From: Lampris incognitus
Lineage: Eukaryota > Chordata > Actinopteri > Lampriformes > Lampridae
DNA length: 64,000 nt
Assembly (NCBI RefSeq): GCF_029633865.1
Contig: NC_079222.1
Span: forward strand, 35,471,987-35,535,986
Direction of reading: 5' to 3'
Shown: in pieces, positions 1-64,000 of the stretch
Layout: each line of letters begins with the position of its first letter
How positions within the stretch are numbered: position 1 is the first letter of the stretch
The notes under the pieces: model-generated
Seen by the model: the letters and a program-made list of their open reading frames with translations, nothing else
Databases searched by the model: none
What the model was told of the DNA's origin: nothing
Position numbers and translations under genes: made by a program

Positions 1-1377
1 TAACTTTTCCTATTCAGTTGACCTTCCACGGAGCATAGAACCCCCTCCCAAAAGTCATATCTATGTAGCAGTGATTATTTTAGTCTTGAGAAGGGTGCGG
101 GGCTGGAGTTATCTTAGTGTGGTTATGTAAGATCCTCCGCTGTACCATCCGCCGCTGCTGCCGGGGTGACCACTGCTATTACAGAACCAACAATCTGGTG
201 GAAATAGCACAGAATGATGAGATGTGCCGTCGGTGCTCAAGGATTTACTCTTCCAGACAACTCAAAACCTCCCTGCTAATGGAGAAAAACCCACATATTT
301 TACAGGCCTGTGTGGACACAGGGTTATTGAGCTGGTCTGGAAAATAAGGGAAAGTATAGAAAATTGTTTTCTTAATTTCCAGCTCTGAAAATGAATGGAA
401 ATTACCAGAAAAAGTTGATTAATATCACCTAACTAAAATAGTATGGAACTACTACAATGAAATAAATTGTAAATAATATATAATTGTATTATTATAAATA
501 AATAATTATTATTTAATTATAATTTTATTTTATTGTTTAATTACAATTAAATGATTATAATTAAATAATATATTATCTAATTATAAATAAATAATAAAAT
601 AGCATGGAACATACTAAAATATTATGGAGAAACGAAATGTTTTCCAGATTGAGTTTAAATCAGTTTCTTGAAAAATTATCAATATTTTTCACAATAAATC
701 AAATGTAAAATAATATATTTAAATATGGTCTTCGATCAGCCTATGTGGCTGTGGAAGGTTGTCTTTCTTTAATTTTACGACATGCATTTTTCTCTCTGGG
801 AGCCGGAGGAGGCCTTAGCAGGGCTGATCTAACAGAGAGATGAATTCTGAGTCTGCATTAAATAAAGACAGATACTTCCAGTTCATTTGCACATAAAACA
901 TGTTGATCGTATATGAAAGCCCTTCCCTCTGACCTTTGAGCTGGATCGTGACTGGCCAGGAGCGATTTCCATTACATCTTGGCTCATTTTCTCTTGAATT
1001 TAACAACCTGAAATAAAGCCACTTGGATATAAAGTACCGATTTTTCTGCTTACTGATTTTTTTTTTGTATTAGAATTTTTAAAATCTGATTATTATTATT
1101 TTAAACTGAATTTTCAAGCTCTGACTTTCAAGGTGTAGAATTGAGGCTCAGGATATTCAATTTGAATGTTTTTAACTTGAATTTTCAAAACCTGAATTTC
1201 AAGGAGGTGAATTCAGACACAATATGTCCAAAAATTTATTCAAAATCTATTCAAAAATCACCAAGAAAAAATTCAATGAGTTCAATATGCTCCGTTTTTT
1301 TCTGAGCATAAGTTCAGGTACTTCTTGAGTTCAGTTTATGCTGCTGAGACTAATTTTTTTTTTGTAGTCTGAGTGTA
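1..1377. other. homer1 intron, no feature recognised
   Basis: AT-rich, with a nearly pure AT/TAAT stretch at about 470-600. The 76-codon frame at 117-347 has no recognisable similarity. The homer1 EVH1 start lies to the left of the window. Confidence 0.6.
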
Positions 1378-1975
1378 GTGCCCAGCTCTTTGACATTCTT
1401 TTTAGATAGTAATAATAATAATGATACCACTATTCATCATCATCCTCATCATCATCAGTGGTCGCTCAGGGTCGAGTATGACTGTCCTCCTTCTAAGTCC
1501 TCGTGGGTATCCCCACGAGGACTTAGGTGTAGGTTATCCCCACAGGATGCCTGCACGTGACAGCTTTTTACGTGGAGTAGCTGATCTGCCTGCAGCCACC
1601 ACAGTCCTTGGCAGGGGGTGGCCAGAGCCCAACGGCATGGAGAACCAAGACGATTGGGGACCACCCTCTGTTGCAGCCTTCATCCACCTTCACTGCCGTG
1701 GTGACCTGGAGACATCTTCCACCTGTTCTGCCGTTGAGGTCTTTGTTGGATCGTGCTTCTTCTGGAACCTCCCCCTTGACCTGTCCGCCTTGGTTGACCC
1801 TACCAGGAGCCAAGCTCCGGGCGGCATAGCTCTTGGGTTCATTAGTACATGCAAGCTTCTCCACCACAACACGGTGGCGATCCAGGAGAAGATACCACTA
1901 CTACTTCTACTACCACACTACTACCACTAATAATAACACAACTACCACTAATAATAATAATAATAATAATAATAA
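1378..1975. repeat. Dispersed repeat with triplet-repeat ends and internal hairpin
   Basis: The GC-rich core (about 1455-1890) is flanked by CAT/ATC triplets on the left and CTA/AAT triplets on the right, unlike the AT-rich intron around it. A near-perfect hairpin with 14-bp arms (TAAGTCCTCGTGGG and its complement) is at 1494-1525. No coding similarity is recognised; the 169-codon frame 1421-1930 is not supported as a gene. Confidence 0.5.
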
Positions 1976-2324
1976 ATGTAAATTATTTGTAAAGCACTAT
2001 TCTTAACCAAGTTACATGGAGTTGAAAATAGAATAACACAGAAGCATTAGTTATTTAAATCCGCATATGGCACAATTGACACTAGAAGCCCCAATTTCCA
2101 ATAAAAGAAAAAAAATCACTAGGCTATAGCTCAGTGGTACTCCCTATTTCATGGACACTTGAGAGTAGTCAGGTTTTCATTCCACACCCACTGTATTCCC
2201 TGATTAGCACACTTTCAGCCAAAGAAGAGGATATAATCTGTCAGATCAGCTGGTGTGGAGTTCACACCAGCGAACAGTGTGAAAACCTGTACACTGTTGG
2301 CCCTCCTTTGTAACATGGACTGCA

Positions 2325-2583
2325 TTTATGTAGTTTTTTTTCTAGCTGCAGCAGCCACTCAAAGTGCTTTACTATCAAGTAATCCTTCACATTCACCCAC
2401 GCACACACACAGATGGTGGTGTCAACCATGCAAGGTATTACAAGCTCATCAGAAGCAGCTAGTGGTTAGGTGTCTTGCTCAGCAACACCTTGACAGTATT
2501 GCCAGGAGGAGCCAAGCTGAGGATCAAACCAGGGACCATCCAGGTACCAGATGATCTGCTCTACCTCCTGAGCTACTGCCGCT
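2325..2583 (-). mobile_element. tRNA-derived SINE, family C
   Basis: On -, the head reads TAGCTCAGGAGGTAGAGCAG (A-box region) and GGTTTGATCC (B-box-like) with tRNA-like spacing. The body continues to a CA repeat and an AAAGCACTTTGAGTGGC end. It is a dispersed element, not a tRNA gene, since the 3' half does not fold as a tRNA acceptor. Confidence 0.65.
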
Positions 2584-2745
2584 CCATCATGGTACATGGT
2601 TGAGTACCACTGCTTTAGCAGTACTGTATCTCCAAGTCTGGAAGACAAGGTCTGGAAAAAGTCTGTGACTTTAAGACTGAATAAAGGGAAGAACCCTGAT
2701 AACATGATGGATGCCACATGCTAAACTGATTGGCTTTTAAATGAA

Positions 2746-3433
2746 GTGATCCTCTTCCTCTTTCGACTGATGCTGTTAGGGGTCACCACAGCAGCTCATC
2801 GGTTTCCATCTCTTCCTGTCCTCTGCATCTTCCTTTGTCAAGTCAAACACCTGCATGTCCTCCCTCACCACATCCATAAACCTCCTCTTTGGCCTTCCTC
2901 TTTCCTCCTGCTTGTCAGCTCCATCTTCAGCATCCTTCTCCCAATATACCCAGCATCTCTCCTCCCCACATGTCCAGACCATCTAAATCTCGCCTCTCTT
3001 GCTTTGTCTCCAAACCGTCCAACATGAGCTGTCCCTCTAATATACTCATTCCTAATCCTGTCCTTCTTCATCACTCCCAATGAAAATCTTAGCATCTTCA
3101 ACTCTGCCACCTCCAGCTCCACCTCCTGTCTTTTCGTCACTGCCACTGTCTCCAAAACCATACAATGTAGTTGGTCTCACAACCATCTTGTAAACCCTCC
3201 CTTTAACTCTTGCTGGTACCCTTCTTTCGCATATCACTCCTGACACTCTTCTTCACCCACTCCACCCTGCCTGCACTGTCTTCTTCACCTCTCTTCATCC
3301 CTGTTACTTTGAACAGTTGACCCGAAGTACTTAAACTCATCGTCCTTTGCCACCTCAACTCCTTGCATCCTGACCATTCCACTTTCCTCCCTCTAATTCA
3401 CGCATGGGTTTTCCGTCTTGTTCCTTCTGACTT
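2746..3433 (-). mobile_element. RTE-type LINE 3' fragment
   Basis: - frame pieces match the C-terminal part of a fish RTE-like reverse transcriptase ([52 protein letters not shown]). It shares sequence with 13437-13820 and 63190-64000. The 5' truncation abuts the tail of a SINE at 3434. The clade name is from memory. Confidence 0.75.
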
Positions 3434-3484
3434 TCATTGGCCAAGTACAATTGGGGAGAAAAAGGGGGAAAACTCTAAAAAATA

Positions 3485-3515
<31 letters not shown>
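3434..3515 (+). repeat. SINE family A tail plus (AAT)n
   Basis: GGCCAAGTACAATTGGGGAG with the AAAAAGGGGG end of the family, followed by AAT repeats at 3483-3514. It directly abuts the RTE LINE. Confidence 0.65.
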
Positions 3516-3944
3516 GAAGTTTATGCATATGCTTCATTCATTCATGACTCTTGCTGAGACACCATATAGAGCTCAGAGCATTACAGTAAGAATGGCAACC
3601 ACAGATTCCCAGGACCAGAAGTGGGACAACATACTTAGCTTACATTGATTATATAGTTAGTGTAATTATGTGCTTCATAGTTGATATTTACTAGTCCAGT
3701 GTTTAAGATATTAAAACCTGTTTCTTGACTGTGCACTACATAATATGTATGGACATTAGTGTCACTCTGTATAAAAAAAACATTTTATTTTGTATATGCA
3801 ATTACTCTCTTGCATTCTATACTTGTATATCACGAGGAATGCTTCTTTATTCTTACATGCTTTGTTATTTCATGTTATATGTGTGTTTCACGTAAGCATG
3901 CTACCAAGTCAGATTCCTTGTACATGCTATTCTAATCACAGCAA

Positions 3945-4165
3945 GTTGAATCAGTTCATCTGGACACAACCTTTATTGAGGAAACGTTTCAGCACTCACA
4001 TAAGTGACCTCTTCAGCCTAAACTGACTGCAGGTATCCCCCAGTTTGTACTGAAGAGGTCACTTAAATGAGTTATGAAACGTTTCTCTCTCAATAAACAT
4101 TGTGTTCAGATGAACTGATTCAGCTTTCTGTGATTTTCTCTCCTGGATTATCGAGCATGCATTAA
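3945..4165. mobile_element. Penelope-like terminal repeat, short palindrome
   Basis: An imperfect inverted repeat around 4035: GAATCAGTTCATCTGGACAC on the left returns as the reverse complement near 4101-4120, and AGTGACCTCTTCAG near 4004 as the complement at 4043-4056. It ends in CCTGGATTATCGAGCATGC, matching the outer edge of the 58745 element. Confidence 0.65.
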
Positions 4166-4214
4166 GACATGCTGGTCTAATGCTTGTGTGTGTGTTTTTT
4201 TTTTCTCCCCACAG

Positions 4215-4346
4215 GCCATTATTAACAGCACAATCACCCCCAATATGACGTTCACAAAAACATCTCAGAAGTTTGGCCAGTGGGCTGACAGCCGGGCCAA
4301 CACTGTCTACGGGCTGGGCTTTTCCTCTGAGAGCCACCTGGTTAAG
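4215..4346 (+). CDS. homer1: homer1 exon: central/C-terminal EVH1 domain
   Basis: 44 codons, phase 0 at both ends. It is bounded by a long pyrimidine run plus ACAG (4211-4214) and the donor GTAAGA at 4347. It encodes [11 protein letters not shown] and the EVH1 core [21 protein letters not shown] Penelope-like repeat ends about 50 bp upstream of the acceptor. Confidence 0.96.
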
Positions 4347-6536
4347 GTAAGAAAACAAACGTTCTCTCACAGGCTCACTCGATCCATCTTGTGTGGAGCA
4401 GTTGCAGCTGTTTGGCATCTACACATACTTTTAACACTCGGAGAGAGAACGTCATGGGAGGAGATTGTTCATAACATTTTTTGTAAGATAAGAAGGCCCT
4501 GAGTAAGATGCCATTTGTGCTACAGGAGTTTCTATTCTCAGTGTTTTGACTGCGATTGTTGTCTTAGTTTGCAGATAAGTTTGCTGAGTTCAAAGAGGCA
4601 GCTAGGTTAGCAAAGGAGAAGTCTCAGGAGAAGATGGAGCTCACCAGCACGCCCTCTCAGGTAATTGTTTAATTCTGCTGAGTACCATTACTCTGTAGCT
4701 AGTAGACCTGCAAATCTTGATGTTTTCTGTTGCACATGCCAACATGCTCCTTGCTAAGCAAATATGTGCCGTCACAACACACATATCACACTAACCTGAG
4801 TGACAAGACTCATTGGATTTAATATGTGTTCAATATCTGCAGCACCAGGGTTTCTGCAGACATCAAAATTTCCATGGCACCAGTCACAAGCCAAGAATTT
4901 GTTACCTACTTCACAACCTTACTCCTCCCTACAGTTTCCCATTATGTCTACATACATGGAACGACTGTTACGGTCATTCGGTTGTCTGTGATGACTGGAG
5001 TTTCCATGGGGAAACCAAGATAGAACACCTTGGGCGTCTTTTGGATGACTAAAAACAAGCTGTTGGGCATCCGGGTAGCCTACCAACATGGGGATCCTTG
5101 GTTTGAATCCCTGTGTCACCTCCGGCTTGGTCGGGCGTTCCTACAGACACAATTGGCTGTGTCTGCAGATGGGAAGCGGGATGTGGGTATGTGTCCTGGT
5201 CACTGCACTAGCGCCTCCTCTGGTTGGTCTGGTCGCCTGTTCAAGGGGGAGGGGTAACTGGGGGGAATAGCGTGATCCTCCCATGTGCTACGTCCCCCTG
5301 GTGAAACTCCACACTGTCAGGTGAAAAGAACGGCTGGCAACTCCACATGTATCGGAGGAGGCATGTGGTAGTCTGCAGCCCTCCCTGGATTGGCAGAGGG
5401 GGTGGAGCACCGACCGGGACGGCTCGGAAGAGCAGGGTAATTGGCGGGATACAATTGGGAAGAAAAAGGAGGGGCAAATCCAAAAAAAAGTACATAAATA
5501 AAAACAAGCTGTGGACACATAGTACTCTTAGCAAAATTTAATTTAGCATCAGGTCTGCGAGCTTTTCAAAAATTAATGTTTATTAATTTTTCATTTGGAA
5601 GACAGAGCATAGTTGCTCTGTGTCTTAAAAAAAACTAGCTAATATGAATTTTCCCCAACTTCTACTGCTGTTTTTGCTCTATTGATATCTATCATAGAGT
5701 GTCATTTCAACTTCCTCATTTTTGTTTGCTCGCATTTCATGTCGCGCCTCAGGCTTTGATGACTGGTGAAAAACAAATTGCAACCTTGTGAAGTAAATTC
5801 AGCTGTTTCTCAGAAGAGAAACCAGCTAAACTTACAGCCAAATTATGTAATTGTTCCCAATAAAACATGCTGCTTTACCTATGTAACTTATAGCTTCAAG
5901 TTCAGGTTCTACATATTATAGAAACTTGGTGACATGCACTATGTTTGTGAATAGAGATGGTTTCTGAAAACATGGAGCCTCGTGTTTCAGTCGTTAAGCT
6001 GATCATTTGAATCTAGTCATTCAACTGGTCCTTGTGGTTGTACACTTATTTTCATATATATCATGTATTGATCTTTAATTTGTTGCTTGAAAATGCATTA
6101 CACCTGATCAACATAAAGAATATGCAAAAACACTGCTTACTCAATTAAATCAAATATCAAAGCCTTTACTGTGGTAGAATGGCTCACTTTTGTGTGAGAC
6201 GGCCGGAAAATGAGCCCTTGTTTGCCCCATATACAGCAAAGAAATGTCCTTAAAATATACCCCTGACTTAGCTGATGATTATGTTTGGCTTGTTCTACCC
6301 CTTTTGCTCTCCTCAACAATTCCTCCACAGGGTGGAGCTATGAAAAGGAATGTGTTGTCAGTCCAAAAACCTGGTAAAAAAAAGGTAAAAAGAAAGTATA
6401 TAGAATGATTTCCATTGCCCCAATCTGAAGACCCTTCTGATTTTACCCCATTAGTGGCACTCTTTCTGTACCACCCGAACCCTACATTTTTAACCTCCCC
6501 CTCTTCCTCCCTCCACTGCCTTCTTAGGGATCTCCC

Positions 6537-6599
<63 letters not shown>

Positions 6600-9500
6600 T
6601 ACATACATACATACATACATACATACATACATACATACATACATACATACATACATACATACATACATACATACATACACATATTGAGATAGTGTCCATA
6701 CTGAATACAGACTGGAAGTCCCCAAGTCCAAATGGGAGACACCACCAAAATGACATCTCAATGCAATGACATCGGGATGTCATTCAGACTGGACAAGTGC
6801 AGTCAAATGGTGGCAACAAGAGGGAAAGTAGTGAAGACTGAAGGGGTTGATGTCAGATGTCAGGATAACAGACGGACAGGAAGGTTACAAGTACCTGGGT
6901 ATTCCACAGGCAAATGGTAACCATGAGAAAACAGCAAGGAGGTCAGCTACAGCCAAATACCTCCAGAGAGTGAGACAGGTCCTGAGGAGCCAGCTCAATG
7001 GGAACAATAAGCCATCAATGCATATGCCCTACCAGTCATCAGACACCCAGCTGGAATAATATGCTGGCCAAAGGTGGCGAAAAAGGCCACAAGATATCAG
7101 GACACAGAAACTCCTCACACTGCACGGAGGGTTCCACACAAAGTCCAGCAACCTGAGACTGTATGATAAGCGAAAAGATGGGGGCCGAGGGTTAATGAGT
7201 GTCGGAGCCACTATCCAGGATTAAACAAACACATCAGAAAGAAGCCCCACCCCAGGATGAACTGCTGAGTACCTCAGGCAACAGAAGACAGGGAGTGGAG
7301 AGGACGAAGAAGAGGAGACGTCATGGAAGACTTAAGTCCTAAGACTACATGGGATGTACCTTCGACAGATAGAGGATGTGGCTGATATCGAGAAATCCCA
7401 CCAGTGACTAGAAAAGGCTGGACTGAAGGACAGCACAGAAGTCCTGATCATAGCAGCACAAGAACAGACACTCAGGACCAGATAGGTTGGGGCAGGGGTC
7501 TACCACACCAGACAAGACCCAAGATGCAGGCTGTGCAAAGATGCCCCCGAGACAGTCCAGTACTTAGTAGCAGGGTGTAAAATGCTATCTGGGGAAGTGT
7601 ACACTGAAAGGCATAACCAAGTGGCTGGGATTGTGTACAGGAACATCTGTACTTAATACAGACTGGAAGTCCCCAAGTCCAAATGGGAAACACCACCAAG
7701 GTGGTTGAGAGGAGCAGAGCTAAGATCCTGTGGGACTTCAAGTTCCACACTGACAAGCAGGTGCTAGCCAACCAACCAGACATTGTGGTGGTCAACAAGA
7801 AACAGAAGACAGCAGTAGTGATCGATGTAGCAATCCTGAGCGACGGCAACATCAGGAAGAAAGAGCATGAGAAGCTAGAGAAATACCAAGGGCTGAAGAA
7901 AGAACTAGATCAGATGTGGAAGGTGAAATCCACACTAGTCCCAGTGGTAATAGGAGCACTAGGGGCTGTGACCCCTAAACTGGGAGAGTGTCTCCAGCAG
8001 ATTCCAGGAACAACATCTGAAGTTTCTGTCCAAAAGAGTGGAGTCCTAGGAACAGCTAAGATACTGCACAGAACCCTCAAACTCCCAGGCCTCTGGTAGA
8101 GGGCCCAAGCATGAGAAAGACACACACCACCCGAAAAAGGGTGAAAGGACGTTTTTAAAATGATCATTTTGGCTTAATTTTTGCATTCAGAGAAAAACTT
8201 CAAAACGTCTCACATTTTGATTTGAGGGCTTAAGAGGAATCGTTTCTATATCTTTGGGGAGAACCCTATTATTGGTATATATTTAACAACTCAACAACCT
8301 CATCCTTGATTGTAAGGTCAGATTCACACCCAGAGTAACTCATTCTGTATGAATGTCCCCCATTAACTTCCAACGGACAACCCTCCAACTTTCATCTAAT
8401 GCCCTTAAAAAGTTTACTTTTAGTTGGTCAGGATGGAAAGCCACCAATCTTCAAATCACAGATGCTCCTGAATTTGCATCAGGATAATAGAATATCATCA
8501 GTGTAGGGGCAGACTCCCATATTTTGGTCAGGGAACTTACAGAAACAGTAACCTATAGCAGGGAGAGTGAAATGCTAAGAAGATATCTAAACTATACCAT
8601 TTCATAAACTTTTATTTGTAGACACTTTGTGATGTGGAAGACTTCAGACAAATCATAGCCTGCTGATTTACTCTTGGCCTACACTGGTTGTGTTGCATAA
8701 GCTACACGTCCGCAGTAAAAATAACTGTTGTCTGGTTGTGTCCATACAGGTCCCAATTTAGCCATGCTTTCAAAAGAGTGAACTCAGTCAAAATTCATGA
8801 GCAGCTTTTCTTCACTGTCTATTTTGTACATTTACTTCCCCAAAAAAATATCGAGGTTTTATAAACACTTTAGTCATTTATTTACATTTGATTGCACGGT
8901 GCATATTAGCAACTGCTTCACTTCTATAATGAATATCATAAATAAACACATTGGTGAAACATCACTCTTAAGTTTATTAGGTTTTTCTTCATCACTCAAT
9001 GAAAAAAAAAAATGGTAGGCCCAATGCATTCAGCAGCATTCATTTAAATTACAGCATTTCTGTTGCGAGAGATGCACAAATAAAGAGCTGCTTGTTGTGT
9101 GGGACAGAAGTTTGAGCCCCTGTACAATCAGACATGGTGTAACGTTTAATCTTTATCAGTCTGCTTCACTTGTAGCCCACAAAAATGCATTTGACAACGT
9201 CTTTATAAAACAAGCGTACATTACGGTTTGAAAATCTGACAGCCTACAATCACACCCACGTTGCAGAAAATATTCTGTGCCCCAAGAAATAAGAAAAGCA
9301 GTTGTGCGTTTTGCTTGATTTCTCACTTTTGAAAGTGTTTCACAAGTGACAATTAGAAATGAACTGTGTGCCCTTTGTTCACGTTAACCTTGTGATTGAG
9401 GTACATGGTGAGGAGGTTAGTCAGGGTTTGCCCCAAAAGTCAGATAAGGGGCGTCTGGACAGCGTAGGAGTCTATTCCATTGCCTTCCAACACAGGGGAC

Positions 9501-12500
9501 GCCAGTTCAAATCCGCGTGTTACCTCTGGCTTGGTTGGGCGTCCCTACAGACACAATTGGCCGTGTCTGCGAGTGGGAAGCCGGATGTGGGTATGTGTCC
9601 TGGTTGCTGCACTAGCACCTTCTCTGGTTGGTCGGGGCGCCCTTTCGGGGGGGAGGGGAAACTGGGGGCCTGGTGAAACTCCTCCCTGTCAGGTGAAAAG
9701 AAGCGGCTGGTGACTCCACATGTATTGGAGAAGACATGTGGTAGCCTGCAGCCCTCCCTGGATCAGCAGAGGATGGAACAGCGACCAAGATGGCTCGGAA
9801 GAGTGGGGTAACTGACCGAATACAATTGAGGAGGAAAAAAAGGGGGTGGGGGTTAAATAAATAAATAACCGCTGCATTTTCTGCAAGTCAAATTATTTGT
9901 ATTTTTTCTTCTGTGTCATCAATGTGTTCCATTAGGAGTCAGCCACAGGTGACCTACAATCACCTTTGACTCCAGAGAGTATAAACGGTACAGATGACGA
10001 AAGACTCACACCAGACACGCCTCAGCACACTGAACTCAGAGCAGAGCCCTTGCAGAACGCACTCCCGCTCTCACACAGGTAAGACACACAACGCCAGACA
10101 TTAGAGAAGTGACTATGAATAATAATGGTCAGTGGCTGGAGATAGAAAAACAAAGTTAAGCTAAGGGGGGGGGGCAACGTGCAAAAACGACTATTTTCAA
10201 ACTGCAACAAATACATAATAATAATAATCATCATCATCATCATTACATTTATATAGCGCTTTTCTAGACACCCAAATTGCTTCACATTGAAGGGGGTAAC
10301 TCAACTTTAACCACCACCAATGTGTAGCACCAACTGGGTGATGCATGGCAGCCATTTTCCACCAGAACGCCCACCACACATCAGCTTGAGGTGGAGAGGG
10401 AGGAATCATTGAGCCAATTACATGGGGGGATGATTAGGTGGCCAGATGGAGAGAGCCAGGTTGGACTCTGTCTGGCCAGAAGCAGCAGTCTCTGAACTCC
10501 AGGACTGTTTTGACAACACTGACTGGGGTATGCAAGGTTCTAAGGACAGGATGTTGTGTTGCTGTAAAGCCCCTTGAGGCAAATTTGTAATTTGTGATAT
10601 TGGGCTATACAAATAAAATTGACTTGACGACGTTGCGGTAAGTGCCATGGGATCTTTAATGACCACAGTGAGTCAGGACCTCAGTTTAACGTCTCATCCG
10701 AAGGACGGCATCTCCTACAGCACAGTGTCCCCGTCACTGCACTGGGGCATTGATAGTTGTTATTTTCATTAGGACCAGAGTGAAGACTGCCCCCTATTGG
10801 CCCACCGACACCACTTCCGGCAGCAACTCAGTTTTTTCCAGGAGGTCTCCCATCCAAGTACTAGCCAAGCCCGTACCTGCTTAGCTTCCATAATTTGGCA
10901 GAGCCAGGGTACATTTTGGTATGGCTGCCGGCAATAATAAACAAATGTAACGCACAAAAATGCAAACATTGTCTGTTTTCTTTTGCAGCTTTATGAGAAG
11001 ACATGTTGTAACAGCACATCTTTGATTCTCCTTCCGTTTAACATGAGTCAACATATACCGAACTGGGTTGTGTTAAATTCAGCACTATTAGTCCTGGTCC
11101 TTCTTGTCCATAAGGAGCTATGTCTTTAAAGTGCTGATTTAAAATGAAATTGGCACAGTACAGCACAGAGCGAGTACAGCCCACGCTGGCTGTGTTGACT
11201 TATCCAGCCATCATTTATTTAGCAGCCGAGCCCCTCGACAGCATTAATGCATTTCATTAAAACACTATGTGTGCCTCTTATTAATTATTAACTGCTAAAT
11301 GAGGGAGGAGGTATTTGGGCACCACATCCTTTCATCATACTTTGCAAGGTGCCACCTTTGCCTGAGGAGTTTATTAATACTTTGATGATTATTGATTATG
11401 CAGTGAGCCACATTTTTTGTGGATGAACATGTCAATATATTTTCATGTTATAGTATTTTGCATATCAATTAGAACGGGATTTTACCACCATGTTACCAAA
11501 TGTTGACCGATAAAGTTACGTAACTGCCCTTCATTTTATGCAAATGCAGAAAAGTCCGTCAAAAGGCATTTTAGCCAGGAGAACTGGTGAACAAACTGAT
11601 GATGTGCGGTGATATGTGGAGGCCTAACAAGACAGCCATGTCTGATTTATTTTATTGTTTTCAACCTTGACAGATAAATGTTTTTCACAAGCTTAATATC
11701 AACAGACACATGATTTGAAATTATCCTGATTAATTAGCTGTTCATTTGTAAAACATTTTTTTGCTATCTTTCTACCTCTACTTCATACTGCTTTGCAAAC
11801 CATGGCATCAGTAAATGGATAGTGTCACAGTGTAGACTCGCTAGCCCTTGGCTAACGGGTCAGACCCTTGAGTTGACTGGTTAGTTCAGTCACCCGTGGT
11901 GCGGGGAACCCAGGTTCGATTCCCGCCTCCCCCCTGAATTCCCGCTTCATTTGATGGCGGTGGTGGGATACATCTGCGCTCAGAGGCATGAGGGAGCTGG
12001 TATGCAGAAGCACGGGAACGCGCTCCCTGAAGAAGGAGTGTAACAGTTTACAACCATGGGTGACTAGACATGCTACCCCTTGGCTAACTGGTCGGACCCT
12101 TTAGTTGACTTAGAAGTACTGTAGTATTGTAGTAACTGCAGTATGGTACGACCACGGATGTGTAGACTCGCTAGCCCTTGGCTAGCAGGTCAGACCCTAC
12201 AGTTCACTTGTTAGCGCAGTCGTCCGTGGGAATATAGGGGGCAGGTGGGAATCGAACGTGGGTTCCCCGCAGCACGGGCGACTGCACTAACCAGTCAACT
12301 AAAGGATCTGACCCGTTAGCCAAGGGCTAGCGAGTCTACACATCCGTGGTCGTACCATACTACAGTTACAACAATACTACAGTACTGCTTACAATACTAC
12401 AATAGTATTGAATACTACAATAGAATACTACAATAATAAATATTACATACAATAATAGATAGAATACGACAGTAGTATTGCTGTTTAGAGTAAGGCAGAG

Positions 12501-15307
12501 TGGTTCACGTGGTTGACTCACGTGAGGTGAGTAGTAGGGCTGTGTTAAATCGCATGATGTCTTGGCTTGTGTAGGTCCACTTTGAATGGCCACAGAAAAT
12601 ACTAGAAAACCAGCTGTAACAGAGGTTACTATTTGAATTTTTTTTGTTTTTTTGTTCATAAACTTGCTTCCATGAGCATGTGATGTCATGTCCCCTGTGA
12701 CTCCTGTGACTTCCTTCTCTCCTCTCAGTTCATCCAGCATCAACAAGCACTGGGAGGCCGAGCTGGCGGCGCTGAAGGGGAACAACGCCAAGCTGACGGC
12801 AGCGCTGCTGGAGTCCACAGCCAACGTCAAACAGTGGAAACAGCAACTGGCCGCCTACCAGGAGGAGGCCGAGAGGCTGCACAAACGGGTACCTCTAAGT
12901 GTCCGTCCAAATACAATGGCAAAACGCCACACATGAGACAATGAAAGAAGAAGAAAACTTACTTGTTTGTGTGTTGGTTTGACTCCCAGGTGACAGAGCT
13001 GGAGTGTGTGAGCAGTCAGACAACAGTGATCAAGTCTCAGAAGACAGAACTCAACCAAACAATAGAGGAGCTGGAGCAGGCATTAAAATCCAAAGAAGAG
13101 GTATGTTGGAATGGGGCTACAAATGTGTGTGTGTGTGTTTGTGCATGTGTGTGCGTGTGTATATATAGTATGTATTAGGGTGAATTTTCTTGCATGTTTA
13201 TTTGTTTAACTATTTTTTTGTCTGTACTTATTTGTAGGAACTGGAAAGGCTCAAGGCGGAGGTGGAAAGTGCCAACGATTTCCAGTCTCAGAAAGATTTG
13301 CTCACGCAGAAACTGCAGGTGAATTAAACACGGCGCCCGTAACCAACCCGAACCCAGCCCCCTGCCCCAAAACCTGAACTCAGGGCTGAAAATCAATGTT
13401 TGTACTCATCCAAAACTCTTGCTGCATGCTAAGTTCACTGCTACTACTACTGCTACGACAACTACTATTAGTACTACTACTACTTTCAGCCACTCCCGTT
13501 AGGGGGCGCCACATTGGATCATCCGTTTCCATCTCTTCCTGTCCTCTGCATCTTCCTCTGTCACACCAGCCACCTGCATGTCCTCCCTCACCACATCCAT
13601 AAACCTCCTCTTTGGCCTTCCTCTTCTCCTCTTCCCTGGCAGCTCCATATTCAGCATCCTTCTCCCAGTATACCCAGCATCTCTCCTCCACACATGTCCA
13701 AACCATCTCAATCTTGCCTCTCTTGCTTTGTCTCCAAACCATCCAACCTGAGCGGTCTCTCTAATATACTCTTTCCTCATCCTGTTCTTCTTCATCACTC
13801 CCAATGAAAATCTTAGCTGCATGTTGAGGGTATAATGACGTTATATTGTGATAATATGGGGCAGTTAATGAGAGAAACATCGGCGCCATAACAGCAGGAA
13901 AAGTAGGAGCACCTGCCCGAGTCACTGACTACAATTATTACACAAGTGACCCTTTTAAGGTCCTTATCAAAATTAAGACAAAAGATTACTCGTTTAAAGG
14001 AAAAATGTTCTTTCATATTTCAGTTAACATGCAGTAGAGCCCATTATTCTCACCACACTGCTTTGAATAAAAAAAAAAGATCATCGTGCTGCCCTCTCTT
14101 GGTAGAGATGTTCATCCCTGCTGCACCGCAGACACCACCTCGGTTGGTGATGGAGTGACAGGGTTTGAAGTCATCTGATGTTTCAGCCTGTGATTAATCT
14201 TTTTATAGATGCAAACACCTTCTCCTACCTCTTTTTCTGCCCCACAAACCGTCACTTTTGAAAAGTATGTATGTACTGGGCAGAGACGAGCTGAAACCAT
14301 GCAATATTATACCCCTTATCGCAGAACTGGTCTTCCAAATCTGGCTCTTCACAAGTCCTTACAGTGACTTACCCCTCGGTTTCATAGAAGCCACGGGTTG
14401 AATCTGTGTTGCGGACATGTCAGTTTTGGTGTGGAAATTTAAGTATCAGGACCATTTCACAGTCAGATATGCTGAGAAGGGTCATCCAGATGGTGTGGCG
14501 GTCTATTCCGTTGCCTACCAACACAGGGATCGCCAGTTCAATCCCCGTGTTGCCTCCAGCTTGGTCGGGCGTCCCTACAGACACAATTGGCTGTGTCTGC
14601 GGGTGGGAAGCTGGATGTGGGTATGTGTCCTGGTCGCTGCACTTAGCGCCTCCTCTGGGCGGTTGGGGTGCCTGTTCGGGGGGGGGGGCTGGGGGGAATA
14701 GCGTGATCCTCCCACGCGCTACGCCCCCTGGTGAAATGCCGCACTGTCAGATGAAAAGAAGCAGCTGGCGACTCCACATGTATCGGAGGAGGCATGTGGT
14801 GGTCTGCAGCCCTCCCCGGATTGGCGGAGGGGGTGGAGCAGCGACCAGGACGGCTCAGAAGAGTGGGGTAATTGGCCGGATACAATTGGGGAGAAAAAGA
14901 GGTAAAAAAAAATAAATGCTGAGAATTATTTTTGTTTTTCTCATCTTTTCTATGAAAAAAGAAAAACTTTGCAGATACCAGATAAATACAAGATGTTGTT
15001 GCCCGTCAGTCGGTGGCAGATGTTGGAAAGTTCTTCGAAAGCAGCGGGGGGGGGGGGGGGTTCATGTGTTTGCTCATCTAAACGACATATAAATAGCCTG
15101 TGTACTGTTTTCTCCTAGGACACGGAGTCGAGAAACCAGACGTTGGAAGCGCAGCTGAGTGAGCTGGAGCAGCGTTTAGAAAGCAACCAAGCGGAGCGAG
15201 AAGCCTTTCGCAAGAGCCTGCGCTCCCTGCTGGAGCTGCTGGACAGCAAAATTTTTGAGCTGACCGAGCTTCGTGACACTTTGGTCAAGCTCATCGAGGG
15301 CAGTTAG
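4215..15307 (+). CDS. homer1: homer1, Homer scaffold protein 1 (3' seven coding exons; gene starts before the window)
   Basis: Homer proteins are postsynaptic scaffolds: the EVH1 domain binds proline-rich motifs in group I mGluRs, Shank and IP3 receptors, and the C-terminal coiled coil tetramerises the long forms. Seven exons join in phase (132, 93, 143, 160, 111, 81 and 189 bp) to give 302 residues and a TAG at 15305-15307. The order is: end of EVH1 ([11 protein letters not shown]..., [17 protein letters not shown]), the basic helix [17 protein letters not shown], the [19 protein letters not shown] linker typical of Homer1, then a heptad-rich coiled coil beginning [10 protein letters not shown] and ending [17 protein letters not shown]. 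The linker separates it from homer2 and homer3. The family length is about 354-366 residues, so roughly the first 50 residues lie to the left of the window. All seven acceptors are AG and all six donors GT. The gene is convergent with jmy. The family and paralogue assignments rest on recalled protein sequence. Confidence 0.95.
4568..4660 (+). CDS. homer1: homer1 exon: end of EVH1 and following basic helix
   Basis: 31 codons starting [18 protein letters not shown] and ending LTSTPSQ, phase 0. The acceptor TTAG at 4564-4567 is chosen because it keeps the frame. A second AG seven bases downstream (ending at 4574) would shift the frame and drop conserved residues. The donor is GTAATT. Confidence 0.95.
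5064..5498 (+). mobile_element. tRNA-derived SINE, family A, with target duplication
   Basis: About 435 bp. The head has an A-box-like GGGTAGCC region and a B-box-like GGTTTGAATCC, then a shared body (GGCTTGGTCGGGCGTCCC ... CACATGTATCGGAGGAGGCA) and a purine/A-rich end (GGGAAGAAAAAGG). TAAAAACAAGCTGT occurs perfectly at 5050-5063 and 5499-5512, fixing both ends as a retroposition. It sits in a homer1 intron. Confidence 0.85.
6541..6680. repeat. (CA)n followed by (CATA)n microsatellite
   Basis: CA dinucleotides to about 6594, then ACAT tetranucleotides to about 6678. The long frames on both strands are artefacts. Confidence 0.98.
6685..8100 (+). mobile_element. LINE with restriction-like endonuclease end (R4/Rex6-like), degraded
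   Basis: The last 138-codon frame (7683-8099) contains a PD...D-type restriction-like endonuclease pattern (PDIVVV at about 7776, VIDVA at about 7818) and ends [17 protein letters not shown], as I recall from Rex6/Dong-type elements. Upstream pieces ([16 protein letters not shown], then [17 protein letters not shown] in another frame) are RT remnants. Clade is tentative. It is unusual in having a 38-bp segment duplicated at 6704-6741 and 7655-7692. Confidence 0.7.
8101..9448. other. homer1 intron, nothing recognised
   Basis: Unique-looking sequence between the LINE and the SINE. Open frames are short and lack similarity. Confidence 0.6.
9449..9868 (+). mobile_element. tRNA-derived SINE, family A
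   Basis: Same order of head, body and A-rich tail as 5064-5498. The B-box equivalent is AGTTCAAATCC at 9504. The middle is deleted around 9668. It ends about 70 bp before a homer1 exon. Confidence 0.8.
9936..10078 (+). CDS. homer1: homer1 exon: Homer1-type linker
   Basis: 143 bp, phase 0 to phase 2, encoding [20 protein letters not shown] and on to ALPLSH. This linker identifies the paralogue as homer1. The donor is GTAAGA. Reading straight through the donor gives one arginine codon and then TAA, so a Homer1a-like short form made by intronic termination would end here. Confidence 0.95.
10235..10930 (-). mobile_element. 5S rRNA-derived SINE (SINE3-type), interrupted
   Basis: At 10888-10841 on - the sequence reads GAAGCTAAGCAGGTACGGGC, then TAGTACTTGGATGGGAGACC: the internal promoter half of 5S rRNA. 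Downstream comes the fish SINE body, ending AGCGCTATATAAATG near 10245. The body is split by an L2-derived piece at 10468-10628. Confidence 0.8.
10468..10628 (+). mobile_element. Miniature L2 derivative inserted in the 5S SINE
   Basis: The first 60 bp (CAGTCTCTGAACTCCAGGAC) match the internal L2 coding region at 45052-45110. The end (GGGCTATACAAATAAAATTG plus ACTTGACG) is an L2-type 3' tail. So it is an internally deleted, non-coding copy. Confidence 0.65.
10960..11821. other. homer1 intron, unique, possible conserved noncoding stretch
   Basis: No repeat is recognised. 11195-11440 is dense in homeodomain-type ATTA/TAAT words and lacks decay patterns. It could be regulatory, but sequence alone does not show it. 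Confidence 0.35.
11822..12110 (+). mobile_element. Older, degraded relative of the tRNA-promoter TRIM
   Basis: The order matches the TRIM at 44172-44602: an LTR-like unit (about 11823-11950) with a tRNA-like A box region (TTGACTGGTTAG) and an exact B box GGTTCGATTCC at 11913-11923, ending ...CCCTGAATTCCCGCTTCA; a PBS-like TGATGGCGGTGGTGGGAT at 11952-11969; an interior with GCGCTC-AGAGGCATGAGGGAGCTGGTATGC that aligns to the other interior; a purine tract (AAGAAGGAG, 12030-12038); then TGTAAC starting a 3' LTR that breaks off near 12110. It lies in the homer1 intron before the exon at 12729. Confidence 0.65.
12115..12386. repeat. Large foldback built from the same LTR-like unit
   Basis: Two inverted arms of about 115 bp (12115-12229 and about 12268-12386), nearly identical apart from a few substitutions, each holding the TGTAGACTCGCTAGCCCTTGG segment of the LTR at 11832. 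The centre contains one copy of the B-box region on the - strand. The transcript could form a very stable hairpin. Confidence 0.8.
12729..12888 (+). CDS. homer1: homer1 exon: start of the coiled coil
   Basis: 160 bp. The first base completes a serine codon begun in the previous exon. It encodes [18 protein letters not shown] through AERLHKR, nearly identical to mammalian Homer1. Acceptor CTCTCAG, donor GTACCT. Confidence 0.96.
12990..13100 (+). CDS. homer1: homer1 exon: coiled coil
   Basis: 37 codons, phase 0, beginning [10 protein letters not shown] and ending LKSKEE with heptad-spaced L/I/V. Acceptor CCCAG, donor GTATGT. Confidence 0.95.
13238..13318 (+). CDS. homer1: homer1 exon: coiled coil
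   Basis: 27 codons, phase 0, [15 protein letters not shown] to LTQKLQ. Acceptor TTGTAG, donor GTGAAT (a weaker donor than its neighbours). Confidence 0.94.
13437..13822 (-). mobile_element. RTE-type LINE 3' fragment
   Basis: - frame ...[57 protein letters not shown]. The 3' end is marked by a TAG-type triplet tail (seen as CTA repeats at 13439-13485). It lies in the homer1 intron after the exon at 13238-13318. Confidence 0.8.
14479..14915 (+). mobile_element. tRNA-derived SINE, family A, with target duplication
   Basis: Full-length copy flanked by ATGCTGAGAA at 14469-14478 and 14916-14925. It creates a 169-codon open frame (14406-14915) that is not a gene. Confidence 0.85.
15119..15307 (+). 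CDS. homer1: homer1 terminal coding exon
   Basis: 62 codons plus TAG. It starts [18 protein letters not shown] and ends with the tetramerising segment ...[19 protein letters not shown], last residues IEGS. The acceptor is CTCCTAG. Confidence 0.95.
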   Translation, partial: DTESRNQTLEAQLSELEQRLESNQAEREAFRKSLRSLLELLDSKIFELTELRDTLVKLIEGS

Positions 15308-17029
15308 AGGGAAGATACGCACGGACATACGCATACAGACACACACAAGCACACTCAAAAAAAACACTGCCCCCATCACCACCATCACGCCATGGCAATG
15401 CAATGTGTCCTCAGCGGCACTCGACAACCACAGGATCCACCTGCGTACTGCATGTCGGCACTCACACTTCCATCATCATACAAACAACTTGAATCTTATT
15501 TCAACACGTGCTACACACATAACCAAGTATGTTTACACACGACTTTATGCATAACGCTACACATTTTTCTACATCTATATATTGATATTTAGATCAGTAC
15601 ACGTTTACAAGAGCCTGCTAAAGAGGCTTTGCTTGGACCATGCCTTCCCTCCAACCCTCTGGGATACTCTTGACTCTCTGACAGCAGATAAACTCCTGTT
15701 GTACTCTGAATGATCTATTTTTGTCACCTCTTTCTGATTAGCATTCCATTTGAGAGGAGTTTTTTTTTTTCTTTCTTTCCTTGAATTATGAAAACTGTTC
15801 AGAGGACTTACTCCTCTGAGTTTCGCTTTAATGCATTCTTCAGTCACCGGGTGACGGTGATTGTTAATGTCCACCCCCCCCTTTATTTTTCTCCTCACAT
15901 TCAGGATGGCTACCATCTCTTGCATTGGTAAAACATGTCAATAGGGATGTCTCGTCAGCCAGTCGAGTCAGACGAGACTCGACCGGAGTCGGGTCAAGCT
16001 TCTATCGGACTAAGAAAAATTAATTTTGCTATTTGAACCTAAGACTGTGACAGTGGAGTCGAATGTCACGACAAGCCGGCTTCCTCTACTCATGTTCGCT
16101 TTGACGTTGATCCACTGATGGATTACAAAACGTGACCGGGGGAAGGACATCCTTATCTTCTACCATAAATGAGCAATACAAAAAAAAAGGAGCATCAGAA
16201 GAAGTAAAACACTTTTCAGCATCACTTTCAGGTAATTTTCTCCTCTCTTGGATAAATGTATAACACGAGTTCAGACCATGACTAAGGTGGGATTTTACTC
16301 AGCTGTGGAACAGTCTTTCTTTCTATACACTTTTTTTATGAATATTAATATAACAGAATTCATAGTGCACTTGTAAAAATGGAATTGTGTGTATGGGTGA
16401 ATTGGTAAAAGATTATTTTAATTTCTCTCCCCTCTTGTTTTTGTTGCAACTTGAAATGCAATGATTGAATCCTATGTTTTTGTTAACTTATTACTGATAA
16501 AATAACTTGTCATTGAAGATACTATTATTATCGAGGTTGTTTCAAGCAAAAGATGTTTTTCTTTCTTTATATATCGTTTTTCTCTTAAATCTTTTTCATG
16601 TCTGATATGTGGGTGTTAAGGTAGTTTTTTTTCTAGTTTTGGAAGAACTGGCAATATTTTTGAACTATTTATCAAAGGATATGAAAGTAGAGAGGCACTT
16701 GTATAGCAGGCGATATCAGGCTGAATTTGCAGAGAAACTTTCTTTTGCCAAATATGTTTTCCTGTACAGATATGAATTTTGCTGATTTTTGCCTTTGGTA
16801 CAAAAATGCATCAATGGTAGCTAACTGCGGTACTTTTTGTGGGATTTCCTATTGCCAAAAATTCTGTGATGTAAGAATATAATATGTATACCTGAAGAAC
16901 ACTATTTAAGGGCTTGTTGTTAGTTCTGTTACTTTTTGGAGACTTGAATGGGTTAAAGCAGTGACTTTGTCGCTTTTGAATTTATGAATCAAAACAATAC
17001 CGCTTGAAATGGATTAACATTTGAATAAA
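15308..17029 (+). other. homer1: homer1 3'UTR with candidate poly(A) signal
   Basis: About 1.7 kb of AT-rich sequence without recognised repeats or coding frames follows the stop codon. A canonical AATAAA lies at 17024-17029 and another at 17100-17105. Which one is used cannot be seen from the sequence. Confidence 0.6.
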
Positions 17030-17309
17030 ACTTTAAATGTTGATTATACCACATGCTTAAACACAATTGTAATTTTGGGTTTATAGTAAAAGAAATACAA
17101 ATAAAAACGCTAAATTTGTCTTTTTTTCCCCCAGCGTTGACTTTGTTGACACCAAAGTCACCTGTTTTCTAGTCCTGCAGCACTTTTGACACTTTCGTAA
17201 AACTCAGCACAGGTTTGCAGAACACCTTTACTCATGTTTGTCGCGTACATCCAGTCTGGCTTGTCATGGGGCAAATAAAAGACACCATGCACCAATGTGA
17301 ATTCAAACA

Positions 17310-18065
17310 CCTCTCATCTCATCTCATCATCAGCCGCTTCTCCGGGGTCGGGTCACGGTGGCAGCAAGCTAAGTAGGGCCCTCCAGACGTCCCTCTCCCC
17401 AGCAACGCCCTCCAGCTCCTCATGGGGGATCCCAAGGCGTTCCTAGGCCAGATTGGACATGTAGTCCCTCCAGCGAGTTCTGGGTCTACCCCGGAGTCTC
17501 CTCCAAGTTGGATGTGCCCGGAAAACCTCCAAAGCAAGGCACCCAGGAGGCATCCTAATCAGATGCCCGAACCACCTCAACTGGCTCCTTTCAACGCGAA
17601 GGAGCAGCGGCTCTACACCGAGCTCCCTCCGGATGTCCGAGCTCCTCACTCCATCTCTAAGGCTGAGCCCAGACACCCTACGGAGGAAACTAATTTCAGC
17701 CGCTTGTATCCGCGATCTCACCCTTTCGGTCACTACCCAAAGCTCATGACCATAGGTGAGGGTTGGAACGAAGACTGACTGGTAAATTGAGAGCTTTGCC
17801 TTCCGGCTCAGCTCCATCTACACCACAACAGTCCGGTGCAACGTCCGCATTACTGCTGATGCTGCACCAATCATCCTATCAATCTCCCGCTCCATCCTAC
17901 CCTCACTCATGAAGAAGACCCCGAGGTACTTGAACTCCTTCACTTGAGGCAACAACTCATCCCCAACCCGGAAGAAGCAATGCACCATTTTCTGGTAGAG
18001 AACCACGGCCCCAGACTTGGAGGAGCTGACTCTCATCCCGGCCATTTCACACTCAGCTGCAAACC
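17310..18065 (-). mobile_element. LINE reverse-transcriptase 3' fragment between homer1 and jmy
   Basis: - frames encode [80 protein letters not shown] and [15 protein letters not shown]. The end carries a CATCT/CATCA short-repeat tail (17314-17332). Same family as 56350-57470; clade not assigned with confidence. It lies between the two convergent 3' ends. Confidence 0.85.
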
Positions 18066-18121
18066 ACCATTCAAACTATTGAATTCAAACAACAACGCAG
18101 GAATACATTTTGGTACTTTGC

Positions 18122-21100
18122 TTTATTTTGAATGGAAAAATGAAGCTGGCATATAGAAAAGCTCATAGGAATGTAATGGTAGGAAAAGGTTTTTAAAATG
18201 CCACAAAAATAAGACTTTTACAAAGTAACATTTGATGGTATTGCTTTAAAAATTCTTATCCAATTTCTTAAAATATGAAGTTCTTCATAAATACATCAAG
18301 GTCTTTAAGCATGCAGGTATATTGTCGGGATTTACACTTCATTACATTGTAGTGGATATGAATAATTTCAGCTTTACAAATTATTGCACTTCACTCTGCG
18401 ACGGGCGTGTTGTGTTGAAGCCACTCACGCGCAAAAGGCCGAACAAGTGTTGAACTGAGACAGCGAAGATAAATCAGGGTTTGGATTTTTTTTTTTTTTA
18501 AATGTCTCACAAACATTGGTTAATAGAAATACCTGACACAACAGGCCCAAGTAACTCGAGAATCAAGAGAGCAGTGGCCGGGCAGCTGGTTAGCTGTTAA
18601 ACCCTGCTGTCGTCTGACAGGTCTGCAGACCGTCACTATGGTTACTGCGCGTGAACAATCAGACCGGCTGTAACAAATCATCACCCTGCAGCGGAAATCA
18701 TCACGTCCGCATGCTGCGTGCAGTGCACGTGAACAGTAAACATTTGCTGAGATATCGCAGAAACACGTTAACACGAAGACTGGCCAACAGAAAGACTCGA
18801 CAGCAGTCGTGAGGTCCACGCGGACTTATTCGTGATGTTCAGTGCAAGAGGACTTTTCTTATCGGACAGGAAACAGAGCAAGTTTTCAGTTTTTGTTTTT
18901 TTTTCAATTGGAGATAGGTATATCTACAGGGTTGACACAACTCACGCGCACACAACTGACTTGAATTCACATGAGATATAAAAAACTAAACGCCTCCAGT
19001 TAAAGGTGCCATGTGTAATTCTGCAGCTTTCGTGACGCTTTGTGTGACTAGCAAACACCAGCTGCTGAATCCTTGCAATTGACACAAATTAAAGAACTCC
19101 CCCCCCCAGATTTCTGCAAAACAAAACAAAGCAAAACAGAAGAAAAACCTGGGATGAGTTGTTTTTGTTGTCATCTCACACCCTGCCCCCCCCCCCCCCC
19201 CATAGACTTGGACTAGCAGTTGTCAGCAAAGCGTGCAGCTATCACAGTGAATGGAGTCCACCGAGGGCATTCAAACACTCACGTGTCTGCAAAGGCGTAT
19301 CAGCTACCCTTTTTACCCCAGCTCGTTCCCCTTATTGGCGTCGATTTATACACAATTCAATGACAAGAGTCGGGATCCAAGTAGAATTACACATAGCACT
19401 TCCAAATTAAAAAAGGACTTGTATTGATCTCCCCCCCCCCCTTGGAAAAAAAAACAAGGCTGTGGAAAGAAATACTCTGGCTAAAATGACTGTAGAAAGT
19501 CTAAACAACTATTTGAAAAAAAAAGAAAAAAAAAAAGGTGAAAGAAACCAAACACAAAAATGTGATTATGTAAGAAAACCATAATAATATATGACCTCCA
19601 ATGCTTTCGGGCCTGCACAGCTGCGTTTTGCTTCTTTCACCAGCAGAGGGCGCTGATACGCTCGAAAGACTCCTCAACTGAGAAACAGACTACATAGTAA
19701 CATACTGAGCAACCCAGCCAGTGGGTTTCAGTACACAGGCGTCTCCAGACTTTTGTGTCAATTATATTCCGAAATGTGTATGCTAATAACGTGTACTTAT
19801 GCATTTCAACATGTCAAAAGGGGGCTGGCCTGGCCCTCCCATACAGGACCCTGTAAAGCTGTTAAAGACCCCATGAAGTAGGGAAATACCTTACTATAGC
19901 ACACAAAGAGTAAACACTTCACAGTGATCTTGAAAAGGATGATGAGCATACAGATTGTTTTGTTTTTTTTCATAGAAGCAACACATCAACACTGCACATT
20001 TGTCATTTTTTGCAAATATTGTGTTCAGCTTTACAAGCACGATGAGTTATTGGGAGCTCTTCAGCTGATTACCCATGTAATTTAATTTACTGAACTAGTG
20101 ACGTCTAAGGAGAAATTGACTTCAACTTCAGAGGCATTCACAGGGGTCAGCACAGTTTGACCCCCTGCTCATCTTCATCAAATCTACAAGGCAGGCAAAA
20201 CTTCATCACTTAAAGTCTTTCCAAGTTCAAGGGTATAGACTTACTTCATGGGGTCTTCGATATTATTCCAAGACCCTTTTCATACTTGGAATTAACGTGT
20301 GAGCCAGTAAGACCACGTCTACAAGAAAACTGTGTTACATCTGTAAATGTACCAAGTAAACATTGAAGGCATGATTACCCAAACCCGGTGGTCGGAGACT
20401 CGTTTGGCCACAGGAACGGCAAAGTATAAATTACAATAAAGCACACAGAACAATGAAAAAAATACCACTTAGAGCCAACCAAGAGTCATACACCAGTCGA
20501 GACAGGTGTCTCACAACTTGGTTATACACTGTTTTTCAAAAATAGATTGTCAAGTTACTTTAAAAGAGGGTTTACTGTCATTTCAAAGGCTGTAAATAAC
20601 ATGGGAGAAAGTAATGTGTGTGAGAATCTGTTGTTATCCCCAATGGAAAGTGGACTCATATCATTTTTGTAAGCTCGAGTCATGTCAGGCCGCCGTTCAG
20701 AAACCAGGTGTGTGCACGATCGCTTCATGTCATTTGTATAAAGTGGCACCGTGAGTTGAAAGGTTGATCCCAACCAGCTAGCAGCTCCGGTAATGAGCGA
20801 AGTGTCATCAGGAAAACATTTATGATATGAAATCTACCCACAGTCATATTGTGGAAGATGCCAGAAAGTCAACCGACAGATTTAAACTAGTCTTTATATG
20901 ATTGAACGTGTGCTGGTCCCAAAACCTTCTCAGTACGCTGCCATTGGTTGAGGATTCTGACTCATCAGACAACTTGTAGAGTTACAGCACGACAGGCCAA
21001 TTTAACTATTTAAGTGTGCTTGCATTCAACAGCAGCTCAACCCCTCCTCACTAAGCAAGATACCTTAATTCCCAGACACTATCTTCACCTCTAAGGTCCC

Positions 21101-22960
21101 ATTTTATCGCAGATTTTATGTCTTAAATCGACATACATTTCATGAGTCAAAACATTTTAGAGTAATCCGCTTTGGGTACTGTAATTAAACTAAGCAGCGA
21201 CATCCTTCAAGCAGTAGATCAGGCTGAAAGGTCAATTGTTTTCTCTTTAGATCTCACTGCTGCCTGAGGGATCGTTGGAACATTTAATTTTAACTGACTA
21301 CCTTTAAGATCTGGGTCAGCATCTACAACACACCCATCATCTGGTTCAGCTCACACTCCTCACACAAAACCCTGTCACAGTACAAAACTTCTTCAACACA
21401 CATTAAAAGAGGAGCTCCTCAAGGTTCATTTCTAGAGCATAACCTGTTTTCAGATTCCTCGCTCTCAACCTGGCAGTATCAAATTCTTCGCCGCAAACTA
21501 ACAACATAAGGATAACTGACCCCCCCCTTTTCTCCCCCTTTGTATCTGGCCAATTACACCACTCTTCCGAGCCGTTGCGGTCTCTGCCCCCCCTGCCAAT
21601 CTGGGAAGGGCTGCAGACTACCACATGCCTCCTCCGATACATGTGGAGTCACCAGCCACTTCTTTTCACCTGACAGCGAGGAGTTTTGCCAGGGGGACGT
21701 AGCACATGGGAGGATCATGGTATTCCCCCCAGTTTCCCCTTCCCCCCCTTCGAACAGGCACTCCGACCGACCAGAGGAGGTGTTAGTGCAGCAACCAGGA
21801 CACATACCCACGTCCGGCCTCCCACCCATAGACATGGCCAATTGTGTCTGTAGGGACGCCCGACCAAGCCGGAGGTAGCACGGGGATTCGAACCAGAGAT
21901 CCCCGTGTTGGTAGGCGACTGAATAGGCCGCTGCACTACCCGGACGCCCTATCTGAACTTATTTTTAAGTTAATATAGTCAGGCAAGAATCAAAGATAAA
22001 AAAAAGGTATATTTTTGATCCTTGTATGGAGTATTTAATGTGTTGGCTGCAGAGGTAGACAGTATAAACTATAATCATAACACGCTGGCATTGACTGATT
22101 TATGAAACTGTATTGGCCATAGGATTTTTTTCAGAATCACATTTTTATGTCATCCCACAGGTATAATTTTTAAATGGTCTCACAACTCTAAGTGTGTCAA
22201 ATAAATAGCTTTTAAAATATATTAGTTTGTGTGTTTATTTAAAAATGTAAAAAAAAAAAAATAATCAAAAGTTTTGTCAAATACACAAAATACTAATTTA
22301 GAGCCAGTATTTTTCCCTTGGGTCCTAAAACTGTAACAATGCATTACCCAAAACCAAGGTAAACAAAACCATTCAATTTGTGAGATATTCCACCCCTTGT
22401 TGAGCATGTGCCGAATTAAGAATGACGGAAATTTTGAAGTCCTGTATCTATTGTGTACCTTTTTATGAACTTGTATGCCTGAAATCTACAGTACATTAAG
22501 GTTCAATATAGTAATATGTGTATTTTCATGTGTACTGTAACAGCATTCATTCATGACCTGAGTCTAGAGGTTTGGTCACCATCAGTGGAGAGGATGTAAA
22601 AACAGAACGTGTCAACCACCCCACACTAAAAACAAACCCATCGCTGCAAGCTACAGGGTAACTCTCAGTCTCAGAGCGTCATAGTAAAAGGTAAAAAGTG
22701 AGTCTTGTGTCCTCGGAAACGATGCCAGTGGATCAACAGAGAAGTCAGAGTAAAAGGATTTATCTTGTCACGCGAGATGCAGATGTAAGAAAAACTTGTC
22801 CCAGCCTGTTCTGATGCTATAAAATGAAGGACTTATGTTCGAACCACGACAAGGTGTCTTACATGAGTCTAATTCATCCACTGGACAGGAACCTTTTTGT
22901 TTCGTTTGACTTTCCAGGTGAGTGAGTGTGTCTCTACTATGTATACTTCTACTACCACAA
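18122..22960 (-). other. jmy: probable jmy 3'UTR
   Basis: About 4.8 kb downstream of the jmy stop with no other gene. On the - strand AATAAA hexamers occur at 22239-22234 (short form) and 18127-18122 (long form). Mammalian JMY mRNAs have multi-kilobase 3'UTRs, so the distal site is plausible. A SINE at 21521-21949 and several homopolymer runs (poly-C near 19188 and 19431) lie inside. The extent is inference. Confidence 0.4.
21521..21949 (-). mobile_element. tRNA-derived SINE, family A
   Basis: Full-length copy in the - orientation. The B box GGTTCGAATCC is on - at about 21894-21884 and the head ends at 21949. It lies inside the probable jmy 3'UTR, in the same orientation as jmy. Confidence 0.85.
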
Positions 22961-23274
22961 CTAGTTTTCCCAGTCAGTGCATGGGAGGCCCTCATCCTCA
23001 GACTCTGACTCCGGTGAAGCCTCCTTGATTCTTCTTAGAGCCTCGTGAATGCTGCGGGTCAGGGCATCGGCAGAATGGGGGAAGCCCTTGGTATGGCACT
23101 GCTTGTCAGGCCGGGTTCGCACCTTCTTCAGCTTGACACCTTGCCGGATCTGGGCGAGGATGTTGTTGCTGTCATCATCATCTGGGTCAGGGGCTAGTAC
23201 CCGGAGCTCAGCCTTTCTTAGGTGGAAACTGCCACGTTTCAAAGAAGCTAGCACCTCATCCATGGGTGAACTCG
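22961..23274 (-). CDS. jmy: jmy exon 10 (WH2, connector and acidic tail)
   Basis: 314 bp ending in TAG at 22963-22961. It encodes WH2 motifs two and three, the connector helix [19 protein letters not shown] and the acidic Arp2/3-binding tail with the conserved tryptophan in CTDWEN. The acceptor is TTCACAG. Confidence 0.96.
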
Positions 23275-26200
23275 CTGTGAATAAACGCCGAGAGAACAAT
23301 CAAGCCCAAAACAACTATTGGCAAATGTCTCTTCCCACATTCTTCGCCCATATAGACTCAAAATGTCCCATCATGCTTTCAGTACATACAATTACAGTTA
23401 GGGAATACAACAGTATGTGTTTCTGGATAACTGTGCTGGATAAAATTTGTAAAATCAATTATCCTCACCTCTTCTCCACTGTGAAGAGTCCAGGGATGTC
23501 GTTTTCCTTAGCTTCTTCCTTGCTGTAAGCAGTTGGCTGCTGTCAAAGAAGCGGGGGGAAAAGGGAGCCAGTGGCAGTGGAGGAGACTCAGACCCAGCTT
23601 TGGGGTGTTGCACCGGGCTGCCTGGGGAATCACATTCCCTTCTCTCCCCCAGCTGACCATCTGAGGAGGAAGTGGGTGGTGGTGGAGGAGGAGGAGGTGG
23701 TGGTGGTGGAGGTGGGGGAGGGACCAAGGAGAGACTGGTCGAGGGAGCAGGGTGAGAGACAACTGCGAGAGGAGGCAAAGAGGTAAAGGGAGGGAAAGAG
23801 TCGAGACCCTCAAGAGCAGTGGGTCCTACTGGTGGCAAGGACACACTCTCGCTGTCACAGGCATCAGGTGGTGCAGAAAGCTCTGGAAGGTCTAAGGTAC
23901 TGTCAGTCTGAACGCTGGCCACCTGCGTGCTGGGCTGCCCTGTTCTCTCTGCTGGTAAAAGAGAAGCTCCCGCTCTTCTCCTGGTGTGAGTCTGGCTCAG
24001 ACGCAATCTGCTGGACTTGAGAGTCACTTGCCCTGGATAACGCTGTGTGGGACAAGAGTAAACAAGACCAAGGCGTTACACACTGAGGTAGGTGCACTAT
24101 GACCGAGGGCAGGCTTCATGGGAGGGCGATGGACCTGAACCATTCTGAGAGGGTGATGGACCTGAACCATTCTGGGAGGGTGATGGACCTGAACCATTCT
24201 GGGAGGGTGATGGACCTGAACCATTCTGGGAGAGTGTGTGTTCTACAGTGTTGGGGAGTAGTTCACTAAAAGTATTGACACGACCAGCTCAACTACAACA
24301 GCGTGACGGTGGTTTAACTATTTCCACAAGGTTTTCCAGTGACGAGCCAACTTTCCCATCGATTAACGACGTAACATGACCGAACGCAACCTTGCTGCTT
24401 TCTCTTTCACGTAAACACTTTAGCATTACTCACTAAACCAAGCAAAACGCACACACACACAAAGACCGGTGTCTGCCACCAGGCACCATATTAAGGCGGC
24501 ACGTCGGTGCAGGCTGGGGGTCGAACTCACGCGCTGCACACGCGCACCTCTGCTATGGTGTGTGCGTGACCCAGTTCACAGACTGCACATGCCAGCAGCA
24601 TGCAAAATGTGTCTGTTGTCTGCTGTCTCTTATTAGGATGACTGACAGATGAGGTGAGTAGACGGGGGGGTGGGGGTGGGGGGTGTAATAGCTTTACGTA
24701 ACTAGGATATTTTCTATAAGGATTTGTTTTATTACTTTTTTACTGTGAAAATTGCTGCAGGATGCGGCATACAAAGTATATATTATCATTATTATTATTG
24801 TATTTATATTGATATATATATATATATACATTTATAAAAGAATATAAATTAAATTTTAATAATACATTATTATTATTGTTATTATTAATTATAATATTAA
24901 ATTATATATATATATTCATAAATAATTTTACATTTATATATAAACACATATATATTTATATGTATACATTATTTTTATTTTATATATATATTTTTGCTTA
25001 ATAAATGAACATTTTATTACTGTGTGAAATAAACCGAACGGTTTATTAGAGTACATTTTGATATACTGGATTGTTCCAGTAGCCCCTTGTTTGAATTCAT
25101 GTGGGCTGAGAAGGGTTTACAAATTCAAAAAAAAAAATAAAGGCTTGCAGACCTTTTTTTTTTAACAATGATTGTTTTGGGATACCCCATAGCAAGTACG
25201 TTTCTTCTTCGTGCTATGAAGTATCTCCGTGAGGAAGACACAGCTGACATTCCTTGCAGATATTTGATGGAATTATTTTTAAAGTATCGAAGCTCATTTT
25301 CCTTGGAGCTTGTTGTGTAGCGTACTGCTTTCACCAGCAGGGCAGATTAACTGTAGCGAGTCACGAGGAGCTTGTAGGCAAGTTACAATGTCAAAGTAGC
25401 TGCCCCAAACTGCTGTTGTCGACAGTCTACCTGTTGTATCCTCCTACCTGTCTGAGGTTACGAAGCCTGTCCAGGGTCCTCTGTCTCTCCAGACTCACTT
25501 GTGCATTTCTCTTCAGCTCCTCCTCTTCATGAGCTTCACCTCCCTACAGACAAGAATGCAAACAACATGTCACAGTATCGCAAAATATCACGTGTACGGT
25601 GAGGAGTTAAACTGTGGAATACAGGAACAGGAAACGGGACTTTACCTGCTGCAGTTGCCGGAGGGGCTCGCTGTCGTCATGGCCACCTTGGCGCTGCTGC
25701 ATCTTCTGATTATGATTGACAATACAGATTTCCTGTTAAAGAACAAACATCAACACATTACATACCCGACTTAAGGACGAACCGCACCCACACAGGGATG
25801 ACAGCTTTACTTTTCACAGAGATTTTAGTCCCAGCACACACACAGACCGCTCTGTAATGGAAATATCTCAAGTTCAAACCCAGGAATCACAACGTTGTGC
25901 AACGTAAGACTGTTACTCCAGATGAAACCATGGCTTTATCAACTAAATGTACATGCATTATAGACATGAACGCGAACAGAATTTTAAAGAGATGCAGATC
26001 TATGCATGCCTTCTTATTTTTGAGGTAGGCTTTCTTGGCGGTTATGCGTCCCCTGCGGGCCTCCAGCTGTCGTGTCTTCTGCTGCAGAAGGCTGAGGTCT
26101 TCATCTCGGAGTGGCGTTGGGGGTGTCCCCGGGTCCTCTATACCTTGCATGGCGTCAGTGCTCTCATAGGCGTCGTAATACACCACCTCGTCCTGTTGCT

Positions 26201-29200
26201 CTGCTGGCACGTGCAAGTGCACGAAAATATGAAGATGTAAATAGAAAGAATATAAACTCTGACTCCAGCCTTGCTGATTGTTTTGAAATGTCTCTGAGAC
26301 GTCCACCATGATGGCTAGCTCCGCACCTGTCATTTGCCTCCGCAGACTCTGCAGCTGGGCAGTCAGAAGCAGCTCCTCGCAGCACAGCACCTCCGCCTTA
26401 ATGTCATACAACTGCAGCTGCAACTCATAGTAAAGTGCCTCCAGCTGGTCCAGGCGCAGCATCGCATCCTCCCCGTCCTGTAGATTTTGCATCTGGGAGC
26501 ATAGCCACATAGTCGCATTACTTCAATAACGGCGGAGGAGCACAAACGCACGTCAACAGCCTGAACAAACACGCAACGCTGAACTGAGCACTTCTTCTGT
26601 ATTCATGTAAACACGGTTTTGCTGTGACTGGGCTCGGTGTGTCATGCTCTCTGTTACCTCCTCCCGTAGCTTTTGTTTTCTCTGCTCCAGGCAGATCTCC
26701 TTGGCCCTCATCAGCTGGAGCGTCTCTTTGGAAACGGCATACTGCAGCCGCTCCATGCGACCCACTGCCGCCGCCCAGGCCGACCTGCCGATCTTCTTCT
26801 GGTCCGCACGCATCCGGTCGAACATGGCTGGATCGTGCACACAACGAGTAGTTTTTGTTACACACAAACGTCGACGAATACGAAGAGGAATACGCTCTAT
26901 GAATGGTAAAGGTACATGGAAAGGTTTTATGGCCAAACAGCAGTTAACTCCCCAAACTGTAAACGGTTAATAGTTGAGATAGTTCAGGGATTAAAATGCT
27001 GTGGGTGGACGGGGAAGCTTAGAGAAAGCAGTTTGGCATGTTAAAGGAGATTACTGTCTGAGGCAACACATGGCATTGAATGAGCTCATTGTAGGATGTC
27101 CCTACAGTTCAGCAAGCCATAACTGCAGCTTGCTATATAATGCAATTTAATGCTGAGGGCTTCTACAGGGTGATGCTGTGAGATGGTGATGTTGTTACGT
27201 GGTAACAGGAACCCTGCCGTGCTTGATAAAAGGACGGCAGTGGCGCTTTTCTGAGTTAACCTTTCTGCGCTCGGCTTGTCGTCTCGAAGAACTTGACGGT
27301 CAGGTCCTGTATGGAGAGCACGGCCGCGTGAGCCTTCCTCTGCCACTCTTCGTCCTCCTTCCTCAGGCTCTCCACACGACGAGGACCCAGGCGCTCCGTC
27401 TCTAAAGAAATCTGTGTGTGAGAGAGAGAGAGAGAGATACTTCACTGATCCCCGTAAGGGAAATTAGTCTCTGCATGTAACCCATCCTAGCTGTGTAGCT
27501 AGGAGCAGTGGGCAGCCGCCGTGCAGCGCCCGGGGACCGACTCCAGCTCGTCTTGCCGTGCCTCCGTCAAGGGCACAGACAGGAGTGTCAACCCTAACGT
27601 GCGTGTCTTTTTGATGGTGGGGGAAACCGGAGCGCCCGGAGAAAACCCAGCGCAGACACGGGGAGAACATGCAAACTCCACACAGGACGACCTGGGATGA
27701 TGCCCGAGGTTGGACAACCCTGGGGTTCGAACCCAAGACCTTCATGCTGTGAGGCGACAGCGCTAACCACTGCACCGTTGTGCCGCCACGGTGTGGCGTG
27801 TGTGTGGGAGAGAGGGGGGGGGTCAATGGACAACATCATGAGAAAATCACCCTTGGATCAAAACAGCTTAAACCTATTAGCATAACCAATGGTAGGAGAG
27901 GTCCAGTAAAACACAAAGCTTTTCAATGACGCCACGCTGTAATACCACTACGTACCAGCAGGTGGTGCTTTGGAGCGATTTAGAAACAAAAAACGTGCCT
28001 GAACACGTTAATGCAAAGAGTGACACTAACCTAGTGTCCTACTGTGGCGATAAACAGCACAACATGAAGTCTGAGTTACAGGGAGAAAAAATGAAACTGG
28101 ATAAAAGTAATCATTAAGGTGCTGAACTGTGGCAGGACACTTCCGCTTTGCCCAGCGGGAGTTCCTGTCCTCGTGTGTACAACGAACCGGACCGGGCCGT
28201 GTGAAACGGGAGAAAGAGGGGAAAGCGGTGCCACGTGGAGTCCTGTCCTGGGTGTTGTCCGTGTGTTAGATCCCCCCCCCCTCCCCTCCGAGCAGTACAG
28301 CTGGAACAAAATGTACTTTGAGCTTCGGGCTCGTACAAGCGCCCCCTCCCTGCGAGGGTCCGTGCATTCACACCCCTACACCAGCAGCCTAATATAAAAC
28401 ACGTGTGTGTAGGTGCTCGGAAGGGAACGGGTGGAAAAACCGCACGAGGTCTGATTTATTTCAGCCGACGACCTTCACGCCGCGTGTGTGTATGCGCGCG
28501 CACGCGTGCGTGTGTGTGATAGCGCGTGTTTCTGCACGTGAGCGCAAGGCGGAAAAAAAAGAAAAGAAAAAAGACGAGTGGTTTTGGCTAGAGAGGAAAA
28601 GATTAGGGGGGGAGGGGGGGAGGGGGCGGGCGGGACGGGACGGGGTGAGGTTGTCGGGAGACCAGAATCGGCGCGGCCTGAGAGGAAGTTCCGCTTGAGG
28701 GACTAACGCGTCCGCACTGCTCCCCGCGTGAGACCCAGCGCCTTCGTCTCGTAGGGTGAAACTTGAACAGAAGGGGGCGTCTCACCTCCAAGCTGGCGGC
28801 GGTACCTTTTGCTACAAGGGGCTGCGCCGTCCGACTCCGCGCCCCCTAGTTGGGGAATAACAGAGCGAACGAGTGCGTGGTGACGCTGGGCGTGACGGGT
28901 CACGGGCTTGCGGCTCCTCTGCTCCCGGGCCTCGCTTCACACTTGGAAACAGACACGTCGACGAGAAGGAGTAAAAGCACAAGGACCGGGCGTCCGGGTA
29001 GGGTGGTGGTCTTATTCCGTTGCCTACCAACACGGGGACCCCCGGTTCGAATCCCCGTGGTACCTCCGGCTTGGTCGGGCGTCCCTACAGACACAACTGG
29101 CGGGTGGGGAGCCGGATGTGGGTGTGTGTCCTGGTCGCTGCACTAGCGCCTCCTGTTCGGGGGGGGGCGTACTGGGGGTGATAGCGTGACCCTCCCACCC

Positions 29201-32200
29201 CCTGGTGAAACTCCTCACTGTCAGGTGAAAAGAATCGGCTGGTGACTCCACACGTATCGGCGGAGGCATGTGGTAGTCTGAGGGGGTGGAGCAGCAAGCT
29301 GGACGGCTCGGAGGAGTGGAGTCATCGGTCGGATACAATTGGGGGGGGGGTAAAGGGGGTAAAGGGGGTAAAAAAAAAAAGAAAAAAGCATAAGGACTGA
29401 GCAGAAGACCTCCAGCACGAAAACAATGAAGTTGTCTTAGAAAGAATGAAGCATCACCTCGGGACTAACTGTGGTGTAAATTCGAATACATAATAACCCA
29501 ATGCTACATATCCCCCCGCATGCCCAGTGATCCAGGTCAGGAAACCTCAGAAAGCTGACCCGGTTCATCCGGACACAAGCTTTACAGAGGGAGAAACGTT
29601 CCATCGCTCATCTGAGTGACCTCTGCAGTCGGCGAACCCTCCTCCAGGCTCGGGGTTTACTTTCTGCCAAGTCCCTCCTCCTCCCTCTTGACACGCCGGG
29701 GATGGTGACACAACACACAACACAATCCATCATCCAAGCCGCTTACCCCAACCGGGGTAGTGGAATGCTGGAGCCTATCCCAGCAGCCACTGGGTGGTAG
29801 GCGGGGAGACACCCTGGACAGGCCGCCGGGCCATCACAGGGCCCACACACACACACACACCTAGAGACAATTTAGTATGGCCGAGTCACCTGACCTACAT
29901 GTCTTTGGACTGTGGGGGGAAACCGGAGCCCCCGGAGGAAACCCACGCAGACACGGGGGAGAACATGCAAACTCCACACGACCCGGGACGACCCCCCCCA
30001 AGGTTTGGACTACCTCGGGGCTCGAACCCAGGGCCTTCTTGCTGTGAGGCAACCGCGCTAACCACTGCGCCACCGTGCCGCCCCCACACCCTAATCCCTA
30101 CCACATAAATAATACACCACCCCTACCACAGACCATAAAACAGCATTCAATTAGCGTTTTACGTGTTCCTGGAATACACACGAGGTAGGGATGGTGGACT
30201 CTGCTGCCAAGGCCAGCCCACGTATCATAAATAGTAGTAAGTATAGCCACATGGAGTAACGGGCCAAAGTCCACTGTTCTGAGTGTAAGTAAATAAGGTC
30301 ATACTGACAGAAACCTTAACGTTTAGTTGGTAGTACTGCTCAAGACGGGAGAATAAAAAGTACACCCCAGCGTAGTGTTAAAGTCGCTGTTGTGCAGCGT
30401 CTGCCAGGTTATCAGTAAAACAAATCTCGAGTCGCGTGGAATAATATGACCTTTCTGCAAAAGCGAAGGCGCAAACATTTTGGAAAAGCTGCTCCAAATC
30501 AAGAAAAACTGCAAATATCAAAAAGCATATACAAAAAAAAATAACTAAAGTAAATGCATCAGCAGAAACACACTGCAAGAGAAGAAACAGGTTAAAAAAA
30601 ACACAACTGCAAATAGGAGATGCGGTGCAAGTACGTAAATGCTGCAAAAACACATACAAAAATGGAAAAACAGCAACAAAGACGGAAATGTCACGAAACC
30701 GGTTGGTACAACAGAAGTGCTCCAGGCCACCAGGGGAAGTCATACAAGTACTCCTTCCAGTCCAGTCCAGTACCTGCGAGTTAACAGCTATGTTTCATAT
30801 GTCATGTAATACATGAACGATCTATAAACAGTTCTGGCCTCTCATTCCACGGTTACTTTTTCATGTAACACGAACCGACTCAGAATGGGGGGGTTAAACG
30901 GTTCCTTGAGCACGTGTATCAGCAAACAAAGAAGGGAAAACAATCCAAGGTACACGTGACAAAAGGTAGGTTGGGATGTGGTTACCTGCAGCGGGACCTG
31001 CCTAACGTGAGTGCTCGTGTGTTCATGTTGACTTTCGTTTTTTTAATTAACCACATTTTTCTTTTTCCAAGCATTTTCAGAAAATCATCTGGCAACCCCC
31101 CAAAATTGTTCGGTGGCTCCCCAGGGGGTCCCGACCCGCAATGTTGAGAACCACTGGCCAAGACGACCAAGCAGCTGCAGGAATACGAGGTCGTCCGGAG
31201 ATCTGGTCCCAGGGCGTCTGGGTGGCGTGGCTCTCTATTCCGCTGCCTACAAACACGGGGATCGCCGGTTCGAATCCCCGTGTTACCTTCAGCTTGGCCG
31301 GGTGTCCCTACAGACACAATTGGCCGTGTCTGCGGGTGGGAAGCCGGATGTGGGTATGTGTCCTGGTCACTCGTGCAGTGACCAGGACAAACCTTATGAC
31401 CAATTTCTGTGTAAAAGGGCCGCATAAACTGACCTATTTTTACGTTTGTGGAGCGGCTCGTCGCAGCGCATGCGCACCGCTTACTCTCACGCCTGGTGTA
31501 GCCACTTTCATTGATCATAGTGAAAGCGTAGTGTTGCACCAGCCGCTCCGCGTACAGTCTGGCTACATTAAAAGGCCAATGTAGCCAAGGGGTTACAACT
31601 AATCTCTCTTTGTGTTACAGCCAGTTAATATCTAACCTCGCTAAATAGGCCGATAATGTTATATAGCCGCTTATATGAAATGGCTGTGGTAGCTTTCCTC
31701 TACGTAAGCTTAACGTTAGCTAAGATTAGGTTGCATTGGAAGGATTTGTCTAACATTACACAGATGTTTATGCCCGTTATGTGCCTTTTTAATGCCCTTT
31801 GTGCGTCTTTACGCATCTTTGGCCTGTGTCATAAGCAACGAGAGCAAATTAAGAACAAAATCTTCAATTTTAAGATTACTAATCACAGCATTCAAGCAGG
31901 TAAACAGTCATATAAAATAGGCTGCAGTTGTTAATTAATTGGTCAAAAGCCGTTAAGGTCGGTTGTCAGATATAAAGCTCAAACCTGTTAGAAATAATCG
32001 AGAATAAACTGAAGCCATTCCCCCCTACACTGTGCAACTATAGCCTGTATACCTTCTGCCAGTTGGCCATTATAAATTCAGAATACTCCTTGACGATAAC
32101 ATAATGTCATATCTAATCAAAGAAAAATGTCTGGAGCAAACATGAGCTCAAAGGGAAGACGAACAGGAGTCATCCTCCATACGGCACCCGTCCACATCTG

Positions 32201-35200
32201 GATGACCTATCCAAAAAATGATCTTTTGGATGTTTGCTGCCTAATAACAAAACAAAGTTTGGAAGAGCTAAGCCCCCTTTTGACCTATTTCTCTGAAGAA
32301 GAGATCTGTTTATGCATGGAAGGCAGCTCCTCCATGTAAAGGTTGAGATCAAGCTGTCAGCTGAGAGGGGAAAAAAAAAAGATTTGGGCAGAAAAAGAGG
32401 CAAACACATAAAAAGATAAAGAAGTCGGGGCAAAAAATTAATTTTCACACATTGAACTCTGCCAGTTAAAGAATAACCTTCCATCTCTGAAGGTTTTCCA
32501 CCAGGGTTGTAAAATTATCTTCCTGTAGAGATTTAACGGAACGAGTGATTTTTATACCCAGGTATTATAAAAATGAAAAGGAAGTTCACCTTGGTTGATA
32601 ATGAATGTGGAGTTGTTAAATGGAAAACACTCGCTCTTTGTGAAATGTAATTTATTTATTTGATTTAAGTTATATCTGGATAAAGCACTAAAGTTTTCCA
32701 TCCATCCATCCATTATCTTGACCGCTTATCCTGCTCTCAGGGTCGCGGGGATGCTGGAGCCTATCCCAGCAGTCATTGGGCGGCAGGCAGGGAGACCCTG
32801 GACACGCCGCCAGGTCCTCACAGGGCCCACACACACACACACACACACATTAATTCCTAGGGACAATTTAGTACGGCCAATTCACCTGACCTACATGTCT
32901 TTTGGACTGTGGGAGGAAACCGGAGCCCCCCGGAGGAAACCCACGCAGACACAGGGATAACATGCAAACTCGACACAGGACGACCCGAGATGACCCACCA
33001 AGGTTGGACTACTCCGGGGCTCGAACCCAGGACCTTCTTGCTGTAAGGCGACCACGCTGCACTAAGGTTTTCAAAACATCTACTATTTCTGGTGCACAGG
33101 CAACAGGGTCAGTGACATATAATGACAGGTCATCTGCATATAAGGACAAACGATGTTCAAAATCCCGACAACGAATGCCCTTAATCAATGGGGATGCTTT
33201 TAGAGCTACGGAGAGGGGTTCAATGGCTATAACGAATAAAAGAGGTGATAGGAGGCAGCCCTAATGAGTTCCTCATGAGAGGGGGAAGTATGGAGAATGT
33301 AGATTATTGGTACAGACGAAAGCCTGTGGAGAGGAATAGAGAAGGAGGACCATTGAGTTGAATTTTTCCCCAAAACCAAATTTTTTCAAGACGGCAAATT
33401 AATATCCCCATTCCATCCTGTTGAGTGCTTTTTTCTGCATCTAATGAAATAACTACCTCTGCGGCATCCGATGGAGATGCAGAATGAATAACTATTAGGA
33501 GCCAACGTACATTAGAAAAACAGTGGTGGCCCTTCCTAAAACCCGTCTGGTCCTCTGAAATAATAAAAACAGTATCCAATCGGCTTGCTAGCATTTTTGC
33601 CAGTATTTTAATATCCACGTTCAAAAGCGAAATAGGATGGTAGGAGGTGCAGCTTGTAGGCTCCTTGCCAGGTTTTAACAAAAGTGAGATTGATGCTTGG
33701 GTCAATGTTGGAGGCAAAGAGCGTACAGAAACGGCATCATTGAACATTTCCAAAAGAAGAGGGGCTAGTTTATATGAAAACTTTTTTTTAAATCATTAGG
33801 GTACCCATCAGGACCTGGGGATTTGCCATTTTTCATATTTTGAATAGAGCTTACCACTTCTTCCAATAAGAAAGGTTTATCTAGCTCCATATTTAATTCT
33901 GTTCTAACAGTAGGAGTTTCTAAGTTATTTAGAAAATTATTCATGGATATTATGTCACCAGGGGCTTCTAATGTATACAGGCTGGAGTAGTAAGATGAAA
34001 ATGTATTATTAACGATAGCAGCGTCTGAAGTTAAATTTTGAGAGGAGTCCATAATTTGGGAAATCATGCGTGATGCAGATTTACATTTTATTTGATGAGC
34101 AAGGATCTGGCTTGCCTTGTCTCCATTTTCATAAAAAAAAAACTACCACGTGTATGGAGCAACAGTTGTTCTGCTTTGATACCAAGTTGAATTCTGTCTG
34201 GAGGCCCATAATATAACTCTTGAGTAGGTGTCTCTGAGTATTGCCAATGCAGGTTTAAAATGGGATTCAATCAGTTCTTGAATTTTGATCCTGCACTGTT
34301 TAACAGCATGAGCAGAGTAAGAAATAATTTGGCCCCTGAGAACAGCTTTCAATGTTTCCCAATGCAATGAACAAGAAACAGCATCACATTTGTTCGTTTC
34401 TAAGAAATGATCAATAGACAAAATATATAATCACAAAATGATATGTCTGATAACAGAGAGGAATTTAGCCTCCATAGAGGGCGCTGGGTGGCAGCAGATG
34501 GGAAGGACAATTCTAGTAAGAGAAGGGTGTGATCCGAGATCACAACGGCTTTATATTCTACTGATGAACAAAAGAGTGAAGTGTCTTGTCAATGAAAAAA
34601 TAAAAGAAAAAAGAAATATCCATGGGTCCACACATCCCGTTTGGATCATATATGATACGGCTTTGGACATTTTAGAGGGGGGGGGGGTATTTTTAAGACT
34701 GGAGTGGTCCAGTTTTCAGTCAATAATGCAGTTCAAATCCCCACCTAGAATTAAATAGTGAGTATTAAGACTGGGAAAAAGAGAACAGAGTTTGGTTACA
34801 AATTCAGAATCATCCCAATTTGGGGCATAGACATTAACCAGTATAACTAGCATTTGAGACAGGGACTCGGTTACTATAAAATCATGACCCTGTGGGTCAG
34901 GAATAATATCAGCGGGAAAGAAGGAGACTTTTTGGTGGATTAATATAGCTGTACCACTGGAATTAGTATTAAATTTAGAGTGAATTATCTGACCCACCCA
35001 AGATTTATGCAGTTGGTTTTGGTCTAAGTCACGCAAATGTGTTTCTTGCAGAAATGCTATATCTGTCCGCAGTCCCTTCAGATGTGGGGGGGGGGGCTTG
35101 TCCACTTTACTGGCCCATTCAAAGCTTTCATGTTCCACGAGCTCAGCCTAACAGCCAAGTTCCCAGTGTTACAGGAATCAGCCATTGGGGTTAGTGTTGA

Positions 35201-37661
35201 CAAAAATATGTATTAAGATAGGCCTAATATGTGCGCATAGATATGGAATGAAGTGTATATGTAACATGAAAAAGACCACTAGAATGTTGTGTGACTCATA
35301 TGCAGGACATCAAATACAAAGGAAACTAAAGTAAACCAAATTACCGCCAAAACGAATGTCAATGTAAAGCTTCCATTCAACGTGATTATTTTAAAGGCAA
35401 TTGGCACCCCCTTACAACCCTTGTAACCCCTTCCCTGAACACTAACCAAGAGGAAAAAGAAAAGGACAAGAAAAAAAAACCCCGTAGTCCTATGTTTACC
35501 TCCCCAAACAAGGTGAACAGCAAGCATCTATAACTGCACAACTTCCTCTAGAACATACCCCCTACCCAATACTCAGTTCTCCTACGGAGGCTCCCAAATA
35601 TTGAAATAGCTAGCCCATATCGACTGAACACCCAATACAGCACTTACATTAACCTGTGTAACAGGTTAACCTGGGTAAATAAGTTGTTACCCCACTTGAA
35701 ATAATTAAACTGTGCATTAAGCCTCATGAACGCTGACTAACTTGAATTCAACAATGTTTAACATACAAATATCATTCATAACATTTGCAATGATCTAGTT
35801 TAAAGCAATATCTAGGTTGCAAAATAGAAAAGAAAATAATATCGCTGACATCGTCAGCTTTGTCTAGCAGAGGCTAGGCCTTTCTGCCTTAATACAGCCA
35901 GCTGGCCAAATTTAAACTTTAAACAACAGCATACAGTTCACTGGAGAAAATGTAAACAACATAAAACACTTGGATAGGATCAGTCCACATCACATGAATA
36001 GCCAGTTACAGTGTGGTATTCAGCACAGTCCCGTTCTATCCAAACGTTCTCAGAGCTTACTGACTGGTGTTCAGTCCGTTGGATCAGTTCAGATCGATTC
36101 TATTTTCCTTGAGTAGAATTCCTCAGCCTTTGCTGGAGTGTCAGCACTGATCATTTTGCCCTCAAAAACCACACGGAGGACAGCTGGATGTTGCATAGTG
36201 AACGTTACACCTTGATGCGTCAGACAAGTGTGGGATCAAATAAAACAAGAAACTGTTTTTGTTTGTTTTTTTCAAGTAAAACATGTCATTTGTTCGGGAG
36301 CGACTCCTCACACATCTACTCTGTCCTACATCCAGGCCCTAAGTTCCTGCCTTCTCTGTTTTTAAAACTCAGCTGTTTGAGTAGATGCCACCAGGCTACA
36401 GGCCTATGTAATTTGATATTTGCAGCGTTTCTGAATTGGGAGCACGTCCTTTAATGTTTGTGCTTTTGCAGCACCATCATCCTAGTGGGCCACCATAGGA
36501 TAATCTGTTGAAATGTGTTGGAACATCTTATAATCAAGTGCTGGCGATTGTATCTACCAAGGGATTTCCCCTCCTTCCTTTTAACTGTTGTTTATATTCC
36601 ACCACAAACCAACGCTACAGTAACTCTGGAAGAGCGCTATGGCGCAATCAGTGGCTATGAGAATCAGCATCCACAGGCTGTTTCCACTGGTCCTGCGGTT
36701 GATTATTCTGACCGCCCGTGGCGGGTCAGAACTGTCTTTGAGGTGGCTGGTCCGAGCTCTGATGCTCTGTAAGTGTTGTCCTGAGGGAAGGAGGGAGAAC
36801 AGAACATGTGCTGGGTGGCTGGTGTCCTCCATTATACTTAGGGCCTTTCTTTCTGCAACGGGTGGTGTACATGTCCTGAAGCTGCGGCAGTGCTGCTCGT
36901 ATGACTTTGAAGCTGTTTTTACTACCCTTCTCAGTTGTTTGTGGTCCTGTTTAGTCAGGTTGCCAAACCACACCAGTATGCTTCCAGTAAGGATGCTCTC
37001 TATGGTCGTCTGATAGAAACTGACCAGGATTTGTGGGGACATTCTGAATTTCTTACATGGGGAATCAAAAACACAAAAGTCATAATCATAATGAAAACAT
37101 CTGCCACTTGAGTATGGACCCAAGGAGAAACTGTTATTATGATGTACAATGTATGTGCTACACAACTACCTCATGTATCAGAATCATTTTTGATTTTACT
37201 AATGAATGCTCATGAGCCATCATGCAACAGGATATCTACAACACATGACACGAGAGTCTGTGAAATGCCACAAGGGCCATCCGAAAATACAACAGATCAA
37301 ATGTCCCTTGTTGCCAACACTCACTGAGGTAATCATTTGCGCACCCTTTGTCTCCTCTCTCATTCATTATTTCAACATTTGGCAGGCAGAGAAGAACAGA
37401 CGACTACATAAACATGCAGTTATGGGAAAATTTAACCTCTGTACGCTTATTTTACAACACCCAATGCGACCAAAGTCCCACTTGAGTGTGTTTTAATACT
37501 TGAAAATAAGATCAGATTGCACATGAACTCTTGAACTTACAGCTGAATTGTCTAGTCTATCTGCATATGTGAAACTCCTTAACATCACAACTACCCAACG
37601 AAATCAACTTTCAACAAAAGATGCAAAATGTATGAAAATAGAGTATCTTGTTCCCTTCTTC

Positions 37662-37746
<85 letters not shown>

Positions 37747-40700
37747 TTTTCTTCACAATACAGAACATGCTGCCACATCCCCTGATTCATCAGTTTGGAA
37801 TTAACCAACAGCCTCTGTCGACTCTGCATCAGGAAACGATTTGCATACGACTTTGTTTTCAGCCGTTGGACCGGCCTGGGGGTGGCAGGTGGCTGAAACA
37901 GAAACTTAGGCATCAGGAAAAGTTAAGAGTCTCAACAGGTTAGCAAACCATAACTGAACAACAAGATGCATGGGGGCTGAACTGGTTTCGTGTTGTTGGT
38001 AGTTACAGTAAACTCATGAATAAACTAAAATCGACTTGAACATTTAAACCTCAGACCGCGTGCTGAGGGCCGCGGTTTAAATGCACACAACATATTCACA
38101 GTAAAACAAGCCCATCAAAAATGAAACGATGTGATTAGGCAGACTTCTGCTGTTTAGTGTCGTAATGATTTTTGACAGCCGGTAGACTGGGTAAAGGGGG
38201 GTAGATCTCGAGGGCATTTGTTAAAAACAAAAAAGAAATTAATGAAAAAATACAGACCCTACGTATCGCTGCAGAGATGATCCAATGACTCAAAACAGAG
38301 TAGGGGCGTCCGGGTGGCATGGCGGTCTATTCTGTTGCCTACCAACACTGGGATCGCCAGTTCAAATCCCTGTGTTACCTCCGGCTTGGTCGGGCGTCCC
38401 TACAGACACAATTGGCTGTGTCTGCAGGTGGGAAGCCGGATGTGAGTATGTGTCCCGGTCGCTGCACTAGCGCCTCCTCTGGTCAGTCTGGGCGCCTGTT
38501 CGGGGGGGGGGGGGGCTGGGGGGAATAGTGTGATCCTCCCACGCGCTACGTCCCCCTGGTGAAACTCCTCACTGTCAGGTGAAAAGAAGGAGCTGGCAAC
38601 TCCACATGTATCGGAGGAGGCATGTGGTAGTCTGCAGCCCTCCCCGGATCGGCAGAGGGGGTGGAGCAGCGACCAGGACGGCTCAGAAAATAGGATAATT
38701 GGCCAAGTACAATTGGGGAGAAAAAGGGGGGAAAAGTCCACACAAAAAAAAAAAAAAGTAGGAAAAAAACAGGCCTAGTATGCAATCACTTCAACTAGGG
38801 TGGTCTATGACCAGCCAGTTTTTAAACTCGGCCATCCAAAATTTTGAATGAATAAATGAATGAATGACTGACTGTATTTCTATAGCATTTTTCTTGTCTT
38901 AGGCCACAAAGCACTTTACAAAATAAACAACTGCATCACATTACGGTGAGGGTGGCCCAATAGGTAAACAAACCCCAAACATGGGCAGTATTAGTGCACT
39001 GCTAAACACCAGGACCTCTGCTGACAGAGCTACATAACCACAATAATCCAGTCAATAACCAGTACCTTCAATTTGATCTGTGATAGCACACCTGCCCATT
39101 GCCTACACAAAGTCAGAAAAATCAATTCTTTTCAGCATTTCAACGAGACAGTAACACAAGGTGCACAAAAGGGTCACGTATGGCAAACCAGATGGTACTT
39201 AAGGAAATCTTCCTTACAAGCACGTAATTACACCAGACTAGTTAAGCATTTTGCCTCCAATAAGGACAGAATGACACTTGAAAAGTCTCTTTTTTGGGAC
39301 CTGAAATTCAATTTACATGATACAATTATTCTTTTTGATAGTTGTTGCGGAGGAGAGCATTTCAACTCTGCTTTTTCTAAAAGCAACCTTTTATTTCTGC
39401 AAATGAACATGGGTACCGTCCCTCAGCAAAACAATTTAGGTATAGAGGATTTGTGCTAAATCTAATGCATCCAACCAACATGGCAATAAGAAGCAGTACA
39501 CACATAAACTCAATAGGAAACAAGAGCAGAAGTCAAAAAAAGTTGAACAGCTGTCACCTCTCATAATGACTGCCCAGGTTTTGGTGTTAGCCCATGTGTA
39601 TGCAGTTCTAAAATCCTGAGTGTTAATTTAACCCTGAGAGTGTACAAATTGATCCTTTCGGGTCTATTTGTACACTTTCAGAGTTAAATGAACACTCAGG
39701 ACGTTAAATTAACACACATGATTTTGCTGTGGCTGTGAGAAAATCAAGAAACGCTGCTTTCATGATAATGTAGCTGTTGCTTTGACCACTTAAGTACTCA
39801 CAGTTGGCTCGTGGTGTCCTCAATCCTATATTACTAGCCAGAGCCTATTCAGGCAGCCAAAGATGAACTTTTAGTAGAAATCAAAATTGATTCAAGAAGC
39901 TGTTCTGTTGATTACCTTTAAATGGCCAAGCTCCATGTTATATTATGGTACCCTTACCTCCTTCCCCTCATTTTACCTATTTACAGAGCTGCACACTCAA
40001 GTTAACCATGGAGGCCACAAGATGGTAAAAGATAGTAAAGAAGAGTCTGCAAAACACCGGTCACCTCAAGTTTGAAATTAGACCAAAAAAACAAAACAAA
40101 AACAAAGATGGAGCAGAGAAAGAGTGGATAGGAGATCGTGCTGAGGCCGCAGAATTACAGAGAGGTTTAGCAGCTGCTTTAATAATACTTATGCTGGTTG
40201 TTAAGCTGCTCTTAGTGGGAGAAAGCTTCTCTGGCTGATCCTCTACGCTGTTTGGCCCCCTTTAGTTTGCAGACGTAGAGCTACAGTGTGGTTCAGACTG
40301 GCTGCTGCACCATCACCACAGCCAAGTTAGCCTCTGCAGCTAATGCTAACATCACAACAGAGGACTTGGTTCAGACTGGCTGCTGCACCATCACCACAGC
40401 CAAGTTAGCCTCTGCAGCTAATGCTAATGTCACAACAGAGGACTTGGTTCAAACTGGCTTCTGCGCCATCACCACAGTCTAGTTAGCCTCTGCAGCTAAT
40501 GCTAACGTTATAACAGAGGACTTAAGACTGAAATCTCCGTTCAGGACACTGGTTTAGGCTAATTTAAACCAGCTAAATCACAAATAGGACTACCATACAA
40601 ATATCCTACATTGCAGTAAATAAAAGCAGCCTACTGTGGTGAAAATGTCCTCCACAGCAAACCAATTAGATCTTGAACCTACTTGAATCAAGCCCCAAAG

Positions 40701-43700
40701 CAGATTGTCATGTGTCTGGGTTACCTTGATCTGCTGTCTGCAGAGCATGGCCAGTTCCCTCATGTCTCTAAACGGCTGAAGCAGGTAGTGGTAGAGCTGA
40801 GTGGTGGCCTCCATAAGGTCTCCGTAGGCCTCGTCTTCCTCGGGGTAGACTTGTAGCAGCTCAACCATGCTGTCCATGGCACGATGCTTCTCCAACAGCT
40901 GGGGAAAGAAAATACTGAGTCGTAGGGCTGAAATATTCAATTTCCTCAAGGTTTAATATTTTATAACTTTGAGACCTAATTCATCTGACCAATCCTAAGG
41001 AAGAAAAAAAAGTTTCAATAAACAAGAAAATGTTATCAGGCATAAAAGTGAAAAGCCCACATAATGACATGTTTGGACAGTGAAACAGTATGATGCAAGT
41101 ACTGTTGGTTCATTGATACAACTGGATTTAATTCCGCGTTGTGGTCCAACTCTAAAACTTACTGAGTTACATTTGGACCGAAACAAGGCATCGTCAAATT
41201 TTAAGGGAAACACGCAAGGCTGCTTTTCCAAGAGCAGGGCTGACATAAGAAATCGTGCGTGCAGTTAAAGTGAGACCATAAAACACACAATCTCAAACAA
41301 AGGGAACGAATTGGCACAACAAGTCACTGATTTGTACCACATGTGCAGCGATCTACACAGACTGTGCATTGTTTGTGAGATAAGCGCTATGAACACACGC
41401 AATTGTGCGCTCATTGTCTGCTTGCGCTCAGTAGCAAGTAGCTCAGAATACAACACAGCTCCTTCAGCTCTGCCTCAGATAACAGTGAAATGTATCACCA
41501 CTGCCCAATCTCGGTCCGAAACAGTAAATAAAAGGTTGTTTTTTTTTCTATTTTATGTCTAGCAAAGAAAGTGATGGATATGAATAGAGACTCTTATATT
41601 AACTAACAACTGGTCTTGCACAGCCCTCCACTTTGGGGACTGAGGTACACACTGCTTGATTCAATGCTTAACACTGCTCCCACTGTTTACCTTGGCCCTG
41701 TGTTGCCGTGGTAACCACTGTCCAATCCCAGCCCGGGTCCTTTAACCCTGCAGCTGCTACTGGTAGGAAAGTCCTCTAGCGGTCTCCTACCCGGACACGA
41801 GAGGTAGACCTGTGCTAAACTGCAGACGTCATTCCCGGGTTAACTCTAAAACTCACTTCCCTCAAACGTTGTATAACCGGTCCGGTGCAAGCGGTGGACG
41901 GTTCCTCTCCACTGGGGGACATTGTCCTACAATTAAAGAATAAAACAGATACTGGATGGACTGACGTAACTTCCAACGGGGGGGGGGGGGAACTTTCGGA
42001 ACATTTTTCAAATTTGGAGTTCGTAATTTTTCAACAGTTGTACCTTGACATTTTAAAATCTGTTGACAGAACAACGTCCCAGATTGATTCTTTGTGCGGA
42101 TGATAAAATCAGCAGGAGACAGATTGTCAAATATTTCTCAAATATGCAATACATTATTATTTTTTATTATTATTATTATTATAATTGTTCTTCATTGCCC
42201 CATGCCACAACCACCCTTCATCAGGTATCCAAGCCGGTCTGCTAAAATCTGCCAACATTTCAAAACAGCTGCAGGGATGATGAGTCACTTTTTCTGGTGA
42301 AGTGTTCAAAAGGTCATCGCTACTCATGGCTTGGCTTTCTTGCTTTGTTTTGTTTTCAGATTAAAACATTTTGTCACGAGATAAAACGGACTATTTAACC
42401 ATGTAGTGTTTCCGTTGTCTGTTTTTATTGTTTTATTGCACCATCAAGCACTTCGAGATTGTGTCTGAAAATGAAAGGGGCTATATCAATAATTTATCAT
42501 TATTATTATTATTATTATCAATTACTTTGTGTGTGATACATGTATTGTTCTTTCTTCTTCTTTTTTTTACTTTTACATACTCCAAAACCAGTCCTACCCA
42601 CACAACCTTTCAAATAGGGACAAGGAAGCACAGGAAGTTAATTCCGGGCCTGTTGTGGTAAATACAGGGGAGGAATTGTTGTGTGTGTCTTTCTTCACAA
42701 AAGTTAATCGCTCAAACAAATCCTAACTGGAATGAAAAGGAAACGCAACAAACTTTGGGTTGATGCTGAAAAAAACAAAAACAAACTATCAAACAAATGC
42801 AACATCTTTAGCACCAGCTGGTATCTCAACAAAGATGATGATGATGATGATGATGACGCAGCTCAGTGTAAACTGTCATTTTTCCACATTTCCCATCAGA
42901 AAACTGCCTCCCAAGAAACCAACAAATAAGTCCGGGTAGCATAGCAGTCTATTCCGTTGCCTACCAACATGGGAGTCGCCGGTTCGAATCCCCGTGTTAC
43001 CTCCGGCTTGGTTGGGCGTCCCTACAGACACAATTGGCCGTGTCTGCGGGTGAGAAGCCAGACGTGGCTATGTGTCCTGGTCGCTGCACTAGCGCCTCCT
43101 CTGGCTGGTCGGGGCGCCAGTTCGGGGGGGGGGGGGAAGACTTGGGGGAATAGCGTGATCCTCCCACGCGCTACATTCCCTTGGCGAAACTCCTCACTGT
43201 CAGGTGAAAAGAAGAGGCTGGCGACTCCACATGTATCGGAGGAGATATGTGGTAGTCTGCAGCCCTCCCCAGATCGGCAGAGAGGGTGGAGCAGCGACCA
43301 GGGCAGCTTGGAAGAGTGGGGTAACTGGCCAGATACAACTGGGGAGAAAAGGGGGGAAAAATCCCAAGAAATAAAAAAATAAAAACAACAAATATGAGAG
43401 AGATCTCTGTGTTTTTGATGAGACTTCAAGTATTTTTCTTCATTCATTCACCATGGAGGGGCTCAGGAACTTCCTCCCATCTGGAACTGCCTGCTCTCAC
43501 AATGTGAAGAGATCTTAATGAGAACATTAATGGAAACAGATCTAACCCTCCTTAGATCCATCAGTTCTTTTGACCTACCAACCAGTTTCAACATTATGCA
43601 CCATTGTAACAATACTGTTGCTGTACTTTTTGTCCCAAACCTAGTCAAGTGACTGCAGCAGTGAACATCTTCTCCAATGTTCCCAAGCCAGTCATCAAGT

Positions 43701-46700
43701 ATGTTGATGATATGAGCAATGCAGCAGTAGCCAAGCTCAAATAAGTACACCAGGCAACCAGGAGGGAACTCATGATGTGGCATCCATACTCTCCCATCGA
43801 TATTATCCGCTCACCGGTCTCGCAGTGGAAACGCTGCCCCCCGTCGGCAACGTAAACAGAAGAGGGGGAAATGTGGCGGGCTACATGCTGAGCTAAGTAG
43901 CGCTCCCTTCAAAGTTTCCCTCCCCAGCATCTTCGTGGCTAATGTCCGGTCGTTAGCTAACAAAATGGACAGGATAAGCTCAGGCTGTCCTCTCAGAAAA
44001 GGCTGCAGAACTGCTGATGTTTACGGAGACTTGGCTCAACAGCAACATAGCCGACTTGGCAGTCGAGCTAGCGGGCCGCACAGCCTTCCGTGCCGACAGG
44101 ACAGCGGACTCCGGCAAGATCTGCGGAGGACGTTTGACTGATTATGTCAATAACTCTTGGTGCAACAATATTGTAGCGAATTCAGGGGACAACGCAACCA
44201 CAGGAAGTGCCGCGGCCGGGAAGCGAACCCGTATCGCCCGCACCGCAGGAGACATTGCTAATCGCTCGACTAAAGGGTCAGACCCGCCAGCCAGCGGCCA
44301 GCGTGTCTTCTTATCCATGCACGTTACACTACCCCCCTCCTTCGGGAAGCGCGTCCCCACGCTAAAGCATATCAGCTCCTTCACGCCTCAGGGCGCATAT
44401 GCTTCCGATGGCCTTACGGTCTCACCATCCCACTTCTGACACCAATGTAGCGAATTCGGGGGACAACGCAACCACAGGAACTGCCACGGCCGGGAACCAA
44501 ACCCGTATCGCCCGCACCGCAGGAGACATCGCTAACCGCTCGACTAAAGGGTCAGACCCGCCAGCCAGCGGCCAGCGTGTCTTCTTATCCATGCACGTTA
44601 CAATATAAAGATCGTCGAAAGGCATTGCTCTGCTGATCTCGAGCTCCTTACGATTCAGTGCAGGTCTTTTAACCTGCCCAGGGAGCTAACGGCCATTACC
44701 ATCGCCGCTGTATACACCCCCCCACATGCTAATGCTAAGGAAGCACTTAAGCAGCTACAATTTGCCATCAGCAGACAACAGACCAAACACCCGGACAATG
44801 CCTTTATCATAGGTGGTGACTTTAATCAGGCTAACCTCAGGGCTGTATTGCCCAAATTCCATCAAGATGTCTCCTGCCCCACTAGGGGACAAAACACCCT
44901 GGACCATCTCTATACAAACATCAAGGACTCATACAAAGCTACTCCCTGTCCTCATCTGGAGCATTCTGACCACCTCTGCCTGTTCCTGGTCCCAGCCTAC
45001 AAACCCCTAATAAAACGGGTCAAGCCAGCAGTAAAGACAATCACTGTCCAGCCAGAAGGAGCAGTCTCTGAACTCCAGGACTGTTTTTAAAACACAGACT
45101 GGAGTATTTTTGCACATTCAGCTACCCATGGCTCCCATATAGACATTAATGAACAGACATCTGCCATACTAGCCTACATTAACTTTTGCACTGAGAGTGT
45201 CACAACAAAAAAATCAGTCCGCACCTTTCCAAACCAGAAACCCTGGATGACCAGTGAGGCCTGGCAGCTGCTGAAAGTCCAGGATGCAGCGTTCAAGTCA
45301 GGTAACTGTGGGGCCTACAGCGCAGCCAGATCCAACCTCAAAAAGGGCATCAGAAGAGCCAAACATAAATATTCCCTACGAATAGAGGACCATTTTCACA
45401 ATAACTCTGATCCTCGGCAAATTTGGCAAGGCATTCAGTCTATCACAGACTACAAAAGCTCTAATTGCGGTCCCACTGTCCATGATGCCTCCCTGCCAGA
45501 CAACCCAGCCACAAAAATCCCCAGCCACCCAGAAAACCAGGTACTCACTCTATCAGTCGCAGAGATCAGAGAATCACTGCGCAGAGTGAACACACGGAAG
45601 GCTGCCGGACCAGACGGCATACCGGGTTGGGTCTACCGGGAATGTGCCGACCAGCTGGCTGAGGTCTTCACACCTGTATTTAATCTCTCACTGTCCCAAT
45701 CTAAAGTCCCGGCATGCTTTAAGACCACCTCTATCATTCCTGTCTCCAAGAAACCAACATCCACATGTCTGAATGACTACTGACCCATAGCACTCACCCC
45801 CATTGCCATGAAGTGCTTTGAGAGACTGGTTCTGGCTCACATCAAAAACATTATCCCCCCCACATTCGACCCACATCAATTCGCCTACCGTCCCAAAAGG
45901 TCTACTGAGGATGCCATCGCCACTGCCCTGCACGTTGCTCTGACCCACCTTGAACTTAACAACACATACATCCGGATGCTGTTTATAGATTACAGCTCTG
46001 CCTTCAACACTATCATCCCTGCCAAACTAACCACCAAACTCCTCTCCCTTGGCCTCAACCCCTCCCTCTGTAACTGGATCCTGGACTTCCTGACCAACAG
46101 ACCTCAGTCTGTTAGGTTAGGTGACCACTCCTCCTCCACCCTGACCCTCAGCACAGGTGCCCCTCAAGGCTGTGTTCTGAGCCCCCTCCTTTTCTCCCTC
46201 TTTACCCACGACTGCCTGCCAACTCACCCTTCAAATGTTATAGTTAAGTTTGCAGATGACATCACAGTCATTGGCCGTATCACCAACAATGACGAGATGG
46301 CCTACAGGGACGAGATTCAGCACCTCACATCATGGTGCATTACCAACAATCTTGTCCTTAATGTGCAGAAGACAAAGGAGCTGATTGTGGACTTCAGGAG
46401 GTCTAGAAGGTGCAGCCACTCCCCCATTCACATCAATGGGGTGGAAGTGGAGCGTGTTTCCAGCTTTAAATTCCTTGGAGTCCACATCAGTGAGGACCTT
46501 TCGTGGATATTAAACACCCAGGCCCTTGTGAAAAAGGCCAGACAACGCCTGCATTTCCTGAGGAGGCTGAGGAGCGCCCGTCTATCCCCCAAAATTCTCA
46601 CCAACTTCTACCACTGCACCATAGAGAGCATCCTGACCATCTGCATCTCAGTATGGTACAGCAACTGCACCTCAGTAGACCAGAAAGCTCTGCAGCGGAT

Positions 46701-49700
46701 CGTCAAGGCGGCCCAGCATATCAGCCATAAAAGACATTTATCACAAACGCTACCTTCGAAGGGGTCTGAGCATCAGCAGAGATCCCACCCACCCCAACCA
46801 TGGACTGTTCTCCCCCCTGCACTCTGGGAGGCGCTACAGGAGCCTCAGAGCCCGCACTACCAGGCTCAAAAACAGCTTTTCCACAAGCTGTTGCCCACCT
46901 GAACCTGGCTACCCACTGAATGTCTGTAGATATTTTTAAATATTTTGTACTCCAGCTCTCTTTTAACTTATTTTTAGCTTTTGGTCTTCATGTGTGTATA
47001 TCTTATATTGTGTTTGCTGTGTTTACCTGTGTCTGTCTTGCACCGTTTGGTGAGGCCACAGCCCTCATTTCATTTTTAACACGTTGTGCTTGCACATTAT
47101 TTTTAATGACAATAAATTGAATTGAATTGAATACTGCAGTATCAGCCAACCTGGGGCGCTGATACCTGCTACAGCTTTACATTCCAGACAGACTCTTCCA
47201 GTTTAGCAGCCTTACTCTGCCCGGTCTTGCTTGGGTAATGTTGTCTCTGCCTTTTAATTTGAGTGTCTGAGAGAAGAAATGAGCCCCCTCGTATGAAGTG
47301 ACTGGAAAACCTCGCTTTGACAGCGTACATCATTTTTGACCCATTAGCTGGGAGCAAAAGTGTTTAGGAACCGTAAAAAAAAAAAAAAACAAGGCTTCCA
47401 TTGCAAATCAAGTCTCAAGATAAATGTTGGTGGTCCATCTCACAACATGCATTTTATGGAAAATTCAGACACGTAATATTATTGTTTCCTGAACGGTATG
47501 AAGTTTATGAGTTGACGTACTATGGTCAAAGAAATTCTTGTCTGGCGACTGGCAGAACCCCAACGTAAGTGTGTTAAAGAGAGAAAGGGGTACTAGTGCG
47601 ATACGAAGCCGCTGTAAGGATGATTAATACCTTTACTCTTCTGGATCAGAAACAACCCACGGGGGGTTGTGGAAGGAGTATGAGAGGTGCCTGAAGCAAG
47701 AAAAAGCTGTTCTAACAGGCAGCATGCACTTTGTAGTAATGTGCCTCAATGCATCTGGGTCAAAGAAAATAAATATTAATGTAGTTCAACATTTGTTAGT
47801 AATACAAAGTAAAATTACCTCGAATAGAGCTATATATGGTCTAAAATGATAACGTGAATAAAGTAATGTGCAAAAATCTATCTTGGCTAAGAAAAGTATT
47901 GTGGAAATGCCACTAAGGTTTTTGCAAATGAATCCTATGGTTGCGAAGGGAACCTCTCCCAACACCTATTAGTGAGGCCACATGTCTAAATCACATTGTA
48001 TGTAAAACACAGACACAAACACAAACACACACACCTACATATGAAACTATACATATACCACCAAACACATATATAGAAAAAATATGTATTGGAAAATCTG
48101 TACACAGATTACACAGTGAGATTATATCTTTAAACAAATGTATGCCAGACTTCTACCCACCGGAGGTGACTCATCTCTGCAGCGGACAGAGTTGCAGTTT
48201 TATTGACTCGGCGTTGCTATCAAAATAAACTTTTGCATGCGCTGCTAACCAGAGACTAATACACCGAACTAGAATATTTTCTAGGGTTTCCCTTTTCAAC
48301 TTGTGTGCTCCATCTCCCACCAGGGTATTAAGTTGTGTCCTTGGGAAATAACATGCTGCATGAATCTGTATCTGGTGTAAAGTTAAATCCTCTGCATTTC
48401 GAAAATGATGTAAAATGCAGCCTGCAAGGTTTTTCTCATGTAGTGGCAGTAGAGGACAGGTTTGATATTAACTTTTGATGACTGAAAATCACAAACCATT
48501 ACTCCCAGTGAGACATGTGCTCTCAGCACTAGTTGCATCACTGTAAGCTGCATCTCTATCACGGCTGCTCAGGCAGTGTCCCTTATTTTACTGTATTTTA
48601 TCCCTGGGAATTCATTCAACACCACTTAGCAGTGATATATTTTTAATCACATACTCCACTTGATCATATATCTTAATAGTATAGTCCTCCATTCCTCAAT
48701 AATGTCTTTGGAATTATACACTACAATTCATGGGGGCGGGGGGTAGCAAAGCTGTAAGGTTAAAATTAAAATAAAGTTAAGTAAAGTTAAAATTTCAAAA
48801 AGCAAAAGTTCCAAGTACCAAAAAGTAAGTTTTTTAAGTAAAAAAGTAAAAGTTCCAAGTACCAACAAGTAAGAGCTCCAAAAAGTAAAGTCAAAGTAAA
48901 GTTAAAATTCCAGAAACCTTTCACAATTTCATGTATGGTCTAAGAATTACCGAGTTAAGCCAAACACACAGAAGCAAAGCGACAACTCAGATGACTAACG
49001 TCATACGCCGTCTGCAGCCCAAACAGGAAGAGCCAACCGACGCATGGCAGGTGTTTTTAGCACCGCGCAAAGACTTTTTTTTTCTCAAAGAAAACACAAG
49101 TCTGTAGGAGCATCAGTACTGGAGAACAGAACATTGTTGTAAACAGCTAAGGCACATCAGATACATGTGTTTAATTTTCAGGTTAGATGCCACCGGTGTG
49201 TTCTGTGGGGACTCGGATCACAGTACTTGAAATTGGGTCTGACCTGACCAGAAATTTCAGGAACTTGAGACTTGACTTTACTTCTAATGACTCGAGACTT
49301 GACCTCGGACAATTTATAAATAGGTTCTTTTCCTGCATAGAGAATTCCATGATGGCTGCCTTCATCAATTTCCATGACGCCTACACTAAAATCAGACCAG
49401 TGTGAACTTTAATAAACTTGTTTCAAAAGTGAGGCACTTAAAGGATAACAATTATTTGTAGGTGCAATGGCTTCATTACTCCAAGATGGCCCTCAATCAC
49501 AACCATTACAGGGCACCTCAGTAACAAGGAGATGCCAACAAATATTACTGCTGAGCTACAGAAAGCATATCTACTCCTGTCAACTGTCTGGACTGTGAAG
49601 CAACTACTTTTTGCACCTAAGAACTTCTAATATTTACCAAAAAAGTTAGCTTTCCTCTCGGCTATTCTATTATTTTCGACCTTCCAGAAAGGGTTAACAA

Positions 49701-52700
49701 GGAGGATGAGGAGGAAGACAGGGGAAGAGACAACGTAGCAACACACAGCCTCGTCTTCATCCAGAATGTTATTTATGGGTATCTGGATAGCATAGATGTC
49801 TATGCTGTTGCCTACCAACACGGGGACCGCAGGTTCAAATCCCAGTGTTACCTCCGGCTTGGTCGGGCGTCCCTACAGACATACTTGGCCGCGTCTGTGG
49901 CCGTGTCTATATCGGTATCAGATGAAATTACCATGGAAATCATAGGTTACTGGGTATCAACAAATATGTCAATTTGATGCCTCCTTAGTTGGAATGCTAG
50001 CATTATAGTCTGCTGCACCACACAAGCAACCTCCAAGCTAGTTTCTTTGTTAAGTGTGGTGCCAATTTATGTTTACCCACCTCAATAAATGTTCAACTGA
50101 ATATAGTTATAGTAAATACATAAATGCTTTTAAGGCACTTCTATTTTTTAAGGCGCCGCGCGTCACCCAGTACCGTCCATGGAGTGTTTGTCCAAATCTG
50201 CGTCAAAGTTTGTTTTGTCTTCATTTGATGGCTGGGAGAGCAGGCGCTGGATTGGCTGGGACAGCTTGGTCTGCTGTGTCGTGTGGGCCCAGGGATCACG
50301 GCCCTGACTGGAGCCGCACCCGAAGAGGTAACACCAAGGGCGGTCTGACAGGACCGGGGCAGGTTAAGCTAACTGCTAGCCCATGCAGACTGGCAGTTCT
50401 GATAACATCGAGGGTGGTCTGGTGGCGGCCTCGCCTAGTTTTGACTGTGTTTTCGTGTCGTTGTGTGGAGTGCGGGGAGGTGTGTTGAAAGTGTCTGGTT
50501 GGGAGAACTGGCGCTGGATCGGCTGGGGGAGCCTGGTCTGCTGCGTCCGGTGGGCCCAGGGACCACGACCCTGCCGGAGCTGCGCACAAGGAGGAAACAC
50601 TGAGGGCGGTCTGACAGGATGCGGAAGCGGGACAGGCTAAGCTAACTGCTACCCCATGCAGACCGGCAGTTCCGACAGTCATCCCGGATGGCGTTCGTTC
50701 TCTGGACAGTGGAATTTTTTTGACTGTGTTGCACTGAGTGGACTGTGTTGTTAGTTGTTTGTGTTTTTTTACTTTGGTCTCTCTGTTTTTGTGAGTTTTT
50801 GATGGTCTTGTTTTTGGGAAATTTGGGATGTGTGTTTTTGTCTTTTGTGTCGCACTGCTGTGGGCGGGGGGGCAACGGAATTTTGTTTCTTTTGTGTACG
50901 CAGGTACATGAGAGAAAGGACAATAAATTGTTCCTGATTCCTGATTTATCATTACGTTGTCCACTGTAATGATATATTCTGGCAAAATCCGAAAACTTTT
51001 GGAATATCCAACACCTATTTTTCTTACAGAAGAGTCGGTAACACTGCTTGCAGCTCTTAAGTGAACTATGTCCTTACAAGTGTCAGGCCTACTGAATACT
51101 AACAGAATAAAACCATGTATGTGTCCATCGGAGAACTCGTTCAAATAAACATGGCCAGTGCTTATGTCAAGTCACGTTTATTTGTATAGCCCTACATCAC
51201 AGTTAAGTCCCAGAGGGCATTGCATTCTCCACATGTACTTATTAACTCAATGCTTGGATAAGTGGGTGCTGAGTGTTGGGATTTCTCATGATGCAAGATC
51301 AGAACCAGACTGCGGTCTTGAATGTCTGGGAAAATTATTGTTCTCAAAACACGGATAAGCAAATCCCCCTACGGGCAATAAAGGTTTTATTCACACACAG
51401 AGAAACAGTCACATAGCGGCATATTTGACTGGCTCTGAAAAAAATTATCTTGCACCTATCCACACAAATGTAATCTTGGTCTGTTTTAATGTCCTCCCCT
51501 ACTATACTGTGAAAATACAGTATATCATTCCTATAGTTAGCAAAAAGATAATTATAATGCTCTATAGTAGGTCTTGGAAACGTTATGTTTGTATGCTTAT
51601 TTTATTAATAACAGTAATCCTGTAGTATTCTCAGTGCTATATGACAATAAAATGTTATAATTAACTGGTCATCATGATAATCTCATAGTATTTTCAGTTA
51701 TCAGTGTATAATAGTACTATCTACGGTATGTTTGTTTAAAGTGATATTTCGATACAATTTAGGGCTAAATATCTATAATACCGCTAATCACTATAGCAAC
51801 ACTATAAAAACACTATCACATAATCATAAGTCTTCTGTAGATTAACTGTAATGAACTATAAAATCATTATAGCTAAATGTATAGTATAAGCATAATACTC
51901 TCTATAGTATTTATAACAATAAAAAAAAGCCAGTCCAAAAAACTACAAGAGAAATTATACTATAATCAAATAATATAATTATTATATAATCACACACGTT
52001 TATATAATTAAAAAATATAATTATAATATAATATACTATAAAATAATTAAAGTATAATGAGAAATACTACCGTACAATTGTAAGTTTTTTCTATGATATT
52101 TCTGTAGTAAATAATATTGCTTGTAGATTTATACCATAATTATTTTTCAAATGGGCAGAATAAAATATAATTTCGCCCAGCTGTAGTACTAGTGACTTTG
52201 TTCTTTTCCTAAACAAATTCTTTATTGAGGCTAAACCGGTACAGGACTCAAACGGAAATGACCCAGTCATCTGCCTTGTTGATGTACTGTTGGTGGTGTT
52301 GGCATGAATGAAGCTAGTTCCCAGGAAGACAGCAAGCACGTGAACACTGGCGTCATCCTCTGCCCAGATGTTTGATTGATTCCACATACAACGACAGTTC
52401 AGTGGTCTCCACCCATTTCTACAAAACTTTTTGCTTTGGAGCTCTCCACCCTCCAACCTGCAATGCATTGTGTCTGGCCTCATGAGCCCCAGGGCTGCAG
52501 CAGGATGCATGGCAGATGCTGCTACGCAATGATGCAAGTGTCATCACAAAGAAATATTCCTCCTGCCTGCAATTTATTTATATTGAGATCGTACACATAA
52601 AGTGTCAAATTTACAGGGGTTTTGTGTATCAACACTATCTTGTGAATTTATTTTCACTTCTCCTCTCTACTTTGACAATGCAGCTCCAGCTTTATTTCCT

Positions 52701-55700
52701 TTCTGGTCCCACTCCTCCTCCACTATCATTAGGCTGTGGTACTAGAATCGACAATGATGAGTTGTGCCCTTCAGAAACAGATGACACTGTTTCAACCAGT
52801 TCTTCCATCTATCCATTATCCAAACCGCTTATCCTGCTCTCAGGGTCGCGGGGACGCTGGAACCTAGCAGTCGTTGGGCGGCAGGCGGATAGACATCCTG
52901 GGCAGGCTGCCAGTCCATTACAGGGCCGACACACACACCCATAGACACACCTAGAGACATTTTAGTACGACCGATTCACCTGATCTACATGTCTTTGGAC
53001 TGTGGGAGGAAACCGGAGCACCCGGAGGAAACCCACGCAGACACGGGGAGAACATGAAACCTCCACACAGAGGGCGACCTGGTATGAACCCCCCCCCCCA
53101 AGTTGGACTACCCCGAAGAAGAATCAACCAGTTCTTAAATTGGGGGGGGGGGGCAGATATTCCTCGTCTTGGGATCTTGGCATGTGTATCGGCCAACTCT
53201 TGCATGTTGATTATGGAATTTCTACTGTAAATAAAAAATACTAAGAGATATCACTGATGTTCACGACATGTAATTCTGCAATAAAAGGAAATGAAATTAA
53301 GTTTTCAAATAATTTAAAACAAAAAGTAATATGGATAGGATAAAAAGTAAATACAGGAGGTAAATGAAATTTTTCAGGGGGTTCTGTAAAAACAATTAGT
53401 AGGGCAGCAGCACATAAGACTGCGGAGCTGGTGCAGTCTGGGTAATGAAGTCCTGTGGTTTGGCTTTTAATTGAGGGCTCATTGAAGTTAATTGGCATGG
53501 ACTACAACAGACGTCCCAGTACTGCTACAAGCAGACAGCAGCAGAGCTGGTGCAGTATACAGGTGCAGCACCCGGGGACCAACTCCACTTTGTCTTGCCA
53601 TGCCTCGGTCAGGGGCACAGACAGGAGTATTTACCCTAACATGCATGTCTTTTTTTGATGGTGGGGGAAACCGGAGCACCCGGAGAAAACCCACCGCAGA
53701 CATGGGGAGAACATGCAAACTCCATACAGAGGATGCCCTGGGATGACCCCCAAGGTTGGACAACCCCGGGGTTAAAACCCAGGACCTTCTTGCTGTGAGG
53801 CAACAGCACTAACCACTGCACCACCGTGCCACCCTCAGGTCACTGCGCCGGGTTGAGAGTACTCAAAGCATGACTTTTCTATACATGACAACACAAACAT
53901 ACAGAGAAGGCCACTTGGCTGCACATACTAGCTCTTAACACTGAAGTTAATGATTCAAACCCCAGTGTGGCCTCCTGCTCGACCAGGCATCGCAGGGTGC
54001 ACGACTGCCAGTCATAGTAAAGTGTCCCACCATAGACACTCGTTGGTGGTGGAGCACCTACACAGCTGTGGATGGATCTAATGGAAATAGACGAGCATGC
54101 ACATGCATAACATTCCTCCTGGAAAAATCGGCAGATAAAAGGAAGTGGTCGACTAGCTCCACATGAATCACTCGTGGAAGTCTACACCCTCCCCTACCGC
54201 CATAGGGGTATAGAGTATGGAAACAGATATGTCTACCTGTAATGAAAGGAGGAGAAACTACTTAACACATCAGAGGTGCTTTTTTCAGTCCTGTGGTGCA
54301 TACATAACCTAAGGCTGCTGAATGTACTAAGTCATTACTTGCTTGGACTCAATAACAGTGACAGGGATGCACTGATACTGATACAGGTATTGGATATCAG
54401 GCCGATAAAGGGCTAAAATGGAGCATTCGAATCAGAGACTTTACCCAAGACTAAAATTTGACACTAAAAGCCATGTGAGTAACATGTCATAAATAAAAGC
54501 AAAATGGCTTGTTTCACTGCATTTTTGGCACATGGAAGACTGCATTTCTTTAATGTTGGGGGGAAAAAAACGGATTCTATATCAATCATTTTGCCCACTG
54601 ACCCCAATCTTTGGTCTAAGTCTGCAAAGTTCAGTGAAAATAATAAGGTCAGTAATTGGTATCAGCTTAGATTCATATTCGGAATCAAGTATCATTCCAT
54701 TCCATCCCATTATCCAAGCCACTTATCCCAATCGGGGTCGCGGGATGCTGGAGCCTTTCCCAGCAGTCATTGAAATCAAGGAGAAGCCGAAAGAGAAAAA
54801 GAAGAAGTCATTGGAATCAAGTATCAATGCATCCCCAATCATTAGTGTTTTTCATCTATGACACTGTCCTTGTTAACTTTAAATTTATTTCATGTTTAAT
54901 GGTTTGTCTCTCATCACTACTTACAGAATTACAATATACTCACTGCCAAAGCAGCTCAAATTTAACTACTGACCTGTAGTCTATACGATAACTTGTAGTC
55001 AGTCACTGGCTTAAATCTGTGCAATTAAGAGGCCACAGAATACTAATGTCATTGGTAAATAATTAACTAAATTTCTGGATTGTTTCCCACCATGAATTAG
55101 TTTTGCATGGTTGGCACAGCTGCATCACAGGCACATCACAGTGCATGTCTGAAGGACATGCACTGTAATAATATTGGATAAGGGCATTGCAGCAATGATC
55201 TTCTGCAGGAGCCTCCAGATGCTAAATGGCCATCACACAATGAGCCTCAACAGCAGCTATCCTGTCACCAGTCCAAAGGCACGTTTCCATCAACATGTTT
55301 TGTTTGCTGTTTTTTTTACAAAATTTGAAGATGTACATAAAAAACATAAATGAAAATACCTAAATTGAAAAAAAAGCACCTATAAATATCGCAAAGATTT
55401 GCTCACTGATTGGAGAAGTTGAAGTCAGACGCAAAAATGTAATAAAGGGTGATGGAAATGGGGTTTCTTGAAAAATAATGACGTGGAGCATAGTCACGTC
55501 ACGTGTCTGTGCTCGGCCATAAACAATTATGTCATTATGTGAAACGATATATGATACGTTTGGACAGAAAACGAAATTCAAATTTTTGTTGAGTTAACTC
55601 AAATAACAAAACGGGGGGGCGTTGCAGAGCCGTGGCCTCAGTCGGTGTAATTCTGGTCAATGCATTTTGTTGCCGTCTTCATCAGGAAGCATGGAATATT

Positions 55701-58700
55701 TGCCTGGTCTAGAGTGCTGATAGTTCCCCGGGGCAAATGCCGCAAAGTGCTGAAAATGATCCATTCTCTCTCGCATCTTTCACATTTAACAGTAGTTGTA
55801 AGCTGTTTTTGCTAAGCAACCTTTATCGGCACCATTGCACCCTGGATACAGGAAGCTGTTCTTTGAAAAACACCAGATGATGGAAACATGTAGTAATTCG
55901 CCTTTAATTTAATGACAAAATGTTTGCTGCATAAGGGACTCTCCACCCAGTGGTGTAGACGAAGGAGCACACTGTTTTAGTTGACTGAGATTCCCCATAT
56001 TCGGCTTGATGTCGCTTGAATGACGTAAGAAAATAATCGTGGATCATGGCTTCTAAAGCTGTGACTTCTTATATTTCTTGCATTTGTGTATGACAAACAA
56101 AATCGTTAAATAGTGTCAATATAACATACACACTGGATAAATGCTAGTCTATAAATACGTAAAATATGTCACATCCTGTGCGCCTCTAATGATTTCACGG
56201 AAAAGCAATGGACATGCTCAGCAATCGGCAAACCCAAGAAAAGTTTTGAGTTTTCTTATTTTCTTGGGGGCTTGGGGGGAAATTTTCGACACTAATAGCA
56301 ATAAACATGTAATATTTTATCACAAAAACATTCCCTCATGTAGCTTAAAGATTTGCGATATAGCTCATCTCATCTCATCTCATCATCAGCCGCTTCTCCG
56401 GGGTCAGGTCGCGGTGGCAGCAAGCTAAGTAGAGCACCCCAGATGTCCCTCTCCCCAGCAACGTCCTCCAGCTCCTCCTGGGAGAGATCCCAAGATGTTC
56501 CCAGGCCAGGTTGGACATGTAATCCCTCCAGCGAATTCTGGGTCTACCCAGGGGTCTCCCCCCAGTTAGGCTTGCCTTGAAAACCTCCAAAGGAAGGTTT
56601 CCTAATCAGATGTCCAAACCACCTCAACTGGCTCCTTCAACGTAAAGGAGCAGCGGCTCTACTCCGAACTCCCTCCGGATGTTCAAGCTCCTCACCCTAT
56701 CTCTATGGCTGAGCCCAGACACCCTATGGAGGAAACTCATTTCAGCCGCTCGTATCCGCCATCTCACCCTTTCAGTCACTACCCAAAGCTCATGACCATG
56801 GGTGAGGGTTGGAATTAAGACTGACTGATAAATTGAGAGCTTTGCCTTCCGGCTCAGCTCCGTCTACACCACAACGGTCCGGTACAATGTCCGCATTACT
56901 GCTGATGCTGCACCAATCCACCTGTCAATCTCCCGCTCCATCCTACCCTCACTCGTGAACAAGACCCCGATATACTTGAACTCCTTCACTTGAGGCAACA
57001 ACTCATCCCCAACCTGGAGGGAGCAATCCACCATTTTCAGGTGGAGAACCATGGCCTCAGACTTGGAGGTGCAGACTCTCATCCCAGCCATTTCACACTC
57101 AACTGCAAGCCACCCCAGTGTGCACTGGAGGTCGCATTTTGATGATGCCAACGAAACCACATCATCTGCGAAGAGCAGAGATGCAGTTCTACGGTTCCTA
57201 AAACAGATACACTCCTCACCTTGGTTGCACCTTGAGATCCTGTCCATGAATATCACAAACAGAATCACAGACAGGGAACAACCTTGGCAGAGTCTGACAC
57301 CCACCGAAAACCTGTTTGACTTTGTGCCGAGAATACAGACACAGCTCTCACTTTGGTTATACAAGGACCAGATCGCTTGTAACAACTGCCTCGGCACCCC
57401 ATACTCACGCAATTTGCGATATATTTGAACGGAAACAGTGAATGACATCACTGCATGACAGAGCACTAGTTTTTTGTTCTCCTATTCTAGTCTGACAATG
57501 TCACTGCTGTTGGGCATGACTTAAAGACCCATTGTGTGCCCTCAGTTGTTCCTCAACCCACACTATGACGCATTTCATTTCAGTCTTTAGACTCCCCTTC
57601 CCTGTACAATAAGATCTTCTGTACATGCTTGTTCTGTACAGGATTCTTTAAGCACATTATGAAGTAAAATCCAAATCCAATTTTATCTTAAAAGTCAAAT
57701 ATGTGAATCCATGTTATTAAAAAAAACTGTACTGTACATTTTGCAATACTTGATAAATATTTGTTTTCATCTTCTTTGCTTCTACCTTAACGTGTTACTA
57801 TTTTTATATCAACTGCAGGGCATCTTAATTGCTGAACAAATTCGAGATTGCTTTTCTTTTATTTCTGTGGCCATGGTTTTGTCAGGAATGCACTTTGTTT
57901 GAATAATAGGCAAAGCCTGTGCTACTTCGCTCACTTGCAAGTTAAGCTGACAAGAACCTAGTATTATGGAGGGGATGTCTGCATTTGGACAATATCACTA
58001 AGATTTACTGCAAAATACAACTTAACACTAGGTTGTTAAATTTATTTTTAATGGCATGAACGCTTGACCTCGACAATGAAAGGTATTTCTGGTTATCGGT
58101 GGGATTTTAAAAATGACTACTTTGTCAGTGAACCTGGGTATCAAAAGGGGTGAGTGCATGCAAGGTTAACACATGGCAGCAACTAGGTGCTGAATCCACT
58201 TAACAGATGTTTCCATCCACTATCCAAACCGCTTATCCTGCTCTCAGGGTTGCGGGGATGCTGGAGCCTATCATAGCAGTCATTGGGCGGCAGGCGGGGA
58301 GACCCTGGACATGCCGCCAGACTAAAGTTTAAAATTTTGTTTGCCAAGTCAGTAGCATGCTTTCGTGAAATTTAACTTGTCACATTGTTACAAGGTATTT
58401 AACAAATACCACTAAGTGAGTGATTCAAGGTCATGGCATTTGCATATAAGAGTAGGGCTTGGGCAATATATATCGATATTATATCGATATCGTGATAAAA
58501 GACAAGATATCATCTGGGATTTTGGATATAGTAATATCATGAAGTGACATAAGTGTTGTCTTTTCCTGGTTTTCAAGGCTGCATTACAGTAAAGCTATGT
58601 GACTTTCTGAACTTATTAGACTGTTCTAGCTGTTATATTGTTCATCTCTATGAATGTTTATCAAACACGTCGTTGTGCAAATATTTTGTGAGAGCACCAA

Positions 58701-61444
58701 TAGTCATTGCAACAATATCGTCAAAATATTGATGTTGAGTCAAACTGTCTTTATGCATGCTCAATAATCCAGGTAAGAAAATCAGAGGTTGAATCAGTTC
58801 ATCTGGACATGTGTGTCATCACTCATCTAAGTGTGACCTCTTTGGTCTCAACTGGCTGGAGGTATCCCCACCCTTATAAACAATACACTGGCATAACGAC
58901 CGAAAACCAGTTTCATATGCAAATAGTCACAGAGGATTTGGGAATGTTTGCAATCACAGCACTGTAAGATGGCAATAAATGTACTCTTAGCCCCCCCCTC
59001 CCCCGGTTCAGGGATGGAGGGATCTTTCAAGGATGAGGGTGTGCACATCCTTGATAGGGAGGAACACTGGTTTGAACGGGGAGTCAAAGAGGCCATCTAT
59101 GTGATGAGGGAACGACCATCCCTGAACCCGGGGGGGGGGGGGCTAAGAGTACATCTGTCACCATCTTACAATGCTGTGATTGCAAACATTCCCCAATCCT
59201 CTGTGAATAGTACACACTGCCATTGTAACTCTGGATAATGGTCACAGAAATTTGCATATGAAACTGATTGCTGGTTTGGGTCGTTATGCCGCTGTATTGT
59301 TTATAAGGGTGGGGACACCTGCAGTCAGTTGAGACTGAAGAGGTAACTTACATGAGTGATGACATGTGTCTGTCAATAAATGTTGTGTCCAGATGAACCG
59401 ATTCAACTTTCTGGGGTCACGAAATTCGGAGCTGTTTTATAAGGGGTCAAAAATTTGCAAACAAGTGGCCTGTTGTCAACACACATCTCTTAACTAAGAC
59501 ACCTTGCTATGGATATTTTAGTGTTAATGGATTTCACATAACAGAAATGACCACCTCTTGTTTTAATTTAGACAAAATAAGTACGTCTAACAGACGAAGA
59601 AACAAACCATGGCACATTAGATGAGTGTACACTGGATGAAACTTCAGCATGCACACTTGGTGATCTCACACTCCTTTGATGAGATCATATTCTACAGCAT
59701 ATCCAGGCTGTCTGCCAAAAATCCAATGATGTAAGCTAGGAGAGTTACAGCCAACTTATAGTTTAGCATGAATGACAAAGACCATAATTCTTTTGAAATT
59801 CAATAAACAATCTGTTCTTTCGAAGGTCAAGCCTTCTTAACTATTTGTGGTTTGTGACCCCCCCCCCAAAAAAAAAGAGGAAAGAAGATCAGCAGAGTCT
59901 AAAGGACTTTGTCTCGGGATGTTCCTCTTTTGAAATACATCACTTTTATGAATACAGATTCTAAGTTATGGTAATTTTGGTGTGCTAGTGTTCTGCACTT
60001 TCCAATTATGTCCCACCAATAAGCTCGCCCAGGTCTATATTGGCAGATGGATCAGTGATGAAATACTTGTTTCTCGTGTCATTCCAACATGTGCTGGGCT
60101 GACTGTGTCTACAGAGGAGTGGGACGACAAAACACGAACTGTACTCAATAACAGCTGTGGAAATTATTTCCCCCCACGTAATTCCACCTCCAATTGTTCT
60201 ATACTTTTACCGACTCCCTTCTAACCAAGCCAGCTGAATCGTCATTGCTAGCCCGGACCAGATCATATTACAAGCTTGTTAGTGCGGGTAGCAACAGATG
60301 GCAGCTCACAGGCTTAAGGGGAACAAAGGGCAGTGGAAGAGGGGACCATGAGGCAGAATGACCCGATATGACATGCATTATGGACCTCGTCACCCTATGG
60401 TCACCGTCCGTCTGTCCCTTTGCAATGTGTCTTCTATGAGAAGTGAGCTCAAAGGCTACTAGGCCTCTGAATACAAAAAAATGATTTTTTTTTATTCTTC
60501 CCCTACCACCATGTAAATTAAAAATTCATCAAACGACTGATACCTAACACTTTACATAGAAAAAAAGGATATTCTATGTGTGTCCATATACCCCGATAAG
60601 AAAGGGATCATTTCACCTCTTGGAGATATCTCTTGGCCCTCTCCAGAGCATCCTCGTACCCTTTCCGCCTCAGCTCGCTCAGGTTCTCGTAATACTCGTC
60701 CGTGTCGTCGCTCTCGGAGAACAGCACCTGCGAGAGTATCTTCCAGCCGCAGGTGTCCAGGGCATGGCCCAGGTACACCTGCAGCTGGTAGCACAGCGCG
60801 TCCGTCTCCCGCTGCGACATCTCAGGCGCGCCGAACAGCACGGTCCACATGCCGGACTGCTCCTCGGGGAACGGGGGCAGGCACGGCTCCAGGTCGGAGT
60901 TGACGGCGCAGAGGTGAAGGTGGGCCGCCCTCATGTCCTGGAACGAGAACAGCCCGGCCCAGCTGTAGTCCTCGCGGCCAGCCTCGCCTCCCCCCCGGCC
61001 CCCATCGTCTGCCGAGAGCGGCTCCAACACCTCCACGTCCATCACCTTGGCTGTCACCAAATCCCACGAACCCACCGCTTTGCTCACGCACTCCGGCGTG
61101 AGACGTTTCTTCTCGTCAGCTCGGGTCTCCGCCGCACCGTTTCCTGCGGGCCCGGGGTTCGACCCCCCGTGCGCAACCGGGCCGATTTCCTCTTTTCTCT
61201 TGCCGAGGCCGTTCTCCGCCACGGGGGCCGCGGGGCCGGGGCGTGCGGGGGGACGGCCGAGGAGCGAGTCCCCGAAGGTGGTCTGCCTCTGTATTGTCCG
61301 GTCGTGGCACGTTATGGCGAACTTGCCCTCGATCTCGTTCCACGCCACGATGAAGACGAATTTGTGCCTCTCTTTCTCGTCGAACACGTTGGGGCGAACG
61401 GACACCCACCCGGACTCCAAGGACTCCTCCATCGTGAACGACAT
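22961..61444 (-). CDS. jmy: jmy, junction-mediating and regulatory protein (complete, 10 coding exons)
   Basis: JMY is a WHAMM-family actin nucleator that activates Arp2/3 and also nucleates filaments through tandem WH2 motifs; in the nucleus it is a p300/p53 cofactor. Ten exons (828, 174, 151, 170, 166, 194, 87, 96, 574 and 314 bp) join in phase to 2754 bp, 917 residues (human about 988). Visible parts: conserved N-terminus [18 protein letters not shown] with [19 protein letters not shown]; coiled coil from about residue 265 to 622 with the JMY signature [10 protein letters not shown] and [11 protein letters not shown]; 16 consecutive prolines at about 730-745; WH2 motifs near 788-803 ([16 protein letters not shown]), 818-834 ([17 protein letters not shown]) and 850-865 ([16 protein letters not shown]); connector [15 protein letters not shown] and acidic tail ending CTDWEN. 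The start was chosen by similarity to the family N-terminus. Exons 3-10 are clustered, while introns 1 and 2 are 19.7 and 13.3 kb and repeat-filled. Confidence 0.95.
23469..24042 (-). CDS. jmy: jmy exon 9 (polyproline and first WH2)
   Basis: 574 bp, phase 0 to 1. It begins [16 protein letters not shown], runs through a Ser/Pro-rich linker, a block of 16 prolines encoded at about 23676-23723 (profilin/SH3 ligand type) and ends with the WH2-like [16 protein letters not shown]. Acceptor CACACAG, donor GTGAGG. Confidence 0.94.
24119..24232 (-). repeat. 27-bp tandem repeat, 4 copies
   Basis: The unit is GATGGACCTGAACCATTCT plus GGGAGGGT on +. It lies in the intron just upstream of jmy exon 9 (acceptor at 24043), within 200 bp of the splice site. 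Confidence 0.85.
24770..25010. repeat. AT-rich (TA/TTA)n tract
   Basis: Almost pure A/T with TATATA and ATTATT runs, between jmy exons 9 and 8. Confidence 0.85.
25448..25543 (-). CDS. jmy: jmy exon 8
   Basis: 32 codons, phase 0, [17 protein letters not shown] to [11 protein letters not shown], matching the family motif QRTLDRL. Acceptor CTGTAG, donor GTAGGA. Confidence 0.9.
25646..25732 (-). CDS. jmy: jmy exon 7
   Basis: 29 codons, phase 0, [17 protein letters not shown] to LRQLQQ. Acceptor TTAACAG, donor GTAAAG. Shorter and more divergent than the mammalian segment at this point. Confidence 0.9.
26010..26203 (-). CDS. jmy: jmy exon 6 (apparent GC donor)
   Basis: 194 bp; with exon 5 it gives 120 codons. 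It encodes [18 protein letters not shown] to [13 protein letters not shown]. No GT donor exists at the homologous boundary: the sequence after AAG is GCATGC, so a GC-AG intron is inferred. The next exon resumes [10 protein letters not shown] in phase, as in other JMY proteins. Confidence 0.9.
26327..26492 (-). CDS. jmy: jmy exon 5
   Basis: 166 bp, phase 0 to 1, [20 protein letters not shown] to SLRRQMT. Acceptor TCCCAG, donor GTGCGG. The open frame continues through the intron to exon 6, so intron length and splice sites, not stops, define the exon. The skipped segment is not JMY-like. Confidence 0.92.
26658..26827 (-). CDS. jmy: jmy exon 4
   Basis: 170 bp; with exon 3 it makes 107 whole codons. 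It encodes [20 protein letters not shown] to [11 protein letters not shown]. Acceptor ATCCAG, donor GTAACA. Confidence 0.95.
27261..27411 (-). CDS. jmy: jmy exon 3
   Basis: 151 bp, phase 0 to 1. It encodes [20 protein letters not shown], then [18 protein letters not shown], matching the JMY coiled coil. The acceptor CACACAG is preceded by a (CT/GA) run, the donor is GTTAAC. The longest open frame here is a different frame and is a shadow. Confidence 0.93.
27440..27790 (-). mobile_element. tRNA-derived SINE, family B, tail type 2
   Basis: The - head is GGCGGCACAACGGTGCAGTGG with B box GGTTCGAACCC, then the segment shared by all family B copies (GGAGTTTGCATGTTCTCCCC). The distal half matches 53555-53834 but not 29725 or 32699. 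It starts just upstream of jmy exon 3. Confidence 0.8.
28987..29383 (+). mobile_element. tRNA-derived SINE, family A, with target duplication
   Basis: Head with exact B box GGTTCGAATCC near 29043. The flanks are AAAAGCACAAGGAC (28973-28986) and AAAAGCATAAGGAC (29384-29397). It has small internal deletions, and the end has a GGGGGTAAA triplication. Confidence 0.85.
29516..29660 (+). mobile_element. Penelope-like terminal repeat fragment
   Basis: GCATGCCCAGTGATCCAGGT, then GTTCATCCGGACACAAGC and GAAACGTTCC...GTGACCTCTGCAG match the single-arm sequence at 58751-58850. Confidence 0.55.
29725..30083 (-). mobile_element. tRNA-derived SINE, family B, tail type 1
   Basis: - head with GTGGCGCAGTGGTTAGCGC (A-box-like TGGCGCAGTGG) and GGGTTCGAGCCCC. 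The distal part is a CA-repeat and the conserved block ending in GGATGATGG-type short repeats. Confidence 0.85.
30310..31200. other. jmy intron 2, nothing recognised
   Basis: Open frames on both strands (for example 30378-30743) show no similarity to known proteins. Confidence 0.5.
31206..31388 (+). mobile_element. tRNA-derived SINE, family A, 3' truncated
   Basis: Intact head (B box GGTTCGAATCC near 31267) and the first third of the body, ending abruptly in a perfect inverted repeat: GTCCTGGTCAC (31359-31369) and GTGACCAGGAC (31377-31387). Confidence 0.75.
32110..36200 (-). mobile_element. L1/Tx1-type LINE, degraded, with SINE insertion
   Basis: In - orientation: an ORF1 C-terminal piece near 36195-36090 ([30 protein letters not shown]); an APE endonuclease at 35138-34720 ([21 protein letters not shown]); RT segments at 34421-33304 ([49 protein letters not shown]); and a C-terminal piece near 32330-32180 ([10 protein letters not shown]). 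Frames are interrupted in many places. A tRNA-derived SINE is inserted at 32699-33058. Confidence 0.85.
32699..33058 (-). mobile_element. tRNA-derived SINE, family B, tail type 1, inserted in the L1/Tx1 LINE
   Basis: Flanked by GCACTAAAGTTTTC (32685-32698) and GCACTAAGGTTTTC (33059-33072), a 14-bp target duplication with one mismatch. The head is slightly 5' truncated. The tail is a GGAT repeat (32699-32713 on +). Confidence 0.88.
36520..37170 (-). mobile_element. L2-clade LINE fragment (RT C-terminal part)
   Basis: The - frame contains [26 protein letters not shown], then [21 protein letters not shown], matching the C-terminal part of the L2 polyprotein. It is 5' truncated and located in jmy intron 2. 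Confidence 0.8.
37667..37742. repeat. (CT)n microsatellite
   Basis: About 37 uninterrupted CT units in jmy intron 2. Confidence 0.98.
38304..38756 (+). mobile_element. tRNA-derived SINE, family A
   Basis: Full-length copy with a poly-A end (38742-38757) and short flanking AGTAGG repeats. Confidence 0.8.
39617..39701. repeat. Short hairpin element (MITE-like)
   Basis: CCTGAGTGTTAATTTAACCC...GTGTACAAAT on the left pairs with ATTTGTACAC...AGTTAAATGAACACTCAGG on the right, with about 36 of 42 positions matching across a short centre. Confidence 0.65.
40292..40525 (+). repeat. 78-bp minisatellite, 3 copies
   Basis: The unit starts TTCAGACTGGCTGCTGCACC and ends ACAACAGAGGACTTGG. The length is a multiple of three, so it stays open in one frame, but it lies in a jmy intron about 200 bp beyond exon 2. 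Confidence 0.85.
40725..40898 (-). CDS. jmy: jmy exon 2
   Basis: 58 codons, phase 0, [20 protein letters not shown] to MLCRQQIK. The acceptor is a pyrimidine tract plus CCCCAG, the donor GTAACC. It is isolated between two long introns. Confidence 0.95.
40900..42928. other. jmy intron 1, no gene
   Basis: Contains a poly-G at 41981 and a (TTA)n at 42155-42185 and 42497-42520. No repeat family is recognised. Confidence 0.5.
42929..43385 (+). mobile_element. tRNA-derived SINE, family A, with target duplication
   Basis: Full length. B box GGTTCGAATCC near 42980. CAACAAATA at 42920-42928 and 43386-43394. Confidence 0.85.
44172..44328 (-). repeat. TRIM 3' LTR
   Basis: 157-bp terminal repeat, 3' copy in element orientation, starting right after the polypurine tract at 44330-44342. 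Confidence 0.85.
44446..44602 (-). repeat. TRIM 5' LTR
   Basis: 157-bp terminal repeat, 5' copy in element orientation, followed by the tRNA-Leu-type primer binding site. Confidence 0.85.
47131..49777. other. jmy intron 1, no gene
   Basis: Unique-looking apart from the AAGT-rich repeat at 48765-48910 and a CA run near 48008-48030. Confidence 0.5.
48765..48910. repeat. Degenerate AAGT-rich repeat
   Basis: Repeated AAAGTTAAAA and AGTTCCAAGTACCAAAAAGT blocks. Confidence 0.7.
49778..49910 (+). mobile_element. tRNA-derived SINE, family A, head only
   Basis: Head and the GGCTTGGTCGGGCGTCCC segment, then unrelated sequence. This is the second 3'-truncated copy. Confidence 0.7.
50150..50945 (+). 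repeat. GC-rich element with internal duplication and L2-like tail
   Basis: A block of about 170 bp (GGCGCTGGAT...CATGCAGAC...GGCAGTT) occurs twice, at about 50229-50400 and 50497-50672, offset about 268-274 bp. The right end is GACAATAAATTGTTCCTGAT with a TTCCTGA repeat, like an L2-mobilised 3' end. A 282-codon frame on - (50296-51144) overlaps it but matches nothing I recognise. Confidence 0.55.
51168..51235 (-). repeat. L2-type 3' tail fragment
   Basis: On -, GATGTAGGGCTATACAAATA and a GTGACTTGAC end, like the tail at 10600-10628. Confidence 0.6.
51640..52100. repeat. AT-rich region with many CTATAG/ACTATA motifs
   Basis: Repeated ACTATA, CTATAG and TATAAT words in both orientations suggest a decayed foldback or MITE cluster. 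No clear ends can be set. Confidence 0.4.
52805..53118 (-). mobile_element. SINE family B, tail type 1, head missing
   Basis: Conserved body and CA segment with GGATAGATGG-type end. The tRNA head is lost beyond the poly-C at 53091. Confidence 0.75.
53555..53834 (-). mobile_element. tRNA-derived SINE, family B, tail type 2
   Basis: - head GGGTGGCACGGTGGTGCAGTGG and a degraded B box (GGGTTTTAACCC). The distal half is shared with 27440-27790. Confidence 0.78.
53920..54255 (+). repeat. Divergent family-A-like SINE
   Basis: Blocks such as GATTCAAACCCC, TCGACCAGGCATCGCAGG, AAAAGGAAGTGGTCGACTAG and GTGGAAGTCTACACCCTCCC follow the family A order but with heavy divergence. Confidence 0.45.
54695..54778 (-). 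repeat. SINE family B tail fragment
   Basis: CCATTATCCAAGCCACTTATCC and GGATGCTGGAGCC blocks of tail type 1 only. Confidence 0.65.
54780..56349. other. jmy intron 1, no gene
   Basis: No family recognised. A small palindrome GCATGTC...GGACATGC occurs near 55144. Confidence 0.5.
56350..57470 (-). mobile_element. LINE reverse-transcriptase fragment, same family as 17310-18065
   Basis: - frame with [40 protein letters not shown] and [13 protein letters not shown] (catalytic FADD), then [15 protein letters not shown]. The CATCT tail is at 56366-56387. The RT is frameshifted downstream of 56860. Confidence 0.85.
58210..58322 (-). repeat. SINE family B tail fragment
   Basis: CCACTATCCAAACCGCTTATCC through GACATGCCGCCAG, tail type 1 only. 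Confidence 0.7.
58745..59415. mobile_element. Penelope-like element remnant as a long foldback
   Basis: Arms at about 58778-59022 and 59106-59413 are inverted copies of each other. The + strand centre and right arm encode [20 protein letters not shown] followed by RERPSLN and HLSPSYNAV, the C-terminal end of the GIY-YIG region of fish Penelope-like elements as I recall it. The flanks carry the family's AATAATCCAGG and TCATCTGGACA segments, also found at 3945 and 29516. Confidence 0.75.
59416..60616. other. jmy intron 1, 5' end, no gene
   Basis: Unique-looking sequence up to the exon 1 donor, with a poly-C/poly-A junction at 59860. No exon-like frame. Confidence 0.5.
60617..61444 (-). CDS. 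jmy: jmy exon 1 (N-terminal 276 residues)
   Basis: The ATG is at 61444-61442. The exon ends KRYLQE at 60617 before the donor GTGAAA. GC-rich codon usage and CpG density reflect its position in a CpG island. The N-terminal 60 residues are strongly JMY-like; the middle is a low-complexity, Gly/Glu/Pro-rich stretch and the end begins the coiled coil ([16 protein letters not shown]). Confidence 0.95.
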
Positions 61445-62225
61445 TGTCCGCCGAGGGGGGGGAGAGCAAAGTCGAGTAAAGTTAGCTTAGTCCCGACAAG
61501 AGAAGAAGAAAAAAACAAAAACACACCGTCTCTGACGTCGACGCTAAAAGGGGCAACGGCTAGCCGGTGTTAGCCGGGGACAGGCTAGACAATAAGACCT
61601 TGTAAGCTAGCGGCGCGCAAAGCGGGCAGGCTGATTTTCTCTTTTTTGGGGGGGGGGGGGAAGAGATCAAAGTCTACGCGGCTTTGTTCTCACATTCGTC
61701 AGCCGAAAACATACCGAAGCCTGGCGACGTTTCCCCGGCCCGAGTTTGGAGCCGTGACGGGGAGCCGAAGTGGCCCGACAACACTCCCAGAGAGCTGCGT
61801 CGGACGACGGGCAAGCGGCAGGACCTCCTCAGGTGGGTCGGCGGACCACCCGCTACGCTCATCTGGCCTGGCGCTTTGTGCACCCGCGGACAATGCGGCT
61901 CGCGGGCACGTCACGTGGTGCGGTTGTTTACAAGCGTTCGGAGGCGCGTCCTGCGAAAGCTCCCCGCGACAACACGTTTCGGCGCGCAAGCCGAGGGCGC
62001 GCTCCTGTCGACGACTCTCCCCCTCAGCTCTCGCTATTATTGTTAGTATCGTTATTAGTATCGTGGAAGCACGTGTCTGTCACTCTTTTTTTTTAAATCC
62101 TCTGCTGACGTCATTTTGCACGGGAAGCGTAAACATCCGCACGTGGACAATTCCCTGACGTCGGGCACGCAGAGGACGTCCTGACGTTGGGCCCCGCCCC
62201 CCGTGCCCGACGTCCGGAAGTGAGA
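61445..62225 (-). promoter_or_regulatory. jmy: jmy 5'UTR/promoter, CpG-rich with CRE-like cluster
   Basis: CpG density is high from exon 1 to about 62220 and drops abruptly after that. Sites seen: a full CRE TGACGTCA at 62106-62113, further GACGTC hexamers at 61534, 62157, 62175 and 62209, an E-box CACGTG at 62140, a GC-box core CCCCGCCCCC at 62192, and an ETS-type CCGGAAGTGA at 62214-62223. No TATA box is obvious, as in many CpG-island promoters. The transcription start is not defined. Confidence 0.65.
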
Positions 62226-62563
62226 TTTTTTTTCTCTTTCTTCAATAAACTTTTAATGTACATTTTCGGGAAACTTACAAATATATATATTAAAAAAACG
62301 ATCAGCGGTTAACGTCACAATACGGTTTCCAGACAACAACGGTACAACCAAAAGAATACAAAACAAGGGTATGCTGGCGCACAAGAAAAAGGGGAGAAAA
62401 AAAGTCACGTGGGGAAGTTTCGAGGCTCCGTGTGTTTCCAGCGTCTTTACAGTATCGAAATAATGTCCCACTTCTATTTTAAATTCTTGTGTCCTTGCAT
62501 TTTTTTTCTTTGCCCTTTTGAATTTATGTATAACACGTTTCCATAATAAAATCAAATGAAAAA

Positions 62564-62632
62564 AAGTTTCAAAATAAATGTTCTAAAAGTTTCAAAATAA
62601 ATGTTCTAAAAGGTTCAAAATAAATGTTCTTG
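62564..62632. repeat. 23-bp tandem repeat, 3 copies
   Basis: TTTCAAAATAAATGTTCT plus AAAAG, about 340 bp upstream of the CpG island edge. Confidence 0.85.
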
Positions 62633-63038
62633 GGACGTGTCGTTTAAAAGCAGAGGCCTTCGGACTTGTGCAGAGTTTCGACCGGGTGAATATCGCCATC
62701 TTCTGAACCAAGCCTACAATACATTATGGATGAACTGCCTTTCTGTCCCAAGTACACCCAGCTGCTGCCTGCAGCATGGAGCGCAGCTGCACGTTCGTCG
62801 GGCAAGCCCCGCCCACTTTAAGGTCAGGGTTAGGGGAAGGGGTGTAGCCCCGCCTCGTTCTGCAGGCTGCAGCTGAGCGCTGCTCGTCTGTTCTGCCACG
62901 TAGCAGTTTGATATGAAGTGTGCATCAGGCGTGTAGTTGATGAAGAGCAATCTCTTCATCTGGCGAGAACGATACTTGCTTTATCAAACACCAACTATTT
63001 AAAAAAGGAGAGCAGGATAAGTGGTTTTGATGATGGAT

Positions 63039-63068
63039 GGCTAGATGGATGGATGGATGGATGGATGC
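63039..63068. repeat. (GGAT)n microsatellite
   Basis: GATGGATGGATGGATGG run. Confidence 0.9.
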
Positions 63069-63189
63069 ATCAGAATCAGAAATTATTTTATTGCCATGCG
63101 CATCACATGCACTAATTGGCGTTGTTGGTGCAATTGAGAAAGCAGGCAAAATATTGTCTTAAATAAAATAGAATAAGTATGTGATACAA

Positions 63190-64000
63190 TAACTACTACT
63201 ACTACTTTTGGCTGCTCCCGTTAGGGGGCGCCACAGCGGATCATAATTTCAATCTCTTCCTGTCCTCTGCATCTTCCTCTGTCACACCAGCCACCTGCAT
63301 GTCCTCCATCACCACATCCATAAACCTCCTCTTTGGCCTTCCTCTTCTCCTCTTCCCTGGCAGCTCCATATTCAGCATCCTTCTCCCAATATACCAGCAT
63401 CTCTCCTCCACACATGTCCAAACCATCTCAATCTTGCCTCTCTTGCTTTGTCTCCAAACCATCCAACCTGAGCTGTCCCTCTAATATAGTCGTTCCTAAT
63501 CCTGCCCTTCTTCATCACTCCCAGTGAAAATCTTAGCATCTTCAACTCTGCCACCTCCAGCTCCGCCTCCTGTCTTTTCATCAGTGCCACTGTCTCCAAA
63601 CCATATAACATAGCTGGTCTCACAACCATCTTGTAAACCTTCCCTTTAACTCTTGCTGGTACCCTTCTGTCACAAATCACTCCTGACACTCTTCTCCACC
63701 CACTCCACCCTGCCTGCGCTCTCTTCTTCACCTCTCTTCCCCACTCCCCGTTACTTTGGACAGTTGACCCCAAATATTTAAACTCATACGCATTAGTCAC
63801 CTCCACTCCTTGCATCCTGACCATTCCACTGTCCTCCCTCTCTTTCATGCATAGGTATTCCGTCTTGCTCCTACTGACTTTCATTCCTCTTCTCTCCAGT
63901 GCATACCTCCACCTCTCCAGGCTCTCCCCCACCTGCAACCTACTCTCGCTACAGATCACAATGTCATCCGCGAACATCATCGTCCATGGAGACTCCTGCC
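63190..64000 (-). mobile_element. RTE-type LINE, longest copy, running off the window end
   Basis: The - frame opens MMFADDIVICSESRLQVGES (catalytic FADD near 63970), then NAYEFKYLGSTVQSNGE and the same C-terminal motifs as 13437-13822; a frameshift occurs near 63390. The triplet tail (CTA on +) is at 63191-63206. Confidence 0.85.

Follow-up and report, generated by a model that had tools for sequence, protein, structure and literature searches.

The window, i.e. the whole 64-kb stretch of DNA analysed here, carries a Helenus-type TRIM that belongs to a real and very abundant family of miniature LTR retrotransposons, hereafter F1. The best explanation of our data, to which we give a probability of about 0.8, is that this Helenus-type TRIM has no coding capacity and parasitises an autonomous LTR retrotransposon, probably one of the Gypsy group. 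TRIMs with tRNA-like LTRs were named Helenus by Kojima in 2024 and include families from ray-finned fish and coelacanth (PMC10886601). Therefore, the idea of a tRNA-like promoter in the LTR is already in print, which answers the question, left open by the first-pass annotation of this DNA, of whether such an element had been described.

Helenus was defined from consensus sequences and the helpers of its animal members were inferred from the similarity of the primer binding site (PBS) (PMC10886601). Here, a single vertebrate genome contains a Helenus-type element and a helper candidate that are tied together by both PBS and integration target. Furthermore, it shows that most of the interior of the element is dispensable, points to a specific RNA structure in the LTR and has preserved faulty reverse-transcription products, of which five end where methylation of a tRNA base would block the enzyme.

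The element of the window and its family

The two 157-bp LTRs with TG...CA ends, the 18-nt PBS, the polypurine tract (PPT), the 117-bp interior and the ATAT duplication reported by the first-pass annotation were all confirmed by re-reading (Table 1). It had also placed an A box in each LTR and a B-box-like sequence about 43 bp further on. The A box is exact in the 5' LTR but has one change in the 3' LTR; the B-box-like sequence is present in both, but with two and one mismatches, respectively. The element is inserted in a LINE, whose open frames 43978-44439 and 44548-45090 share one reading frame and continue into each other across the 435-bp insertion; a further LINE frame (45784-46902) matches RVT_1. 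The 64-kb window also contains exons of JMY, which mark the host as a vertebrate, and its repeats suggest a fish.

Table 1. Positions of the F1 and F2 elements and of their parts in the window
Feature	Position	Strand	Remarks
Helenus-type TRIM, family F1 (LTR-interior-LTR)	44172..44602	-	431 bp
5' LTR	44446..44602	-	157 bp, TGTAAC...GCTACA
3' LTR	44172..44328	-	157 bp, 7 differences from the 5' LTR
Non-coding interior	44329..44445	-	117 bp; 1948 first-look candidates genome-wide
PBS TGGTGTCAGAAGTGGGAT	44427..44444	-	18 nt, complements the 3' end of tRNA-Leu including CCA
PPT GAAGGAGGGGGGTAG	44329..44343	-	
Target site duplication ATAT	44168..44171	+	
Target site duplication ATAT	44603..44606	+	
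A box TAGTCGAGCGG, 5' LTR	44536..44546	-	exact
B-box-like GGTTTGGTTCC, 5' LTR	44493..44503	-	2 mismatches to GGTTCGANTCC
A box TAGTCGAGCGA, 3' LTR	44262..44272	-	one change
B-box-like GGTTCGCTTCC, 3' LTR	44219..44229	-	1 mismatch to GGTTCGANTCC
59-nt hairpin segment, 5' LTR	44525..44583	-	A box within its 3' arm
59-nt hairpin segment, 3' LTR	44251..44309	-	
F2 element, older and decayed	11823..12112	+	LTR 11823-11950, interior 11951-12038, 3' LTR fragment 12039-12112
Canonical B box GGTTCGATTCC of F2 LTR	11913..11923	+	43 nt past a decayed A box (GAGTTGACTGG) at 11870
F2 LTR fragment	12144..12229	+	head-on junction with inverted F2 LTR
Inverted F2 LTR	12230..12362	-	A-box-like TAGTTGACTGG, B box CGTTCGATTCC, spacing 43

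The whole element, used as a query against the host genome (1.48 Gb, 537 contigs), gave at least 47 matches when 40 of 2919 first-look candidates were scored, 46 of them near full length with 94-100% identity. Hence, the window element is a member of a family; such a search had been suggested by the first-pass annotation. In addition, 2012 exact F1 3' LTR ends without a PBS after them are found in the genome. Two patterns searched in viral contigs gave no match. The F1 entries have an LTR-interior-LTR structure; the earlier annotation had held that gag or pol between the same LTRs would speak against it, and none was seen in these entries or in the 28 Helenus-like loci described below.

Target site duplications were analysed in loci L001-L030, in which 31 entries with complete outer LTR ends were reduced to 27 by dropping those with the same flanks and structure (one being a solo LTR). 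A perfect 4-bp duplication flanks 21 of these 27 entries, or 19 of 25 distinct sites when sites are counted by their upstream flank. The motif RTAY, whose background in the window is 1.46%, accounts for 18 of the 19 perfect duplications, and all 19 have a TA core. RTAY also follows 79 of 100 F1 3' ends (the first 100 of the 2012, all on contig C1). The two LTRs of 20 single F1 elements with equal LTRs differ at a median of 6 of 157 positions (3.8%; range 1-9).

Related families and a subfamily with a short interior

A second, older relative of the F1 element, absent from the first-pass annotation, lies at 11823-12362 of the window. Its family, F2, has 3442 first-look candidates in the genome, the longer matches having 77-89% identity. 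In the nine regions read for its description, F2 has the same plan as F1, with the canonical B box GGTTCGATTCC in seven of the nine first LTRs, the A-box-like TAGTTGACTGG in most of them and, in the window copies, a spacing of 43 nt between boxes. Its PBS, TGGTGGCAGCGGTGGGAT (exact in four of the nine), differs from that of F1 and presumably matches another tRNA-Leu isoacceptor at its 3' end. The corresponding 22-mer has seven exact matches in the genome, three of which were read (L082-L084). Since ARAGORN found no tRNA gene at any of these three places, and CCA follows at two and CTA at one, none of them is a plain tRNA gene.

Moreover, a scan for the F1-type PBS without the F1 continuation gave 622 places, and its reversed control none. 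Thirty of them, the first in contig order and all on C1, were read: according to the LTR end, 28 are Helenus-like and two (L046 and L060) are of another type. No gag or pol was seen between the LTRs of the 28 Helenus-like loci, which were read up to 1.5 kb past the PBS, ORFs being examined in eight of them. In all, five families (F1-F5) were compared, F4 being represented by one LTR in the comparison of family majorities.

The interior is reduced to 53-54 nt (PBS, about 14 nt and PPT) in eight of the 28 Helenus-like loci and to 47 nt in one. The junction typical of the 53-54-nt interior has 131 exact matches dispersed over the contigs. Ten short-interior loci were inspected: perfect ATAT duplications bound L067 (366 bp) and L064 (311 bp, with a shortened 5' LTR), another PBS comes after L050, and seven have no definable limits. 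The dispersal of this subfamily indicates that most of the interior is dispensable.

tRNA-like sequence and possible Pol III promoter boxes in the LTR

The tRNA-like character of the LTR, proposed by the first-pass annotation, is borne out by alignment, in which LTRs are co-linear with tRNAs. When one copy per family was compared with seven tRNAs, positions 60-115 of the F2 LTR corresponded to tRNA positions 7-62, and positions 77-115 of the F1 LTR to tRNA positions 27-65. The best tRNA score was reached by none of 300 shuffles for F1 and F3, one for F2, two for F5 and 13 for F4, in which the likeness is weaker. The check by tRNA finder and covariance model that the same annotation had recommended gave a negative answer: ARAGORN (bacterial settings) predicted no tRNA gene in any of 29 loci or in the window, the Rfam search of the LTRs yielded no match to RF00005 at E up to 10, and neither tool revealed a cloverleaf. 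The author of Helenus does not require a tRNA-finder prediction (PMC10886601).

An A box and a B box (at most two mismatches) at tRNA-like spacing occurred in 0.075% of 4000 Markov-simulated LTRs, and chance pairs amounted to 0.13 per simulated 64 kb, both strands included (30 simulations). Such a pair was found within thresholds in 15 of the 28 Helenus-like loci, with a spacing of 43 nt in 13 of them and of 48 and 51 nt in two, and no pair above thresholds was found in the other 13. Position 58, an A in the canonical B box, is a C in 55 of 57 F1 LTRs (GGTTCGCTTCC). The first-pass annotation held that unconserved boxes would refute its proposal; the pair recurs in about half of the loci, the others lack a recognisable pair and the F1 B box departs from the consensus.

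According to family majorities, F1 and F3 have a canonical A box but not B box, F2 has a canonical B box but not A box, and F4 and F5 have neither. The B box is therefore non-canonical in four and the A box in three of the five families (F4 being one LTR). Box A reads TAGTC...CGG, its fourth base being T and not C, and the modal box B reads GGTTC in F1 and GGTTT in the 5' LTR of the window; the base pattern used for this comparison is a tendency and not a definition of Helenus (PMC10886601). Among young F1 copies, chosen as best matches, conservation is 0.974 for box A, 0.962 for box B and 0.975 for the rest of the LTR. Since the boxes are no more conserved than their surroundings, copies of a single family are uninformative on selection. 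Between families, the boxes are not at the top either, the 11-mers of A and B ranking 77 and 42 of 147.

None of the 27 F1 entries contains TTTT or AATAAA/ATTAAA, and hence a Pol III transcript could cross both LTRs. The absence of TTTT is unremarkable, being expected in 42% of simulated sequences. From their sequence, Pol III transcription of these elements is plausible; for Helenus, it was marked as undemonstrated by its author (PMC10886601). The RNA would start in the 5' LTR from the tRNA-like A/B-box promoter and, since the elements examined have no TTTT stop and no poly(A) signal, it would run through the interior and the 3' LTR. It would then be packaged, reverse transcribed and integrated by the proteins of another element, the LTR hairpin described below possibly serving as a further cis signal for packaging or strand transfer.

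A probable conserved hairpin in the LTR

The A-box-like motif might also be kept for another reason, i.e. as an arm of an RNA or DNA hairpin acting in packaging, dimerisation or strand transfer, transcription being due to Pol II or to read-through from outside. We consider this explanation possible but rather unlikely. It finds support in the hairpin itself. The predicted fold of the 5' LTR has a long hairpin whose 3' arm includes the A box, the z-score of the whole LTR being only -1.54. In an LTR alignment that used no hairpin criterion, this segment is exactly 59 nt long in 144 of 169 LTR places. The 25 other places, in which the segment had another length or too many gaps, were excluded, and the 144 gave 111 distinct sequences, from loci some of which overlap. 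Over these 111 sequences, 90% of the cells of the 24-pair hairpin are standard pairs, compared with 23-48% for slid partners and 88.4% +/- 0.2 for shuffles, none of 500 shuffles reaching the observed value. Changes on both sides of a pair were found in 43 cells versus 20 +/- 3.5 in shuffles, again reached by 0 of 500. One pair, 6-56, is clearly compensatory between families (A-T in F1 and F3, T-A in F2 and F5), and pair 9-52 goes from C-G to T-A in F3. Furthermore, the mean energy z-score per family ranges from -2.6 to -3.3 (single sequences, +0.6 to -6.4).

Other data argue against the hairpin as the sole reason for conservation of the motif. Neither the count of doubly changed pairs nor that of pair types exceeds what shuffles give (221 and 228 of 500 shuffles, respectively, reach them). 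Pair 16-44 is standard in only 41%, F4 breaks both 6-56 and 9-52, and the structure was derived from the same sequences on which it was scored. Moreover, the B box lies outside the hairpin and its 43-nt spacing is mostly kept (13 of the 15 loci with both boxes), LTRs are co-linear with tRNAs, and the absence of a poly(A) signal from all 27 F1 entries does not favour Pol II. Altogether, a 59-nt LTR hairpin that holds the A box and is conserved across the five families is moderately supported by this modelling, and it might be a signal for packaging or transfer. As the interior of one subfamily is cut down to 53-54 nt, this hairpin would be the likeliest further cis signal of the element.

The promoter and the hairpin may also be combined. 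Tentatively, the same LTR segment could serve twice: its A box, followed 43 nt further on by the B box, would recruit Pol III at the DNA level, and at the RNA level its hairpin would be the packaging or strand-transfer signal for a specific helper with an RTAY integrase. If so, LTR, PBS and PPT would make up a naturally minimal, fully parasitic retroelement, and the methylations of its primer tRNA would be recorded in genomic fossils.

A candidate helper

The best donor of proteins for the Helenus-type element would be the family of L046, one of the two PBS places of another type. Its PBS is identical to that of F1, and the gag-like region after it is broken and contains a zinc knuckle that passes the Pfam cut-off; its LTR end carries AATAAA. 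The 5' region of L046 has 841 first-look candidates in the genome. RTAY follows 11 of 13 3' LTR ends of this family found by pattern, which is the same preference as in F1. Target motifs differ between Gypsy clades of Drosophila, for instance ATAT in 297 and TRYA in gypsy (PMC3276498), and hence the agreement of F1 and L046 in both PBS and target is informative. The overlap seen between them consists of the PBS, the CA end and the bases after the 3' end, BLAST detecting no similarity between the F1 LTR and L046. Thus, of the autonomous partner with the same PBS and LTR ends sought by the first-pass annotation, L046 provides the PBS, a gag-like region and the RTAY preference, but not similar LTRs. 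On these sequence features, the gag-bearing L046 family, which probably belongs to the Gypsy group, is a strong candidate for the helper of F1. A gag-like stretch near L048 was rejected as a partner: it starts 923 nt past the PBS, beyond the second LTR of the element (97-230 nt past the PBS).

The identity of the PBS with that of a gag-bearing family could also mean that F1 arose when an ordinary LTR retrotransposon happened to lose its internal part, and that it has no special promoter; some TRIMs do arise by deletion (PMC10886601). This origin is nevertheless very improbable, since the LTRs of F1 and L046 show no similarity by BLAST, no coding sequence was seen after the PBS within the Helenus-like elements inspected, and a tRNA-like LTR is common to several families.

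The primer tRNA-Leu and its fossils in the genome

The modal complementarity of F1 to tRNA-Leu is exactly 18 nt and ends at the base opposite A58. A length of 18 nt is the classical one for plus-strand strong stop. In HIV-1, this stop is ascribed to m1A58 (PMC13191261). The pattern of the tRNA-Leu 3' end has 39 matches in the genome, 11 of which are element-borne fossils. Four of the places found with this pattern were read: two are tRNA-Leu genes according to ARAGORN, one is a fossil and one resembles an intron-bearing tRNA-Leu. The three tRNA-Leu genes read (L078, L080 and L081) do not encode CCA.

In the 11 fossil loci, 26-65 nt of tRNA-Leu complement, beginning with CCA and extending beyond A58, come directly after an LTR end; two of these loci, L093 and L094, are nearly identical. 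The complement ends at 46-48 nt in five of them (L085, L086, L088, L090 and L095), and at 26, 28, 28, 40, 60 and 65 nt in the six others. Counted from the 3' end, residue 49 of tRNA-Leu(CAG) corresponds to G37 according to the anticodon position given by ARAGORN, so that these five fossils stop just short of G37. In Salmonella, m1G37 is found in tRNAs for codons starting with C, except CAN, and a minor strong-stop product of HIV-1, useless for strand transfer, ends at modified base 37 (PMC13191261). We infer that copying of the primer went on beyond A58, was often halted at G37 and, after a template switch, continued on direct or inverted LTR sequence. These junctions are unproductive by-products, yet they are physical evidence of tRNA-Leu as primer.

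Comparison with known elements and tandem arrays

F1 shares with Helenus (PMC10886601) the size of a TRIM below 1 kb with two LTRs and no coding sequence (431 bp with a 117-bp interior in F1), a PBS and a PPT bordering the interior, and LTRs with a tRNA-derived sequence that includes A and B boxes. Animal Helenus elements have 4-bp duplications, as do 19 of 25 F1 sites, and vertebrate members are primed by tRNA-His, -Leu or -Lys, tRNA-Leu being the primer of F1. A Gypsy-type helper was inferred for Helenus from the PBS. Total lengths of 311-1263 bp are reported, with an interior of 85 bp in a Selaginella family, compared with 53-54 nt in the subfamily described here. In the available part of PMC10886601 and in the wider literature searched, we found no mention of RTAY shared with a helper of the same genome, of an LTR hairpin, of a 53-54-nt interior or of primer-tRNA fossils. 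Helenus is also named in a meeting report (PMC12859917), and no further paper on LTR elements naming it was found; other papers on TRIMs met in the literature searched deal with ants, bivalves and plants.

Ajax, a nemertean TRIM with partial 5S, resembles F1 by the TRIMp3 concept and the tRNA-Leu primer, but is 5S-derived and makes 5-bp duplications (PMC10886601). The plant TRIM Cassandra, like F1, has a Pol III promoter-like sequence in its LTR, but this derives from 5S rRNA and not from tRNA. Its transcripts end within the 5S part of the 3' LTR (PMC10886601), whereas TTTT is absent from the 27 F1 entries. An Rfam scan of 43900-44900 with E up to 10 detected no 5S sequence. The Drosophila elements 297 and Transpac are autonomous and, unlike F1, have an insect host. 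They share with F1 the 4-bp duplications and an ATAT target motif of high information (PMC3276498).

Tandem arrays are reported for Cassandra (PMC7215508) and for Helenus LTR-11_DR (PMC10886601), and tandem F1 arrays with common LTRs also occur. Such arrays and the tRNA-like sequence could suggest that a SINE or a tandem repeat derived from tRNA was taken for an LTR element, which is hardly credible in view of the 4-bp duplications, the PBS, the PPT, the TG...CA ends, the identity of LTRs within elements, and the one and same duplication found at both outer ends of arrays L007 and L017 (none in array L013). One duplicated site with near-identical flanks contains one unit in L016 and L027 and two units in L017 and L028, which indicates that units are gained or lost by recombination between LTRs after insertion.

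Primer-tRNA fossils and aberrant junctions

Eleven genomic places (L085-L095) hold a complement of tRNA-Leu, 26-65 nt long and including the CCA, that is fused to a Helenus LTR end. In five of them, the tRNA-Leu part stops at 46-48 nt, right before G37, and is followed by LTR sequence. L083 has a structure resembling these fossils but from a different element: an LTR-like end and a primer binding site (PBS) for another tRNA-Leu type, then the 3' part of the tRNA with CCA and finally an inverted LTR-like end. Elsewhere, seven tRNA-Leu 3' ends are repeated locally in tandem, one about every 2.4 kb.

Locus L068 is chimeric: it combines two exact PBSs with three stretches that resemble LTRs, which suggests template switching; the sequence following its first PBS is unrelated to the interior of F1, the family of the element at 44172-44602. 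Inverted (head-on) LTR-LTR junctions were repeatedly met in F2, the second family in the window, and are possibly products of aberrant strand transfer.

Genomic distribution and other repeats

Across the whole genome, exact 3' LTR ends number 1399 in forward and 613 in reverse orientation. Both orientations are mixed among the 100 listed, all on C1, and the forward excess may result from a long one-directional array elsewhere in the genome. Also abundant in the window is a dispersed repeat, reaching about 450 bp in length, that includes a tRNA-type A/B box pair (TAGTGCAGCGG, GGTTCGAATCC) and is probably a fish SINE.

Coordinates of the features
Feature	Location	Remark
Example fossil L089	C9:3229575-3229915	same place as L079
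L083	C16:10378420-10378560	
tRNA-Leu 3' end cluster	G000 C2:33744523-33751705	
F2 inverted junction	window 12144-12362	adjacent plus/minus F2 matches were met in the genome as well
Dispersed repeat copies	window 5075-5489, 9434-9846, 14467-14908, 21520-21962, 28988-29386, 31212-31371, 38291-38757, 42930-43388, 49774-49900	
A/B box pair	window 21938	minus strand
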